A stretch of DNA of 64,000 nucleotides from Phormidium tenue FACHB-886 (GTDB taxonomy: Bacteria > Cyanobacteriota > Cyanobacteriia > Elainellales > Elainellaceae), in the NCBI RefSeq assembly GCF_014764505.1, contig NZ_JACXWX010000011.1:1-64000 (forward strand). The letters run 5' to 3'. The position numbers and the translations under genes were made by a program. The notes beneath the pieces were generated by a model. It saw nothing but the letters and a program-made list of their open reading frames with translations, was not told the DNA's origin and searched no databases. Of this stretch, positions 1-64,000 are shown piece after piece (within the stretch, counting starts at the first letter, position 1; each line of letters starts with the position of its first letter).

Positions 1-12
1 CTCTTCCGATCT
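1..12 (+). other. Illumina adapter remnant at contig end
   Basis: The first 12 bases read ctcttccgatct, the 3' end of the standard Illumina TruSeq adapter, in the orientation expected immediately 5' of a read insert. This is an assembly artefact. Base 13 is probably the true left end of the contig, so tnsB cannot be followed further. Confidence 0.9.
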
Positions 13-80
13 CTCATTGAACATTCCCCCTATCCCAACCATCACCATGATCTTACAGCAGTCTCAATTCAAGACGCTTC

Positions 81-1346
81 TCAACTAATTTTTCGAGGTG
101 CCCTGTGGAATTCCTTACCATTGTCAACAATGAGAGTTTGTGGGAGTCTGCCAAACCTCATCACACAAATTCGCAGAATCATCATGCAGCTTCGGTAGGA
201 AGGTGCATCATAGGAAATGTAGACGGCTAGGATGCGGCGAGTGAAACCATCAACCAGAAAGCTGACCCAAGGCCGCCCCAAGTTTTTGCCTGTTCGAGAG
301 CAACGAAGTTCGTCGTCAACTTGGGTATGGTCAATGTAGGCATAATGAAAAGGAAAGTCTCCGTGGCGAGGTGTAGTCGGTTCTAGCTCCCAGTAGGGCG
401 GCTCCAGTTCATAAGCAGCACGGTGACCCGCTCGTGCAAGCATTTGCTCAGGACCGGATCGGCGTTTGATCTCAGCAATGAATGTTTTGTAGCTTGGAAT
501 TAATTCGTCCGGTAGACCTTGTTCAGCACAGTGGTTGACAAACTCTGAATACACCTCATACTTACGTTTCTGTTTTTTGTTTTCGTACTTCTTCTCAATA
601 AAATCCTCCATTACATCTAATGTGCTAGCAGGAATTTTACGGTTGCGATTGCCTTTAGACGTGGCAATATGAATTAGTCCAAGATAACCGTAACCGTGAC
701 TCTGTTGGGCATTGCGAAATGCTACTAGCCAGTTACGAATAGAACGCTCGAACTCTGTACCAGCTTGGACAGGTTCTCCATTGAGATACGGTTGGATTTG
801 CCGGTAGCGATTGTTTGCCTCCCTCAAATCCGTTTCGCTAGCTCTCTTAAGAATGTCCATTGCCTCCTGGCTGAAACCTTGCTCATCGCTAGTTTTCAAG
901 CTGTTAATTTTGCCTTGTAGAAGCAGGCGGTCAAATGCTTCTATCCCCAATTCAACCGGATCTCCAGATTCTGTTTGAAGAAGAATGCTCGTTTCTCCAA
1001 CTAGGCTAAGAGTCAGGCACTTACCGTCATAGGTAATTGGTGTTCCTGGAATTAATTCAATACTAGGAGAGGCAATGGTACTCAAAGTTGCCTGCGAAAG
1101 AGAAATACAACCGTAGGCTTCAGCCGTTTGCTCATCGCGAAAAACAAGGCATCGATCCGGTTCAACTAGAGGAGCAGCCTTCAAATCAACAAAAACAATA
1201 CTATGCGCGATCAGGAAGTAGATCTCGTCTCTGGAAACACCTTTAGCATGGTCAAACAGTTCTGCCAAAGTAATTCCAGGTTGTACAGAAACCATTGAGG
1301 TGACAGTATCAATCGAAGACTGGTCAATTTGGAGGTCCTTAAGCAT
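81..1346 (-). pseudogene. tnsB: Tn7-like transposase TnsB, truncated and frameshifted
   Basis: This is the DDE transposase subunit of a Tn7-like element, which joins transposon ends to target DNA. The 421-residue frame has N-terminal DNA-binding regions and then the RNase H-like core. The first catalytic Asp is in YIDHTQVD (about residue 333) and the second in VDNGKEFH (D408). The frame then ends at HRAPRKIS, before the catalytic Glu and the C-terminal third. In the next frame the same DNA reads HLEKLVEKRLELRLL, which looks like normal TnsB continuation, so there is a one-base frameshift near 100-110. A second stop follows close to the contig end. The start overlaps the tnsA stop by 8 bp. Real decay and contig-end sequence errors cannot be told apart here. 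Confidence 0.85.
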
Positions 1347-1899
1347 AATAGTCCTGCAAAAATTCTAGATTGCGTTGTAAGTTCCAGTTGATCTCGGCAC
1401 TAGACCAAACTTCAAACCACAGCCCAAACTGTGTAGCAAAATGCTCACCTGGCAACATGTGCCACTTCTCGTCATCGACTAGGGCATAGCGGTTTGGATT
1501 CTTCTCTGAAAGCCTATGCAATTCTTCTTCTGGCTTGCATTCGATCCAACCTGCAGAATCAGTGCGAATGACAAAAAAATCAGGCGTATAATAATGCGCC
1601 TGATTGCGTCCATCAGTTGATTGGTAGCTTAACTTGATTGAAGGTGGTTGATCGTAGAACTCTAAAACATTGGAATCATGCTCCAATGTGTAGATCAGGG
1701 GTAATTCTACCTTGTGCGACTCAAATTGAATCGTAAATTGCATTTTACGGCTAGGGAAGCGGCCCGAAACACTCCTTCTTCCCCCGCCTACTGCACGAGA
1801 AGGATTCGAAGAACGAATCTCCATAATGTATCTACACGCTTCTGCAGAAAGTTGAAGGCGATCGCACCAAACATCAAACTGTTCTTTCTGGAGCTTCAC
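1339..1899 (-). CDS. tnsA: Tn7-like transposon endonuclease TnsA
   Basis: TnsA makes the 5' strand cuts at Tn7-like transposon ends and works together with TnsB. The 186-residue protein has the type II restriction-like core: an acidic residue in the LEFYDQPP region, the Asp in YYTPDFFV (about residues 105-112) and the Lys in WIECKPEEE (about residue 122). It is shorter than E. coli TnsA (about 270 aa), as many cyanobacterial versions are. It is the first gene of the tnsAB pair. The intact catalytic residues contrast with the broken tnsB next to it. No tnsC is visible because the contig ends first. Confidence 0.85.
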   Translation of the reverse strand: MKLQKEQFDVWCDRLQLSAEACRYIMEIRSSNPSRAVGGGRRSVSGRFPSRKMQFTIQFESHKVELPLIYTLEHDSNVLEFYDQPPSIKLSYQSTDGRNQAHYYTPDFFVIRTDSAGWIECKPEEELHRLSEKNPNRYALVDDEKWHMLPGEHFATQFGLWFEVWSSAEINWNLQRNLEFLQDYYA

Positions 1900-2030
1900 A
1901 CTTTTCTCCTATTGCAAGATTTACTTTTACGAGCAATGGACAATCTGAATCACCTTTTCTTCTCCCATGGGGAGGAAAAAGCTATTTATCTAGATGTTAA
2001 AGCATAGCTTTAAAATAACTCATACTGAAA

Positions 2031-2071
2031 AACGTTAAAAATAGAAATTTTTGAGCAAATCGTTAAAAATA
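2031..2071. repeat. Direct repeat pair in AT-rich DNA upstream of tnsA
   Basis: The 11-base word cgttaaaaata occurs twice, starting at 2033 and 2061 (28 bp apart), in the AT-rich gap between tnsA and the recombinase gene. In Tn7-like elements the end next to tnsA carries several TnsB-binding repeats, so this is the expected place for one transposon end. Only two copies are seen and no terminal TGT/ACA boundary is clear, so the assignment is tentative. Confidence 0.35.
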
Positions 2072-2128
2072 CCAGGCGTAACCTAGTGTCAGTAGTGTAA
2101 AGAGCCTAATTTTATTGGTTTCCAAGCT

Positions 2129-3913
2129 ATGGCACGGCAGGCAATGCAACCGCACTCTATTTATGAGGCGTTTAATCTCTATACCGCAGAAGTGCGGGCA
2201 TCTGAGCCTGAGTCAAAAGCCTATGCTACGCTCGCCCAAACTCAGTCTGCCTTGTTGCGTTATGTCCTTCCAGCTATGGGTTTTCCGGCACCTAAAGGAA
2301 AAAAAATTACAGAACTGGAGAAGCAATCTGGCCTAGAAGCCCTCAAGCAAGTACCTCTAGAGAAGTTGCAGGAAGCACCTGAGCTTTTAAGACGTTCATT
2401 TGCGAGTGTGACTCTGTCGAAAGGCAACCAGCGAATCCAGCGCCATACGCTTAATCGCTTTCTTTCTTGGTGTAAATCCCAAGCTTGGTGGGTAATCCCT
2501 GCCTCTCAAGGCTCTACTAAAAAGACAGAAAAGCAGGAAAAAACTAAGCAAATTCGTACTACCACCCGCAAAAAACGAAAATCTTATGGATTGAAAGCAA
2601 CAAAGGGTGAGCAGATTCCACCAAATCTTCAGCAGGAACTTAATTCATTTTATGAGTTTCGGATCAACCCACCTACCGAAGCACATATCTCATCCGTTAA
2701 AGCTGAAACTGCAAAAAACGATCTTAAAAACATTGACCTTTTTTTCGGTTGGTTACACCATTACCAGATGATGTCCATAGACCAATTGACCTTACGGAAG
2801 TTCATTCCTGTTTGGGTTGGTAGCGCATATGAGAATGTTGAACAGGGAGACCGTTTGGTTCCGGAAGCACTTGGTGATATTCGAGAATACATTGATTGGT
2901 TACAGATACCTAATGATACTGAGGATAATTTTGAAAATCGAGGTGAGCAAAGTTCCTACACTATCATCAACGTACTGCAAACCTCGATCGCTGTTACCAA
3001 ATTTCTGCACCATCAGCAAAACCTAAACCTCTTGAAAATCAAATACGAAGACCTCCCTGAAGTTCAAGCACTGCGTCAGGAAATAAGAAAAATCCGCCGA
3101 AGCGTCCGCGACAACCCTTCTGTTACCCATACGCTCAAGCAAATTCCAGATTGGGTAGAGTTTCTACGGCTAGTAGAAGCCCTCAGATTAGAATGTGAGC
3201 CTAGTTTTTTAATTAAGAATTTACATAATGAGAAGCGCTCAAAGCACTCCTCACGGACATTAAGTGCGATAGCACTTAGTTTACAGAGGTTCCTAATGGT
3301 AGCTTTTTATGCTTACTTACCTCTACGTTCTCGAGTCACGTATAGGTACTTAAAATTTTTTGCATCTGATGACCCTGAGGTGGTCATGAACTACTTAATC
3401 CTCAACGAGGGTTATCTGTTTTTGTACGATAATGTTTGGTGGATAAAACTTTTCGGTCCTTTTTATGGCTCTGATAAGCGTAGTAAGCCACCTATACTTA
3501 AGGTTCCAAACTTAACATATGCAGATAAGACATCTTTCTATGATTACTTGAGCGCATGGTTGATTCACTATCCCTATTCAAATGAGGACATAGAGATAGG
3601 AGGATTGAGAGACTGTTTTAATCCCCAGCATTCCTTTGTATTCACGAAAAAGAATGGCGAATTTTATGAAAATCCTACAGATTTTACAAATGTTATTCGA
3701 AATGCTTCCTGCCGCATCATAGGGAAGCCAGTTACGCCAAATGCAATTAGACACATATTTGAATCTTATATGCAATCTCGAGTTTATTCTGAGGCTATAA
3801 TTGCTAGTTTGTCTAATTCTATTGGTTATAAGAATGATGATTTACGAGAAATTTATTCGGAGCAAACGAGCGGAGCAGAATCAGAACTTGTGCAAAGATT
3901 GGGAATAGATTGA
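2129..3913 (+). CDS. Large tyrosine-recombinase-like protein
   Basis: This 594-residue protein resembles phage-type (tyrosine) integrases. The N-terminal half is helical, with a Lys/Arg-rich stretch around residues 135-160. The C-terminal half has a possible first catalytic Arg in LPLRSRVTYRYL (about residue 395). It also has a box-II-like TPNAIRHIFESYM (about residues 535-550, with Asn where His is usual in HxxR) and a possible tyrosine nucleophile in LREIYSEQ near the end. The catalytic set is therefore degenerate. The gene diverges from tnsA across about 230 bp. It may belong to the mobile element or mark the island boundary. Recombinase fold is likely; activity and substrate are unknown. 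Confidence 0.6.
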   Translation: MARQAMQPHSIYEAFNLYTAEVRASEPESKAYATLAQTQSALLRYVLPAMGFPAPKGKKITELEKQSGLEALKQVPLEKLQEAPELLRRSFASVTLSKGNQRIQRHTLNRFLSWCKSQAWWVIPASQGSTKKTEKQEKTKQIRTTTRKKRKSYGLKATKGEQIPPNLQQELNSFYEFRINPPTEAHISSVKAETAKNDLKNIDLFFGWLHHYQMMSIDQLTLRKFIPVWVGSAYENVEQGDRLVPEALGDIREYIDWLQIPNDTEDNFENRGEQSSYTIINVLQTSIAVTKFLHHQQNLNLLKIKYEDLPEVQALRQEIRKIRRSVRDNPSVTHTLKQIPDWVEFLRLVEALRLECEPSFLIKNLHNEKRSKHSSRTLSAIALSLQRFLMVAFYAYLPLRSRVTYRYLKFFASDDPEVVMNYLILNEGYLFLYDNVWWIKLFGPFYGSDKRSKPPILKVPNLTYADKTSFYDYLSAWLIHYPYSNEDIEIGGLRDCFNPQHSFVFTKKNGEFYENPTDFTNVIRNASCRIIGKPVTPNAIRHIFESYMQSRVYSEAIIASLSNSIGYKNDDLREIYSEQTSGAESELVQRLGID

Positions 3914-3962
3914 ATTTGTGCGTATTACAGAACCTTTGTAGAAAATCGCTATGTTATTGGAC

Positions 3963-4337
3963 TTAGTCTTGGTCAGGAGCCGTACATTTGTCACCTGCTT
4001 GATAGGCTTTGTTTCGAGGCACATACAGTTGATGCAGAACCTCGTTATACCGACCTTCGGCTTCCATCGCCTTCAGGTCTTTGAAATATTCCAAAACGTC
4101 TTCGTCTAAATCGATTTCGCCACCCCTAAAACATTGTTCAAGAACTTGAAAAGTCACAGCACAAAGTCGCTTTTGTGCCATCTGCCAAAGATGAAGCAAC
4201 CAACTTTGTATCTTCAACGCTCGTCTATAGGAAAGCAATCCTTTGAACAGTAAAAACTTGTTTACTCCCAGCAAAAAGGCAAGCAGCATCGAAACGAGGA
4301 AGTAATGTTTGCAGGGCCACTTGAGCGATTTAGACAT
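3963..4337 (-). CDS. Hypothetical small protein (weak call)
   Basis: This is a 124-residue frame in the 511-bp gap between the recombinase gene and the next operon. It begins with a basic, hydrophobic segment (about residues 10-35, possibly one membrane helix) and ends in a charged, acidic tail. No family is recognised and there is no convincing ribosome-binding site before its ATG. A second frame on the same strand overlaps it, so this stretch may be a decayed gene or non-coding. Confidence 0.3.
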   Translation of the reverse strand: MSKSLKWPCKHYFLVSMLLAFLLGVNKFLLFKGLLSYRRALKIQSWLLHLWQMAQKRLCAVTFQVLEQCFRGGEIDLDEDVLEYFKDLKAMEAEGRYNEVLHQLYVPRNKAYQAGDKCTAPDQD

Positions 4338-4424
4338 ATTTGTAATCTTGCAATTAGATGTGAACTGAAAGCCTTGACTTCAGCAAGGACACTCAATCTC
4401 CTCCTTGAAATTGCGATACCTCTG

Positions 4425-5498
4425 CTAAACCCGTAAATTATCAAGGCGATCGACAATTCCAGCAACATTAAACAATTCGCCGATATATGTGAGCAGGCAG
4501 ACCAACTCCTGGGCTAATCCAAGCTGTAAGTTGGGAGCAATCGACAGTTGTGCCAGGTTCTTTTGTAGCTGGTAGCTGACCTCAATCCACTGTTGCGTCG
4601 TGTAAAGAGGCTGATAGGAGACCGAGAGCCCGTCTTTTGATCCGCCAACAGGAACATACAGAAACTGGGACCAATCCCCCAAACTGACCTGCATTTCAAC
4701 AAAAAACTCAGTAATTTCAGGTTCTTTAGAGGGTCTGATTGTCTGAATATTTTGCAGTTGTAGGGGGTGCGGCAGGGTTTTCAACGTCCAATCCGCTGGA
4801 TCTTGAGCAACTTGCAGCGGTGGTGTTACGCCTGATTCTTCTAAACCTGCTACCAACATGGAGTGTACAAACCGCTCGAAATCGGTTGTTGTTAGAAGCG
4901 ATCGCGCATCGAAAGCAAAATGAGTCCGGAGCTGATCGAGCAAAGACTCCTGGAGGGTGGTGAATTCCATCTCCCGCTGCCGGATTGCCGCAAACTCAGT
5001 CACAACCTGCTGCCGCATCTGACTTAGTTGAGCGGATAACTCCCTGCCTTTACATCGTCTCAGGCGAGTGTAGGCTGCCATAAGTTCACCAATCGTCGAT
5101 GAGGAGGGGGGCTGAACCTCTAAAACAGGGTGACTCCCAGAAACGCAGTCCAGGTAATCCTGCGTATCGGGACTTATCCACCGGGTTTCAACCTGTACAT
5201 GATCGAGGGATTGAATCTGAACGGGTTGAATCCGCATCATTTCCGCTGGTTCATCGCAATAGGTTTGGTCAATTAGTGCCAACAACGTTTCGGGCGTGAG
5301 TTTATCCGCCTGAATCCGTTGCCAAAGACTGCGAGAATCCCGGTCATCCGGGTAAAGCTGGTACAGCAACGCCTGCCAATGCTTTGGGTGAGCCAGCATA
5401 TGTTGGGCAATTTCAATGGGAGAACCCGCATGAACCAACGTGCAGCTTTTCTCGTGTAGCCCTTCGATATCACTGTGGAGGATGGCATAAAGTGGCAT
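4425..5498 (-). CDS. Conserved-looking hypothetical, last gene of DUF262-HNH operon
   Basis: I do not recognise this protein of about 357 residues. The frame can open at a GTG seven codons upstream, but the ATG at 5498 (MPLYAILHSD) has an AAAGAAG ribosome-binding site just before it and is preferred. The N-terminal part looks globular. A helical, Gln/Arg-rich middle (about residues 130-200) could form a short coiled coil. It follows the DUF262-HNH gene by about 70 bp on the same strand and is probably co-transcribed, which suggests a partner or accessory role in that system. This role is inferred from position only. Confidence 0.65.
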   Translation of the reverse strand: MPLYAILHSDIEGLHEKSCTLVHAGSPIEIAQHMLAHPKHWQALLYQLYPDDRDSRSLWQRIQADKLTPETLLALIDQTYCDEPAEMMRIQPVQIQSLDHVQVETRWISPDTQDYLDCVSGSHPVLEVQPPSSSTIGELMAAYTRLRRCKGRELSAQLSQMRQQVVTEFAAIRQREMEFTTLQESLLDQLRTHFAFDARSLLTTTDFERFVHSMLVAGLEESGVTPPLQVAQDPADWTLKTLPHPLQLQNIQTIRPSKEPEITEFFVEMQVSLGDWSQFLYVPVGGSKDGLSVSYQPLYTTQQWIEVSYQLQKNLAQLSIAPNLQLGLAQELVCLLTYIGELFNVAGIVDRLDNLRV

Positions 5499-5569
5499 AG
5501 ATCTTCTTTCCCTGATCACAAATTACAGCGCTCGGAATAATGCACCTTAAGGAGTTGGGAAGCAACGGC

Positions 5570-7390
5570 TTACCTGTAGGACACAAGCAAGGCTGGCAGT
5601 TCGATCTCAAAAGCCCTCCCTATTGCCGTTTTTCCCATCGCTTCACTCACCAACTTCAGCAAGTTCTCCGTGCGGCTGACCAAAAACATCTCGAAGTCGT
5701 TGTGCCAAAGGGACTCCGGCTCTACCAGGTGCGATCGCAAAATCGAGTCGAGCCGAGATCGAGAGATACCCTGATCCACCAATGCTTGAAGGTACTCATT
5801 CGGTGCCTTACCACCAATCTTTTTATTGCTGAGTTGGGACAGCGGAGTCAGGTTCACCAAGCAGTTGTACTGGGAGGCAGGAATTGCCTGACGTTTGGCA
5901 TAAGCGGTGGGAAAAAGATGGTGGCACTCAATCGGGTCATTAAAGAAGTTCACATCTGATAGTGCTTCGCCAGTAGCAAGGTCGATCGCCCCATTTTTCC
6001 TCAACAAAGCGCTGATGCTCTTGTAGACAGAGCCGTGTCGCCGCTGAGTGCGCTGTAGGAAGCTGCGGTCAAACAGCGCTTCCCGTACTGTACTTGGAAC
6101 GACCAGACTATTGCCCATCAACCAATCTGGCACCTCCAACATGTCTCTTGAAGCTCGTGCCTCGTGCCAGGAGGTGTAGAATGCAGTGCAGGCCCCGCAC
6201 CAGAACCACTGCTCTAACTTGGACCGTACCTGTTCCTGGGGATAGCCAATCACGGCAAGCACAGCAGCAAGAGCGACGAGTTGGATCTGGTAGGGCAAAT
6301 CCTCGGCTGCTACGATCCGCTGTCCATGTAGAAACCTCACTGCCTCTTCATACCCCACCACCACTCGTGGGGCAAAGGTTTTGTACTCCTCAACCGACAA
6401 ATTTAAAACCTCATCTCGTCCACAAGCCACTGCTGGAAGCTTTTGTGAGGGAGCCGAGGTTTTGATGGCATGTTGGCGACGATAATAAGTTGCGACCAGA
6501 GTCACGCAAGATAAAAAGTCTGTTTCCCGCACTGAATGCAGCAACCGATGTTTTTTGAGAATTTGTTCTTTTTCAGCCCAGTCTTCTCGGAGGGAGAAGT
6601 TGTCGGCGGCAAAGCAGGCGGTAGCGAGATCAAAGAAGGTGAGAACTGAATTTTGCGTATTCACGTTCTCGAACATCTGGCAGACGGCAGGGCGGGGCAG
6701 TGATGCCATCAATTCAATGACGGGTAGCTGATAATGCTCAAACCGCTTGATGATTTCCTGCTCGAACTTGTCAATTAATTCCAGCTTTTCAGGTGCGTAG
6801 TTCCAATATTTGCAGTATTCCTGCCGCCATTTTGAGAACTGAAAGGTGCTAGTAGTTGGGAACAAGTTCTGCTCGTACTCTTTTTCTGGCGTGGAGCAAT
6901 CAATCTTTTTGCCTTCGGTGCCGCACCCGGCTTTAATGCGATCCTCGTTCAGACTGACGATCGCTTGCTCTCGACGGATTTGAGCATCCAGTGCCTTTTC
7001 AATGTCAATGTAGTACCAGCGGTTAGAGTGTTTGTAATTTCTTTTTCCACGGAGTTGAACCGGGCGATTCGAGAACAGAGCCATGTAAAGGGCCGTCAGC
7101 CGTTGCTGTCCATCCAGGATTAGATAAGTTGGGACAGGTTGTTGTTGAAGTTGCACGCCTTCCACCAATCGAGGACGAAATACCCAGTGAGGGCTGCTAT
7201 TCTCCAGCAACATGATCGCCCCGATCGTCCACCCCCGACTGATGCTTGCTAACAGACGAATGATCAGATCGTCTAACCAGCAAAAACTACGTTGTAGATC
7301 TGGCAGTTGAATCTTGCCTTGATGGATTTGTAAAAGCAGATCGGCCAATACAGGTTTGCCAATGTCGAAATTGGAAAGCATGCCGTCCAT
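5570..7390 (-). CDS. DUF262-HNH nuclease, SspE/GmrSD-like
   Basis: This 606-residue protein has the two-part layout of the GmrSD/SspE families. The N-terminal DUF262 (ParB-like NTPase) carries the signature DGQQR (residues 93-97). The C-terminal HNH-type nuclease domain has IECHHLFP (about residue 488), then a conserved Asn in NLTPLS and the downstream KIGGKAPNEYL. Family knowledge: GmrSD cuts modified phage DNA, and SspE is the phosphorothioation-sensing nicking effector of SspABCD systems (DUF262 plus DUF1524). Its place about 8 kb from sspB makes an SspE-like role attractive. Many stand-alone DUF262-HNH proteins exist, however, and exact orthology is not shown. It lies in a - strand operon with three small or unknown genes. 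Confidence 0.75.
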   Translation of the reverse strand: MDGMLSNFDIGKPVLADLLLQIHQGKIQLPDLQRSFCWLDDLIIRLLASISRGWTIGAIMLLENSSPHWVFRPRLVEGVQLQQQPVPTYLILDGQQRLTALYMALFSNRPVQLRGKRNYKHSNRWYYIDIEKALDAQIRREQAIVSLNEDRIKAGCGTEGKKIDCSTPEKEYEQNLFPTTSTFQFSKWRQEYCKYWNYAPEKLELIDKFEQEIIKRFEHYQLPVIELMASLPRPAVCQMFENVNTQNSVLTFFDLATACFAADNFSLREDWAEKEQILKKHRLLHSVRETDFLSCVTLVATYYRRQHAIKTSAPSQKLPAVACGRDEVLNLSVEEYKTFAPRVVVGYEEAVRFLHGQRIVAAEDLPYQIQLVALAAVLAVIGYPQEQVRSKLEQWFWCGACTAFYTSWHEARASRDMLEVPDWLMGNSLVVPSTVREALFDRSFLQRTQRRHGSVYKSISALLRKNGAIDLATGEALSDVNFFNDPIECHHLFPTAYAKRQAIPASQYNCLVNLTPLSQLSNKKIGGKAPNEYLQALVDQGISRSRLDSILRSHLVEPESLWHNDFEMFLVSRTENLLKLVSEAMGKTAIGRAFEIELPALLVSYR

Positions 7391-7508
7391 GTACGCGGGT
7401 TCCTCCGGGGCTGTTGAAGAGATTGTTGTAACGATAGATCGAGCGTACTATCTGAAACAAGACAATCCCCCAAATTCCCCTCAAATGAGGGAAAGAACCA
7501 CACATCTG

Positions 7509-7853
7509 TCATGACTGGTCTGGAAATAGAATGGCACGATCTCTGGGTGGGAGTGGGCAAAGACGATCCCATGCTTCAGCAGGAATTTCACGGTAATGAC
7601 GGAGTAAAAACCGGAACTCCCCTAATCGACGCAGGTAAACCTCTTTGAGCATTCGGGGTTCGTGATTCTGACTCATCCATCGCTCCATTGTGGCTAAGCT
7701 ACATCCGGCAACGATCGCGAGTTGCTCTTGGGTGAGATCGAGTTCCTCATACAGCTCACGGGGATGGGCGATCGCAATCTGACAATTTACGTAAGTCCGA
7801 AACAGCACCCGTTCGACTTCTCCAAATGGAACTTGTCCTGACCTGCGTGTCAT
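7509..7853 (-). CDS. Small helix-turn-helix protein
   Basis: This 114-residue protein has a clear helix-turn-helix in the middle (about residues 38-62, with LTQEQLAIVAGCSLATMERW), resembling DNA-binding domains of XRE or MerR-like type. The C-terminal half is basic and ends in a Pro-rich tail. Its start overlaps the stop of the upstream 132-residue gene by 4 bp, so the two are translationally coupled. The DUF262-HNH gene follows after about 118 bp. It could regulate the operon or give sequence specificity to the nuclease; the sequence does not decide between these. Confidence 0.65.
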   Translation of the reverse strand: MTRRSGQVPFGEVERVLFRTYVNCQIAIAHPRELYEELDLTQEQLAIVAGCSLATMERWMSQNHEPRMLKEVYLRRLGEFRFLLRHYREIPAEAWDRLCPLPPRDRAILFPDQS

Positions 7854-8248
7854 AAAGCCTCCAACTCAGTAGAAACTGATGGAGCCTGTTCAGGAAGAAT
7901 CTCTAGATCTTCTTCAGCAACCCAATCAGCGGCAATCCAGTCTCGTGATGGGCTGTCAGCATCTAGCAATAAGAGGTAAATCCAGGACCACTGAGGTCTT
8001 TCATGAGAGCTATCTGACCTTGGGAGGTAAACGTGCCCAATAATGCTGCCCCAATCTGTGTTCTGGGTTGGAATCCAACGGCACCGTTCTCCCATTTGAT
8101 ACTTAGGGGAAGCGACAGATTGGGGAAAACCTGGAGGCAGGTCAAGTCGTCGTATATTTTCGCTTAAGAAGTCAAACATAGAGGAACTGGCTAGTTGAGT
8201 TGCCGTATCGAGCAGGCTCATGAGCTGCTGATTCGACCATTGAATCAA
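7850..8248 (-). CDS. Hypothetical protein, first gene of DUF262-HNH operon
   Basis: This is a 132-residue soluble protein of unknown family, with a Trp-rich central part (about residues 55-105) and an acidic C terminus. It opens the four-gene - strand operon and overlaps the HTH gene by 4 bp (ATGA-type). The promoter should lie in 8249-8320, the divergent gap shared with the XRE regulator. Its coupling to a DNA-binding protein suggests the two act together. No enzymatic motif is seen. Confidence 0.6.
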   Translation of the reverse strand: MIQWSNQQLMSLLDTATQLASSSMFDFLSENIRRLDLPPGFPQSVASPKYQMGERCRWIPTQNTDWGSIIGHVYLPRSDSSHERPQWSWIYLLLLDADSPSRDWIAADWVAEEDLEILPEQAPSVSTELEAL

Positions 8249-8308
8249 TGACTGAGCAGTTGTTTGCCAATCAATCAGGAGTAATCACACTTATAGTATG
8301 AAATTCTA

Positions 8309-8319
8309 CACCTATTATG
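8309..8319 (-). promoter_or_regulatory. Candidate operator CATAATAGGTG upstream of DUF262 operon
   Basis: Read on the - strand this is CATAATAGGTG. It lies in the divergent gap between the XRE gene and the DUF262-HNH operon, about 60 bp before the operon's first codon and directly before the XRE start. The same 11-mer, in the same orientation relative to its downstream operon, occurs just upstream of sspB at 15568. It could be an XRE operator or a shared extended -10 region. Confidence 0.4.
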
Positions 8320-8320
8320 T

Positions 8321-8608
8321 GTGGACTTGATACCCTCATTCCCTCAAGATTCAGTCGTGAGGGAAAATGAGCGTTCGGACATAAAGTGGTTATTCGGTAG
8401 AGCGGTTAGGAAGCGCAGGCGAGAACTAGACCTCTCACAGGAGGAATTGGCTGAACGCGCAGGCTTGCATCGGAACTACATCTCAGATATTGAGCGGGGC
8501 GATCGCAATCCTTCTCTTGAAAATATCCAAAAGCTGGCAAAAGCCCTTGATACAAAGGTTTCTGCGCTCTTCATCAATTATGGAGTTGATGAGGCATCTG
8601 AAGATTGA
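8321..8608 (+). CDS. XRE-family transcriptional regulator
   Basis: This 95-residue protein carries a textbook XRE/Cro-type helix-turn-helix over about residues 25-80, with LSQEELAERAGLHRNYISDI as the two core helices followed by ERGDRNPSLENIQKLAKAL. Small controller-type proteins like this often regulate restriction or defence operons. It reads divergently from the DUF262-HNH operon, and its GTG start directly follows the candidate operator at 8309-8319. It may therefore control itself, the divergent operon and possibly sspB. A later start is possible, because the first 20 residues are not part of the domain. Confidence 0.85.
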   Translation: MDLIPSFPQDSVVRENERSDIKWLFGRAVRKRRRELDLSQEELAERAGLHRNYISDIERGDRNPSLENIQKLAKALDTKVSALFINYGVDEASED

Positions 8609-8631
8609 TGCAATCAACAAAGGCACAGATT

Positions 8632-10086
8632 TTAGGCAAGTTGAGTGAGTGCTTTGTGAAGCTCAACCATCGCCAGGGTGTCGAGCTGGCAGTAAGCCTT
8701 TAGATCCGCTATCAATTGGGCTTTTTGGTTTGGAGCGGGGCACAAAATCATCTTGTCCCAAATGGCTTGCGCCTGGTCACCACGCTGACAATTTAGAGCT
8801 TTGTAGCTTAAATTCGGAACCAGAACTGGCAAAACGTTTTTGATAGAGGTGGATCCTCGGAAAGCAGGATGTTTGTAGTGCTTCTTAAAAATATCCTCTA
8901 AGTCCCAAAGCCGAGTGGCGATCGATTCTAGGTGAATTGCATAAGCAGGGAAAGCTTGCGCCAATTTCCGCAACAAGCTGGCTTCAAAAGACTGGTGGTA
9001 GACCACTACAGAACCAATGGCAGTAATGTCTTGGGTCAATGCTGCAATCAGCGGAGGTCTCGGATCAGACGTGTCAGTGTGAAGATACTCTCGGTGTTCG
9101 ACATGCCCATTCTGGTAGAGGATGTGGCAGCTGTATTGAAAAGGGAATTGCTCGTATGGTTTCAACCTATCAAATCTAGGGATCGCAGGGTTTTGAGCTT
9201 CAAAATCAAAGAAGTGAATGGGATAAACAAGTTCGGCTAGACTGGCATCGATCGCCGCTTTGTCTACAACAGGCTGACCACTGAAGACGCTACTGACGTA
9301 GCTGCGCTGGTTATCTGATAGAAGGTAGTTCAATGGAAGTTCAGCGATCGCCAAAATTCCCTGACCGATCAACGCCTCTTTCTTTTTCCAGTCCAGGCGA
9401 GGAATCGTAAAGATGGAGATATCTGGAACGTGCTGCCAACAGTAACTTGTAAAAGGGCAAGGATTGGGATTGTCGCAGTGTTTGCCGATCGCCAGTGTAG
9501 GTTCTAAATTCTCGGCGAGAATAGCCTCAAATTGCTCAAGCTTGTTGGGTACTTCAGGCAGGAGCTGATCGACTTCTTCGGTGATGTCTGCGATTACAAA
9601 AAGGTCTGTTAGGTTGGGAAAGCAACAAGTCTGAGTATTGATATACATCAGCTTGGTTGCACCAATCGGTAGCCCTGCTCCGATCAAAACGTATTTTTGA
9701 AGGGCTAAATCCCACTGATGCTCATCTTTAATCTTGCTAGAGGATTTGACCTCAATTAATTCCCAGGTGCCCGTTGGAGTTTCCTGAAGAATGTCGCACC
9801 GAACGAACAAGCCATCGAAACTGAAGGCAGCTTCAAAAAGGCACGAGGCTCCGGTTGCGATCGCATCTTGAGTCGCTTGAAGAGCCTCTTTTCCGTTTCC
9901 CACAATCAATTGCCCATTAGGGAATTGCTGACGGGCGTAAAGCCCAACCTCTTCGCCTTGGTCGATGATGCGTTGCTGGACCGGGGAGAGAGCAGTGGCT
10001 CGGTGTGGCTCCTGCACTTCCAACCAAAGTTTCTTAAGGCACTGCAGCCCGCTCATAAAGTTGGATTTTGTCAGGAGGGCAGCCAT
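8632..10086 (-). CDS. DUF2779 protein: Cas4-like nuclease plus DnaQ-like domain
   Basis: This 484-residue protein matches the DUF2779 layout. The N-terminal half is a Cas4/RecB-like PD-(D/E)XK nuclease: Cys16 at the start, the catalytic-type LIEVKSSSK (about residue 112), and a cysteine cluster near residues 204-216 (CDNPNPCPFTSYC). Together these four cysteines could bind an iron-sulfur cluster. The C-terminal half looks like a DnaQ/RNase H-fold exonuclease, with FDFE near residue 295 and a late YCQLDTLAMV. The combination suggests DNA end processing. It is divergent from the M15-like gene across a 67-bp gap and lies inside the defence island. Confidence 0.75.
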   Translation of the reverse strand: MAALLTKSNFMSGLQCLKKLWLEVQEPHRATALSPVQQRIIDQGEEVGLYARQQFPNGQLIVGNGKEALQATQDAIATGASCLFEAAFSFDGLFVRCDILQETPTGTWELIEVKSSSKIKDEHQWDLALQKYVLIGAGLPIGATKLMYINTQTCCFPNLTDLFVIADITEEVDQLLPEVPNKLEQFEAILAENLEPTLAIGKHCDNPNPCPFTSYCWQHVPDISIFTIPRLDWKKKEALIGQGILAIAELPLNYLLSDNQRSYVSSVFSGQPVVDKAAIDASLAELVYPIHFFDFEAQNPAIPRFDRLKPYEQFPFQYSCHILYQNGHVEHREYLHTDTSDPRPPLIAALTQDITAIGSVVVYHQSFEASLLRKLAQAFPAYAIHLESIATRLWDLEDIFKKHYKHPAFRGSTSIKNVLPVLVPNLSYKALNCQRGDQAQAIWDKMILCPAPNQKAQLIADLKAYCQLDTLAMVELHKALTQLA

Positions 10087-10153
10087 ATTTTGTATCGTGG
10101 AATTTAGACTCTGTTCAGAGTTAGAATTCCCGATTCAGGAGACCAACGCTTGA

Positions 10154-10720
10154 ATGCATGAAATCTTGTTGGGAGAGTACCTGACTTTGCAGGAATTTTG
10201 CACTTGTACGCAAACGTACAGGAAGTATGCTGATCGCATTAATCCATATCCTGAAAATCCGGAAAAAACAATTCCAGCTCTAAAATCTCTCTGTGAACAT
10301 ATCCTTGACCCTGTGATTGTTCACTTTGGCAGAGAGCGGTTTCAGTTGACCTATGGGTTTTGCTCAAAGGATTTGAAGCGGTTTCTGGCTCAGAAAGACC
10401 CGGAGACAGGCATAAAGAATGGTCGGGTTGACCCAAGCAGAGATCAGCACATGGCACATGAGAAGAACCGAAATGGCAAGTATTACTGCGATCGCCTTGG
10501 TGCTGCCTGCGATTTTCGGATTATGGGAGTGGGGAGCGATCGCCTTGTGCAGTGGATTCTGGAACAGCAGTTACCGTTTGACTCGCTGTACTACTACGGG
10601 AGCGATCGACCAATTCACATTAGCTATACTCCTCAACAAAAGCGCAACGTTTGGGCATTTACAGATGGAGGAGTTCCGACCAGAAAGGGTATTGAGAGAT
10701 GGATTAACCCAGTGGAATAA
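10154..10720 (+). CDS. Peptidase M15-like (D-Ala-D-Ala carboxypeptidase fold) protein
   Basis: This 188-residue protein has the Peptidase_M15_3 pattern: an N-terminal LTLQEF segment, then zinc-ligand positions His99 (DQHMAHE), Asp120 (AACDFRI) and His155 (RPIHISY). Known family members cut peptidoglycan cross-links or peptides. There is no signal peptide, so the protein should stay in the cytoplasm, which is odd for a wall enzyme. It stands alone on the + strand between a DUF2779 nuclease and a NACHT gene. A role in defence, such as a phage-linked peptidase or a repurposed fold, is possible but inferred from context only. Confidence 0.65.
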   Translation: MHEILLGEYLTLQEFCTCTQTYRKYADRINPYPENPEKTIPALKSLCEHILDPVIVHFGRERFQLTYGFCSKDLKRFLAQKDPETGIKNGRVDPSRDQHMAHEKNRNGKYYCDRLGAACDFRIMGVGSDRLVQWILEQQLPFDSLYYYGSDRPIHISYTPQQKRNVWAFTDGGVPTRKGIERWINPVE

Positions 10721-10886
10721 CAGCTTTGCTAAGATCTGAACTCGTCTGGTAGAGCGGGTTCTGGAATTGCTGCTTAATTCATAGTCACTGCACAACAATC
10801 TTTTCAGGCTATTGAAAAGGTCTTTTAATTACGTGCATTCAACTCGACTAAATATAGAATCCACTCCAAGACAAATTTAAAGACAG

Positions 10887-13253
10887 TCAGGGCTGGCTTG
10901 TGCTGCACTTCACTAATCTCTGGGTGAGGGAAGAGAATCTCATTAACGACACCTCACCAATAAAACCTAAATATCCACCCCACAAAGGGAGCATTCCCTG
11001 AGGAGAAGAAGGAGTGAATTCAAGTTCGGAGTAACTTACCCATTCATCATTTCTTCGCCAACCCACTGTGTCGCCGAACTTTTCCCAAATTTCATCTCCT
11101 GGATAGTTGCCGTCTACCATAGCACCGCAGCTATGGTAAATCTCCTTCTGCACACTAAAGCCAAAGCAACCTTTGCTATAACTTACCCATAGTGTATCGA
11201 TAGCACTCAGTTCCTCACAGGGAAAGTTTCGTAGTTCCTCTGACTCCAACCACTGTCCCTCCTCTTTGCCGACAGTCGCAATCATTAGCCGATAAGTTTC
11301 CTGATCTGCTTCCTTCCACTGCTCATTTTTTAGGTGATTTTCCAGTTTGGTATAGCGCGAGGTTTGGATAGTTTGCTTGAGGGCCTCAAGCTCTAACTGT
11401 TCTGTTATTGATAAATCAACTCGCTTTGGAGTTTCCCGAAGCACCTGATGAGCTAAATCCACATGTTGCCGATTTATTGCTTCACGGATTAGATGGGTAG
11501 GATTCGCCAAACTGGCATAAAACAAAATTGTCGGTTTCCAGGCATCGACTCCTAATACCCCATAAAAAATCGATTCCTGCCGTAACCGTACCACTTCTGA
11601 TGCAGCTAGAAATTCTTGAAAACTGAGATGGGCAAATTCATAAATTCCCCCTTCCTTCTCCACCAGTAATTCACTCACCTGTACAATCTGCTCTAGAAGG
11701 GAATGGGCTGGGACATTCGGATCTCGTTCTGCCAGAGCAGTTGTTATCAATGCAAGTAGGTCATCCCGTTGGATCTGTTTGAAGCCTTGCTCATCTCGAC
11801 TGGCTCGTTGCATCATGGCTAACGCTACAACTTGCAGTATTTCTTGTCGCTGACTTAAAGAACTAAGTAACAGAGAAATGCCCTTTGCTCTCGGTCGGCG
11901 GTTGAGTTGCAGTTCACAAATATCTTGATATAGCTCAACTTTACGTTGGGGAAGTTCGGCCCCCTGTTTATCTCGATGAAACCGCGCCATCATGTTCAGC
12001 AGTAGAGCATTTCCCGAAATAGCTTTAAGTTCAGGACGAGATTCCAATTGCGCTAGCAGAGACGCTGCATTTTGTTTAGCCCGCTGCTTGACATCAGGAG
12101 TGTTGCGTCCACCTCTGGCGTAGCGTTCCTGGCAGGCATACCACTGTTCTACAAAGCGTCTGCGTTGCGTGTTGTCAAAATCTTCGATCCAAAAGCTAGC
12201 TGTTGGGCGTTGTGCTGTATAGTCTTTGCTGTAGGCAGTGGGGCGTGAGGTAATGATGAATACTGATTCACGGTAGTGGCGCATTTGCTGGCTAATCCAC
12301 TCACTCACGGCGTGCCGTTCTGCTTGAGGCACCTCATCAAAACCGTCCAACATTACCAATGCATTGCCCTGCTTCAACAAGCTACGCGCCCAGTTGGGAG
12401 GTACATTCAAGTCCTCTGCCTGTGGAAGACGCGGCAAATGGTAATCTGTCAATAATTTGGGTAAACTACCTGGATCTTCTGGTGGTAGTTTTTTTAACTC
12501 CTGCCAGCACCGGGTGAGATATAACAAAAACGGTACAAGTTTAGGAACACGATGTTTGCGATAGGCGTTTGCTCCGTATGTATAGGCAATGTGCTTCAGC
12601 AAGGTGGTTTTACCATAGCCACCCCAGGCACGAACGGCAATTTGGCGATAGGCTGAGTCTTGGTGCACACGTTGCAACAAATCCCAAATCAGCATAATGC
12701 GACACGCTTCGACTTCTTCCGCTGCGCTTTGGGAAAACTTTCCATATCCAGGCAATACTGAATCTGGGGAAAGTCTTAGGGGAACATAAACCTCTTGAAG
12801 CAGCGGTGTAAAAATACCGTCTTCGTGCTTCATGCCATCAGGATTATCTTCCTGACAGTCTAACCGCTGACACTTAAGATACCTAGCTTCAAAGCCGGAA
12901 AACTGCCATTTCAGAGCTTCATCTAAGCTAGTCAACCAATTGTTGAGGGCATCGGCATCCTGCTTGCCTTTCGCGGCATAAATCTCTGACAAGCGTTCGA
13001 CAAAGTTTTTACTATAAGCTGCCCATACTGCCGTTACGATTGTTACAGGAAACGTGAGAAGCACCAGCACCCACTCCTGCTTTAGCAGAAAGCTGAGAAA
13101 TAACCCCCCACTGCCACCCAAGGGCATCCATTGAATGAATGGTTGTACAATATGCCGTTGTACAAACCGCCGTTCAGAATTCGGTTTGGAGATCTCGGCT
13201 TGGGGTGGTGAGGTGGATGAAGTGTCGTTTACAGGCTCAGACGGTTCTGACAT
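10887..13253 (-). CDS. NACHT NTPase with C-terminal GUN4 domain
   Basis: This 788-residue protein combines three modules. Residues 48-80 form one or two membrane helices. Residues about 200-400 form a NACHT-type STAND NTPase with Walker A GGYGKTTLLK (211-220), Walker B VMLDGFDEVP (300-309) and a sensor-like FIITSRPTA. Residues 647-788 are a full GUN4 domain, with DQETYRLM, LWVSYSKGCFGFSVQKEIY, WEKFGDTVGWR and WVSYSELEF. Free-standing GUN4 binds porphyrins and stimulates Mg-chelatase. NACHT proteins act as intracellular sensors of stress or phage. Here GUN4 may be the ligand-sensing arm of a membrane-tethered switch. The position inside the island supports defence, but a tetrapyrrole-signalling role is also possible. 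Confidence 0.85.
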   Translation of the reverse strand: MSEPSEPVNDTSSTSPPQAEISKPNSERRFVQRHIVQPFIQWMPLGGSGGLFLSFLLKQEWVLVLLTFPVTIVTAVWAAYSKNFVERLSEIYAAKGKQDADALNNWLTSLDEALKWQFSGFEARYLKCQRLDCQEDNPDGMKHEDGIFTPLLQEVYVPLRLSPDSVLPGYGKFSQSAAEEVEACRIMLIWDLLQRVHQDSAYRQIAVRAWGGYGKTTLLKHIAYTYGANAYRKHRVPKLVPFLLYLTRCWQELKKLPPEDPGSLPKLLTDYHLPRLPQAEDLNVPPNWARSLLKQGNALVMLDGFDEVPQAERHAVSEWISQQMRHYRESVFIITSRPTAYSKDYTAQRPTASFWIEDFDNTQRRRFVEQWYACQERYARGGRNTPDVKQRAKQNAASLLAQLESRPELKAISGNALLLNMMARFHRDKQGAELPQRKVELYQDICELQLNRRPRAKGISLLLSSLSQRQEILQVVALAMMQRASRDEQGFKQIQRDDLLALITTALAERDPNVPAHSLLEQIVQVSELLVEKEGGIYEFAHLSFQEFLAASEVVRLRQESIFYGVLGVDAWKPTILFYASLANPTHLIREAINRQHVDLAHQVLRETPKRVDLSITEQLELEALKQTIQTSRYTKLENHLKNEQWKEADQETYRLMIATVGKEEGQWLESEELRNFPCEELSAIDTLWVSYSKGCFGFSVQKEIYHSCGAMVDGNYPGDEIWEKFGDTVGWRRNDEWVSYSELEFTPSSPQGMLPLWGGYLGFIGEVSLMRFSSLTQRLVKCSTSQP

Positions 13254-13372
13254 GGCGTAAAGTGAAGAAATCTTCCTAATTCTGTCTTAAGAAACCAGCG
13301 TATGCCTACAGACAAAAAACGTTAGCACTTCTAGGCATGAGTCTAAGAGGGAGGGTTTATTGTAGGCATTGT

Positions 13373-15427
13373 TCATTCCACTTGTCTTGCTCTAATAGCC
13401 GATCGCACAAGCTTCACCCGATAAGGATCAGCATCTTTCCTCCACACCACACGATGCCCTTTCAATTCAGCACAATGCTCCTCTAGGCATTTTTGCCAGC
13501 CACGAATGTCATAAATCAAGCGCAAATCATCCAGCAGTCCCCATCCTTCCTCCTGCCGCGTCAGCTTTGCGAACTTCTCATATAGAGGATAGTCAGTTGT
13601 CACCATTGAATCTTTCTGGTGCAGTAGGGGTGGATTGTCGTTAGGGTCATAATCACGGTAATGGACGTGAAGATCTCGCAGGTCGATCTCCATACTGGTG
13701 TGCAAAGCAGGATGAGGATCGATGTCAAAATTTGGATAGAACAGATAGGAAATCTTGGGTTTCCGGAAGTGGAACTTGACGACATTGGCTTCCTGGGGGC
13801 GACCGATCGTGCGAGAGGCGCAACCTTCGTAGAGCCTAAGTAGCGGATCAAGTGCCTCGATCGCTGACACATGCACCCACAGTGAATTTGGTCGCTTCTG
13901 CCCGATCGCACTACTTTTGCAGCGTTCCTCGACCACCTCTAGATTGCCTAAGCTCATCAGCATGAGGTCTGCCGCAGCGCAGGCTTGCTGGTAGCCTCCA
14001 AACAGGCTCTTAATGTCGTTCTGAACCACAGGTGTCAAATCCCGAAGCTTGGGACGACGACCAAAATGGCTTAACGCCAAATAAACCAACAGGTCTTGAC
14101 GACGGCGATCGCTAATTTCATCCCATTCTTGCGGATTTGTGGCTTGCAGGACGATCTGGAATGCCCGCCGAAGATTGCCAAATTCCGTACTGAGTGCTTC
14201 TGTCTCAGGCAGTTCCTCTAGGGTTGGTAGTCGTCCCCGCTCCGTAAAGAATGCCATCAATGGAGTGAGCAGTTCTTTGTAATCTTCAAACCGCTTATTT
14301 GCCAGTTGAACTTTAGGGACAGAGACGCGCGATCGAAACCGCGATGCCCGAAAACTCTGTGCCTGTGCCTCGTCCCGAAAAACGAAATAGATCCCTAACG
14401 CCGCCGGAACTGCATCGACCCCAAGTACCTGGTCAATGTAAATCTTCAGTTCCTCTTGGTCATAGTATTTTTGAAAAGTATTGCGGCTTGTGATCACCCC
14501 ATCCCCATAGGCAATCTGGCTATTCCCCTGTGCAATGAGAACTTGGGCTGCCACAATTAGCACCTGCCCAGTTAGCTCCCAGGCTTTAATCAAAGCCTCA
14601 CGCCGCTCTGCTTGAGCCTCAATCACATTGATGATGTATCCCAGGTTGACAACATCCGCAGCGACTAAGGGCGAATCTGGACGGTAGTAGGGGTCCCAAC
14701 CAGCACTCTCATAGCCCAGTTTGCCCACCCGTTCCAGATCTCCGCCCTGCCCGCATCCGTAGTCAAAGAAGGTCGTGGTCTGGTTCAGCAGCCCTGCCTC
14801 TAATGCCAAACGTACAGGTTTAGAGAAGTCGTTGCGGCTGATGGCTGCTTTATGGCGATCGATCTTGACCTGGGTAGGCTGGGCGTTGAGGAGCGATCGA
14901 TGGATCAGAGTGTGCCCTTGAAACGCAACTTTGAATTGGGCTAAGCGTTTCTCCCACGCCAAGCGTGTTCCGATCGCCCTCGGATTATCCAGTAGCCCCA
15001 AAGCTTCCTCCTGACGAGTGAGGGCAGCGAATTGCTGGTAGTGGGGATAATCAGTCGCGACAAAGGTTTCCTTCCGATGAAGAATAAAGGGGTTGCCTGC
15101 CTCACTGTAATCTCGATAGTTCACTTCACGGCTTTGCAGATTCACCTGAATGCTGGACTGAAGCGCAGGGTGCGGATCGCTATCAAACTCTGGGTATAAG
15201 AGGTAGGAGATGCTCGGCTTTTCCAGATTGAATTTAACGAGTGTGATCCCCTCTGGGCGGGAGGCAATCTCTCTGGCTTCACTCTCGTACTCTTGGAGAA
15301 GCGGGTCTAATGATTCTAGGGCTGAGACGTGGACGTATAAGGCATCCGGCAGAAGCTTACCCACCTTGCTGCGCTGGCAGGTAACGGCGATCGCACTAAA
15401 GTCATCAAGGCTACAAAACATCCGCAA
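13373..15427 (-). CDS. DNA phosphorothioation-associated methyltransferase-like protein
   Basis: This 684-residue protein resembles the family annotated as a DNA phosphorothioation-associated putative methyltransferase. A SAM-binding glycine motif, FFDYGCGQGGDLERV, lies near residue 222, followed by an acidic strand end (GWDPYYRP). The first 185 residues and the last 190 are homologous to each other: each has HVSALESLDPLL/HVSAIEALDPLL, a YLLYPEFD/YLFYPNFD box, DPHPAL, NYRDY/HYRDY and LTRQEE. The methyltransferase core is thus flanked by two copies of one module, possibly DNA-binding arms. It diverges from sspB across about 150 bp. Its target base and its effect on phosphorothioation are unknown. 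Confidence 0.8.
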   Translation of the reverse strand: MRMFCSLDDFSAIAVTCQRSKVGKLLPDALYVHVSALESLDPLLQEYESEAREIASRPEGITLVKFNLEKPSISYLLYPEFDSDPHPALQSSIQVNLQSREVNYRDYSEAGNPFILHRKETFVATDYPHYQQFAALTRQEEALGLLDNPRAIGTRLAWEKRLAQFKVAFQGHTLIHRSLLNAQPTQVKIDRHKAAISRNDFSKPVRLALEAGLLNQTTTFFDYGCGQGGDLERVGKLGYESAGWDPYYRPDSPLVAADVVNLGYIINVIEAQAERREALIKAWELTGQVLIVAAQVLIAQGNSQIAYGDGVITSRNTFQKYYDQEELKIYIDQVLGVDAVPAALGIYFVFRDEAQAQSFRASRFRSRVSVPKVQLANKRFEDYKELLTPLMAFFTERGRLPTLEELPETEALSTEFGNLRRAFQIVLQATNPQEWDEISDRRRQDLLVYLALSHFGRRPKLRDLTPVVQNDIKSLFGGYQQACAAADLMLMSLGNLEVVEERCKSSAIGQKRPNSLWVHVSAIEALDPLLRLYEGCASRTIGRPQEANVVKFHFRKPKISYLFYPNFDIDPHPALHTSMEIDLRDLHVHYRDYDPNDNPPLLHQKDSMVTTDYPLYEKFAKLTRQEEGWGLLDDLRLIYDIRGWQKCLEEHCAELKGHRVVWRKDADPYRVKLVRSAIRARQVE

Positions 15428-15567
15428 AAGACTTCATCTGCCTAAGTCGCAATTTGAACCCATTATGCTACTGACCTTAGACGGTTGATCACTTTGTGCG
15501 CTTCATTATTCTGCGCCATCCCTGTTAATTAAGGACAATTAAGCTCCTCCCCCTATATATGGAGTAG

Positions 15568-15578
15568 CATAATAGGTG
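15568..15578 (+). promoter_or_regulatory. Candidate operator CATAATAGGTG upstream of sspB
   Basis: This is an exact 11-bp match to the motif upstream of the DUF262-HNH operon (8309-8319). It sits in the divergent gap between the methyltransferase and sspB. A TATATA box lies just upstream, and an imperfect inverted repeat (gctcctcc / ggagtagc) surrounds it. The AGGTG at its end can serve as ribosome-binding site for the ATG at 15585, so the motif may overlap translation signals. Confidence 0.4.
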
Positions 15579-15584
15579 CACGCT

Positions 15585-16571
15585 ATGGCTGGGGCTTTCC
15601 AGTACGCTCTGAATCGTAGAAAATGGGTACATTCGTTCTATAAAATTATGGCGGTAGAGCAAGCGAATCGCAATACAGATACCAATGGCAATTCTAAAGC
15701 CATCGTCTTTGCTCGTCATGAAACGTTTCATCCCCGCTTTGGTTGGTTGAAGAAGGGTTTTGATCGTGCCTCTATCGATTCGGAGATTTTCTTAAGGGAG
15801 GATGCCCCTGTTCGGCTCGGCGTGGGAAAGAACATGGTGCGCTCCATTCGGTACTGGTGTTCTGCTTTTAAGCTGCTGAAGGATGACCAGCCGACAGAAT
15901 TTGGTCAGCAACTTTTGGGGCAGGAAGGCTGGGACTCTTATCTAGAAGATCCTGCCTCTCTCTGGCTGCTGCACTGGAAATTGCTAGAAGCGCCTAACTT
16001 GGCAACTGCCTGGGATGTTGCCTTCAACTATTTTCGCCAGGTCGAGTTTACGACTGAAGATTTGTTCTACCAGCTTTGCGAGTACCGCGATCGCGAAGCT
16101 CCCCGTATTTCTGAATCTTCACTCAGAAAGGATGTGAGTTGCATTTTGCGGATGTATGTCGTGCAACCCAGTGGTAAGGCTCAAATCAGCGAAGATTCAC
16201 TGGATTGCCCATTTACGGAACTGGGGTTGATTCACACGGCAGGGGATTCACGGCACTATATGTTTCGGGTTGGGCAGAAGCCAAGCTTATCCCCAGAAAT
16301 TGTGGTTTACGCTTGCTTAGAGCATCATGCTCGAACAGGTAGCCCCGCCAAAACGATTCCGATTGCCAATTTGCTCTACGACCTCGGTAGCCCAGGACTC
16401 GTATTTAAGTTGACCGAGAGTGCCATCTGCGACGCGATCGAAGTCGTAGCCCGACGACGGGATCAAATTCGGCTCTCTGATGCAGCCGGAAAGCTGCAAT
16501 TTTCCTTTGAAGGGGAGCCACTGAGCCTAGCAGCGGCTATCTTAGACGGGTACTATCGGTCGGGAAGGTGA
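15585..16571 (+). CDS. sspB: Phosphorothioation protein SspB (DUF4007)
   Basis: SspB is the DUF4007 protein of Ssp phosphorothioation systems and is reported to nick DNA where sulfur is inserted. The family match begins near residue 38 with FARHETFHPRFGWLKKGFD, followed by FLREDAPVRLGVGKNMVRSI, and runs to the end of about 328 residues. Possible starts are GTG 15576, ATG 15585 (preferred, AGGTG six bases upstream) and ATG 15648 (no ribosome-binding site). The stop overlaps the sspC GTG by 4 bp, so the two are coupled. It opens the long + strand ssp operon. Confidence 0.85.
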   Translation: MAGAFQYALNRRKWVHSFYKIMAVEQANRNTDTNGNSKAIVFARHETFHPRFGWLKKGFDRASIDSEIFLREDAPVRLGVGKNMVRSIRYWCSAFKLLKDDQPTEFGQQLLGQEGWDSYLEDPASLWLLHWKLLEAPNLATAWDVAFNYFRQVEFTTEDLFYQLCEYRDREAPRISESSLRKDVSCILRMYVVQPSGKAQISEDSLDCPFTELGLIHTAGDSRHYMFRVGQKPSLSPEIVVYACLEHHARTGSPAKTIPIANLLYDLGSPGLVFKLTESAICDAIEVVARRRDQIRLSDAAGKLQFSFEGEPLSLAAAILDGYYRSGR

Positions 16572-19500
16572 GCAAGATGACCCATAAGGTTCTATCAACC
16601 TATTTTGAGCTACACCGCCGCTACTACCGATCCGTCAATTTAGAGAGAGATTTAGATAAGCCTGATGCGGTTCAGGGCTATGTTCCGACCGAGCGATCTG
16701 CTGAAGCGTTGCGGCGGATTCTATCTGCCATTGGAGATCCGAATGCTCACCGTGCCTGGACGTTAACTGGAGTCTATGGAACAGGGAAGTCAGCGTTTGC
16801 CCATTATCTTGCGGCTTTGTGTGCGCCAGAAGAAAGCCCGGTAGCCGATGAAGCTTGGGCGATCGCCGAACACGCTTTTCCGGCTGACAGTCCCGAAATG
16901 GAATCCGTCAGAAATGTTCCTGAGCCTGGATTATTGAGAGCCGTAGCAACGGCTCAACGGGAGCCTTTAAGCTGGACTATTGTTCGTGCCTTATCGCGTG
17001 GGTTTGAGCTTTTTTGGAAGAAGAAGAGGAAGCCAGATTTCTGGATGGATCTCAATGAGTGGCGCTTCCAGGCGGAGGAGGGCAACTGCCATGTTACCGA
17101 CCAACAAGTGCTGAAATTGCTTCGAGAGGTCGTCCAAACGGTTGAAACGGATGTGCTGCTCATTATTGATGAGTTGGGCAAGAATCTGGAGTATGCGGCT
17201 CATCATCAGGGCATTCAAGATCTTTACCTGCTTCAGCAGATTGCTGAGCTAGAGCTTAAGGGAGACTATCAGGTTCACCTGTTGGGCATTCTCCACCAGT
17301 CATTTGCAGGATATAGCGATCGCCTCTCGACAGTAGAACAGAGCGAATGGACAAAGATTCACGGACGATTCACGGACATCGTTCTCACTGAATCACCTAG
17401 TCAGATGACCCGCTTGATTGGGCAAGCGATCGATCGATCTAATGCTGTTCGCGAAGCGTCGCCAGTCCTTCACAGTATTCACCTCCAAGCAGAAAGCTGG
17501 TTTGATGCCCTAAAAGACGTACTCTCGGAATACGAAATTTCGGCAAAGGTGCTAGCAGATGCTTACCCATTGCATCCTCTAACGGCTCTGGTGCTGCCGA
17601 TGCTCTGTGTGCGTTACGCCCAGAACGATCGCTCTCTATTTACTTTTCTCACTAGCGACGAGCCTTACGCTTTCAGTCAGTTCCTTAAATCCACTGCAAT
17701 TCAAGGCGATCAAATCCCGACATTGAAGCTGTACCAGCTTTATGACTACTTTGTTGAGGCAGTAACCGGGCTTGCGTCGCGGATCAACTTACAACGTTGG
17801 GTTGAAGTGCAAGGGCTGATTCAGGATGCTAAAGACCAGAGCCAGGATGTTCTTAAGGTACTGAAAACCATTGGAGTCCTCAATCTAGTCACCTCAACCG
17901 GAAAGTTTCGCGCAACGCCTGAATTGGTGGCATTGGCATTGTGTGACTCCCCAATGGATGAAAAGGGACGTAAGCATTGGCAGAAGACGATCCAATACCT
18001 GAAGCAGAAAAAATTAATTACTCACCGCAGTCGAACCCAGGATGAGTTGCGGATCTGGCAAGGCTCAGATTTCGACGTTGAAGCCGCAATTCAAGCGCAA
18101 ATCGAGCAAGCCTACAATCCTCTAGCCGATTTGTTGACCACAACCTATCCCTTAAAACCGCTGGTCGCTCAACGCCATTACACCACAACGGGCAACCTCC
18201 GCTATTTTGAGCAACGGTACGTTGATAGTCGGGTTGACCTACAGACATTGGCTTGTACTACGACCGGGAGTGACGGCTTAATTGCTTACTGGTTAGATAC
18301 AGCGTCTTTTGAGTCAGTTCCATCACACACAGCAGATGGCAAGCCTCTGATTGTAATTACGGTTGCCAATCTTGAACTACTACGAATGCGTAGTGAAGAT
18401 TTTTTGGCATTAAAGAAGATTTGGAAAGATGCCCCCGAATTGCAAACGGATGGCGTGGCAAAGCGTGAGGTTAGACAACGCCTTGTCGAAGCAGAGCAAT
18501 TACTGAATGAAACAGTCGCTCTAGCATTCAATTGGTCAGCACAAAAAAATACCTGCTGGATTGATGGGAAACTCACCGCCATTGAGTCTTCCAGAAGCTT
18601 CCAATCTGCGCTTTCAGACTTGTGCGATCGCATCTACGACAAAGGTGCAGTGCTAGATAACGAACTGATCAATCGCCGTGAACTGACATCTCAGGGGGCA
18701 AAAGCGCGACGCGAACTGATCGAGGCAATGCTCAAGAATGCTGACAAGGAACGCTTGGGGTTAGAAGGCTATGGCCCTGAAGTAGCCATGTATGGGTCAG
18801 TGCTGGAAGCTACGGGTATTCATCGTCAGGAGGGTGATGAATGGGGCTTCCATCCACCATTACCCTATATTCCTGCGGCTGCTTTGAAAGGACGATTGCA
18901 AACTGATCAAAGTAGCGAAAACTCTTTAAAGTCAATGACCGTTGACGTGTCCTTTGTTTGGGACGAAATCGAACGGTTTTGTACAGAAGCTAAAGATAGC
19001 CAGCGATCGCTCAATTTACTTTACCAACGGCTAGAGCAACCGCCCTATGGTATTAAGTCTGGAGTAATTCCCGTCTTGCTAGCAGCTTTTCTGCTGGTTC
19101 ACGTTGATGATGTTGGCATCTATAGGGATGGAGCTTTTGTTCCCATCTTAGGACCGGAACATTTTGAACTATTGGTGAAAGATCCTTCGCGCTTCTCAGT
19201 GAAATACTTCGAGATGGTGGGGCTGCGATCGCAGGTTTTCAAGGAACTTGAAGCTGCGCTGAAGTCTCCCAATGCGAAGGCTCCTATAGGGGTACGTAAC
19301 GCATCATTGCTAGCTGTCGCTAAGCCATTGTTCGGTTTTGTCCGACAACTGCCAGAATTTACACGATCGACAAAACGGTTGAGTCCAGAAGCTCTGAAAG
19401 TTTTACAGGCATTACAAAAAGCTCAGGAGCCAGATGAACTACTGTTTATTTCGTTGCCAGAGGCTTGCGGTTTTAGCCCAATGATAGCGGGTGGAGAAGA

Positions 19501-20161
19501 AAATGAACAGGCAGCAAAAGCGTTTCGGAAAAAGTTGGTGCAATGCATCCATGAGATTCAAACCGCTTATGACAATCTGCTAAGCGACTGTCAAAAGCAT
19601 CTATATGAAGCGTTTGGGGTTCGTAGTAAAGAATCTAACTTAAGGGAAGATTTGCGGGTTCGTGCCAGTTACTTAGTAGGGCAGTGCATCGATCCTGTCC
19701 TGCGCCATTTTGTTGCTAAAGCTGTGGAAGAGAATTCGCCTGATAGAGATTGGCTAGAGGCATTAGTCAGGATTGTGGCAGACAAACATCCAAAGGGCTG
19801 GGTTGATGAAGATCTCAGCCGATTTGAAATTGCTTTGAGTGATTTGGTTCGTCGGTTCGAGAACCTAGAAGCCCTTCGGACTGAAATCAAGCGGCAAGGT
19901 AAAGGATTTGATGCTCTCAGAATTACAGTGACCGAACCAAATGGTCAGGAAGTTCATGAAGTTGTTTGGATTGATGAAGAATATGCGGAGTTATTCGATC
20001 GGCTCACCGAAGAGATATTGAATACGCCAGCATTAAAAGACAATCCTCGGCTTCAGAAGGGCTTTTTAGCGAAGCTGAATGAAAAACTCTTAAGTCGCAA
20101 AGATGTTGATTCTCAAGGTGAATTTGGGAAACCTAAACGGAAGCGGGGTCAGTCAGCATGA
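16568..20161 (+). CDS. sspC: Phosphorothioation ATPase SspC
   Basis: This 1197-residue P-loop ATPase lies between a DUF4007 gene and a PP-loop sulfurtransferase gene, the diagnostic SspBCD order. Walker A is GVYGTGKSA (residues 68-76) and Walker B is VLLIIDELGKNL (about 195-206). The rest is a long helical body with a conserved-looking acidic segment near residues 960-1000. SspC is thought to couple ATP hydrolysis to DNA handling during phosphorothioate insertion. It overlaps both neighbours by 4 bp. Large ATPases of BREX (BrxC/PglY) are distant look-alikes, but no BREX methyltransferase or PglZ is present. Confidence 0.8.
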   Translation: MSKMTHKVLSTYFELHRRYYRSVNLERDLDKPDAVQGYVPTERSAEALRRILSAIGDPNAHRAWTLTGVYGTGKSAFAHYLAALCAPEESPVADEAWAIAEHAFPADSPEMESVRNVPEPGLLRAVATAQREPLSWTIVRALSRGFELFWKKKRKPDFWMDLNEWRFQAEEGNCHVTDQQVLKLLREVVQTVETDVLLIIDELGKNLEYAAHHQGIQDLYLLQQIAELELKGDYQVHLLGILHQSFAGYSDRLSTVEQSEWTKIHGRFTDIVLTESPSQMTRLIGQAIDRSNAVREASPVLHSIHLQAESWFDALKDVLSEYEISAKVLADAYPLHPLTALVLPMLCVRYAQNDRSLFTFLTSDEPYAFSQFLKSTAIQGDQIPTLKLYQLYDYFVEAVTGLASRINLQRWVEVQGLIQDAKDQSQDVLKVLKTIGVLNLVTSTGKFRATPELVALALCDSPMDEKGRKHWQKTIQYLKQKKLITHRSRTQDELRIWQGSDFDVEAAIQAQIEQAYNPLADLLTTTYPLKPLVAQRHYTTTGNLRYFEQRYVDSRVDLQTLACTTTGSDGLIAYWLDTASFESVPSHTADGKPLIVITVANLELLRMRSEDFLALKKIWKDAPELQTDGVAKREVRQRLVEAEQLLNETVALAFNWSAQKNTCWIDGKLTAIESSRSFQSALSDLCDRIYDKGAVLDNELINRRELTSQGAKARRELIEAMLKNADKERLGLEGYGPEVAMYGSVLEATGIHRQEGDEWGFHPPLPYIPAAALKGRLQTDQSSENSLKSMTVDVSFVWDEIERFCTEAKDSQRSLNLLYQRLEQPPYGIKSGVIPVLLAAFLLVHVDDVGIYRDGAFVPILGPEHFELLVKDPSRFSVKYFEMVGLRSQVFKELEAALKSPNAKAPIGVRNASLLAVAKPLFGFVRQLPEFTRSTKRLSPEALKVLQALQKAQEPDELLFISLPEACGFSPMIAGGEENEQAAKAFRKKLVQCIHEIQTAYDNLLSDCQKHLYEAFGVRSKESNLREDLRVRASYLVGQCIDPVLRHFVAKAVEENSPDRDWLEALVRIVADKHPKGWVDEDLSRFEIALSDLVRRFENLEALRTEIKRQGKGFDALRITVTEPNGQEVHEVVWIDEEYAELFDRLTEEILNTPALKDNPRLQKGFLAKLNEKLLSRKDVDSQGEFGKPKRKRGQSA

Positions 20162-20964
20162 GCAAAAAGAAGGTTCGGCACATATTAGGTCTCTCAGGTG
20201 GCAAGGACAGTACAGCTCTTGCTATCTTTATGCGTCGAGAATACCCAGACCTAGAGATTGAGTACTTCTTCTGCGATACCCATAAGGAACTGAAAGAAAC
20301 TTACGAGTACTTAGGGCGAATTGAAGATTGGCTTGGGATTAAAATTCACTACCTCGAAGCAGAACGAGGCTTTGACCATTGGCTGGATGTATACGGTGGG
20401 GTATTACCGTCTCCCAAAATGCGGTGGTGTACCAAGCAGATGAAGATTATTCCCCTGGAGAAATGGGTAGGCGACGACGAGGTGATTACCTACGTTGGCA
20501 TCCGTGCCGATGAGAATCGTGACGGCTATATTTCAACGAAACCTAATATCACAGCCAAATTTCCCTTTAAGGAACACGGGAAAGTTAAAGCAGACATTTT
20601 GCGTGAATTGGAAGAGAGCGGAATCGGAATGCCCGATTATTACCGTTGGCGATCGCGATCGGGCTGCTACTTTTGCTTCTTTCAGCGCAAATACGAATGG
20701 GTAATGCTAGCACAAGAGCATCCTGACCTTTTCCAAAAGGCAGTTGAATACGAGCAAAACCATCGAGACGGCAGAACTTATACCTGGACACAGAACGAAA
20801 CGTTATTGGAGTTGCTGGAGCGCAAAGACCAAATTATTGCTGACCATGAAAAGGCTATGGCAAAACAAGTAAAGGAAAAGCCTAACCAATCCCTCTCAGA
20901 CGTACTAGCAACAGTCTTAGACAGTGAGGATGATACTTTGCCTTGCCTCGCTTGTCACCTATGA
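20158..20964 (+). CDS. sspD: PP-loop sulfurtransferase SspD (PAPS-reductase-like)
   Basis: SspD/DndC-type proteins are adenylating PP-loop enzymes that help transfer sulfur from the cysteine desulfurase to the DNA backbone. The PP-loop SGGKDS lies at residues 13-18. Next come FFCDTHKEL, the RWCTKQMKI motif typical of PAPS-reductase-like enzymes, VGIRADE, and SGCYFCFFQRKYEW, whose two cysteines resemble the cluster-binding region of this family. A second CxxC, in LPCLACHL, ends the 268-residue chain. It overlaps sspC by 4 bp (ATGA). A gap of 58 bp separates it from the GHKL gene, so tight coupling ends here. Confidence 0.88.
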   Translation: MSKKKVRHILGLSGGKDSTALAIFMRREYPDLEIEYFFCDTHKELKETYEYLGRIEDWLGIKIHYLEAERGFDHWLDVYGGVLPSPKMRWCTKQMKIIPLEKWVGDDEVITYVGIRADENRDGYISTKPNITAKFPFKEHGKVKADILRELEESGIGMPDYYRWRSRSGCYFCFFQRKYEWVMLAQEHPDLFQKAVEYEQNHRDGRTYTWTQNETLLELLERKDQIIADHEKAMAKQVKEKPNQSLSDVLATVLDSEDDTLPCLACHL

Positions 20965-21022
20965 AGTTAACTCTTCTATCTACTGCTCTTTTCTAAAAAC
21001 TTGAAGCTCAAGGAGAATCTAA

Positions 21023-22804
21023 ATGTCCAGCCAAGTAGTTACTGAAGTTGACCTTGAACTTGACCCTGGCAGAATTTGCTTTGGGCTTAGCCGAATTGGT
21101 TATACTCCTGCAACTGCAATATGTGACATTCTAGATAATTCTGTTCGTGCAAAAGCCCTAAATATTCATATTCAAATTCATAAAGAACGGGAGGAGTTAA
21201 ACGATAGTAGAAAAAATAATGTTAAGGAGTATCTTGTCATTGATGATGGCAAGGGAATGAGTGAAGCTGAGATGGTAGAGGCTCTTAAGTTAGGATCTTC
21301 TGACCAGAATTATGAGGCAAACTCACTTTCCAAGTTTGGGCTTGGTCTGAAATCCGCAGTGTTTTCTCAAGGCGAGGAATTACACCTTATCTCATCACCG
21401 GGTAACGGTCATCCGTTTAAGAAGTACGTTGTTTCCCTACCTGAAATTCAACGTGAAAGTAGATACTTTGCCAAATCACTTGAACTGACTGAAGAAGATC
21501 AACATTTACTTAATTGCTATCTGTCCTCGGGAAGAGGAACCATTGTGAGGATTGCAAAGGTCAGGATGGTTAACCATCCAAGTGTTAGAAAAACAACAGA
21601 AGAATTGACGACCAAAGTAGGAGTTATTTACTACTACTTTATGAAAGAGGATGGAATCAATGTCTCAATCAATAACCAGAGCATTAATCCCTTCGATGTC
21701 CTCTTTGTTGACGAAGCAAATCTACATGAAAATCTAGATGAGAACTCGTGGGATGGGAAAACTGTAAGGTGGATTGAGAAACCCAAAGAAATCACACTTG
21801 ATGTAAAAGAAGATACAGAAGAAGTCGTTAAAGCTACGATTGAAGTAACTCAACTTCCGTATCCTCCAATATTTGATTTAGAAGAGCGAGGAAAACGTAA
21901 ACAAATTGCAGAGAAATACAAGATAGGGGCAGGTAACTATGGTTATTACGTTTATCGCAACAAACGACTAATATCATGGGCAGAATCTTTTGATGGTATT
22001 ATCCCCCAAGATCAAGATTTTTATGCCTTTCGAGGAAGGATTTTAATTGATGAAAACGCTGACGATAGCTTTAACATTGATGTAAAGAAATCCACCCTAA
22101 CTCTTTCCGATGAAGCTTATCGGGAAATTAGCGATCGTTCAGACGAGTATAAAAGGAAAAGTAAGAGAGCTTGGTTACGTGGAAACTTTTTAAAGAAGGA
22201 GTTTGAGGGGCAAGATCCAAATTTAACTGCGAATGAAATTGTTGCAGAGTTTGAACCTTTAGAGAACTTGCCAGGTGAACCTATTGCAACTCCAGCGATT
22301 GAACGAGAAAAAGCTCGGAGAGGGAAAGAAGTTGAAGAGGAAATGCAAACAAAGCTGCGTCAAACTGCTATTCAACAAAAAAGTGATACTGAAGGTAGAG
22401 AAATTGACGAAAGTGAGTTAAATGACGAAGATCTTGAAGTAGCACTAAAAGAGGACACTAATCCAGCTGCGAACAAGATCTATAAAGTTTCTAACGTAGA
22501 AGACAATGCTCTTTGGGAACCCTATTACGATACTGACCGTGGAGGGTGTGTCAGGATTAATAAGTTCCATAGATTTGCACGTTTAATTTTTGAAGAAAAT
22601 AGTGAAAATGTAGATCTTCAAATAATGTTTCAGTTACTACTATTGCAAATGGCAGAGGCTGAAGTATATGCACAGAAAAATATTACATCTCTTGATCGTA
22701 AAGAGATTAAACAGATAATCTCGGAGTATAGGCGAATCATATCAGAATATCTGGCTGGAATGTGTAGAACTCTTGAAGGTAAATTACCTCCTCTTGGTAA
22801 GTAA
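21023..22804 (+). CDS. MORC-like GHKL (HSP90-type) ATPase
   Basis: This 593-residue protein opens with a GHKL ATP-binding fold. The N-box is AICDILDNSVRAKA (about 32-45, Asp35 in place of the usual Glu, Asn39 as the Mg ligand position), then VIDDGKGMS (72-80) and FGLGLKSAVFS (105-115). A transducer-like region follows (about 200-370), then a charged helical segment (about 420-480) and a C-terminal helical part. The order fits prokaryotic MORC/MutL-like ATPases, which are known near restriction-modification systems. It starts 58 bp after sspD with AAGGAG before the ATG, and the GIY-YIG gene follows after 2 bp. The DNA is AT-richer and almost lacks HIP1 sites compared with sspC and sspH. Confidence 0.8.
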   Translation: MSSQVVTEVDLELDPGRICFGLSRIGYTPATAICDILDNSVRAKALNIHIQIHKEREELNDSRKNNVKEYLVIDDGKGMSEAEMVEALKLGSSDQNYEANSLSKFGLGLKSAVFSQGEELHLISSPGNGHPFKKYVVSLPEIQRESRYFAKSLELTEEDQHLLNCYLSSGRGTIVRIAKVRMVNHPSVRKTTEELTTKVGVIYYYFMKEDGINVSINNQSINPFDVLFVDEANLHENLDENSWDGKTVRWIEKPKEITLDVKEDTEEVVKATIEVTQLPYPPIFDLEERGKRKQIAEKYKIGAGNYGYYVYRNKRLISWAESFDGIIPQDQDFYAFRGRILIDENADDSFNIDVKKSTLTLSDEAYREISDRSDEYKRKSKRAWLRGNFLKKEFEGQDPNLTANEIVAEFEPLENLPGEPIATPAIEREKARRGKEVEEEMQTKLRQTAIQQKSDTEGREIDESELNDEDLEVALKEDTNPAANKIYKVSNVEDNALWEPYYDTDRGGCVRINKFHRFARLIFEENSENVDLQIMFQLLLLQMAEAEVYAQKNITSLDRKEIKQIISEYRRIISEYLAGMCRTLEGKLPPLGK

Positions 22805-22806
22805 AC

Positions 22807-23274
22807 ATGAGCGATACCGTTCAGCCAATCTGGAGTTTTATATCTTCTGCCTTTGATGGAACAAGTGCCTTTGTTTACTTATGGATATCTAAAAAATGGC
22901 GGGTAATTTATGTGGGGCAAACTAATGATAGAAAAGGTTCATTTGGAAGAGCATTCAGCCATATCCAGGACAATGGAACTCTTAGAACAAGATTTGAGGA
23001 GCAAGTCGGTACTAAGTTAGAAGCAGCTGATGACCTCATTCTAGTATCCTATCCTCTTCCTAAAGAGCCAGAATATACAAGCGAAGAATCTTCATACCGC
23101 GAAGCAATTGAATATCTTGTCCAAATAGGTTTAAGGGATGTTAGAGGAGAGGTAAAACCAAAGTTTAACCTAATTTCAAATGTTAGAACGGTAGAGAGGA
23201 CCTCAAATCCTTCTCTTAAAAGATATGCGGATAAAATTGTAAAGAATTTTTTGGAGGTTTATCCAAAGTTTTAA
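22807..23274 (+). CDS. GIY-YIG nuclease-like protein
   Basis: This 155-residue protein keeps the GIY-YIG layout. Tyr24 is in FVYLW, Tyr35/Gly37 in VIYVGQTN, Arg48 in FGRAFSHI, a Glu is in YREAIEYLV (E99 or E102) and Asn121 is in PKFNLIS. All the usual catalytic positions can be filled, although the first motif is diverged. No extra DNA-binding domain is evident, so it may depend on the GHKL ATPase, whose stop lies 2 bp upstream of its start. Together they would form an ATPase-nuclease pair. It is followed by an 84-bp gap before sspF. Activity is inferred. Confidence 0.72.
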   Translation: MSDTVQPIWSFISSAFDGTSAFVYLWISKKWRVIYVGQTNDRKGSFGRAFSHIQDNGTLRTRFEEQVGTKLEAADDLILVSYPLPKEPEYTSEESSYREAIEYLVQIGLRDVRGEVKPKFNLISNVRTVERTSNPSLKRYADKIVKNFLEVYPKF

Positions 23275-23358
23275 TTTCAAGCTGACTAACAAGATGGAAG
23301 TTTTTATCTTTTGTACCCTTCTTAGCTAAGTTCAACAAATAAGTCCTTTTTTAGTTGT

Positions 23359-25200
23359 ATGGCTTCTCAAATATCGCCATGTTCTTTATCTGACTGGATC
23401 GGCTTTTTACGGCAATACGGACCTATTCCTCGTAACGACAATATGTACGACGAGGTGATTCAACGAACTTTACGGCGCAAGAAGCTTCAACCGATCGCTT
23501 TTGACACTGAATATCTAGGTGAATTGCTGGATAACTTCCGTTCAACTTCGCCCAAATCAGTCATTTTAACGGGTACGGCTGGGGATGGGAAAACCTACTA
23601 TTGTCGGCAGATTTGGGAAGAATTTGGTGGGTCTGTTGATGATTGGCAAAAGGATAGCAAAATTCAACACTTGGGGTTGGGCGATCGACAGCTAATCGTC
23701 ATCAAGGATTTGAGCGAACTGACTCTAGAGGAGAAACAGTCGCTTCTGCCAGAAATTGCAACTGCCATCTTGGGTAAGGATACTTCCAAGGTCTATCTGA
23801 TTGCAGCGAACGATGGACAGCTAGTGGAAGCATGGACAGAAGCAGCGCAGATTGAAGAAATTGAGCCAGTACGAAAGGCGATCGAAGATCTTTTATTAGG
23901 GGATTTGCGTGAGTTAGATGACTTCCAGGTCAAACTCTACAACCTAAGCCGTCAGAGTGCTGCTGTTTTGTTTCCCCGGATTTTGAAAGCCGTTCTGGAG
24001 CATCCGGGGTGGGGCGATTGCAATCAATGTGCTTATCAAAGCCAAGGATGCCCGATTTGGCAAAACAAACAGCGTCTAGAAGGAACTGATGCGGATCGAA
24101 CCACACGAGAACGTTTGTCTAATCTTCTCGAACTGTGCGAACTCAATCAGATGCATCTTCCAGTTCGCCAATTGCTTCTCTTGGTTGCCAATGCACTACT
24201 AGGTCATCCAGACGCAAAAGATCGGCTACTCAATTGTCGGCAAGTGCCTGACGTTATTGCCGCTGAAACGATATCGCGTGCCAGCCTCTACCGCAATATC
24301 TTCGGCGAGAATCTACCTGAGCGGCGGCGAGAATCAACCGAGGTTTTCAAAGTTTTACGTGGCTTTGGTATTGGCGCAGAAACCAGTAATCAAATTGACA
24401 ATATTCTGATTTTTGGGGCAGACGATCCAGAATTACAGCCGCTCTACACTGACTTGGTGCTATCTGACCCATTCTACGGAGCCGACTTAAAGTACCAAGC
24501 TCAACAGCGTTCTTATTTGGAAGGGGATGCTGCTAAGGGACGAGAAGAGTTTCTTGGGGTTCTTCAAGCCCAACGGCAGCGGTTGTTCTTTACTATTCCT
24601 AGCGATCGCACAACAGACATGAAGCTTTGGGATCTTACGATCTTTCAGTATGCCGGGGAATATCTGAGCGACCTTTACAGGGGGCTGCAAGAAGGCAAAA
24701 AGGTTCCTAAATCGATCACTTTACGGCTAATCAGGGGACTGAACCGTATCTTCACAGGGCTGCTAGTCAGTAATCAAGATGAATTGCTCTTAGCGACCTC
24801 TGGCAGCTACTCCCAAGCCCGAATCAGCAGGGTTTACGAAGATTCTATCTCTGTTGCTCGAAAACGGGGTGAGAGTGTATTGGTGGAGTTAGATAAAAGC
24901 CGTAAGAAGCCAAGCTTAGTCGTGAATCTTGCTTCAGATGTTGAGCCAATTCGTTTCAACCTAACCCTGACTCGATATGAATATTTGAGCAGAGTTGCCG
25001 AAGGTGCTCTTCCAAGTAGCTTTTCTCAGGAGTGCTACGAAGATGTACTCGCCTTCAAGACTCAAGTATTTAAGCAGCTTGCAGTTCGCCAGTCTATGGA
25101 GAGCGAGGATGAGGATAGGGAAGAGGCGATGAATATTCGGTTGCTGGAAGTAAATAGTGCTGGTATAGCGAGTGAACGAACGCTTGAGGTTTACTTCTAA
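23359..25200 (+). CDS. sspF: DptF-like ATPase, SspF candidate
   Basis: This 613-residue P-loop protein has Walker A GTAGDGKT (residues 72-79), a Walker-B-like LIVIKDLSEL (about 114-123) and a cysteine cluster CNQCAYQSQGC (about 219-231) that may bind zinc. It matches the first gene of the DptFGH/SspFGH restriction module, which attacks DNA lacking phosphorothioates. Its stop overlaps the sspG start by 1 bp (TAATG). The preceding gap of 84 bp, with no clear terminator, may hold its own promoter. Subunit naming follows gene order and size; the exact sequence match to SspF or DndF was not tested. Confidence 0.7.
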   Translation: MASQISPCSLSDWIGFLRQYGPIPRNDNMYDEVIQRTLRRKKLQPIAFDTEYLGELLDNFRSTSPKSVILTGTAGDGKTYYCRQIWEEFGGSVDDWQKDSKIQHLGLGDRQLIVIKDLSELTLEEKQSLLPEIATAILGKDTSKVYLIAANDGQLVEAWTEAAQIEEIEPVRKAIEDLLLGDLRELDDFQVKLYNLSRQSAAVLFPRILKAVLEHPGWGDCNQCAYQSQGCPIWQNKQRLEGTDADRTTRERLSNLLELCELNQMHLPVRQLLLLVANALLGHPDAKDRLLNCRQVPDVIAAETISRASLYRNIFGENLPERRRESTEVFKVLRGFGIGAETSNQIDNILIFGADDPELQPLYTDLVLSDPFYGADLKYQAQQRSYLEGDAAKGREEFLGVLQAQRQRLFFTIPSDRTTDMKLWDLTIFQYAGEYLSDLYRGLQEGKKVPKSITLRLIRGLNRIFTGLLVSNQDELLLATSGSYSQARISRVYEDSISVARKRGESVLVELDKSRKKPSLVVNLASDVEPIRFNLTLTRYEYLSRVAEGALPSSFSQECYEDVLAFKTQVFKQLAVRQSMESEDEDREEAMNIRLLEVNSAGIASERTLEVYF

Positions 25201-26771
25201 TGCTTGAAATTCTCCCACGCCCTCAACAGATCGAGCAGTCTCAACTCAATATGTGGGTTGACGAATCCATCTGGGGTCATCGGCTGTACGATGAGCAAAC
25301 CCCGTGGCTTTGTATTTTAGAGATGCTCTGTATTACGCAATCAGCAGCAGGTCACGGACAGGCTTTTGTGGAGAGCAAGCTGAACGACCTTAGATACGAA
25401 ATCTATCCGCGCCTCTATCTTCGTAATATCTTGTTCAACAACCCTCACATTGAGGCGATCGCTACAGAAGGATTGGATGACAACGAGCGGTGGCAGATGT
25501 GGATGGATGCGATCGCTAGTAATGTAGGCGGGCTAGCGTCACCCGACTTTAGCTACCTGAAATCCCGATTTGAATCCTTCAAGGACTTCGCAGAAATCGT
25601 CAAGTTCCTTCAATCCAGTGCTATTGAGGGCGATAGTAACAAACGATGGAGTTCTAAATTCGTTTTTCCATACGGTCCAGACTGCCTATATGAAGACCTA
25701 AGGGTAACGGGCGAGAAAGTGACAAACGATCGTCGCTTCTTTGGAAGAACGGGCGAACTTTTATATCTTATGTTATGCCGGAGCGGGCGGGGGGAGGAAA
25801 TTCTTTCCCGTCTAGAAAGTACTGGAATCATTACCCACAACTACTCAAGTGAGTATCGAGGCTCCAAGTGGAATCAGCTAGTCCTTGCCCTTCAATCTCC
25901 AGCGGATCGGAGCGCACCCAGAACCAGTGGTAGCCCACCCTATCTTCCCTATAAGAGGCTGCCCGAATATGAACAACTAGCTGACGACTGGCTCAATATT
26001 TTACGCTGTGACCTACCCGACTACGACTCCCTACCTCACATTGTCACTATTACTGGGTTGCACCTGATTATCTATCTGTTGAGCCGCGCCAAGGCGACAT
26101 TAGGAGAGTCTGCCCCACCACAGTTTGTGTTAGAGATTGTCGCGCCTAAGAAAACAACAGTACGTGAGTTGGCTTCTGACGAATTTCAGAAGAACAACAA
26201 TCTGCCTCAACGGGCGATTGAATACACCATTCGTAGCATCGCTGATTCACCAGAGTGGCAAGCGTGCCTTAACTCCTATACCCCGATTGAAGATGCAATC
26301 GATTTACTACAAGAGCGTTTTGCCTGGTCTGCAAAAGACGAGGATTCAGATGGTTCAGGCTCACCAGCAGATCTTTTAAGTTCGCTACGAGAGAGGGCAG
26401 TTAAACGGCATCAGCAACACCTCGGCAAGTTTCATGGAACTTGGTCACGCGAAATCGGATTGTCGTCCAGTCGGGGCAGCCGTCGCACTCGCTATGCCCC
26501 AACTGACTCCTTGCTGAGGACGTTAGTACTCGCTTCTGTACCAACTCGTATGGAATTTCAGGAGTTTTTGGCAAAACTGCATCAGAAATATGGGTTTATT
26601 ATTGGCGATCGCCAAGCCACAGATTTAATCAACTCCGGTGATGCTGATCGCGAAGATTTTGTAGCCAATGCCGAACGCCTTGAACGTCGCCTTGCCAGTA
26701 TTGGGCTACTCAAACGCCTTTCTGATGCTTGTGCCTACGTTCAAAATCCCTTTGCCTCGGAGGTGAGATGA
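25200..26771 (+). CDS. sspG: DptG-like restriction subunit, SspG candidate
   Basis: This is a 523-residue soluble protein without a recognisable catalytic motif. It lies between an ATPase gene and a large FtsK-like gene, the position of DptG/SspG. The N-terminal two-thirds look like a mixed globular domain. A basic stretch, rich in Arg and Ser (about residues 415-440), could contact DNA. The last 100 residues are helical. It shares 1 bp with sspF and 4 bp with sspH, so all three should be made together. Assignment rests on gene order. Confidence 0.65.
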   Translation: MLEILPRPQQIEQSQLNMWVDESIWGHRLYDEQTPWLCILEMLCITQSAAGHGQAFVESKLNDLRYEIYPRLYLRNILFNNPHIEAIATEGLDDNERWQMWMDAIASNVGGLASPDFSYLKSRFESFKDFAEIVKFLQSSAIEGDSNKRWSSKFVFPYGPDCLYEDLRVTGEKVTNDRRFFGRTGELLYLMLCRSGRGEEILSRLESTGIITHNYSSEYRGSKWNQLVLALQSPADRSAPRTSGSPPYLPYKRLPEYEQLADDWLNILRCDLPDYDSLPHIVTITGLHLIIYLLSRAKATLGESAPPQFVLEIVAPKKTTVRELASDEFQKNNNLPQRAIEYTIRSIADSPEWQACLNSYTPIEDAIDLLQERFAWSAKDEDSDGSGSPADLLSSLRERAVKRHQQHLGKFHGTWSREIGLSSSRGSRRTRYAPTDSLLRTLVLASVPTRMEFQEFLAKLHQKYGFIIGDRQATDLINSGDADREDFVANAERLERRLASIGLLKRLSDACAYVQNPFASEVR

Positions 26772-29700
26772 TGCAGACCATTGAACTGATTGGTCAAGTT
26801 GCGGCTGACTTCCTGAAACGCTCAATTCAAACCGATGAAACGAACGAGGGAGTTGCCCGGTTTCTGCTAAATCGCCTCACCGCTCAGCAGGTTGCTGCCG
26901 TATCTCAAACCATTCTGAAGGATTCTGAACTTGCCCCGCTCATCAAAATTCAAGTTCCACGAGATCTCGTGGCAGGCTTCGGCTTACCTAACGAAATTTT
27001 GACCGATGAACGCACAGTTCACCTGCGCCACTCGGCTTGCGATCGCCCTGCACTACTGCTGGCTAACATCAGCGACGACCAAGCTCAATCTCTAAATGAC
27101 ATTACCTCGGTTGGTGCTCAAGAACTGAAGGGACAGATTGAGTGCTGGATTAACCTGGCTGCAAAAGACCTGGCAATTCCTGCTGAGCAGATTGAATACT
27201 GGCGTAAAGCCCTAAACGGACTCCAGAGAGTTGGTACACCCAGCCTAGAAAATTTTGCGGAATACATTGTTCAAACACGATCGCGCATTCTTGAAGAAAG
27301 CCTTCCAGTCATAGATGCACTTGGATGGGCACTCCCCGCTCTGCGGCTTCCCCGTGATTCTGGCTACTTTCGTGCCATTCCTGAAACTCAATTAGGACAA
27401 ACCCAACGATGGGAAAAGCTGTTTCAGCAAGCCTTCGCGAAGCGTGCGTGTTTACTACTGAAGCAAACCCCTAGCCGTAAGCCAATTGATGAGCAGGATC
27501 TTCAAACTGCCTTTGACAAGGTGAAGGATGATATTCCTGCGATCGCCCATCCTACTATTCATTCCTTCATTGGCAGTTCTGCTGGCTGGACTCCTGAAGC
27601 TGAAGCCCTCTCTAAGTTTGAGTGGGAATCGGATAATATCAACACGCTGTTCTCTGGGCTACAAGCTCAAAAGACAGACATTGCTTCTCTCACCCTAGAT
27701 TTCTTTAATGATGAATATCCCGATACTCTAACAGAGTCAGAAACCCAGTACATCAACGCCTTGAAAAAGCGCAATAAGCGTGAGGCGCTAGACGAAGATC
27801 GGGAATTTTATGACGCGCACCGTCAGGAACTTGAAGGCGATCGCAAGCTCAAAGCAAAGTGGGATAAATTTGTCTACGGACAGCCGATCGAGTGTACAGA
27901 TTTTTTAATTGGCTTACTGCAAGCCTTCGAGCGGCTTTTTGACCAGGCAGAAACAGTTGCTAGCGTCAAATCTCTCAAAATTGAAACTCAGAAAAAAGTT
28001 TCTAAAAGTAAATGGCTGGAACTCAATGCCGATGTAGGTCGGTATTTCTGCACCCGCTATCGAGGCATTGAACAACTGACTGCCCCTCACATTGAATGGG
28101 AAACTCACTGGCTGTTTAAGTACGATGCCCTGCTAAAGGAATCTCAGAAGAAGGCAAAGTACCGCGAGAATACTTCTACCGCAAAAACTGCGACAGAAAT
28201 CAAATTTTATGTTGAGATGCGGGATGATAACCAGGCTCTAGTTGCCAAGACGCAACTAGTTTGGCGATGTAATCCAAATTCAATTGGGATGGAGTTAGGT
28301 AATGACGTTGAGCGGCTGCTTAAAGACTCACCTTTTCAACTCTCGCAAGTGTCGAGGGAACTAGTCAGTAAGAAAGGACGATTACAGGGGATTGCTCTGT
28401 TAGATGTTGGCACCCTGATGGCGGCGTATCGTCAAGACCGAGGTTCTTTAGTCAGTAAATACGATCGCAAAGGCGACCTGGACAAAACCCTTCCCGCAAA
28501 AATTAAACAAGCTGTCGCGGATGGTCGTCTCTCGAAGAATGCGGGTGAAGCAATCACCGCCGCCTGGAAAACTTTTGCAGAACGATATAGGGCAGCGATC
28601 GCCAGCTTTACAAATGAAGGACAAGGGATTGCCAGTCCAGAACTGTTGCATCAATGTGAAGCCTATGGCAACCTACTTAAGACTGTTTTAGAACACGTCA
28701 AAGGCGATCTCAATCGTATTGACTTCTATCAACCTATCTTGCGCTTGGGCTGCATCCGCGTTGAACGCGGTAAACCCGCTGCCATCATCGCCCCCTGGCA
28801 TCCACTACGATTATCCTCACTAGCCGTCAAAGCCCGCCAATTAGCAGGACTCCTTCGGTACATCATCTCTACACCAGAAGTCAACTTTGGCGATTCCCGC
28901 CTATTTTTCGCTGATTTGCGAAACGAACTCGATCATCCCTACTATCCTGAGGTCTGTGTTGGCTACCAGGGGCAGCAGCCCGAATTGTTGTCTGTCTCTG
29001 ATACGGTCAACGAATACAGCCTGATGGAGCGCCCCACACGGGACGAGAGCGATCGCACAACCAACGAAAATCCGGCTGAAGCAGCCGATCGCTTGCTAGG
29101 GATCATCCGCCGCTACGTGGAACTGTTGCCCCATGAGAAAACGAATCTAAGCGTCGTTCTATACCAAACTGACTCGATCAAGCTACCTCAGGCGATCGTC
29201 AATAAGCTGAGTGAAGAACTGCAAGACGATCGAGAAGAAGTCCGTTGTCAGGTTGTTCTGCGCCATCGAAATGGGCAAAAACTCGCTCAACTCTATGAGC
29301 AGATGTTGGAAAGCTCTGACGCTGACCCCGATGCCTTCATTGCCAGTGAGGTTTCTCAAGACTTTATGGCAAGACTGCGGATCTCAGTCATGTCCAACGA
29401 TGTTCCTTCCACAACCCCTACAGAAGGCAAGTTTGCCGACATTGTGTTTCTGCAAGATGCGATCTCACGGCAGGCGAAAGTGGTTTGGCAGCCTTCACCG
29501 TTTGACAGCAACACAGCCGAAATCTTAATTCATTCTCCTGCTCGTTGGGCGCGTAAACGTCCGTCTGCTAAGGATGAGCTTAAATCCACCGTTTATCTCA
29601 CCTGTCCTAAGCAGACGATGGTGGGTCAAGCCTACCTCGATATGGTGTATAGCCTGATTCAAGGTGAAGATTGCTCTCCTGACCAACACTTTTTACCTGC

Positions 29701-32068
29701 CCGTCAAATCTCCTTCCAAGAAGAAACTACAAAGACAACCTTCGATGAGAGCCACCGTTTAGGGGAGTGGGTAGTTAATTACGATGATTTGCTGGAACGA
29801 CGACAACTCGTCAACCAGGGTGTAAAGGTTATTCGCTACCAACAGAACCGTACCGATGAGCGAAACTTCCTCGTCTCCTCGGACGCATCTCTGAATGTCC
29901 TTAAAGTGCTGGTCAGAAAACGCTTGGAAGCCTTGAATTTAGGCTTGGAAAGCAACAGAATCGACAAACTAGTAGAACGCCTAATTAACGAAGCTAACGC
30001 CGTTTCCGGTGATATCGTGTTACGAGCCGCAAAATGCGGCAGATTTGCCAGCGAGCTAATGGGCGTTGTTCTAAGTAAAGCCTTAATCACAGCAGAGATG
30101 GGAGCGCAAAACCCGATCGGCTGGTACTTCCTAGATGACTACGCTTCTTGGTTAGGGCAAAAAGAAGGTCAAATTGCTGACATCATGGCAATTTCACCCC
30201 AGTATATTGACGGTGAGCCTATTCTGAAAGTCATTATTTCTGAGGCAAAATACGTTGATGTAGCGGGCTTGGCTGATGCTCGCAAGACTTCACAGAACCA
30301 ACTCCGGCAAACAGTCGATCGCATTGCCGATGCCCTCTTTATTAGTCCAGGTCGTCTTGACCGGGACCTTTGGCTATCGCGCCTTAGCGATCTTCTACTC
30401 GATGGCATTGAATTTAGTTCCGACAACAAACTGAACATTGAACAGTGGCGCGAACAAATCCGCTCAGGGACGCTTCGGATTGATTTATCCGGCTACTCTC
30501 AAGTCTTTGTATCCGGAACGAATGAGAGCAATGTAGAAGGGGAGCGATCGCCGATTCCCAAAGTCGAACGCTGCTTCCAAGAAGTGTTCGACCGAGAATC
30601 TGTCCGTAAACTGGTTCTGGCTTACGAGTCAGGACAACCACTCTTCCTCGTAAGGGAACAGCTTGGCGACGACAAACCCTGGACAGTAGCAGAAGCATTA
30701 CAGCCTGCAGATCGAGTCACATGGGTTTTAGAAATTGGGAAAGTAGACACAGCAACGCCTCCTCCAGCAACACCTGCAAAAATTAATCCGCCTGAAAATC
30801 CTGACAGTCCACTTCAGCTAACCCTGTCTAACCAGGCATTGGAACCTGAAACTACCGTCTCTCCAGATTCCTCACCTGCTGAAGACATTGACAGCTGGGC
30901 GAGTCCAGCACTGGTTTCTTGGTGGCAGCAGGGACAAGCACAGACGAGTCAAGGCGATGCAGTGGCAGAAAAATGGCTGGAGGAAACGGCTGGAAAACTA
31001 CGGACAGCTTTGTTGGGATATAGCTTGCAAGCCAAGATTGAAGGCACTCGCCTAACTCCGAATGCTGCAATTGTCCGCTTCAAAGGTTCCGATAAACTGA
31101 AACTGGATGACATCGAGAAGAAGCGATCGCAACTCCTGACCACGCACTCTCTAAACGTTATTAGCGTTTATGGTCAGCCTGGTGAAATCGTTGTCACCGT
31201 TGCCCGTCCCCAGCGCCAAACGATTTCCTTACGCGAAGTCTGGGCAAAACGAAGAATCAATCGATCTCCTTCAGGTGTTAACCTCAGCTTTGTCATTGGG
31301 GTTAAGGAACTCGATGGTGAGCTGCTTTATCTCAACCTGGGCAGTAGTTTCGAGAATTTAGAACAACATGCTCCACATACGCTGATTGCTGGAGCCACAG
31401 GCAGCGGTAAGTCGGTTCTGTTGCAAAACCTCCTTCTCGATATTTGTGCGACAAACTCTCCCGAACTCGCAAGCATCTATCTAATCGACCCCAAAATGGG
31501 CGTAGATTATGCCAACATCAGCGACCTACCTCATCTCAAAGAAGGAATCATTATTGACCAAGACCGTGCGATCGAGGTTTTGGATCTTCTGGTTGAGGAA
31601 ATGGACAATCGATACCGCAAGTTTCTTCCTCAAAAGGCAAAATCTTTGCAGGACTACAACAGTAAAGTGCCTGAGCAGGATAGACTTCCGGTACTATGGC
31701 TGGTTCACGATGAGTTTGCTGAATGGATGCTGGTTGATGAATATAAATCAGCTGTATCGACAGCAGTACAGCGATTGGGTGTAAAAGCAAGAGCCGCAGG
31801 AATTTATCTTATCTTTGCTGCCCAGCGTCCTGACACTAACGTCCTTCCGGTGCAACTTCGAGACAACTTAGGAAATCGTTTAATCCTGAGAGTTGAGAGT
31901 GTCGGCACTTCGGAAATTTCACTGGGCCAAAAAGGGGCTGAAAACTTATTAGGCAAAGGACATCTAGCCGCCCGTATGACTAACCAGTCTGATCTCATTT
32001 ATGCTCAAGTGCCATTTCTAGCGGATGAAGAGATGGCTGCGATCACCGAAATCATCAAGCAGCAGTGA
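26768..32068 (+). CDS. sspH: DptH-like FtsK/HerA-type translocase, SspH candidate
   Basis: This is a giant protein of about 1766 residues. The frame can open upstream, but the ATG at 26768 has GGAGGTGAG just before it and overlaps the sspG stop (ATGA), so it is the preferred start. A long N-terminal region of about 1350 residues is followed by a low-complexity Pro/Thr-rich linker and then a C-terminal FtsK/SpoIIIE-like motor. Walker A is AGATGSGKSVLL (about 1540-1551) and Walker B is VLWLVHDEFAEWM (about 1641). DptH/SspH proteins are the motor and probable nuclease subunit of phosphorothioation-based restriction. A nuclease motif was not pinned down, but SEAKYVD near residue 1160 resembles a PD-(D/E)XK core. 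Confidence 0.8.
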   Translation: MMQTIELIGQVAADFLKRSIQTDETNEGVARFLLNRLTAQQVAAVSQTILKDSELAPLIKIQVPRDLVAGFGLPNEILTDERTVHLRHSACDRPALLLANISDDQAQSLNDITSVGAQELKGQIECWINLAAKDLAIPAEQIEYWRKALNGLQRVGTPSLENFAEYIVQTRSRILEESLPVIDALGWALPALRLPRDSGYFRAIPETQLGQTQRWEKLFQQAFAKRACLLLKQTPSRKPIDEQDLQTAFDKVKDDIPAIAHPTIHSFIGSSAGWTPEAEALSKFEWESDNINTLFSGLQAQKTDIASLTLDFFNDEYPDTLTESETQYINALKKRNKREALDEDREFYDAHRQELEGDRKLKAKWDKFVYGQPIECTDFLIGLLQAFERLFDQAETVASVKSLKIETQKKVSKSKWLELNADVGRYFCTRYRGIEQLTAPHIEWETHWLFKYDALLKESQKKAKYRENTSTAKTATEIKFYVEMRDDNQALVAKTQLVWRCNPNSIGMELGNDVERLLKDSPFQLSQVSRELVSKKGRLQGIALLDVGTLMAAYRQDRGSLVSKYDRKGDLDKTLPAKIKQAVADGRLSKNAGEAITAAWKTFAERYRAAIASFTNEGQGIASPELLHQCEAYGNLLKTVLEHVKGDLNRIDFYQPILRLGCIRVERGKPAAIIAPWHPLRLSSLAVKARQLAGLLRYIISTPEVNFGDSRLFFADLRNELDHPYYPEVCVGYQGQQPELLSVSDTVNEYSLMERPTRDESDRTTNENPAEAADRLLGIIRRYVELLPHEKTNLSVVLYQTDSIKLPQAIVNKLSEELQDDREEVRCQVVLRHRNGQKLAQLYEQMLESSDADPDAFIASEVSQDFMARLRISVMSNDVPSTTPTEGKFADIVFLQDAISRQAKVVWQPSPFDSNTAEILIHSPARWARKRPSAKDELKSTVYLTCPKQTMVGQAYLDMVYSLIQGEDCSPDQHFLPARQISFQEETTKTTFDESHRLGEWVVNYDDLLERRQLVNQGVKVIRYQQNRTDERNFLVSSDASLNVLKVLVRKRLEALNLGLESNRIDKLVERLINEANAVSGDIVLRAAKCGRFASELMGVVLSKALITAEMGAQNPIGWYFLDDYASWLGQKEGQIADIMAISPQYIDGEPILKVIISEAKYVDVAGLADARKTSQNQLRQTVDRIADALFISPGRLDRDLWLSRLSDLLLDGIEFSSDNKLNIEQWREQIRSGTLRIDLSGYSQVFVSGTNESNVEGERSPIPKVERCFQEVFDRESVRKLVLAYESGQPLFLVREQLGDDKPWTVAEALQPADRVTWVLEIGKVDTATPPPATPAKINPPENPDSPLQLTLSNQALEPETTVSPDSSPAEDIDSWASPALVSWWQQGQAQTSQGDAVAEKWLEETAGKLRTALLGYSLQAKIEGTRLTPNAAIVRFKGSDKLKLDDIEKKRSQLLTTHSLNVISVYGQPGEIVVTVARPQRQTISLREVWAKRRINRSPSGVNLSFVIGVKELDGELLYLNLGSSFENLEQHAPHTLIAGATGSGKSVLLQNLLLDICATNSPELASIYLIDPKMGVDYANISDLPHLKEGIIIDQDRAIEVLDLLVEEMDNRYRKFLPQKAKSLQDYNSKVPEQDRLPVLWLVHDEFAEWMLVDEYKSAVSTAVQRLGVKARAAGIYLIFAAQRPDTNVLPVQLRDNLGNRLILRVESVGTSEISLGQKGAENLLGKGHLAARMTNQSDLIYAQVPFLADEEMAAITEIIKQQ

Positions 32069-32106
32069 GAACCCCTCAGAAGACTTCCTAACCTATAATT
32101 TGGGGC

Positions 32107-33285
32107 ATGAACGAGCGAGCAAGTACCCTCCCTAAGCCCATCTATCTGGACTACCACGCGACTACGCCTACAGATCCGCGAGTTGCCGGCTTAATGTTGC
32201 ACTACATGACTGAAGAGTTTGGCAATGCCAGCAGCACTGACCATGAGTGGGGCGATCGCGCTGAAACCGCTATCAAGCAAGCTGCCAAAGAAGTTGCAGA
32301 CCTCATAGGAGCCTCACCGAGAGAAATCGTTTGGACATCCGGTGCGACCGAGAGCATCAATCTCGCAATTCAGGGAAGCTTAGCTCCTAACCCAACGAAG
32401 CCTCATCGCATTGGCTTAATGCCGATTGAACACAAAGCCGTCCTCGATACCTGCCGTGTTTTGAAAAAGCGAGGTTGGGCTGAATTGGTTTATCTCCAAG
32501 TAGATTCTAAAGGCAGACTTGACCTGGAACATTTGGAACAAGTCTGCGCCGAGGGGCTGTCCTTGCTCTGCGTTATGGCAGCTAATAACGAAATTGGCAA
32601 CATTTACCCTATTCAGAAGATTGGGCAGATTGCTCAACACTACGGCATTCCTTTTCTATGTGACGGCTCTCAGGCAGTCGGCAAGATTCCCATTCAGTTT
32701 GAGGAATGGGGCATCACCTACCTAGCAATCTCTGCTCACAAGTTCTATGGACCCAAGGGGGTTGGCGCACTAGCTGTTCGTAGAGGCTATCACCTGGAGC
32801 CGCTTATATTTGGTGGCGGTCATCAGCGAGGAATGCGATCGGGTACTCTCAATGTCCCTGGAATCGCTGGGTTGGGAGAAGCTTGTCGGTTGCGATCGCT
32901 GGAGATGGAAGAAGACGAGAGTGCGATCGCTATGAAGCGCGATCGACTTCAAGACCTGCTCTTAGAGAAGATCCCTAACCTAGTAATTAATGGAGATCCA
33001 GAGCATCGGCTGGCAGGAAATCTTCACATTTCAATTCCTGGCATTCCCAATAGTGCCGTCATCGCTAGGGTTCGTTCTAAATCAGCGATATCAACTGGAT
33101 CAGCTTGTTCTTCCGGTGTGGAAGAACCTTCTCATGTACTACGTGCAATGAAGCTACAAGACAAAGTGATTGATGGGGCACTTCGTATTGGGATTGGTAA
33201 GTTTAGTCAGGATAAGGAGATTTACATAGCAGCAGACTTCCTGATAGAAGCCTATGAGATGACCCGTCAAGCTTTGTATACTTAG
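32107..33285 (+). CDS. sspA: Cysteine desulfurase SspA/DndA
   Basis: This PLP enzyme takes sulfur from L-cysteine and hands it to SspD for DNA phosphorothioation. At 392 residues it has normal IscS/DndA length. It shows the N-terminal YLDYHATTP, the PLP-binding Lys212 in ISAHKFYGPKGVG, and the catalytic Cys334 in STGSACSSG. It follows sspH by 38 bp. In many ssp/dnd loci the desulfurase gene comes first or is divergent; here it is last, after the restriction genes. No other isc/suf genes are nearby, so it is dedicated to this island. Confidence 0.9.
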   Translation: MNERASTLPKPIYLDYHATTPTDPRVAGLMLHYMTEEFGNASSTDHEWGDRAETAIKQAAKEVADLIGASPREIVWTSGATESINLAIQGSLAPNPTKPHRIGLMPIEHKAVLDTCRVLKKRGWAELVYLQVDSKGRLDLEHLEQVCAEGLSLLCVMAANNEIGNIYPIQKIGQIAQHYGIPFLCDGSQAVGKIPIQFEEWGITYLAISAHKFYGPKGVGALAVRRGYHLEPLIFGGGHQRGMRSGTLNVPGIAGLGEACRLRSLEMEEDESAIAMKRDRLQDLLLEKIPNLVINGDPEHRLAGNLHISIPGIPNSAVIARVRSKSAISTGSACSSGVEEPSHVLRAMKLQDKVIDGALRIGIGKFSQDKEIYIAADFLIEAYEMTRQALYT

Positions 33286-33292
33286 TATTAAT

Positions 33293-33322
33293 TTGACATA
33301 TCAAAAAAATTGTTTGTAGTAG
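33293..33322 (+). promoter_or_regulatory. Possible promoter for the winged-helix gene
   Basis: TTGACA at 33293-33298 is a consensus -35 box. Eighteen bases later TAGTAG (33317-33322) could be a weak -10. This lies just after sspA and about 95 bp before the small HTH gene, so that gene may be transcribed separately from the ssp operon. Confidence 0.3.
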
Positions 33323-33416
33323 AACTTAAAGGGCTAAAGCTGAGTCAAGGCGTCAAGGGGCAGGTACCCAAAGATTTTGAAGTACAATTTCCCTTTATAG
33401 GAAGGGTACTAAACCA

Positions 33417-33701
33417 ATGAATACAGTATCATTCCCTGTTACTAGAGCAGAGGCTTATTGGTACATCTTTGACAAAGGGGCAGCAACTGCTCAAGATGTT
33501 GCTGCTGGTACTCGTGTGGCAAAAAGTACTGCTCAGGGACATTTAGCTGCATTGGAAAAGATTGGTGTTTTGAGAGGAGAAGGGCGGCCTAAGCTCTATA
33601 GAGTATGTAAGGATTTTCCTCAGGAATATAAAACTAAGCTCCAGGACTTAGAGTCTCTTGCACGCTCAAGTTGGCGTCTCAGAGGAATTGAGCCAGTATG
33701 A
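33417..33701 (+). CDS. Small winged-helix regulator
   Basis: This 94-residue protein looks like a single winged helix-turn-helix domain: TRAEAYWYIFDKGAATAQDV, then AKSTAQGHLAALEKIG as the recognition helix pair, then a wing ending in GRPKLYRV. This MarR/ArsR-like shape is typical of repressors. It lies 131 bp downstream of sspA, on the same strand, with its own possible promoter. It may regulate the ssp operon or the following small gene. No operator of its own is evident apart from a short CCCTT/AAGGG inverted repeat just before the start. Confidence 0.75.
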   Translation: MNTVSFPVTRAEAYWYIFDKGAATAQDVAAGTRVAKSTAQGHLAALEKIGVLRGEGRPKLYRVCKDFPQEYKTKLQDLESLARSSWRLRGIEPV

Positions 33702-33709
33702 TCTCATCA

Positions 33710-33903
33710 TGAGCGCCGCTACCTGTGCTAATCATGGCTTTGTAGAAGTCCTATTGTCAGACATCGTTTCTCCACAAGATGCATTTTCAGATCCTTACCT
33801 ACCCTTTGACCTCTTTCAAGAACAAGGTGACACCGTTCATTACGTAGAAGTACTGCAGGCAATGCAGGAGGTTTTTCCTGATGCTTTTGATAATGCGCTT
33901 TAA
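33710..33903 (+). CDS. Small acidic hypothetical protein
   Basis: This is a frame of about 64 residues starting at ATG 33710 (MSAATCANHGF), eight bases after the winged-helix gene ends. The frame is open further upstream from a TTG at 33658, but that overlaps the HTH gene and is less likely. The product is acidic, with several aromatic residues, and has no known family. Close spacing suggests it is co-transcribed with the regulator, as in small regulator/partner or antitoxin-like pairs. Moderate doubt remains that it is real. Confidence 0.45.
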
Positions 33904-33996
33904 TCCTGTTAATAAATCTGCCCAAGAAAATTTTTGAAATATTTGAGCAGGAGGATCTTATGCCCTGAGTTTGAAATAAATCTTTACAATAGCTTT

Positions 33997-34144
33997 CGGA
34001 AACGTGAATGCTTCCGATTTTGCATACGGAAATCTTATTGTTCCAAAATGCAAAAAACAGCTGCAATGACGCAACGTAACAATCAGTGTTTCAAGCTTCG
34101 GCGCGGAAATGTTATGCTCCCAAAGTCGGAAAACTTATGATTCC
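33997..34144 (+). repeat. Four copies of a CGGAAA-N8-TTCC repeat
   Basis: Four similar 18-20-bp units start at 33997, 34027, 34104 and 34127. Each begins CGGAAA and most continue as TTATG or TTATT before TTCC (third copy TCCC). The units are partly palindromic (GGAA...TTCC), as expected for protein-binding sites. They lie in the gap between the end of the ssp island and the SWIM cluster. Function is unknown. Confidence 0.5.
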
Positions 34145-34309
34145 AGTCACAGAACCTTGAAACCCATCAGCTTGTTAGATTTCTTTAACCAAGTGTCCGT
34201 TGAAAAATCTTTTCTCGTGAATTAGGGAAGTTTCAGAATGACTTGTTAGCTAGAGCTAACAGAGCGATCGCCAGCATCTTCGTGTCTGAAGCAAATCCTA
34301 GTTCAGAAC

Positions 34310-34347
34310 CAGGTTCCCTGACTTCTTTAAGAAAACCAGGGAGCCTG
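34310..34347. terminator. Stem-loop before the SWIM cluster
   Basis: Arms CAGGTTCCCTG (34310-34320) and CAGGGAGCCTG (34337-34347) pair over 11 bp with one G-U pair. A TTCTTTAAGAA in the loop can extend the structure. There is no long T-run, so it may be a terminator, an attenuator or simply an interspersed palindrome. Confidence 0.4.
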
Positions 34348-34413
34348 ACACCAGCTTGAACATTGCCCGGTAGGATTGAGATCAGGTTGATTGAGCCTGC
34401 CGGAGGTGCGTCT

Positions 34414-36180
34414 GTGATCCCAAAATTGAGTGAGGCAACTATTCGTCACCACACGACCGCTCAACCGTTTGAACGGGGACAGGGTTATTATCGGGCTGGT
34501 TCAGTCAATTCTCTAGTTCAACGCGGCAATCGCTTACTCGCCAGAGTTGAAGGCAGCGAAGTAAACGCTTACCAGGTCGATGTTCATTTTGATCGAGGTG
34601 GTATTACCCGTGCAACCTGTACCTGCCCCTATAATTACGAAGGATGGTGTAAGCACATCGTTGCAGCCCTCCTAACCTGCCTGCATCAGCCCGATCGCAT
34701 TGAGCAGCGTCCCGAACTGGCTACATTGCTGACTTCTCTTACCCGTGAGCAATTGCAAACGATCGTACAGAATCTTGCCAACGAGCAGCCAGAATGGATG
34801 GATGCAGTTGAGGTGCAGATTGCCTTACTGAATCAACCCAAAACCCAAAAATCAAAAAAGGCTCCTCGTCGTACTACCGTTGATCCAAAACCGATCGAGC
34901 GACAGGTTGAACGCATCCTCGATCGATACGCAGCGCAATGGAACGATGAACCTGCCCTGGATGAAATTCGTGACATGATGCAGAAGGCTGACGCTTTTCT
35001 GGAGCAGGGTGACGGCAATAATGCGCTGATCATTTTGGGTGCGATCGTTCGGGCTTATGTGCAGGACTGGATGAACCTGGATGGCTCCAGTGGTGAAAGT
35101 GGAGCGATTTTTGAAGAGTTAGATGATGCCGTAACTGAAGCAATTTTGAGTGCTGAATTATCTGAGAGTGAGCGCCAACAATGGCAAAAGGAACTCAAGA
35201 ACTGGCAAAAAGAGGTTGATGATTATGGCGTTGATAACTTTGAGATGAGCCTTACTGCGCTACAGCAGGGATGGGACTACCCACCACTCCGGGAGGTTTT
35301 ACAGGGAAAGGTTACTGAATTGGGCGCTTGGGAAGACGAAGCCCCTGATTTTGCTGATGATCTTGCCTGGATTCGGCTCAAGATTCTAGAGCGGCAGGGC
35401 AGGCATCAAGAGTATCTCTATCTTGCAGAAGCAGAAGGGCAGACCGATCGCTATCTGCAAATGCTGGCAAAGCTGGGGCGATCGCAAGAAGCCATTGCCG
35501 TGGCAGAACAGGAAATGAGTACGGCTGACGAAGCATGGACGTTGGCGCAAACGCTCCGGGAACAGGGAGAACTGGAGCAGGCACTCAAGATTGCCATGAA
35601 AGGGCTATCGCTGGGCGGTCATAATCACTACCGATTAGCGGTTTGGGCAAGCGAACTGGCAGAGGCAATGGATCAGGAGGCTGCCCTTCAGGCGAGATTA
35701 AAAGCATTTCAACTCCAGCCATCCCTGCCGGATTATCTGAAACTAAAGGAGTTGGCGGGTTATCGCTGGGGTTCCTTACAACAGGAATTGCTGACCCGAT
35801 TGCGGCAAGACTCCAGCAGCCTGAGTGCGAAGGCAAAAGCTGCCATTTTTTTAGAGGAAGGCTTGATTGATGATGCGATCGCCACAGTCGCTCCGCTCAG
35901 TTCTTTTGAATCAGCTATTATTCATCCGGTCATGGATGCAGCTGTTACCCATCGTCCGGATTGGGTGATTGAAAACGCCCGTCCCCGTGCCGAGTCTATT
36001 ATGAATGCAGCTCAAGCGCAGTATTACTATCATGCGGTTAACTGGCTACGTCGAGTCCGGGCTGCCTATCTTCAGTTAGGGCAGAAAGAGGAATGGAAAC
36101 GGTATCGCACCGCACTCCTGCAAACCCACTTCCGTAAACATAAGTTAATTTCAATGCTGCAACAGCGAGACTTGATTTGA
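34414..36180 (+). CDS. SWIM zinc-finger protein
   Basis: This is a protein of about 588 residues. A longer frame is open from 34363, but the GTG at 34414 (encoding MIPKLSEATIRHH) has GGAGGTG eight bases before it and fits the usual family start. Near residues 68-82, CTCPYNYEGWCKH is the CxCx(n)CxH SWIM zinc-binding motif. The rest is a long helical, repeat-like (TPR-type) solenoid. SWIM domains bind DNA or protein, and bacterial members occur beside SNF2 helicases. Here it leads a three-gene + strand cluster. The precise role is unknown. Confidence 0.8.
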   Translation: MIPKLSEATIRHHTTAQPFERGQGYYRAGSVNSLVQRGNRLLARVEGSEVNAYQVDVHFDRGGITRATCTCPYNYEGWCKHIVAALLTCLHQPDRIEQRPELATLLTSLTREQLQTIVQNLANEQPEWMDAVEVQIALLNQPKTQKSKKAPRRTTVDPKPIERQVERILDRYAAQWNDEPALDEIRDMMQKADAFLEQGDGNNALIILGAIVRAYVQDWMNLDGSSGESGAIFEELDDAVTEAILSAELSESERQQWQKELKNWQKEVDDYGVDNFEMSLTALQQGWDYPPLREVLQGKVTELGAWEDEAPDFADDLAWIRLKILERQGRHQEYLYLAEAEGQTDRYLQMLAKLGRSQEAIAVAEQEMSTADEAWTLAQTLREQGELEQALKIAMKGLSLGGHNHYRLAVWASELAEAMDQEAALQARLKAFQLQPSLPDYLKLKELAGYRWGSLQQELLTRLRQDSSSLSAKAKAAIFLEEGLIDDAIATVAPLSSFESAIIHPVMDAAVTHRPDWVIENARPRAESIMNAAQAQYYYHAVNWLRRVRAAYLQLGQKEEWKRYRTALLQTHFRKHKLISMLQQRDLI

Positions 36181-36204
36181 AGGTTATAAGCCCGAGAGGT
36201 AAAC

Positions 36205-36846
36205 ATGGCTTCATCATCAGTAGCAAAAAAGATTTCTACCCTTGCCCAGATTGCTCAAGAGTTGCATCAGGGCAAAGATTTTAACATCACTCGTCTAACT
36301 AGCCTCAAAAGCCTTTGTGCTGAGCCTCACGCAGCAGGGCAATTTTGCTTGTATCTTGCTCAGTTAACTCAGCAAAAACTGCAGGATAAAGAGAAACCAG
36401 ACCATCTTGAAGAGGAAATCTGGTTGCATTGTAAGCATCTCATTAATGAAGCAATCCCTGAAATGGAAACGTATTTAGCAAAACCCTCAAAAGAAGAAGA
36501 AAAGTTACTTCAAAATCTTTTATCAAGAGTACGAGAAGTGAACAATCAGTATAAAAATCAAAACTGGGGACCCGTACGAATTATTCAAAGCACAGATGTT
36601 TTATTAATTGAAAAAGCTCTGTATGGTATTCTGCGCCCTGCTGAATCTAGCCATTGGGGATACCAGATTGCCAGAGACTATGCAGAACGTTATGGGGCAA
36701 GATACATGAACAGTCTCATTCCTGAATCGGCACCAATGATTGAGGATATTGCCAACTTTTGGAGTCAGTATCACTTTAGAGAACCATTGGATGAATGGCT
36801 GAATCATCAAAAAAGTCACTCAAAAGCATCTCGAAAGAAGTCGTAA
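36205..36846 (+). CDS. Hypothetical protein of the SWIM cluster
   Basis: This 213-residue, mostly helical soluble protein follows the SWIM gene by 24 bp with the same orientation, so it is probably co-transcribed. The sequence is rich in Gln, Lys and Glu, ends in a basic tail (KASRKKS) and has no recognised motif. Its GC content is lower than that of the SWIM gene. Function is unknown; an association with the SWIM protein is inferred from position. Confidence 0.65.
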   Translation: MASSSVAKKISTLAQIAQELHQGKDFNITRLTSLKSLCAEPHAAGQFCLYLAQLTQQKLQDKEKPDHLEEEIWLHCKHLINEAIPEMETYLAKPSKEEEKLLQNLLSRVREVNNQYKNQNWGPVRIIQSTDVLLIEKALYGILRPAESSHWGYQIARDYAERYGARYMNSLIPESAPMIEDIANFWSQYHFREPLDEWLNHQKSHSKASRKKS

Positions 36847-36903
36847 ATGATGATGAAGTTCTGGGAGTAGACCGTTGAGCAATCGGGAGGCATTAAAACT
36901 GCG

Positions 36904-38733
36904 ATGGCGAAACAAAAGAACTCAAAAAGCTCTTTCGATCGCGGGGAGCACCTCCTCCATGCATTAACGCAACAGGAACTTGCTCAATTGATCGATGCCC
37001 TATTTACAGTTCTGTCACCCAAATTGCAGGAAGAGGCGATCGCCCAACTTAATGAAAATACTCAACAAACCGTCAGACAAATTCTGATGTCGTCATCTAT
37101 TGCTGAGTCAACTGAAGCATCTGCAACTCAAACCGTTTCTCTGGCAAAGCAAGCGCAGACCTGGTCTGAGCTCTGGCAAGCGTGGGATGACATTGTTTCA
37201 GAGGCCTCAGAGGAAGGTGGAAAATATATCATTCAGGAGGCTCATTGGGAACCGCCCTATTTTGATGCAACGACCTTTAGCGAAGATTTAGCAAGAGTTG
37301 CGGCACAAATGCGATCGCTGCTTCAAACTGCATTTGAACATGAATTTACCCCCGATGATGGCTTTGTCTCCGCTCTTCTAGAAGCAGAATCCGCCATTTC
37401 AGAAGGTTTAGAAGACTGGATGGAATTGACCGATGGGCTGTATTTAGAGAGCCATTTAACCCATTGCTTACTGCAGTGGGAATGGTTCGTTGCTCAGGAA
37501 CAGGAACAGAATGCGTTTCAATTTGCTCACCATATTCGAGAATGTGAACTGCAATTTCAGGAAATAGAACTGGATAGTGATGCTTTGTTTAACTTTTTCA
37601 CCCAGTTGCCTGAAACCGATCAACAGTGCATTCTGGCAGGATTAACGAGCGATCGCGAAAGTTCTTTCTGGCAACGAACACTGGGCGATACCAATTCTCA
37701 CTGGCATCAGCTTTATCTGCACCTGATGGAGCAATATGCACCCGATCGCTATCTAGACAATTTGCGAAAGACCATCCCGCAACAGTGGGAAAACGGTTTG
37801 CCCATCATCGAAGCATTGTTGGCGGAACAGAACTATTCAGAAAGTTTGACTGTTATTCAAGAAACACTCCATTCCCTATTGCAATCTACACGAGGAAAAG
37901 CAAACTGGACACCTGAAGCAGCACTCCTGATTGCAACCTCAGGTTTCTATTACGAAGGTCAACAAACCAGTGCGGGAAAACTGCTGCGCTACTATCAACG
38001 AACGGCACAGGGATTAAAACAAACCGAACGAGCAAATGTACTGGAGATTCAGCAGATTGCGATCGCTCAATGGTCTGATTGGGCTGTGATGTTCAAAGCC
38101 TTTGCTGATATTCCCCTGGCTGAACCCACTCGTCAAGCCTTGTTCACCTCTTGGCGCGATTTAGTCGATCGTCGAACCAAACCGCAAACCTGGGGAGGAT
38201 ATGGAAGAACTAAACCTGTTGATAGTTGGTGGGTTCCCTGGTTGATTGATAGCGTTATTGACCCGCAAAAAGGAGCAACAGGATTTCAGCAGCAGATCAC
38301 TCAATGGCTAACTCATCTCCCTGGTGATAAACATCACTTAGGTGAGAACTACGATCTGCTGCGATTGTTGACCGAAGATTTGACCGATATTCAGAATAAA
38401 GGAAAACCTGAATATCCTCAGTTTTATCAAGTTGTCATATATCCCAGAAACCCTTTGACAGAGAACGATAGATCGCGACAAGACTATCTCAAACAATACG
38501 CTTCTACTGATTTATTCGAGCAGATCATGAACTACTGGAAAACACACCTACAGAATTTTGTTCCTAAGCCAGAGTCTGCTTCTAAATCTGACTACACCAA
38601 TCATGCGAAGTGGATGGTTGCATTAAAGGAACTTTCTCCCCAGAACTATGAAACGCTTTTAGCCGAATGGCGTAATGTTCACCAGCGACGCAGCAATTTA
38701 TGGAAAGCAATGAAACAAATGGGGCTAACCTAA
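36904..38733 (+). CDS. Large hypothetical protein of the SWIM cluster
   Basis: This 609-residue helical protein has a repeat-like composition rich in Trp, Gln and Glu, and no known catalytic motif. It starts 57 bp after the previous gene. A helical-solenoid fold, like that of the SWIM protein's C-terminal part, is likely. The stop is followed within 1 bp by the remnant of another gene of the same cluster type. Function is unknown. Confidence 0.65.
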   Translation: MAKQKNSKSSFDRGEHLLHALTQQELAQLIDALFTVLSPKLQEEAIAQLNENTQQTVRQILMSSSIAESTEASATQTVSLAKQAQTWSELWQAWDDIVSEASEEGGKYIIQEAHWEPPYFDATTFSEDLARVAAQMRSLLQTAFEHEFTPDDGFVSALLEAESAISEGLEDWMELTDGLYLESHLTHCLLQWEWFVAQEQEQNAFQFAHHIRECELQFQEIELDSDALFNFFTQLPETDQQCILAGLTSDRESSFWQRTLGDTNSHWHQLYLHLMEQYAPDRYLDNLRKTIPQQWENGLPIIEALLAEQNYSESLTVIQETLHSLLQSTRGKANWTPEAALLIATSGFYYEGQQTSAGKLLRYYQRTAQGLKQTERANVLEIQQIAIAQWSDWAVMFKAFADIPLAEPTRQALFTSWRDLVDRRTKPQTWGGYGRTKPVDSWWVPWLIDSVIDPQKGATGFQQQITQWLTHLPGDKHHLGENYDLLRLLTEDLTDIQNKGKPEYPQFYQVVIYPRNPLTENDRSRQDYLKQYASTDLFEQIMNYWKTHLQNFVPKPESASKSDYTNHAKWMVALKELSPQNYETLLAEWRNVHQRRSNLWKAMKQMGLT

Positions 38734-38734
38734 T

Positions 38735-38854
38735 CTGAGCGAATATCAGTATTACAAATTTCAGGCGATCGATCGCCCCTTGACTGTGGAAGAACAGGAT
38801 GAGATTCGCAAATGCTCCAGTCGAGTGGAACTTACCTTTCCCAACGTCCTTTAA
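38735..38854 (+). pseudogene. 5' remnant of a SWIM-cluster gene
   Basis: Directly after the 609-residue gene, 39 codons read (L)SEYQYYKFQAIDRPL, then EEQDEIRKCSSRV, and stop at TAA 38852-38854. This resembles the N terminus of a much longer protein often found beside SWIM proteins in cyanobacteria. The expected ATG is CTG here. The gene seems truncated by a deletion whose far side is the end of the convergent TPR gene, because the two stop codons overlap. Confidence 0.65.
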
Positions 38855-41172
38855 GAGTAGCAGTTGATTTGCTGAATTAACTGCTGCCGAATCGCAGAAG
38901 TTTGTAGAGTTTGAGCGATCTGCTGGGCTTGTGAAACTTGACCCATCTGAGCGTATCTCAAGGCGATCGCCATCAAAAAACTCCCCCGATCTTCTTCATC
39001 CTCAGTGACCAGTGGATTCTCACCCCCTCGTACTGTGATCGTTCGTGATTCATTACCTGGAATGGTACGAGCAGCTCGTAATGCCTGGTTTAACACATTT
39101 GCTGCCTGGGTTAATTCATCCAACAGGATATAGCGATCGGCAAGCACCAGGAACCAGCGAGTTTTGAAGACAGGATTATCTAACCGATTGAGAACAGCAA
39201 GTATCGTTGTGAAATTCCCTGCGTTCATCGCTTTTTCCATCGCCTCATTCAGCTTTGCAATGCGTTCAGCGGGATCTGGAATTGCCTCCGCAACTTGAAT
39301 GGCAGCTTGATATTGATTGGCAACCGTTAATTGTTCAGCAAGAGTTCTCAATATGTAAGAACGACTGGAGCTGTCTTCGATCGTTTGTGCTGTTGTAATA
39401 GCCTGGTTGAGCAGCTGAGCTGCATTATCAGGCTGATTTGCTCTGAAGTGTTCGATCGCAATTGCCGTGGATATCTCCGCTTTAGTTGACGGGTCTTCGA
39501 TCATGTTAACAAGCTGAGCCGCCTGATTAAACAGTGCCGTTGCCAGATCGATTTGTCCAGAAGTTAGTAAAATTTGTGCGGCAACAACAGCTAAAATTTT
39601 TGGTTGGAAACTGGGATCAGAACTTTGTTTTTGGGCAATCGCCTGAGCACGATTGAAGTCTCCTGCTTGAGCCAGATCACGTGCTATCTGAGAAAATAGA
39701 CGATCGCGCCAACTGGCAAAACTGGGTGGAATTTGCTCCGTAATCTGCAAAGCAACATCATACCGATTCGCAGCAATTGCTCGCTCTGCAATTTGGGTTT
39801 GTACTTCGACGCGATTAATGGGGACTTCCTCCCCCGGTTGAATTGTTTGGGTCATTCGCAGCGCATAGTCATAGCGTCCGCTTTGAATCGCTTGACCGAT
39901 TAGTTGTTGTCTTACCGTGTTGCGGTTACCTTCTTCGGAAATTATTTCTAGCGCTTCGATCGCTTGTGTTAAAAGAATTTCAGCCCGATCATTCTGTCCA
40001 GCTTTAGCGTAAAAAAGCGCGACTGCACCCAGTGCTGGAGCTCGTACCATCGGGTCAATGATGGTTTGAATGGTTTCGTCCGCCGTTGCCACCAACCCAC
40101 CTGTCTCAACATAGCGCAATGCCACATTTGCCATCACCTCGTTTGCATCCTGCGCCGATCGTGCCGTTGCAACTGCCTCTGAATAAAACTGGTTCGCTCG
40201 TTGTGGTTGTGAAGCCGTTAAATGTCCAGCCAGGGTTGCCAGAGCCGTTGCCTTTTGATTGGCTTGTGGAAGGGTTTGCAGCAGTTCCAGGGCAGAATTG
40301 ACCTGTCCCGTTTCGCTATATCGGTTCACAATTGTTAGGATTACGGGAGGTTGATAGTTTGGCACTTGGATTAAGCGAGCAACTTCCAGGGCACGAGCAA
40401 GTTGACCCTGACGAGCGTAGAGGCTGGCAATTCGTTCCAGGGCAGTTGCTTTGCGGTAGGAATTGGGATTATCGATGGTTTGGGCAAGCTGAAGTGCTCG
40501 ATCTAGAAACGGCGGGATAATATCAACCTGTTCCGCATTGAGATAGGCTTCAGCGATATTCGCTACGGCGATCGTCTGTAGCTCTACTCCCTGAATGGTG
40601 TAGCTGGTAGTTGCTGCATATTCGAGAATGCTACTGCTGCGATCGATCAGCCCTAACTCAGTGAAGTAGCTGGCAAGCACAACAAAGGTACGAACTTTAG
40701 AGGCACTGTAACTACTGCTCAAAGTCTGATTCGTTTCCTCTGCGGCAGACAGCACCGCTAAGGCGGCTTGAGGGGCTTGAGAGGAAACAGCCCGCATCAG
40801 TTGCTCTAATGGACTGGTGTATGCCACATTCTCGCCTAAACTGCCAACCAGTCGTTCCAATAAGTTGATCTTGGTAGAAGAATTCGGCATCACTCGGATT
40901 TGCTCAAGCGCCCGAACGAGCAGTTGAGAGGACTGGTCAACCTGTCCATTGGCGATCGCTTGCTCTGCCTGTCCAAAGATGGCATCTAACAGTGCTTCTT
41001 CGGTTTGCTGCCCTTCTATCGGACAGCTAGGAGCAGATGTGTCAGCTGTGGTTTGTACCAGCATCAGCGACAGAGCGATTGCGGGCTGTACTGTTCCACT
41101 GGCGATTGAAATGCTTAGACACAGGAATGCACCTGCTCCTGCCAAAACTTTGTCAGCTTTTAAGGGAATCAT
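38851..41172 (-). CDS. Secreted TPR-like repeat protein
   Basis: This 773-residue protein has an N-terminal signal-like segment (basic start, then GAFLCLSISIASGTV, about residues 13-40). The rest is a long run of helix-turn-helix units of about 35 residues, Ala- and Gln-rich, for example A-x-x-A-x-x-I-x-D-P (TPR/HEAT-like). Such proteins serve as scaffolds in the periplasm or thylakoid lumen. It is convergent with the SWIM cluster and overlaps its remnant by 4 bp. No partner gene is evident, and function is not known. Confidence 0.75.
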   Translation of the reverse strand: MIPLKADKVLAGAGAFLCLSISIASGTVQPAIALSLMLVQTTADTSAPSCPIEGQQTEEALLDAIFGQAEQAIANGQVDQSSQLLVRALEQIRVMPNSSTKINLLERLVGSLGENVAYTSPLEQLMRAVSSQAPQAALAVLSAAEETNQTLSSSYSASKVRTFVVLASYFTELGLIDRSSSILEYAATTSYTIQGVELQTIAVANIAEAYLNAEQVDIIPPFLDRALQLAQTIDNPNSYRKATALERIASLYARQGQLARALEVARLIQVPNYQPPVILTIVNRYSETGQVNSALELLQTLPQANQKATALATLAGHLTASQPQRANQFYSEAVATARSAQDANEVMANVALRYVETGGLVATADETIQTIIDPMVRAPALGAVALFYAKAGQNDRAEILLTQAIEALEIISEEGNRNTVRQQLIGQAIQSGRYDYALRMTQTIQPGEEVPINRVEVQTQIAERAIAANRYDVALQITEQIPPSFASWRDRLFSQIARDLAQAGDFNRAQAIAQKQSSDPSFQPKILAVVAAQILLTSGQIDLATALFNQAAQLVNMIEDPSTKAEISTAIAIEHFRANQPDNAAQLLNQAITTAQTIEDSSSRSYILRTLAEQLTVANQYQAAIQVAEAIPDPAERIAKLNEAMEKAMNAGNFTTILAVLNRLDNPVFKTRWFLVLADRYILLDELTQAANVLNQALRAARTIPGNESRTITVRGGENPLVTEDEEDRGSFLMAIALRYAQMGQVSQAQQIAQTLQTSAIRQQLIQQINCYS

Positions 41173-41405
41173 ATCTTTAGGGGATGATGAGCAAGCAAGT
41201 TACGTCCCATGCAAAGTTTCCTGATTCAGACGTTGGGGCAGAAGCGGATTAAGCGTGGCGACATTTAAGGATAATAGCCAGGATAAGCAAGTTATCTTAG
41301 CATTCTGGGTTTTGTGCAAAAAATTACACAGTGATTATTACCCTCCACTTTGTTTTTAGACTAGAAACATCGGGAAAAGTTTAGGGGTCATTTGAAGTAG
41401 GAGTT

Positions 41406-42731
41406 GTGCAGGGTTTAGGTGGTTTAAGCAGCATGAGAGAAGCTGAATTTAAGGTTGTTTTTGAGGAACTGACACCGAAGCAGCGTAAAGTACTACAGCG
41501 GTTCTTAGCAGGCGAAACAGATGAAGCGATCGCCACTGCGCTATATTTAGAACCATCCACAATTCGTCGCCATATTGCCAATATTTGTAAGGCATTTGGA
41601 TTGAGTAATGCGGAGGGAGAACATTATTCTTACCGCGACGAGTTAATTGAGTTGTTTGCTCAACATCGATCGGAACTCGTCAATCCAGAATTAATTTATC
41701 AAGGGAAATTGGCAAATTTAGAATTCCCTGGCAGTCCCCTAACGCTGAAGTCGCCGTTTTATGTCGAACGTCCTCCCATTGAGGAACAATGCCTTCAGGA
41801 AATTTGCAAACCGGGGGGTTTAGTGCGGATTCGCGCACCGCAGTACATGGGTAAAACCTCTCTGCTGCATCGGCTTTTGGCAAGAGCTAGCGAGATCAAT
41901 TATGCGACGGTGCGGCTCAATCTGCGGCAAGCAGAAGCGGCAGTCGTGGCGGATTTAGATACCTTTTTGCGCTGGTTTTGTGTGAACCTCAGTCACAAGC
42001 TAAACCTACCCGTACAGCTCGATGATTGGGATGGCGATCGCTTTGGTAGCCTGGTTAGTTGCACAACTTATTTCCAATCCTGCATATTAGAGCAACTGCC
42101 TCAAAATTTAGTGTTGGGATTGGATGAGGTCGATTGGCTGTTTGAATTTCCGCAGGTTGCTCAGGGTTTCTTCGCCTTGCTGCGAAGCTGGCACGAAGAA
42201 TCCAATAATTTAGAAGTGTGGCAACGATTGCGCCTCGTTGTAGCCCATTCAACTGAAGTTTACATTCCGCTCAACCTGAATCAGTCTCCCTTTAATGTGG
42301 GATTGCCGATCCGCTTGCCTGAACTCTCGATCGCTCAAGTGCAAGGGTTGGCGCAGCAGTATGGTTGGCACAGTTCAACGCAAGCGGTGCAGCCTCTAGT
42401 TTCAATGGTCGGCGGACATCCATACCTGTTGCAGTTGGCATTCTATCATCTGCAACGAGGGATGACATTAAAGCAATTGCTGCAAACGGCTCCAACCCAA
42501 GCAGGAATTTATCGCGATCATCTCCGTCGTCACTGGCAGGTGTTGCAAGACTACCCGGAGCTACAAACTGCCCTCGATCGCATCATTGCTAATGAATTGC
42601 AAGGAACAACACTCGATCCCATCCTTACTTACAAACTTGAAAGTTCAGGACTAATCAAACTGGAAGGAAATCAAGTCAAACTCAGCTGTGAGCTTTATCG
42701 TCAGTACTTTAGCGATCGCCATAGTCTATAA
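41406..42731 (+). CDS. HTH plus AAA-like ATPase
   Basis: This 441-residue protein (or 432 if it starts at ATG 41433) begins with a LuxR-type helix-turn-helix (LTPKQRKVLQRFLAGETDEA, then LEPSTIRRHIANICKAF). An AAA-like NTPase domain of the AAA_35 type, common in cyanobacterial signalling proteins, follows. Its P-loop is APQYMGKTSLL (about residue 155) and its acidic Walker B is LGLDEVDWLFEF (about residue 235). It lacks the C-terminal sensor repeats found in its larger relative at 43467, so it may be a minimal transcription or signalling switch. Divergent from the TPR gene across 233 bp. Confidence 0.8.
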   Translation: MQGLGGLSSMREAEFKVVFEELTPKQRKVLQRFLAGETDEAIATALYLEPSTIRRHIANICKAFGLSNAEGEHYSYRDELIELFAQHRSELVNPELIYQGKLANLEFPGSPLTLKSPFYVERPPIEEQCLQEICKPGGLVRIRAPQYMGKTSLLHRLLARASEINYATVRLNLRQAEAAVVADLDTFLRWFCVNLSHKLNLPVQLDDWDGDRFGSLVSCTTYFQSCILEQLPQNLVLGLDEVDWLFEFPQVAQGFFALLRSWHEESNNLEVWQRLRLVVAHSTEVYIPLNLNQSPFNVGLPIRLPELSIAQVQGLAQQYGWHSSTQAVQPLVSMVGGHPYLLQLAFYHLQRGMTLKQLLQTAPTQAGIYRDHLRRHWQVLQDYPELQTALDRIIANELQGTTLDPILTYKLESSGLIKLEGNQVKLSCELYRQYFSDRHSL

Positions 42732-42750
42732 AATCAATGTAGTTTACAGC

Positions 42751-43332
42751 ATGAATCACTCTTTTAGATTAATTAGAAAACTTGCCAGAGAAATCAAATA
42801 TTTACCATTAGAACTACTTTGGAACTATCCTATTACCATTCATAGCATTGAAACTTTAGAAAATGACATTCGTACTGAGCTAGGTAAAATTGTTCCAGCG
42901 GGATGCAGCTTAATGACACAGCCTGAAACAGCTCATGGAACGCTGGCGAAATACGATTTTCTAGACCTCACGTTCCGCGTTCCCGAACATCTGTTACTAC
43001 AATCGAATTATCAATCAGGGATTTCGCTTCTCAGACAACTGCTGCCTGCTCCTGATCCATTAGACGAAACGCTTATGGAAGAAATTGAAGATTTTGATGA
43101 TTTGTCAGTTTTGAAAATGTTGGCTAGAGATGTTGATGCAGGCTTAACGCTGTGCCGAATATTGCTTAGAAGCCGATCGCCGCGACCCTTCAAAGAACGT
43201 TCAAGAATGAATCTTCTCACCTCACCAGAGATGCGATTACCTGACGGCTATTTTCCTCATCACTTGACAATAAGAGATGCTTGCTTGACGAACGCTGAAG
43301 CTGTTTGGTTTCACAAATATTTTTACTTATAA
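42751..43332 (+). CDS. Hypothetical protein
   Basis: This is a protein of about 193 residues starting at ATG 42751 (MNHSFRLIRKLAREIK). The frame is open back to 42688, but that would overlap the upstream ATPase gene. No family is recognised. The middle is acidic (EEIEDFDDL) and there is no signal peptide or membrane helix. It follows the AAA-like gene by 19 bp and could be co-transcribed with it. Base composition is lower in GC than its neighbours. Confidence 0.55.
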   Translation: MNHSFRLIRKLAREIKYLPLELLWNYPITIHSIETLENDIRTELGKIVPAGCSLMTQPETAHGTLAKYDFLDLTFRVPEHLLLQSNYQSGISLLRQLLPAPDPLDETLMEEIEDFDDLSVLKMLARDVDAGLTLCRILLRSRSPRPFKERSRMNLLTSPEMRLPDGYFPHHLTIRDACLTNAEAVWFHKYFYL

Positions 43333-43466
43333 CCCTGAACTGCTTACTTGCAGCATCAAGATAAAACGGCATTTCGCTATTGTTCAAGTTTCTGCACAAA
43401 ATTCTGAACTGATTAGGTTTTTTCTTAAGGTGAAAGCGTACAAATTATTTAAATCTTCTCAATCTA

Positions 43467-46400
43467 ATGAGCTACGAATATCAAGTTGGTGGAAGTCTGC
43501 GAGTAGATGCACCCAGCTATGTAGAACGGCAGGCAGATTATGAACTGTATGATGCCTTAGAAGCAGGGCAGTTTTGCTATGTGTTTAACTGTCGGCAAAT
43601 GGGCAAATCTAGCTTGCGAGTGCGAGTCATGCACCGCTTGCGATCGCAAGGAGTTTGCTGTATCGCGATTGATATGACCCGCATTGGCAGCGAACACCTT
43701 ACGCCTCGTCAGTGGTATGAACGGGTAATTTCGGAACTTTGGCGGGGGGCAAATTTATTAGGCAAGGTCAATCTTAAAGCCTGGTTGGATGAGCACCAAA
43801 ATCTCAGCCCCGTGCAGTTGCTCGATCGCTTTATTGACAGTATTTTACTTGTACAGCTAGCCAATCAATCAGTCGTCATTTTTATTGATGAAATTGACAC
43901 AATTCTCAGTCTAGAGTTTCCAATTAATGACTTCTTTGCCTTAATTCGATCGTATTACAATCAACGGGCAGATCAGCCTGCTTACGATCGCCTGACTTTT
44001 TGTTTGCTAGGAGTCGCAACGCCGTCAGACTTAGTTAAAGACAAAACGAGAACCCCATTTAATATTGGCAAGGCGATCGCGCTTAACGGCTTTCAATTAG
44101 AGGAAGCTCAAGCCTTAGTTCCCGGTTTAATCGGTCATGTGGATGACCCATTCTCCGTGTTGAAAGAGATTTTAGAATGGACAGGCGGACAACCTTTTCT
44201 AACCCAAAAGATTTGTCGCTTGATTGTCACAAGCCATCACAAAAAATCCTCTCAGTTCTCAGCAACACAGCTGATTCAAGAACAAGTGGTGCAAAATTGG
44301 GAATCTCAGGATGAACCAGAGCATTTAAGAACCATTCGCGATCGGCTTTTGCGGGATGAAACTCAGGCGGGGCGATTGCTTGGGCTTTACCAACAGGTGC
44401 TAGTCAGTACCGATGAGGCACTCCGTTCGCTGGCGTCTCACATCCCCTCTGACGACTCACCGGAACAGGTAGAACTGCGGCTATCGGGACTGGTGATTAA
44501 GCAGCAAGGTGTGCTGTGTGTTGCTAATTGCATCTATCGAGAAACCTTTAACTATCACTGGGTGGAGACAGAACTGGGTAAACTCCGCATTTATTACGAT
44601 TCACTGCGAGCCTGGTTTGCGTCTAATTGCCAGGATGAATCGCGTTTGCTGCGCGGACAAACTTTACGAGAAGCAATGACTTGGTCAGCAGGTAAACGGT
44701 TGGGAAATCAGGACTATCAATTTTTAGCTGCGAGCCAGGAAGCAGAAAATCGGCAGATTCAGCTTGAAAAGTTAGAAACTCAAATTCGCCTTGAAGCGGA
44801 ACAGCAGGAGAAAGAAGGCATTGCTCGTGCTGGAGAAATTTTGGCATCGGCTCATCAAAAAGCAACCAAACGAATTCGGATCGGTTCTGTTGTTCTAGCC
44901 GTTTCTTTAATTGGGGCAGCGATCGCCACCGCTTTCACTAACACCGCCCTACAGAAGCAGCAAGCCGCCCAGATTGGCACTCAGCTAGAGCGAGAAGGGG
45001 TCAGCGTTTTGCGCCAGTTTGAAACCAATCAAGTGGGTTCTCTACTGGCAGCCATGGAAGCAGGACAAACGTTAAATACATTAGTTAAACCCAATCAACC
45101 GCTCACGGATTATCCCGCCATTAGCCCAATTTTGGCGCTGCAAACAATGCTGGATACCATTCACGAACAAAATGTCTTGCGGCTTTCAGGAGGCTATCGG
45201 GTGGCGCAATTTAGCCCTGATGGAGAGCTGTTGGTGACGGCTGCCGATCTTCATGCGCCTCAACTGTGGGATAGGCAGGGGCGGCTGATTGCGGAACTGA
45301 AAAATCAGGGAAGCATCATGTATGCGGTGCAGTTTAGTCCCGATGGCAAGTATCTGGCAACTACGGGTTATGACGGCATCGTGATTTTGTGGAATCGTCA
45401 GGGTCAGCAGGTGCGATCGTTTCAGGCAGGTGAACCCATTTCCGATATTGAATTTAGCCCCGATGGGAAGTATCTGGCGACGGCTGGCAGCCACACCGCA
45501 GGCATCTGGACAATAGAAGGAGAGCAGGTTGCAGCGCTAAAGGGGCCTGAAGGTAACGTTCATCGCGTGTTGTTTAGTCCAAAGGGCGATCGCTTTGTTT
45601 TAGCCGATGAGCGGGGCAAACTGGAGCTGTGGACAATTGGGGGACAGTGGTTAGCAACCCTGCCAGGACACGGCGGCAGTATTTCAGTCTTGCAGTGGAG
45701 TGATGACGGTGAGCAATTGCTATCGATCGGCGGGTTTTCTAACTCGGTCAAGGTCTGGTCATCAGAAGGACAATTACTCCAGCAATTGCGGACAGCTAAA
45801 CACTTTATGGCAGCACAATTTGTGCCAAAGGGCGATCGCTCCAAAGATACTTCGCCCTACATTGCCACCGTCATCAATGATGGCACCGTCGATATTTGGA
45901 ATGCCCAAGGTGAAGTGATTCGCACGCTCAGATCTCCATCCAACATGGTCGATGTACACTTCGATCGCCATGGCAGATTGATGACCGCAGATATGGATGG
46001 CAGCATTCGCATTTGGACTTTAGATGGCACACTCATTGCAGAGCTAAAAGGTCATCAAGGTCAAATTTTTGACCAATGGTTCAGTTCAAATGGCAATCGC
46101 TTGGCCACCGTTGGGGTGGATGGTACAGTCAGGAGTTGGAATCTAGAGACAACGCCGCAGCGTCGACTGCAAATCACCCCTAAACCGACACATCAGGCAG
46201 AATCAAGCCCAGACGGAAAACGATTAGCGACGATCGATTATGACGGAACTGCCCGTTTATGGAACGCGGATGGAAAATTAATTGTAGACCTTGGAGTATC
46301 GGTTAATCCATCACAAAATGCACCGCATATCACGCTCGCCAAATTTAGCCCGGATGGACAACATTTAGTCACCGTTAGTAACAATCATATAGATCAAATT

Positions 46401-47321
46401 TGGAACAATGCAGCTCAAATTTGGAACCGTGAAGGTGAGCTATTGGCAACGGTCAAAGAAATGCGCAGTTGGGCGAGCGATTTGCACTTCAGCTCTGATG
46501 GCAAGCAATTTGTCACGCCTACCATTGATGGTCCGACCTACATTTGGAATCTGCAAGGGCAGATGTTAGCAGAATTAAAGGGCGAACGCGGCGTTGATTT
46601 TGTCTCGCGAGCGCGGTTTAGCCCGGATGGAAAAATCGTTGCTACTGTTTCACCCAAAGGCAAACTACGCTTGTGGACCGCTACCGGAACGCGAACGGCT
46701 GAATGGCAAGCTTCTCCTCAAAGCGTTCACGTTTTACAGTTTAGTCCCGATGGCAAATCGATCGTGACGGCAGGCGAAGACGGCATTGTAAAACTGTGGG
46801 ATCTCAAAGGACAATTACTTCAGGAATTTAAGGGCTACTCCTCGATCGTGCAGTCGGCTCAATTTACGCAGGATGGTCAATATTTAGTTGCCGATGGAGC
46901 CGATGGAACCGCGAAAGTGTGGTCTACTCAAGGGCAGTTAATCAGTGAACTGAGAGGACATCAGGGCGCAATTTATCAACTGCAAACGAGTCCGGCCAGT
47001 GATCGAGTGGCAACACTTACACCTAATGGAACCCTCCGCCTATGGACGCTTCAGGGGCAGTTGCTTGGCGACTTCAAGAATTCGCAAGGTATAGCTGGCT
47101 TTTGGTTCAGTGCCGATGGCAAACAGCTAACCGCTATTCGACAAGATGGCGTCATCAAGACCTGGAATATTGATGACTTAACACCCCTGCTCACGCAAGG
47201 CTGTAGCTGGCTGCAAGACTATTTCATCAGCCATCCTGACGCTTTACAACGACTGCCCATTTGTCAAAAGAATCGTGCATCAAATATGGGTGGGCTAGTT
47301 CTTTCGCGGGTTGGTCGCTAA
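43467..47321 (+). CDS. AAA-like domain plus WD40-repeat protein
   Basis: This 1284-residue STAND-type protein has an AAA_35 NTPase at the N terminus: P-loop CRQMGKSSL (about residues 45-53) and Walker B VVIFIDEIDTIL (about 137-148). A coiled coil around residues 425-465 and one membrane helix (about 470-490, SVVLAVSLIGAAIATAF) follow. About 16 WD40 blades then run from residue 570 to 1255, each with an F-S-P-D-G-type turn. The layout suggests a membrane-tethered sensor whose WD40 propellers gate the ATPase. Such genes are frequent in filamentous cyanobacteria and their ligands are mostly unknown. Confidence 0.85.
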   Translation: MSYEYQVGGSLRVDAPSYVERQADYELYDALEAGQFCYVFNCRQMGKSSLRVRVMHRLRSQGVCCIAIDMTRIGSEHLTPRQWYERVISELWRGANLLGKVNLKAWLDEHQNLSPVQLLDRFIDSILLVQLANQSVVIFIDEIDTILSLEFPINDFFALIRSYYNQRADQPAYDRLTFCLLGVATPSDLVKDKTRTPFNIGKAIALNGFQLEEAQALVPGLIGHVDDPFSVLKEILEWTGGQPFLTQKICRLIVTSHHKKSSQFSATQLIQEQVVQNWESQDEPEHLRTIRDRLLRDETQAGRLLGLYQQVLVSTDEALRSLASHIPSDDSPEQVELRLSGLVIKQQGVLCVANCIYRETFNYHWVETELGKLRIYYDSLRAWFASNCQDESRLLRGQTLREAMTWSAGKRLGNQDYQFLAASQEAENRQIQLEKLETQIRLEAEQQEKEGIARAGEILASAHQKATKRIRIGSVVLAVSLIGAAIATAFTNTALQKQQAAQIGTQLEREGVSVLRQFETNQVGSLLAAMEAGQTLNTLVKPNQPLTDYPAISPILALQTMLDTIHEQNVLRLSGGYRVAQFSPDGELLVTAADLHAPQLWDRQGRLIAELKNQGSIMYAVQFSPDGKYLATTGYDGIVILWNRQGQQVRSFQAGEPISDIEFSPDGKYLATAGSHTAGIWTIEGEQVAALKGPEGNVHRVLFSPKGDRFVLADERGKLELWTIGGQWLATLPGHGGSISVLQWSDDGEQLLSIGGFSNSVKVWSSEGQLLQQLRTAKHFMAAQFVPKGDRSKDTSPYIATVINDGTVDIWNAQGEVIRTLRSPSNMVDVHFDRHGRLMTADMDGSIRIWTLDGTLIAELKGHQGQIFDQWFSSNGNRLATVGVDGTVRSWNLETTPQRRLQITPKPTHQAESSPDGKRLATIDYDGTARLWNADGKLIVDLGVSVNPSQNAPHITLAKFSPDGQHLVTVSNNHIDQIWNNAAQIWNREGELLATVKEMRSWASDLHFSSDGKQFVTPTIDGPTYIWNLQGQMLAELKGERGVDFVSRARFSPDGKIVATVSPKGKLRLWTATGTRTAEWQASPQSVHVLQFSPDGKSIVTAGEDGIVKLWDLKGQLLQEFKGYSSIVQSAQFTQDGQYLVADGADGTAKVWSTQGQLISELRGHQGAIYQLQTSPASDRVATLTPNGTLRLWTLQGQLLGDFKNSQGIAGFWFSADGKQLTAIRQDGVIKTWNIDDLTPLLTQGCSWLQDYFISHPDALQRLPICQKNRASNMGGLVLSRVGR

Positions 47322-47575
47322 TGTTGGCAAATCAATGTCGCTGTTCTCTGAGGGAGTCGATGAAGGTTTCAATGGTTATGCCAGGTTGTTTATCTTAGAA
47401 ATGCATTAACGATGGCAATGACTTTTTGAAACCTCATTAGAAGCAGCGTCCTGAATCGGGTGCTCTCTCAATATCTTCTGGCGTTCACCCTGCGCAATAA
47501 AACGAAGCATCGACAGGTCCGGGTGCGATCGAATTAGGGATTGCTTAACAGGGGGATGAATTAGGGAGAAAAGTA

Positions 47576-47710
47576 ATGCAATGTCCTGAATGTAGCTCCT
47601 CCCACGTCCGTAAGAATGGGAAGAAAAGAGGCAAACAAAATCACATCTGCGTCGATTGCCGTCGCCAATTCATTGAGTTCTATGAACCTGCTTTGGTGTC
47701 ATTCCGGTGA
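47576..47710 (+). pseudogene. IS1-like transposase N-terminal fragment
   Basis: ATG 47576 opens 44 codons that read MQCPECSSSHVRKNGKKRGK followed by CVDCRRQF. This is the zinc-ribbon N terminus of an IS1-family InsA-type protein (CPEC...CVDC). After EFYEP it runs into the antisense AraC gene end and stops. The rest of the element is missing. The 254 bp upstream hold no gene and no clear terminal repeat. Confidence 0.7.
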
Positions 47711-47990
47711 ATCGCTTGAACTGCTGAGTTAAATGACTTTGGCTAGAGAAGCCTACTCGTAATGCAATATCTGCGATCGCCAAATCTGTTTTCGACGGCA
47801 GCGATTTCGCCCGCTCTACTCGCTGTTGAATCACATATCGATGCGGCGAAATCCCCATCGCCTGTTTGAATAAATTGGCAAAGCCTGATGACACTCCTAA
47901 ATCGGTTGTGTTGAAAAAATGATTCTTTAGCAATCTTCGAGATGTCTTCATCCTACAAATTCGATCCAGTATATCAAATGCCCAAACCAT
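47670..47990 (-). pseudogene. Truncated AraC-family regulator (C-terminal DNA-binding part)
   Basis: These 106 residues have only the second half of an AraC DNA-binding domain plus part of the first (SSGFANLFKQAMGISPHRYV, then ADIALRVGFSSQSHLTQQFK and FTGMTPKQVHR). The normal N-terminal sensor domain and the first HTH are absent and replaced by unrelated sequence. The 3' end overlaps the IS1-like fragment, so an insertion or deletion probably broke this gene. Confidence 0.75.
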
Positions 47991-48075
47991 CCGATGATTG
48001 CCTAATTCTCCAAAGCAGTCTCTTTATAAGGCTCTATAATCGTCAGAAACAAAGCATTTAAGTCGAGTCTCTACT

Positions 48076-49041
48076 ATGACAGTTGGGAGCCTGAATTCTG
48101 ACACAAGCAGCGCAAAGCACAACGCTGTGGGCGAAGCCGCCCCAGAGGAGCTAACGACCGCAGATCAGCGCGAAGAACTCGCGACACTGGTGATGCAGCA
48201 CACCAAGGGCAACGGTATCCATCCAACTGCGATCGAGCAATTGCACCTTACGCGATCGGATGCAGTGTCTACCCCATGCCATGATGTGTCTGAACCAGTC
48301 CTCGCGATCGTCATTCAAGGTCAGAAAAAAGCGTTGCTAGGTGAGGAAGCGTATCAGTATGGTGCAATGCAATATCTCATTGTTTCAGTTGATTTACCGC
48401 TGAGTAGCTTTGTATCCGAGGCAACACCCGACAAGCCGTATTTAGGGCTAAAGCTAAACTTAAACCCGATGCAACTGTGTGACTTGGTTGCCCAAATGAA
48501 TCCCAGTTTGGGTAAGAAAGAGAACTCTGTCCGAGGCATATCGGTCAACAACCTTGATGCAGGATTGATCGAGTGTGCCCTTCGCCTAGTCAAACTCTTA
48601 GATACGCCACAACACATCCCCATGCTGGCACCGTTAATGATTCGTGAACTCTATTACCGTCTGCTGATTGGTGAACAAGGTGAAGCCGTGCGCCAAATTG
48701 CTATATCTGGCAGTACTATGCAGCGTATTGCGTCAGCTATCAACCTGATCAAGACTGAGTTTACTCAGCCGATGCGAATCGAAGATTTGGCAGAGCGAGC
48801 CGGTATGTCTACTTCATCGTTTCATCAGCATTTCAAACAAGTAACCTCAATGAGTCCGCTGCAGTATCAAAAGCAGTTAAGACTTGTGGAAGCGCGTCGC
48901 TTGATGTTGGCTGACGATTTCGATGCAACCTCTGCTGCCTACCAGGTGGGGTATGAAAGCGCTTCACAGTTCAGCCGCGAATATTCGCGTATGTTTGGTG
49001 CGCCACCGATTCGCGATATTGAACGGCTGCGAACGGCTTGA
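48076..49041 (+). CDS. AraC-family transcriptional regulator
   Basis: This complete 321-residue regulator has an N-terminal AraC_N-type cupin domain (about 45-200, with VLAIVIQGQKKALLG). A double helix-turn-helix follows (about 215-315), with IEDLAERAGMSTSSFHQHFK and AAYQVGYESASQFSREYSRM. Relatives control genes for small-molecule detoxification or aldehyde metabolism. No obvious target gene adjoins. The truncated AraC gene lies just upstream, divergent. Confidence 0.88.
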   Translation: MTVGSLNSDTSSAKHNAVGEAAPEELTTADQREELATLVMQHTKGNGIHPTAIEQLHLTRSDAVSTPCHDVSEPVLAIVIQGQKKALLGEEAYQYGAMQYLIVSVDLPLSSFVSEATPDKPYLGLKLNLNPMQLCDLVAQMNPSLGKKENSVRGISVNNLDAGLIECALRLVKLLDTPQHIPMLAPLMIRELYYRLLIGEQGEAVRQIAISGSTMQRIASAINLIKTEFTQPMRIEDLAERAGMSTSSFHQHFKQVTSMSPLQYQKQLRLVEARRLMLADDFDATSAAYQVGYESASQFSREYSRMFGAPPIRDIERLRTA

Positions 49042-49419
49042 TATTCTGGCTATCTAGCCATTGGACTAAGAGCATTTTCAATCGCTACGTGCGTTCGCAG
49101 GACAATTCTTTTTGTGTAAAAGCCCCGCTGTGCGGAACTTACATAAAATAATTTCATCTAGGCGCGTAGCGCCATAGTATCAAGGGAGGGGATTAGTCAT
49201 TGCCCTGACACCTCATAAACATTAAAAGTTTGAGCGGGCTTAATCAGAGTTGCACTCGGTATAAACTAAGACTTGTCGATCGCAGCGGTAAAACATGTTA
49301 AATTTTGCAGAAATCTTCTGAAGCGCTTGAGAGAAGTCAGTAAGCTCATAATAGGCATCTACGCGCTTACACGCAAATTGACTGTCTTTTAACCTGCTTA
49401 ACGTATTCATTCACCTATC
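49042..49419. other. Intergenic region with one palindromic element
   Basis: No gene is seen in these 378 bp. The first part holds the degenerate copy of the composite palindrome (49083-49177). The rest should contain the promoter of the NB-ARC/WD40 gene, but I see no clear consensus boxes. Confidence 0.6.
49083..49177. repeat. Composite palindromic element, copy 1 (degenerate)
   Basis: A central imperfect stem (gtgtaaaagccccgc / gcggaacttacat) is followed by the small palindrome GGCGCGTAGCGCC. The left side has gctacgtgcgt. The same order of parts, better preserved, occurs at 57029-57135. In that copy the small palindrome reads GGCACGTAGTGCC, a change on both sides of the stem that keeps pairing. 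Confidence 0.6.
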
Positions 49420-52400
49420 ATGACATCCTCTTCCAGCCCCCCAGAGGAGAAGTTCCTTGATGCTGCTCAAGTTTGGAACTTAGAACAGCTATATGCGGAT
49501 CTTGCTACCATCAAACAAAAACCACTGTCTTCAACAGAACGAATTTGTCTACGAGGATTGCTTTGTGGGCTTGACCCCAATGAAATCGCTGCTGTACTCC
49601 ATCGCCAAGCGCCAGGGCTGCGAGTCGATCTAACACGGGGATTGTATCGTTATGTTGCAGCGATCACCCGAGGACAGGTCAAAAATTGGCGCGATGTTGT
49701 GGTGTTATTAGAGCGACAGGGCTACAAGCGGAACGATGGAGCTGTACCGAGTACTGCGAATGCTCAATCCTCTGTAGTCTCGTTGTCCTCGATCCTTACG
49801 CTGACCCACGACTGGGGAGATGCCCCCGATGTGCGAATTTTCTTTGGGCGTACCGAAGAATTAGAACAATTAGAGCAGTGGATTGTGCAAGATCGCTGCC
49901 GGATTGTCAGTATCTTGGGCATGGCAGGAGTTGGTAAAACTCGGCTGTCGCTCAAGTTAGGCACAGGTGGCATCGGCAAAACGGATTTGTCATTAAAACT
50001 TGCACAGGGAATTCAAGACCAGTTTCAGTTTGTCATCTGGCGATCGCTCCTCAACGCCCCTCCCCTGCCTAACCTGCTTGCAGATCTGATTCAATTTCTC
50101 TCCCAGCAGCAAGAAGCCACTCTTCCTGCTGATCCTGGAGCAGGTATCTCAAGACTACTGCACTACCTAAAAGCGCATCGTTGCCTGTTGATTCTCGATA
50201 ACGCCGAAACGATCTTGCAAGGAGGAAAACTTGCTGGGCACTATCGGGAAGGGTATGAAGGATATGGGCAATTGTTCCAGCAGTTAGGAGCCGTACCGCA
50301 TCAAAGCTGTCTGCTGCTCACCAGCCGAGAAAAGCATAGAGAGATTGCTCAGTTAGAGGGCAAAGCGCGCCCAGTGCGATCGCTCAGATTGGGTGGACTG
50401 AGTGTTGCAGAAGGGATAAAGATCTTCTCTGAGGTAGGTAGCTTCTCCGGTTCTGATGCAGAGTGGCAAACCTTGATTGAGCTTTACAACGGCAACCCTC
50501 TGGCGCTGGAACTGGTCGCAAAGCATATTGATGAAGTCTTCTGCGACAATATCTCTGAGTTTCTCAAGGACGGTCATCCCATTTTTGAGGATCTGCGAGA
50601 GCTACTGGATTGGCATTTCGATCGCCTATCCGACAGTGAACAAGAATTAGTGAACTGGTTTACCATCAACCGTGAATTATTAACCCCAGCAGAACTCAAA
50701 GAAGATGTCTTTACACCTGTTGCCCAGGAACAGGTGGCAGCGATCCTGCAATCCCTCCAGCGACGGCTACCCTTAGAACGAAGCGGCAATAGCTTCACTC
50801 TGCAACCTGTCCTGATTGAGTATGTGACTGAGCGACTGATTGAACAGGTGTGCCAGGAAATCCAAACCGGAGAACTCCAGCTACTCAGCCGTCATGCCTT
50901 GCTCAAGGCAGTCGCAAAAGAATATGTGCGCGACAATCAAAGCCGCTTAATTCTCAAACCGATTTTGGAAATAGCGATCGCTACTCTTGGCAGCCAAGAA
51001 CAGCTGGAAGCACAGCTACAGAAGCTTATCGCTCAACTACAAAAGAGCTTACCTGCTGAATCTGGATATGCAGCCGGAAACCTGCTCAACCTCCTGTGTC
51101 ATCTGCAAACAAACTTGACAGGATATGACTTTTCTAATTTGAGAATTCTGCAGGCTTATCTGCAAGGAGTGAATTTGCGGCAGGTCAGCTTTGCCCACTG
51201 CAAATTCGTCAAGTCTGTTTTCACCCAAACCTTTGGGGGTGTTCTATCAGTCACCTATACTCCGGATGGAGCCTGCTTGATTACAGGCGATAGCAACGGT
51301 GAAATTCACCTTTGGGATACCGCTAGCGGCAACAAGCGGATGACTTATAGAGGACACAAAAGCTGGGTTTGGGCACTCGCCGTTAGCCCTGATGGTAGGC
51401 TGCTTGCTAGTGCCAGTGATGATAACTCAGTGAAGCTCTGGGATCTGGAGACGGGAGAGTGTCTCCAGACGCTAACAGGACACACTTCAGCCGCTAATAC
51501 CGTCACCTTTAGTCCTGATGGGCAACTGCTGGCAAGCAGCAGCCAAGACGCTATGATTCATCTGTGCCACATCAATCAGTCATTCCAGTCATCAGGGGAG
51601 CCGATCGCCCAACCGTTTTGCACGCTGCAAGGATTGACTCAGCGAATTTGGGCGATCGCCTTCAGTCCCGATGGTCAGACCCTAGCTAGTGCTTCAGAAG
51701 ACCATCACATTCACCTGTGGAACATTGCCGCTGGGCAGTGCTACCAAACGCTTCAAGGACATTCCGGCTGGGTTCGGTCGGTTGTCTTTCATGCGGATGG
51801 GCAATTGCTCGCCAGCGCAAGTTCTGATGGCACGCTGAAGCTATGGAGCTTGGAGCAAGGGCAATGCCTCAAAACCTTCGAGGGGCATGCTCATGAGGTG
51901 ACAACTGTCGCTTTTAGCCCAGAAGGTGAATATTTAGCGAGCGGTAGCCATGACCAGCTCGTCAAGCTCTGGGACATTGAGAGCGGGCAGTGCATAAAGA
52001 CATTGCAGGGACATAGCAACCGGATTTGGTCGATCGCCTTTAGCCCCGATGGTCACCATCTGACGAGCGGTGGAGATGATCATGCCATCAAGCTCTGGGA
52101 TATCCAAACCGGACACTGTATTAAAACCTGGAAGGGACATACAAACGAAGTGCTTTGTCTGGCACTGAATGCTGAACATGCTTTGATGGCGACGGGTCAC
52201 GAAGATGAAACCATTAAGCTTTGGGATCTTAGAACCGGGCAAGTAATCAAGACCTTATATGGACATCGCGATCGCGTTTGGGCACTGGCTTTTTCCCCTC
52301 AATTAACCAGGACAGATGCGGATGAGCCGGATGCAGCAATTTTGGTTACTGGCAGCGGGGATAGCACCATCAAAGTCTGGAACTGGAAAACGGGGCAGTG

Positions 52401-53211
52401 TTTGCAAACGTTGGAGGGACATACGAGTTGGGTCTGGTCCCTTATTTTCATCGCAAACGGTAAGCATCTGCTGAGCAGCAGCTACGATGCCACGATTAAG
52501 TTTTGGGAGATGGAGACTGGCAAATGTCTGAAAACTTTGGAGGGACATCAGAGCTCAGTCGTTGGTATTGCTTTAACCCCAGATGGTAAACAGCTCGCGA
52601 GCGGCAGTTTTGATGCCACCATTAAACTTTGGGATGTTGAGACAGGACACTGCACCCATACTCTGCAGGGGCATGAAAATAGCGTTTGGCAAATTGAGTT
52701 TAGCCCAGACGGTAAGTCGCTTGCGAGCTGTAGTTATGACAAGACCGTTAAGGTGTGGGATCTAACGACGGGTCAATGCAGATACACCTTCCAGGGACAC
52801 ACTGCACCTGTGGGCACGATCGCCTTTAGCCCGGATGGAGGATATCTAGCAAGCGGTAGCTTTGATCAAACACTAAAGCTGTGGAATCTTAAAACTGGAA
52901 AATGTGTCAGAACCCTTGAAGAACATAAAGGGACTGTTCTTTCCATTAGCTTTTATACCCAACCCTGCCTTGCTGGACAGGAGGCAAGTCCACCTGAAAT
53001 GATGCAGGGCATTGATCCTATTTTGTTTAGCGGGAGCTTTGATGAAACCATTAAACTTTGGAACTTAGAAACTGGTAGATGCCTCCAAACTTTGAGAGTG
53101 CCGCGTCCCTATGAAGGAATGAACATTATAGGGATCAGCGGATTAACACAAGCAGAGAAAACAACTCTAAAAGCGTTGGGTGCGATCGAAAAAGACGAGA
53201 AGGTGAGATAA
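49420..53211 (+). CDS. NB-ARC ATPase with WD40 repeats and doubled P-loop
   Basis: This 1263-residue STAND protein has an N-terminal helical domain (about 1-110, typical of cyanobacterial NB-ARC-WD40 proteins), then an NB-ARC ATPase. The Walker A appears twice in tandem, GMAGVGKTRLSLKL (167-180) and GTGGIGKTDLSLKL (181-194), 10 of 14 residues identical. Walker B is RCLLILDNAETIL (about 251). Fourteen WD40 blades fill residues 610-1230. Such proteins act as oligomerising sensors in signalling or defence. The extra P-loop should disturb or alter nucleotide binding unless one copy is looped out. Confidence 0.88.
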   Translation: MTSSSSPPEEKFLDAAQVWNLEQLYADLATIKQKPLSSTERICLRGLLCGLDPNEIAAVLHRQAPGLRVDLTRGLYRYVAAITRGQVKNWRDVVVLLERQGYKRNDGAVPSTANAQSSVVSLSSILTLTHDWGDAPDVRIFFGRTEELEQLEQWIVQDRCRIVSILGMAGVGKTRLSLKLGTGGIGKTDLSLKLAQGIQDQFQFVIWRSLLNAPPLPNLLADLIQFLSQQQEATLPADPGAGISRLLHYLKAHRCLLILDNAETILQGGKLAGHYREGYEGYGQLFQQLGAVPHQSCLLLTSREKHREIAQLEGKARPVRSLRLGGLSVAEGIKIFSEVGSFSGSDAEWQTLIELYNGNPLALELVAKHIDEVFCDNISEFLKDGHPIFEDLRELLDWHFDRLSDSEQELVNWFTINRELLTPAELKEDVFTPVAQEQVAAILQSLQRRLPLERSGNSFTLQPVLIEYVTERLIEQVCQEIQTGELQLLSRHALLKAVAKEYVRDNQSRLILKPILEIAIATLGSQEQLEAQLQKLIAQLQKSLPAESGYAAGNLLNLLCHLQTNLTGYDFSNLRILQAYLQGVNLRQVSFAHCKFVKSVFTQTFGGVLSVTYTPDGACLITGDSNGEIHLWDTASGNKRMTYRGHKSWVWALAVSPDGRLLASASDDNSVKLWDLETGECLQTLTGHTSAANTVTFSPDGQLLASSSQDAMIHLCHINQSFQSSGEPIAQPFCTLQGLTQRIWAIAFSPDGQTLASASEDHHIHLWNIAAGQCYQTLQGHSGWVRSVVFHADGQLLASASSDGTLKLWSLEQGQCLKTFEGHAHEVTTVAFSPEGEYLASGSHDQLVKLWDIESGQCIKTLQGHSNRIWSIAFSPDGHHLTSGGDDHAIKLWDIQTGHCIKTWKGHTNEVLCLALNAEHALMATGHEDETIKLWDLRTGQVIKTLYGHRDRVWALAFSPQLTRTDADEPDAAILVTGSGDSTIKVWNWKTGQCLQTLEGHTSWVWSLIFIANGKHLLSSSYDATIKFWEMETGKCLKTLEGHQSSVVGIALTPDGKQLASGSFDATIKLWDVETGHCTHTLQGHENSVWQIEFSPDGKSLASCSYDKTVKVWDLTTGQCRYTFQGHTAPVGTIAFSPDGGYLASGSFDQTLKLWNLKTGKCVRTLEEHKGTVLSISFYTQPCLAGQEASPPEMMQGIDPILFSGSFDETIKLWNLETGRCLQTLRVPRPYEGMNIIGISGLTQAEKTTLKALGAIEKDEKVR

Positions 53212-53408
53212 AGCTTTAGATATATTATCCCTAGCGATCGCCTCACCCCAATGAAAAAGACATCGCGAGCAGGAGTAGCGAGCAACAGCCTTTCGATAGC
53301 TGCATAACCTCTAAAACTCGTCCGCATGCTTTTAATAAGAAGCTACACGGCAGGCATCAAACCCTGCTGTAGTTAACCATCCTCTCATCACTCTTTAGGA
53401 GAAAGAAA

Positions 53409-54056
53409 GTGAATCATATTGCTCATGTCCGTACCCGCAGCGGTGACCCCTTGCGCGTTCGCTCTAGCCCAAACGGTACACCCGTTGGCTTTGTCTCAAA
53501 CGGTTCTCAAGTCTATGTTACGGGTGAGCCTGTCGTAGCGGCCGGATGGACTTGGGTTCAAATTGGCGTCAATCGCTGGGTTGCCTCTGAGTTTTTGGCG
53601 ATCGATTCGTCTGCAAATAACAAAGCCAGGGTGATTGCAACTCGGACACGGGAAACGATTGGTGGTGGCTTAAGAGTCTATCAGACTGAACTAATTGACC
53701 CTACAGGCGTAACGCTCAAAAAAGTACGCGGTATCTCTGGGCGGGTAGGTAAGCAAACGCCCTCTGATGTTGCTGGTTCGGCAACCCCTCTTCCCTTCGG
53801 AGTTTACACCTTCGATCGCCCAGGCAGCGTGGAAGATGTACCCGGAGAATTTGGCAATGCTTGGTCTGCCATCACTCCCAGGTTCAAAACGGAGCGATCG
53901 GCGTTAGGGATTCACTATGATCCTTCTGTGTTTAAGCAAAATGCCAACACTGGTACAGCAGGCTGCTTTGCAACGCCAACGCTGGAAGAACGAAATACGA
54001 TGACTGCGTTTATCCAAACTCATAAACCTACTCACTTCATTGTCCGTGAAGGGTAA
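53409..54056 (+). CDS. SH3b plus LD-transpeptidase-like protein
   Basis: This 215-residue protein starts with GTG, with AGGAG seven bases upstream. Residues 5-65 form a bacterial SH3-type domain (LRVRSSPNGTPVGFV, then WTWVQIG). The C-terminal part has LGIHYDP and, after a spacer, NTGTAGCFATP. This resembles the His and Ser/Gly-Cys motifs of YkuD LD-transpeptidases in diverged form. There is no signal peptide, so export is unclear. A wall-linked or peptidoglycan-binding role is likely but not proved. It is convergent with the 54202-54954 gene, with a strong hairpin between them. Confidence 0.6.
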   Translation: MNHIAHVRTRSGDPLRVRSSPNGTPVGFVSNGSQVYVTGEPVVAAGWTWVQIGVNRWVASEFLAIDSSANNKARVIATRTRETIGGGLRVYQTELIDPTGVTLKKVRGISGRVGKQTPSDVAGSATPLPFGVYTFDRPGSVEDVPGEFGNAWSAITPRFKTERSALGIHYDPSVFKQNANTGTAGCFATPTLEERNTMTAFIQTHKPTHFIVREG

Positions 54057-54117
54057 CTTCATCTCAAGTTCAGCCACGCAGACCGCACTCCCATCCTACT
54101 CTGCTTCTAGAATCCGC

Positions 54118-54160
54118 GCTAATGTGGGGTGGACTCTGGAGCAGTCCACCCCACATTAGC
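54118..54160. terminator. Bidirectional terminator-type hairpin
   Basis: A perfect 18-bp inverted repeat (54118-54135 with 54143-54160) encloses a 7-base loop. It lies between two convergent genes, just where a shared terminator is expected. No T-run follows, which is common in cyanobacteria. Confidence 0.6.
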
Positions 54161-54201
54161 AGTGGGATTCAAATGCACTCTTAATTAAGAATTCATCTTG
54201 G

Positions 54202-54954
54202 CTATTTTGCTTTAGCCCCAAAGCCCTTAGTCTTCTTCGACGTCTTCTTCGGCGCTGATTTTGATTTAGCGGCTTTAGAGGAAGCGACTTTGGACATTGC
54301 GTTAGCTTTTACAGTGGGCTTAGTGGGCAATTCTACAGCAGGCGATCGCTCCTCAACGGGTGGCGGCTGAATTATAGGTTGCGTTGCTTCCAATTGCACC
54401 GTTGTTTGAGAGATTGCGTCTTGAAAAATCGCGTCAGGCTCAGCAGGCTTGACCTCACTTACAGACTCAGTTTCAGTTACAGACTCGGTTATAAATTCAG
54501 TTTCAGTTTCAGCTTGGATAGTAGGTGCTGTCCCACTCACTTCTTCAATCGGCTGCACCCATTCTTCAAAGACAGCCTGTTCCACAGGAGCCACTTTCGG
54601 CGGAGTTACCTCTGGCAGCACCGGAACAAAAGCTCGATTGTGGTTGTCCTCCAAGCGGCTAATGCGATCGCCAATATTCTCCTGAATCAGCGGAATCACC
54701 GGCAGAACTGTTGGCTGTGAAACAGCAGATTTTACCAGTGCGGCAACATGCTCCGATGGATCCAGCACAGGGTCGATCGCTGCCTCCTGAGACAACGAGA
54801 GCGATTGACTCCAGCCGCAAGCCTGAGCAGGAGCATGAACAATCGGTTCTGGTCGTCCAGTTTGCTTTTGCAGCCGGTTTGCCTGTGCTAGCGGCGGCAC
54901 AAAGCGAATCGATCGTGCCATCTTCCGATAGGGTTCTAAGGGATCAATCACCAT
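54202..54954 (-). CDS. Hypothetical protein with basic histone-like tail
   Basis: This is a protein of about 250 residues. A TTG start four codons earlier is possible, but GGAGGAGGG directly precedes the ATG at 54954 (MVIDPLEPYRKM), which is preferred. The middle is low-complexity and acidic, rich in Glu, Thr, Val and Pro. The last 40 residues are Lys/Ala/Ser-rich (KAAKSKSAPKKTSKKTKG), like histone H1-type DNA-binding tails. No enzyme motif is seen. A nucleoid or nucleic-acid-binding role is possible from composition only. Confidence 0.6.
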   Translation of the reverse strand: MVIDPLEPYRKMARSIRFVPPLAQANRLQKQTGRPEPIVHAPAQACGWSQSLSLSQEAAIDPVLDPSEHVAALVKSAVSQPTVLPVIPLIQENIGDRISRLEDNHNRAFVPVLPEVTPPKVAPVEQAVFEEWVQPIEEVSGTAPTIQAETETEFITESVTETESVSEVKPAEPDAIFQDAISQTTVQLEATQPIIQPPPVEERSPAVELPTKPTVKANAMSKVASSKAAKSKSAPKKTSKKTKGFGAKAK

Positions 54955-55275
54955 ACCCTCCTCCAAGTTGTAATACTGGGAAGGCGTAACTATAGCAAAC
55001 GAATCTTTTCTGCTGGGACAAACACAAAGGGTTATTCAGTATTCTTCACTAGACTTAATGTAAATGTGTAGCGAGCACGAGGCTGACGCTGCCAAATTCA
55101 TAGCAATTCTCAATTGCGTCAGGTAGTGTTTTTTGTTGGGTGCCACACTCTGCCTAGCACCCAACAAAAAACTGCCCTTCATCTAAGCGCGAAGAGCTAT
55201 ATTTCTCGATTCAGTATTATCTTGACTTTAGCTAGCTTGAGCTGCTTACTTTACTAATTGCTATTTTGACCTACC
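54955..55275. other. Intergenic region with hairpin
   Basis: This 321-bp divergent gap holds a 15-bp perfect hairpin (55129-55143 with 55157-55171). No gene is seen. It should hold the promoters of both flanking genes, but consensus boxes are not clear. Confidence 0.6.
55129..55171. terminator. T-rich/A-rich hairpin
   Basis: The arms ttttttgttgggtgc and gcacccaacaaaaaa pair perfectly over 15 bp with a 13-base loop. The A/T tracts at the base make it look like a bidirectional intrinsic terminator. Its place between divergent genes instead suggests an interspersed palindrome or a leftover terminator. Confidence 0.5.
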
Positions 55276-55566
55276 ATGCCAGATGCCACATCCAAAGACC
55301 AACAGCATCCCCTCTGGAGTGAAGATCGCCAAATCCTTAACTCTCTGCTGCAAGGACAACCGACCGACTACAACTTGGCAGAACTCGCCCGTCTTCAAAT
55401 CCGCTATCGAGATTTTCCGGGAGCCAGAGATATTCAAGCAGACTTGAAGAAAGTTTTAGCCCAGTGGCAGCTTACTGAAGAAACGCTCTTCAGCAAAACC
55501 CGCCAGATTCACCAAATCGCACAGGTCTATCGGGGGCGCGGCACTCAGCGTGAAGACTGGAGCTAG
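55276..55566 (+). CDS. DUF3288 family protein
   Basis: This is a 96-residue cyanobacterial conserved protein. It starts MPDATSKDQQHPLW and carries the family features DYNLAELARLQIRY and PGARDIQADL, ending after IHQIAQVY. The length matches DUF3288. The role is unknown. It lies 148 bp before moeB on the same strand, an arrangement common in cyanobacteria, so they may be transcribed together. Confidence 0.85.
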   Translation: MPDATSKDQQHPLWSEDRQILNSLLQGQPTDYNLAELARLQIRYRDFPGARDIQADLKKVLAQWQLTEETLFSKTRQIHQIAQVYRGRGTQREDWS

Positions 55567-55714
55567 CAATCCTACACAAGCAAAACTAGCGTTTGTCATT
55601 ACAAATCTTAAAATCTGAAACCCAAAACCCAAAATCAGGCAGCTCACCTGCTTCAATAGAAAGGACGAGCCACAACCCCTCAAATCGCTCACCCTTCATG
55701 ACTTTAAAGTTGCT

Positions 55715-56884
55715 ATGCTCAATCCCAATCTGGATCAAATCCAGTTAACTAAAGACGATTACGAACGCTATTCCCGCCATATTATTCTGCCGGAAGTCGG
55801 GCTAGAAGGACAGAAACGCCTGAAAGCCGCTAGTGTCCTCTGTGTAGGCACAGGTGGGCTAGGCTCTCCGCTGCTGCTCTATTTAGCCGCAGCAGGGATT
55901 GGACGTATTGGGATCGTGGATTTCGATGTGGTTGATAGCTCAAACCTGCACCGCCAGATTATTCATGGCACATCGTGGGTCGGCAAGCCCAAAATTGAAT
56001 CTGCTAAAGCCCGGATCCTAGAAATCAACCCTACCTGCCAGGTTGATTTGTATGAAACTCGTCTCAGTGCTGACAATGCCTTGGCGATCGCAGAACCCTA
56101 CGATCTGGTGATCGATGGCACAGACAATTTTCCAACTCGCTATCTAGTGAACGATGTTTGTGTCTTGTTGAACAAGCCCAACGTCTACGGCTCCATCTTC
56201 CGCTTTGAGGGGCAGGCGACGGTGTTTAACTACGAAGGTGGACCCAACTACCGCGATCTGTATCCAGAACCGCCGCCACCGGGCTTAGTTCCGTCCTGCG
56301 CGGAAGGCGGCGTGCTGGGTGTCCTTTGCGGCATTATTGGCACTATCCAAGCCACCGAAGCGGTGAAAATCATTTTGGGTGCAGGGCAAACCTTGAGCGG
56401 TCGGCTATTGCTGTATAATGCTCTCGATATGAGTTTCCGTGAGCTAAAACTGCGCCCAAACCCAGTGCGCCCCGTGATCGAGAAGCTGATCGACTACGAA
56501 ATGTTCTGTGGAATTCCCCAAGCCAAAGCTGCCGAAGCGCAGCAGCAACAAGCTATGCAGGAAATAAGCGTTAAAGACCTGAAGCAACTGATCGACAGCC
56601 AAGAAGATTTTGTGCTGCTGGACGTTCGTAATCCCAACGAATACGAGATCGCCCACATCCCCGGTTCGGTTCTGGTTCCCCTGCCGGACATTGAAAACGG
56701 AGATGGCATTGCTAAGGTAAAAGAGCTGACCAACGGACACAAGCTCGTCGTTCACTGCAAGATGGGCGGACGATCGGCAAAGGCGATCGGCATCCTCAAA
56801 GAAGCTGGAATTGAAGGAATCAATGTGGCAGGTGGCATTAATGCTTGGAGCCAAGAGGTCGATCCTTCAGTGCCGCAATACTAG
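55715..56884 (+). CDS. moeB: MoeB-type adenylyltransferase with rhodanese domain
   Basis: This 389-residue protein fuses an E1-like adenylating domain (residues 1-270: nucleotide-binding GTGGLGSPLLLYLA, then GIVDFDVVD, DGTDNFPTR and SCAEGGVLG) to a C-terminal rhodanese (about 280-389). The rhodanese active-site loop is HCKMGGRSAKA. It adenylates the C-terminal glycine of a small sulfur-carrier protein (MoaD/ThiS type) and can pass sulfur through the rhodanese cysteine. This serves molybdopterin or related sulfur pathways in the cytoplasm. The N-terminal ERYSRHIILPEVG is standard for the family. Confidence 0.9.
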   Translation: MLNPNLDQIQLTKDDYERYSRHIILPEVGLEGQKRLKAASVLCVGTGGLGSPLLLYLAAAGIGRIGIVDFDVVDSSNLHRQIIHGTSWVGKPKIESAKARILEINPTCQVDLYETRLSADNALAIAEPYDLVIDGTDNFPTRYLVNDVCVLLNKPNVYGSIFRFEGQATVFNYEGGPNYRDLYPEPPPPGLVPSCAEGGVLGVLCGIIGTIQATEAVKIILGAGQTLSGRLLLYNALDMSFRELKLRPNPVRPVIEKLIDYEMFCGIPQAKAAEAQQQQAMQEISVKDLKQLIDSQEDFVLLDVRNPNEYEIAHIPGSVLVPLPDIENGDGIAKVKELTNGHKLVVHCKMGGRSAKAIGILKEAGIEGINVAGGINAWSQEVDPSVPQY

Positions 56885-56947
56885 TCTCATAAGGTTCATT
56901 TCCAGCACAAAGTCCTGTAAATGAGCCCATGAAAGCTGCTGCAACAG

Positions 56948-56991
56948 AGCTGTAAGGGGGTGATTCCTTAGTGAATTGCCCCCTTACAGCT
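56948..56991 (+). terminator. Terminator hairpin after moeB
   Basis: agctgtaagggggtgatt (56948-56965) pairs with aattgcccccttacagct (56974-56991), 16 of 18 pairs being Watson-Crick, followed by ttaaag. It lies about 65 bp after the moeB stop. Confidence 0.6.
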
Positions 56992-57028
56992 TTAAAGCAG
57001 GACGCCCGTCAGTCTTCTCTTTGCGCGA

Positions 57029-57135
57029 ATATAGCGCTACGCGCTTATGTTAAGACACTGTTTTTATGTAAAAGTCCCGCTTCGCGGGACTTTTACATAA
57101 AAACAATTTTGATTTAGGCACGTAGTGCCATAAAT
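57029..57135. repeat. Composite palindromic element, copy 2 (well preserved)
   Basis: The centre is a perfect 20-bp inverted repeat (57061-57080 with 57084-57103) closed by a TTC loop. The left flank has the palindrome-like tagcgctacgcgctta. The right flank has GGCACGTAGTGCC. The same three-part order, more decayed, lies at 49083-49177. The length and symmetry suggest a mobile miniature element or a structured RNA. Confidence 0.7.
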
Positions 57136-57582
57136 ATGGTGCAGATGTGGAAATCGTGTTCGCTACGGCGCACAGGTAGCAACGCTCTCGCTTTCTGGTA
57201 GGATGTCAGATCTGACAAAGTGCAACCGCAGCATGTTGTGTAGCGTTGACGGGTGCGGCATGAATACAGGTGCAGCTCATTCGCTTGAAGTTTGGTTGAA
57301 GCAGCGGTAGGAATGGAATCGATCGCGGTAGTTCTTAATGTGAATTGCTTTTGGAGAGCACGACTAGCAGCGTGGCATGCTGCACCACACTTCACACACT
57401 ACTTTCACGAAATAGATCCTTGTCTTGCAGGAGACTTTCTGTAAAACCCTAGAGGGGGTGTTGCCCCCGGACAGCGATTTCGGACTCTTGGGTTTAATGA
57501 AGCGACTGATCAGGAACATTCATCCCTGCTGCCCTTTCTAATTTGTGAGTCCTGTCGAAGACAGCGAGGAGAAACCCCGACC

Positions 57583-59148
57583 GTGAGATTTCACTGGCTA
57601 CTGCCCAGCCTAGTAGGCGCTTTTGGACTGCTGCTGTCTGTATCTCCTGCCTCGGCGGGAGAGCTGCGATCTTGGCAGTTTACCGACAATGAACTAACGC
57701 TGACTACTGATGACGGCACACAGCCCCGCGTGGAGCTAGTGTCTAATCCAACGCGGCTAGTGATCGATCTACCCGGAACCACCCTGGGTCGATCGCGGAT
57801 CAATCAATCGGTGGGTGGGGCGATCCGCGAGATTCGAGTGGCGCAGTTCAATGCTCAAACTACGCGCTTTGTGATTGAACTCAGCAGCGGCTACACAATC
57901 GACCCCGACGAAGTGGAGGTGCGCGGCAGTTCAGCAGAACAATGGACGGTGCAGCTTCCAGAGCCAGAACGATCCACAGAAGCCTTAAGCCTATCAGATC
58001 CGCTGCCCATTCCCGTGACGGCACTGCCGCCAACAGGAACTTTAACACCGTCTACACCTGCCGCACAGCCGTCCCTTGCCCAAGCAATCGAGGCAGACAC
58101 TCAGCTTGAAGAAGTGCGGGTGACGCAAGACGGCTTTTTCTTCCGCACCAGCGGTGATAAACCAGATATAGAGCAGGAATACAGCAACGATCGTCGTCAG
58201 CTTGTGATCGAGCTAGAAGATACCGCCATTTCGCCCCGCTTGACCCAGCGAGATTTGCCTGTCGATCGTTACCGGGTCAGCCGCATTCAGCTAGTACAGG
58301 TGGCAGACGAAGACCCACCCCTAGTGAGAATTACCCTTGAGATTGCAGAAGACAGCCCCGAATGGCGAGCCACAGCAGTTAGCTTGGGCGGCGTGGTGTT
58401 GGTTCGGGTGGGTGGGCTTGCTGCCGGTGCAGCTGGCGAGCGCACGTCACAATCCCTGACTCCTCGCCCCGCGCCAACACCCTCCCCTAACACCCCTAAC
58501 ACTTCACAGATTTCCAGGACTCCACAGCCCAGCATCGAGCGACCCAGCCCGGCGCCGATCGTCCCCAGCGGCTCAGTTGAACTTCCCAACGTAGCGGATC
58601 GCCGAGTCCGCATTGCTATCGATCCGGGGCATGGAGGGCGCGATCCGGGTGCCGTTGGCATCGACGGGCTGCAAGAGAAGGGCATTGTTCTCGATATCGC
58701 CCTAAAAGTGACGCAGCTTCTAGAAGAGCAAGGCGCACAGGTAATCTTGACTCGCCAAGACGATCGCGAAATTGACTTAGAGCCGCGAGTCCAGGATGCT
58801 AATCAGGGCAGGGCAAATGTCTTTGTTAGCATTCACGCCAATGCGATCGACCTCTCCCGCCCAGATATTAACGGCGTTGAAACTTACTATTATTCCTCCA
58901 GCGAAGGGGCAGCACTGGCGCAAGCCATTCAATCCAGCGTCGCTCAGTCCACCGGGATGCGAAACATTGGGGTGAAGCAAGCTCGGTTTTTTGTTTTACG
59001 CCGCACTTTAATGCCCGCCGTTCTCGTAGAAGTCGGTTTTGTGACCGGGCGAGATGATGCTCCGCGTTTGGCTGATCCAGATTTTCGGACGTTGATGGCA
59101 GAAGCGATCGCCCGTGGCATCTTAGAATATGTGCAACGAACCTTGTGA
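57583..59148 (+). CDS. amiC: N-acetylmuramoyl-L-alanine amidase with AMIN domain
   Basis: This exported zinc amidase cuts the bond between muramic acid and the stem peptide to separate daughter cells. The 521-residue protein has a signal peptide (about 1-25, GAFGLLLSVSPASA), AMIN domains (about 28-130 and 170-275), a Pro/Ser-rich linker and the Amidase_3 domain (about 340-520). Zinc and catalytic residues are His in IDPGHGGRDPG, Glu in LQEKGI, His in VSIHANA and Glu in LVEVGFVTG. The GTG start has GAGGAG about 12 bases upstream. A phosphatase gene follows after 3 bp. Confidence 0.88.
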   Translation: MRFHWLLPSLVGAFGLLLSVSPASAGELRSWQFTDNELTLTTDDGTQPRVELVSNPTRLVIDLPGTTLGRSRINQSVGGAIREIRVAQFNAQTTRFVIELSSGYTIDPDEVEVRGSSAEQWTVQLPEPERSTEALSLSDPLPIPVTALPPTGTLTPSTPAAQPSLAQAIEADTQLEEVRVTQDGFFFRTSGDKPDIEQEYSNDRRQLVIELEDTAISPRLTQRDLPVDRYRVSRIQLVQVADEDPPLVRITLEIAEDSPEWRATAVSLGGVVLVRVGGLAAGAAGERTSQSLTPRPAPTPSPNTPNTSQISRTPQPSIERPSPAPIVPSGSVELPNVADRRVRIAIDPGHGGRDPGAVGIDGLQEKGIVLDIALKVTQLLEEQGAQVILTRQDDREIDLEPRVQDANQGRANVFVSIHANAIDLSRPDINGVETYYYSSSEGAALAQAIQSSVAQSTGMRNIGVKQARFFVLRRTLMPAVLVEVGFVTGRDDAPRLADPDFRTLMAEAIARGILEYVQRTL

Positions 59149-59151
59149 CCC

Positions 59152-60048
59152 TTGCCCATGCGCTTCTCTGCTGAACAACTCCAAGCCATCCAAACGCTCA
59201 TCCGGCAGTGCGGGCAGCAGGCGCGGGCATCTGGCTCCTTCCAGGTGTATGAGAAAGGATGGCAGGACTATGTAACGGATGTCGATCGCGCCCTAGATGC
59301 CCAGCTCACCGCAGGATTTTCTCGTTTGTTTCCTAAGGACGGCGTAATTACAGAAGAAAATCCGCAGTCGTGGCAGGTGCTCTACGAGGGACGCGATCGC
59401 CTCTGGCTGATCGACCCGCTAGATGGCACAGACGACTTCATCCAGGGCAAGCCTGACTACGCAGTAATGGTGGGGCTGCTGCAGGCAGAACAACCGGTTG
59501 CTGGCTGGGTCTATGCGCCAGCTGCCGACCGACTCTACTTTGGAGGCGAGGGAATAGCGCTGGCGAGTGGCGCTGGGGGAGGTGCTGAGGGCAACTTGTT
59601 TCAGCAATGCGGCGACCAAGCGCCCGTGCCGCTAGTGCCCACGCCGCCGCCCGATTCGCCCGACGAGTGCCTGATCCTGCTGGGTGAAAAAGACCAGAAG
59701 CGGTTTGGGCCGGCGATCGCTGCTCAGATTCCCTGTGCCCGATTTGATACGATTGGCAGCTTTGGCTTAAAAGTGCTGCAGGTGATTTGCGGTCAGGCAG
59801 GGCTGTATCTCTATCTCAATCAGCGCGTCAAACTCTGGGACACGACTGCTCCCTTAGCGATGGCGAAGGCAGCAGGGTTAGTCTGCTGCGATCTAACCGG
59901 AAAACCAATCCGCTTTACGGCAGAGGCGCTGCGCGATAACTTAGCCCATCGGCAACCGATCTTGATCGGCTGGGCGAAGTATGTGGAGACGTTGCGATCG
60001 CCCCTCCAGCAGGCAGTAGCTACAATTTCACAGCAGCTTGCGGATTGA
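59152..60048 (+). CDS. Inositol monophosphatase-family phosphatase (CysQ-like)
   Basis: This 298-residue Mg-dependent phosphatase has the two family signatures: EEN within DGVITEENP (about residue 66) and the metal-binding DPLDGTDDF (about 88-96), followed by the late WDTTAPLAMAKAAG. Members act on inositol phosphates, fructose-1,6-bisphosphate or the nucleotide PAP (CysQ); the sequence alone does not decide, though CysQ-like annotation is common for this type. It starts 3 bp after the amidase stop and is probably co-transcribed. Confidence 0.82.
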   Translation: MPMRFSAEQLQAIQTLIRQCGQQARASGSFQVYEKGWQDYVTDVDRALDAQLTAGFSRLFPKDGVITEENPQSWQVLYEGRDRLWLIDPLDGTDDFIQGKPDYAVMVGLLQAEQPVAGWVYAPAADRLYFGGEGIALASGAGGGAEGNLFQQCGDQAPVPLVPTPPPDSPDECLILLGEKDQKRFGPAIAAQIPCARFDTIGSFGLKVLQVICGQAGLYLYLNQRVKLWDTTAPLAMAKAAGLVCCDLTGKPIRFTAEALRDNLAHRQPILIGWAKYVETLRSPLQQAVATISQQLAD

Positions 60049-60389
60049 TCGAGCGCTGCTCTAGCCTAGTGTTGAGCCAGCTAAGTACGGCACTACAAAT
60101 GAATCGAAAGGCTGACGCAGAATTAGCAATATTTTTTTACGCTGAAGACATCTGGTGACAGTTCTTGTCCCACTGCTTGGACAATCCAACTGAAAATTTA
60201 TCTTGGATTTCGCTTAGTTGATTTGCGAAAAGTGCGATCAGGGTGTTGTATCCAAGATTGGACGGGCAGACTTTGGAAACCTTCCAAAGGTTCCGGTAAA
60301 ACAAGGTGCTTAATACCTCCAGAGGAGATTGGGCGATCGTTGCGCATTGCCAATCCGCTCTGAGATTTTAGCGACCCACAGGAGGATAT
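60049..60389. other. Intergenic region before the pentapeptide gene
   Basis: This 341-bp region has no gene. It contains a short imperfect inverted repeat (ggaaacctt / aaggttcc near 60276-60296) and ends in the strong ribosome-binding site AGGAGG, five bases before the pentapeptide gene's ATG. No clear promoter boxes are seen. Confidence 0.6.
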
Positions 60390-60833
60390 ATGAAGACCCA
60401 ATTTTTAGCTTCTTTAGCGGCTTCGCTGACGTTAGCGCCTGCACTGCTGCTGGCAGCTCCCGTCAAAGCTGAAAACTCTCAGCAGGTACAGCAGCTCATG
60501 GAAACTCGCGCCTGCTATGGCTGCGATCTTTCTGGTGCAGATTTGAGCCAAGCTCACCTGATTGGAGCCGATTTGCGAAATGCCGATCTGCGAGAAGCTA
60601 CCTTAATTGGAACCAATCTAGAAGGAGCAGACCTGACGGGCGCAAATTTGGAAGGGGCTGATTTAACCGATGCATTTTTGACGAACGCCAGTCTCAACGA
60701 AGCAAATCTCACTTCTGTTAACTTGACTCGCGCTCGTATCTATCATGCGGATGTTGCAGATGCGATCCTGCAGGATATCAATTTGACCGAGGCCCAAGTT
60801 CAAGGAACTCCCATTAGCATTGGTGGAGATTAA
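60390..60833 (+). CDS. Exported pentapeptide-repeat protein
   Basis: This 147-residue protein has a signal peptide (about 1-27, LAASLTLAPALLLAAPVKA). Two closely spaced cysteines follow in RACYGCDLSG, and then A(D/N)Lxx pentapeptide repeats run to about residue 137 and should form a right-handed beta-helix. Such small lumenal or periplasmic proteins are typical of cyanobacteria, and their exact tasks are mostly unknown. The start is clear: AGGAGG lies just before the ATG. Confidence 0.87.
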   Translation: MKTQFLASLAASLTLAPALLLAAPVKAENSQQVQQLMETRACYGCDLSGADLSQAHLIGADLRNADLREATLIGTNLEGADLTGANLEGADLTDAFLTNASLNEANLTSVNLTRARIYHADVADAILQDINLTEAQVQGTPISIGGD

Positions 60834-61536
60834 GTATTGTCGGCGTTCCTGATTGATGCCTGTCTAGAGTGCTTTTATCTGTAAATAGAGTGAAAAGCGT
60901 TTTTCCTGCAGGCCATCACTGTGAGAATTAAGCAGGTTCTTTAGTGACGCTCGACTCATCCAACAATTGAAGACTACAGCAATTCCAGCATTGATATCAT
61001 TCGCTATATCAGAGAGTGACGGTCTAGCCAGGAGTTCCATAGCAGAAGGAGGTGCAAGCTTTGCACCTCCTTCTGCTATGGAACATAAGTTAAGATAAAT
61101 TATCCCAGCAGGGGCGCTTATGGCTAGAATTTGACTGCTGAATTTTCTATTGAGTTCTAATCTACAGCTCGATTGAATCAGGTGCCAGCATACAGCAGCC
61201 GTGACTACTCACAACCTTACAATCTGTTGCAAACTCTGCGCTATGATTGCGATGAGTTAACAAGCATAGATTTGTTGGTAAATTTAAGCACCTTCCTAGT
61301 AAGTAGTCCGGCTCGATCACTCGCCTGACGAATAAGTAGTCTAGTAGAACACCGCAAGATTTTCTTCCAGAAGATCTCTAATTTTGCTGTGTTACTCTAC
61401 TGCTATTTAATTTGGGTAGCCGCCGAGACAATAGCCTAGTTGGAACAGCAGAGTTTAGATAATGCTGTGAAAGCAGGGTTGAAGCGCTTGATCTGAAAAA
61501 CGTTAGTTGATTTATTCATCGTTGGAGTAGCGTGCC
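60834..61536. other. 703-bp intergenic region
   Basis: No gene is seen. It holds a 24-bp perfect palindrome (61034-61084). The remainder is AT-rich and should contain the promoter of the Crp/Fnr gene. No tRNA or known RNA motif was recognised. Confidence 0.6.
61034..61084. repeat. Perfect 24-bp palindrome
   Basis: Arms 61034-61057 and 61061-61084 are exact reverse complements around a 3-base loop (gct). The inner arm contains ggaggtgcaa. There is no T-run directly after it, and it lies 200 bp past the nearest stop codon, so it is either a distant terminator or an interspersed palindromic element. Confidence 0.7.
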
Positions 61537-62238
61537 TTGATGGATCGGTATAACCCTCGTGACCCCCGTGATAGTTCACTGATCCGTTCTGCGCCCTTTT
61601 TTGAAGGCTTACCGGATACCGTTGTGGAGAAGGCAACGGCGCATGTAGTCGTGCGCAATCATCCACAGAACCAGGTCATTTTGTTAGAGAACGACTGGGG
61701 CACCTCTGTCTATTTCATCCTGGAAGGTTGGGTGAAGATTCGCACCTACAATTTGGATGGCAAGGAAATTACTCTCAACGTGCTGGGCAAAGGAGAGCTG
61801 TTTGGTGAGATGGCGCCGCTCGATGAAGTACCGCGATCGACAGATGTAATTACGCTCGTGCCTACGGTCATCGGCAACATGCCTGCTAGTGATTTTGTTC
61901 AGCTACTGCAATCGGAGCCCCAGTCTGGTCTGCGGCTAGCCCAGCTAATGGCACGCCGCCTGCGGCAGGTCAACCGTCGTTTGCGCCTACGCGAATCAGA
62001 TAGCGTGTCGCGGGTGACAGATATTCTGCTGTTTCTGGCAGACGGGCAGGGGAAATCGGGCGACAAGGGCATTGAGATCCCCAATCTGCCTCACCGCGAA
62101 CTCAGTAGCCTCAGTGGGCTTGCCCGCGAGACTGTGACGCGAGTGCTTAGCAAGCTCGAAAAGAAAGGGTTGATCCAACGCGATCGAGATGTCCTCTGTA
62201 TCCCTGATGCAGACGCACTAGAGAAGATGTTGGTCTAA
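61537..62238 (+). CDS. Crp/Fnr-family transcriptional regulator
   Basis: This 233-residue protein has a cyclic-nucleotide-binding-type beta-barrel (about 15-130, with ILEGWVKIRTYN and GELFGEMAPLDEVPRST), a dimer helix (about 130-160) and a C-terminal winged helix. The recognition helix lies in LSGLARETVTRVLSKLEKKG. The Glu and Arg of the binding-pocket motif are present in diverged form, so an effector is possible but cAMP binding is not certain. A TTG nearby could be an alternative start. Confidence 0.87.
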   Translation: MMDRYNPRDPRDSSLIRSAPFFEGLPDTVVEKATAHVVVRNHPQNQVILLENDWGTSVYFILEGWVKIRTYNLDGKEITLNVLGKGELFGEMAPLDEVPRSTDVITLVPTVIGNMPASDFVQLLQSEPQSGLRLAQLMARRLRQVNRRLRLRESDSVSRVTDILLFLADGQGKSGDKGIEIPNLPHRELSSLSGLARETVTRVLSKLEKKGLIQRDRDVLCIPDADALEKMLV

Positions 62239-62543
62239 TAATTTTCTTGCAAAAGGCGTGAAGGGTTAATCCTTCGCGCCTAACTTTTGTTAGGGAGAAA
62301 GTCAGCAGGTTGATTTTTGCACCGAAACCGTTGATTCTGACAGGAGCAGGACTTGTACAGCACTACGCGCCTGGATTGAGATTCTTTCTGCATGAAAGAT
62401 TTGCTCTAACGCATGCGTGTAGCGCTATGTTACGCAATTTTTGGCGGTGTAGTGATCGCCACTACACCACAAAATGCGCTAGCCACAGCAGGCTAGCGAC
62501 TGTCCTCAGAGATCGAACTGTTGAAACGTAAGGTTGCAAAGTC
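62239..62543. other. Intergenic region with stacked palindromes
   Basis: This 305-bp gap between the Crp/Fnr gene and purH has two hairpins: ggtgtagtg/cactacacc (62446-62454 with 62460-62468) and cgctagcc/ggctagcg (62477-62484 with 62491-62498). A short open frame across it is not credible as a gene. The purH leader may contain regulatory structure. Confidence 0.6.
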
Positions 62544-64000
62544 ATGACACAGTTAGCGTTGCTAAGTACCTCCGACAAAAGCGGCATCGTAGAACTGGCT
62601 CAGCGGTTAGTGAGTGAATTTGGCTTCGAGTTAATTAGCAGCGGTGGCACTGCCAAAGCCATTCAAAGCGCTGGGATTCCAGTTACAAAAGTTTCAGACT
62701 ACACAGGATCGCCAGAAATTTTAGGGGGGCGCGTCAAGACTCTGCACCCACGTATCCACGGTGGCATCTTGGCGCGGCAAGATCTAGCGGCAGACCTAGC
62801 AGATTTAGAAGCCAATCAAATTCGCCCGATCGCCCTTGTCGTGGTTAACCTCTACCCATTTGAGCAAACCATCGCCCAGTCTAATGTCACCCTGCCAGAG
62901 GCGATCGAGCAAATCGATATTGGCGGACCCGCCATGCTGAGAGCCGCCGCCAAGAATTTTGCCCATCTGACCGTGCTTTGCAATCCCGCTCAGTACAACG
63001 AATACCTGAACGAACTCCAGCAGCATGGTACTTCCAGTCCTGAATTTCGCCAAGCCTGCGCCCTGAGAGCTTTTCAGCATACAGCAGCCTATGATGCGGC
63101 GATCGCCACCTACCTAGAACGGATGGAGGCAGGCTCCACCTCCTCCCTCACACCGCAGGAGGGCAACCTGCTTCATCCTTCTTCCTTCTCCCTTGCTGGC
63201 ACCCAGCTGCAATCGCTCCGCTACGGCGAAAACCCACACCAGCCCGCAGCATGGTATCAAACGGGAGCCGCTCCAACCGGCTGGGCAGCCGCCACCAAGC
63301 TGCAAGGCAAAGAGCTGAGCTACAACAACCTGGTGGATTTGGAGGCAGCACGGCGAATTATTACGGAGTTTCCGGAATCGCAGGCAGCAGCCACAATTAT
63401 CAAGCATACAAACCCTTGCGGAACAGCGCTCGGTGACAGCCTGCTAGAAGCCTATGAGAAAGCCTTTAATGCCGATTCCACCTCAGCATTTGGTGGCATT
63501 GTGGCGCTGAATCGCTCGATCGACGCCGCCACTGCCACCGCCCTGACGAAAACTTTCCTGGAGTGTGTAGTTGCACCGGGCTGCGACCCAGAAGCCGCGC
63601 AAATTCTCAGCGCCAAATCGAAAGTGCGGGTGTTGACGCTGCCCGACCTGACGAGCAGCACAGCCCAAGACCTGAAGCCGATCGCTGGAGGCTTCTTGGT
63701 ACAGGCAGCCGATACCCAACCCAGTGACCCGGCAGAGTGGCGTGTTGTGACGGTAGCCCAGCCCAGCGAGAGCCAGCTCGCAGAACTCCTGTTTGCTTGG
63801 AAGGTGTGCAAGCATGTCAAATCCAACGCGATCGTCATCAGCCGCGATCGCACAACGATCGGGGTTGGGGCAGGGCAGATGAATCGGGTCGGCTCTGTAC
63901 AAATTGCCTTGGAGCAAGCCGGAGCCGCCGCTAAGGGTGCAACCCTTGCCAGCGATGGCTTTTTTCCGTTTGATGATTCTGTGCGAACGGCAGCCGCTGC
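62544..64000 (+). CDS. purH: Bifunctional purine biosynthesis protein PurH (3' end outside window)
   Basis: PurH performs the last two steps to IMP: AICAR formylation and IMP cyclisation. From ATG 62544 (MTQLALLSTSDKSGIVELAQ) the frame stays open to the window end, about 485 residues. The N-terminal cyclohydrolase has SSGGTAKAI, GGRVKTLHP and NLYPFEQT. The AICAR transformylase part begins near residue 200, with RYGENPHQ, KHTNPCGTA (catalytic-type Lys/His) and the AFGGI loop. About 40 residues at the C terminus are missing. The sequence is typical and intact as far as seen. Confidence 0.92.
   Translation, partial: MTQLALLSTSDKSGIVELAQRLVSEFGFELISSGGTAKAIQSAGIPVTKVSDYTGSPEILGGRVKTLHPRIHGGILARQDLAADLADLEANQIRPIALVVVNLYPFEQTIAQSNVTLPEAIEQIDIGGPAMLRAAAKNFAHLTVLCNPAQYNEYLNELQQHGTSSPEFRQACALRAFQHTAAYDAAIATYLERMEAGSTSSLTPQEGNLLHPSSFSLAGTQLQSLRYGENPHQPAAWYQTGAAPTGWAAATKLQGKELSYNNLVDLEAARRIITEFPESQAAATIIKHTNPCGTALGDSLLEAYEKAFNADSTSAFGGIVALNRSIDAATATALTKTFLECVVAPGCDPEAAQILSAKSKVRVLTLPDLTSSTAQDLKPIAGGFLVQAADTQPSDPAEWRVVTVAQPSESQLAELLFAWKVCKHVKSNAIVISRDRTTIGVGAGQMNRVGSVQIALEQAGAAAKGATLASDGFFPFDDSVRTAAA

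Follow-up and report, generated by a model that had tools for sequence, protein, structure and literature searches.

Proteins of the SspABCD family insert sulphur into host DNA. Among the restriction modules that accompany such phosphorothioate (PT) marks, DndFGH and SspFGH attack DNA lacking PT; SspE needs PT for its activation. The Ssp machinery consists of AAA+ and wHTH proteins, and the Dnd machinery of an ABC ATPase and DndE. In eukaryotes, MORC/MutL-type clamps read epigenetic marks. The restriction partners of PT systems named in the literature consulted are DndFGH, SspE, SspFGH, and DndI (PMC11662687). Neither sspE nor sspFGH is present in 2,211 of 2,678 sspBCD loci (a share given as about 84%), for which further restriction counterparts have been predicted, and a single SspABCD unit can carry more than one restriction module (PMC8092258). 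ATPases of the GHKL-S5 type act as ATP-gated dimeric clamps, and MutL, MORC, and VcSduA have been linked to the control of DNA handling or of nucleases (PMC2292703, PMC12137116).

In the window, i.e., the whole stretch of 64,000 nucleotides of cyanobacterial DNA that was analysed, two open reading frames lie 2 bp apart inside a complete sspBCD-pair-sspFGH-sspA operon (Table 1). They are predicted to encode a MORC-like GHKL ATPase (P0001) and a compact GIY-YIG-type nuclease (P0002). From the comparisons described below, it is quite probable that this gene pair constitutes an exchangeable restriction module of PT defence and would thereby join SspE and SspFGH as a third restriction counterpart of Ssp. 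It would represent a small two-gene candidate for the missing restriction partner of many sspBCD loci, and if this holds true, MORC/MutL-type clamps would be linked to a DNA-backbone mark in bacteria.

Table 1. Genes of the ssp operon in the window, with position, strand, and basis of assignment.
Feature	Position	Strand	Basis of assignment
sspB (DUF4007)	15576..16571	+	PADLOC SspB 1e-121; Pfam DUF4007 4e-101
sspC (AAA+ ATPase, BrxC-like)	16568..20161	+	PADLOC SspC E=0, 1486 bits
sspD (PAPS-reductase-type sulfurtransferase)	20158..20964	+	PADLOC SspD 2.2e-117
GHKL (MORC-like) ATPase, 593 aa (P0001)	21023..22804	+	HATPase_c_3 3.7e-24; invariant motifs; fold search
compact GIY-YIG-type nuclease (putative), 155 aa (P0002)	22807..23274	+	family match PF01541; invariant residues; predicted fold order
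sspF	23359..25200	+	PADLOC SspF 4.9e-244
sspG	25200..26771	+	PADLOC SspG 3.2e-208
sspH (FtsK/HerA-type ATPase C-terminus)	26729..32068	+	PADLOC SspH E=0; FtsK_SpoIIIE 2e-34
sspA-type cysteine desulfurase	32107..33285	+	Aminotran_5 1e-69; 34-46% identity to SspA-type proteins adjoining other ssp loci

SspB, C, D, F, G, and H of the window were named by PADLOC profiles, with E values from 1e-121 to 0 (SspD as listed in Table 1). The first-pass annotation, which was made from the DNA sequence alone, had placed the GHKL and GIY-YIG genes between sspD and sspF at a distance of 2 bp, and this agrees with the exact ORF coordinates and with the names of the neighbouring genes. It had also described the pair as set off by gaps from otherwise overlapping ssp genes; we measured 58 bp between sspD and the GHKL gene and 84 bp between the GIY-YIG gene and sspF, whereas sspB-C and sspC-D each overlap by 4 bp, sspF-G by 1 bp, and sspG-H by 43 bp. 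A search of the window yielded no terminator-like site in or beside the pair. Upstream of sspB and divergent from it, the window carries a gene for a NACHT-GUN4 protein (10887-13253, minus strand) and one for a 684-aa protein (13373-15427, minus strand), the latter with a weak HNH_repeat match only.

Compared with the SspABCD-SspFGH and SspABCD-SspE systems, the locus has the same SspABCD unit followed by a downstream NTPase-nuclease module. The modules differ in their protein families, as SspE is a DUF262 GTPase with an HNH domain and SspFGH are P-loop/FtsK proteins, whereas the pair combines a GHKL/Bergerat ATPase with a GIY-YIG-type protein; the PADLOC profiles for SspE, SspF, SspG, and SspH gave no match to P0001 or P0002. 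The prokaryotic MORC/paraMORC proteins, GHKL-S5 ATPases that belong to restriction-modification systems (Iyer et al. 2008, PMC2292703), resemble the pair in that they are unfused and adjoin a modification unit and a nuclease, but their loci contain methylases, SF2 helicases, and RE-fold nucleases, and neither PT nor GIY-YIG is mentioned for them. In VcSduA, a Shedu protein with a GHKL N-terminus (paraMORC3), a GHKL ATPase is likewise thought to gate an anti-phage nuclease, and both the ATPase and the nuclease activity are needed (PMC12137116). Yet in VcSduA the ATPase and a PD-(D/E)XK nuclease are fused into one protein, for which no modification genes have been described, whereas the pair consists of separate genes next to PT genes. 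Nucleases of the URI/GIY-YIG superfamily have also been described near DndD-DndE (Rakesh et al. 2024, PMC10853773); that work concerns an ABC-ATPase/DndE core rather than Ssp, and its text names no GHKL or MORC protein. The ATPase domain of P0001 is a distant match to MzaB of the MZA system, a match that PADLOC gave as well. Membership in MZA was rejected on the basis of 82.7 bits against an MzaB cut-off of 850 and of the lack of Z1, PD-(D/E)XK, and AIPR partners in the operon, and membership in Shedu was rejected on profile score or missing partners. PADLOC and NCBIfam contain no specific model for the pair, and no description of it was found in the searchable literature, i.e., outside subscription papers and preprints. 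Given its place beside PT-modification genes in four phyla (see below), the pair would count among the sulphur-marking defence systems as a member not described so far.

In order to characterize the ATPase, we combined profile, motif, and fold comparisons. P0001 matched HATPase_c_3 with 85.7 bits (cut-off 25). The protein contains an N-box (D35..D38-N39), the motif D74DGKGM79, a lid (G106LGLKS111), an S5-type lysine (K356), and a C-terminal helical domain. The N-box, DDGKGM, and GLGLKSA motifs had already been pointed out in the first-pass annotation, and they hold up as a family feature, with D38, N39, D74, G76, G78, G106, G108, and K110, as well as K356, invariant in all 16 GHKL relatives compared. 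The exception is the general-base glutamate of the MORC/MutL N-box, which is replaced by an aspartate (D35) throughout the family (16/16); in the profile comparison, D35 aligns with the glutamate of MORC4. An aspartate at this position was also seen in the MZA-like relatives from loci L043 and L044. The closest solved relative by profile is MORC4 (E 9e-4), and a fold search with the P0001 structure model returned MORC2, SMCHD1, and MORC4 as best matches (E ~1e-11 to 1e-10), so that both searches agree with the earlier designation as MORC-like. The model, whose overall confidence is low (pLDDT 66) and whose quality is modest except in the ATPase domain, predicts an S5-type second domain and a MORC/MutL fold.

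The GIY-YIG assignment of P0002 draws on its family. On its own, the protein matched the GIY-YIG Pfam profile weakly (17.4 bits, below the cut-off of 22.6). Matches to PF01541 were obtained for 14 of the 15 members of its family, the best two with 28.0 and 22.8 bits, so that a GIY-YIG profile match, the absence of which would have spoken against the assignment, exists at the family level. Y24, Y35, G37, R48, H52, E94, and E102 are invariant in 15/15 members, and they include all of the two Tyr, Arg, His/Tyr, and Glu catalytic positions of GIY-YIG (Y24, Y35, R48, H52, and E102). The earlier statement that P0002 has all GIY-YIG positions thus stands for the two tyrosines, the arginine, and a glutamate, but not for N121, since asparagine occurs at position 121 in the window protein only (1/15), with aspartate in 11 members and S/T/V in three. 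The structure model (pLDDT 82.6) shows the order strand-strand-helix-helix-strand-helix, which is that of the GIY-YIG fold, with E102 in the third helix. Foldseek with this model against the PDB gave no match at E <= 0.001, no GIY-YIG structure, and noise only, and a PDB sequence search using the GIY profile had no matches. Taken together, P0002 is a putative compact GIY-YIG-type nuclease, weakly matched alone but supported by its family. The aspartate in the N-box of P0001 and the unconserved asparagine of P0002 could mean that catalysis is slow or absent.

To find out where else the pair occurs, 84,980 species were scanned with two short motifs, whereby relatives outside PT loci could be missed. 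The scan yielded 18 GHKL relatives of full or almost full length (37-55% identity). Directly downstream of each of the 17 intact ones lies a GIY-YIG homologue (29-48% identical), and for all 17 the Ssp modification genes adjoin the pair or lie on the same contig; the gene order GHKL then GIY is fixed across the intact loci. In 15 loci from Bacteroidota the order is sspB-sspC-sspD-GHKL-GIY, and an SspA-type gene adjoins most of them, often in convergent orientation. The SspF and SspE profiles had no match anywhere in the genomes of these 15, and the pair is the sole restriction candidate found directly downstream of sspBCD there. In the window, on which the first-pass annotation was based, the pair is an extra beside sspFGH; in Bacteroidota it follows sspD as the only restriction candidate found. 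A Streptosporangium contig (L060/L134) carries sspABCD, sspE, and the pair, and in Eubacterium (L063/L136) sspBCDA is followed by PbeA/PbeC-like genes and then by the pair. An additional survey of 396 Bacteroidota genomes added two loci. In G535 (L094), sspC-sspD are followed by GHKL and GIY proteins that are 60% and 51% identical to those of the window, and in G861 (L095) a dndC-like gene, a dndD-like gene, and a short DndE-like ORF precede a divergent GHKL-GIY pair. Because the pair in L095 adjoins Dnd-type genes, its link to PT spans two unrelated PT machineries.

Overall, Ssp or Dnd genes accompany the pair at 20/20 intact loci, which answers the earlier proviso that homologues might occur mostly away from PT genes; these loci represent about 10 lineages from four phyla, where many near-identical Flavobacteriaceae loci were taken as one lineage and about 10 independent lineages were counted. 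For the close family of the pair, SspBCD modification genes adjoin it or share its contig in the window and 18 other loci. The 17.7-kb loci L053 (Thermobacterium salinum) and L054 (Altibacter lentus) do not differ in sequence; the two records are therefore not independent and reflect recent transfer or the same strain. The sole PT-unlinked copy, from Melainabacteria (L042/L059), has its GHKL gene cut by a transposon near residue 520, and neither a GIY partner nor a PAPS reductase was detectable in that genome. The transposon (around 10743-12855 in L042) carries TniA/TniB-like genes. Another hit (L069) comprises only 44 residues, as it is cut off by the end of its contig, and has no PT genes on the one visible side. 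The PT-unlinked MzaB-like proteins from Melainabacteria (L043, L044) belong to a different GHKL family and were set apart from the close family of the pair. Within the phylum of the window, 39 of 386 sampled genomes have SspD, and only the window genome (1/39) has the pair. Scans of viral contigs found no relatives of the pair, a phage search gave three GHKL matches, all distant, and plasmid searches returned only distant GHKL domains for P0001 (~21-38% identity) and nothing for the GIY protein.

The first-pass annotation had suggested a mobile effector cassette that is AT-richer than its surroundings, and the composition fits, with a GC content of 38.3% (GHKL) and 37.2% (GIY) vs 46-50% in the ssp genes, and GC3 values of 29.6 and 28.2 vs 45-52%. 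The scarcity of HIP1 sites, which it had also listed, is correct as an observation (zero sites) but not significant alone, as ~2.3 sites would be expected at the window rate of 1.02/kb (P(0) ~0.10), and it was set aside as a sign of foreign origin. Between the window and Bacteroidota, the GHKL proteins share 53-60% identity and the SspC proteins 25-35%, from which it follows that the pair moves as a cassette; conversely, in the comparison with Streptosporangium SspD of the window is the closer protein (63.5%) and GHKL the more distant one (39%). The pair is missing from the closest cyanobacterial ssp loci. In the close relative G110, which provides the comparison with a pair-less ssp locus, the site is empty, i.e., sspD (83% identical) is followed after ~80 bp directly by sspF (82%). 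The low GC3, the set-off gaps, and the empty site show that the pair is foreign to the ssp operon in the lineage of the window, and together with the identities they mark it as an exchangeable module. A 24-bp similarity between the ribosome-binding site of the pair and the empty site of G110 (shuffle p ~0.006; right flank p ~0.03) might be a deletion scar, meaning that G110 has lost the pair, and is too weak to tell gain from loss. Since neither flanking direct repeats, a target duplication, nor a transposase was seen at the pair, we do not claim a transposition mechanism. Between related Bacteroidota loci, the computable dN/dS values range from 0.02 to 0.08 (GHKL) and from 0.01 to 0.09 (GIY), one GIY comparison being saturated at synonymous sites and giving no ratio. 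Strong purifying selection thus acts on the two genes, which are kept for protein function.

As a restriction module, the pair could work as follows. SspABCD would mark host DNA with sulphur. The fold and the conserved ATPase motifs suggest that the MORC-like GHKL ATPase binds ATP, dimerizes, and forms a closed clamp on DNA, whereby PT status would slow or license the clamp. The clamp may then deliver or activate the small GIY-YIG nuclease, which would nick or cut the invading DNA. In the window cyanobacterium, the pair and SspFGH would both be stacked on a single SspABCD unit. As the Ssp and Dnd machineries share the sulphur mark, the simplest reading would be that PT status either controls the pair or is what it acts upon, and the pair may read this status, as the first-pass annotation had suggested. 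It somewhat more probably attacks PT-lacking DNA, as DndFGH and SspFGH do, than it is activated by PT like SspE, and the broken copy in the genome without detectable PAPS reductase leans weakly toward toxicity in the absence of PT. That same broken copy would be expected of a suicide or back-up effector, i.e., a dormancy or cell-killing module that is silenced by host PT and released when modification or SspFGH fails. Such an effector would also account for the coexistence of the pair with a complete restriction module in the window (SspFGH) and in L060 (SspE), and PT and restriction-modification loci have been argued to carry suicide nucleases (PMC3506569). We nevertheless consider it unlikely, because in the 15 Bacteroidota loci the pair stands in fixed order as the sole restriction candidate after sspBCD, with no SspE or SspF found in the genome, which makes a primary restriction role more likely.

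The tight arrangement of the pair right after sspD in Bacteroidota would also suit an accessory function in modification, in which the GHKL clamp and the nuclease assist SspBCD in nicking, loading onto, or repairing PT sites and do not destroy foreign DNA. SspB-dependent nicking has been described as a part of single-strand PT formation (PMC8092258), and both GIY-YIG and MutL-like proteins are known in DNA repair, too. However, the pair is absent from most of the ssp loci examined (in the phylum of the window, from all but one of the 39 sampled SspD genomes), so that it is dispensable for modification, and it travels independently of the SspC/SspD sequence and occurs with Dnd machinery, which makes this reading very improbable. 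Even less credit can be given to an unrelated defence-island gene pair that landed in the ssp operon by chance: a passenger would have the same low GC3, set-off gaps, and empty site, but it would hardly be accompanied by PT genes at every intact locus across so many lineages, and the PT-unlinked GHKL relatives examined (the MZA-like ones) all fall outside the close family. A protein of 775-818 aa that is weakly similar to HATPase_c_3 occurs in ten Bacteroidota loci (L048-L055, L061, L062) as well as in L057 and L094 (e.g., L053:4-2331; L094:5637-8090; L057:13080-15536). This second GHKL-like protein might be the real effector in the loci that carry it, but no copy was detected in the window genome and several other pair-bearing genomes, among them that of Algoriphagus chordae.

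Beyond a restriction module for Ssp, the pair may tentatively, at slightly less than even chance, be regarded as a general PT-reading module whose GHKL clamp senses the backbone sulphur whichever machinery wrote it and which, together with helicase-GHKL-PLD sets, would form a broad MORC-like PT restriction class that fills part of the partnerless sspBCD loci. These sets were seen in five other Bacteroidota (L129-L133), where the genes after sspBCD encode an SF2 (ResIII-type) helicase, a divergent GHKL ATPase of 606-661 aa, and mostly a PLD-like nuclease (~300-350 aa), and they are a candidate for a second GHKL-based restriction module for Ssp. A GHKL-like match is also present in Streptosporangium at L134:13506-14066. 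GHKL and GIY-YIG parts look like a recurrent theme beside sspBCD. In six cyanobacteria (L015, L020, L022, L024, L025, and L026), a protein of ~225 aa with GIY/YIG-like motifs (GIYAWYY...PIYIG) and weak profile support is encoded after sspD, and in several of them it is followed by a DndB-like (DNA-sulfur modification-associated) protein.
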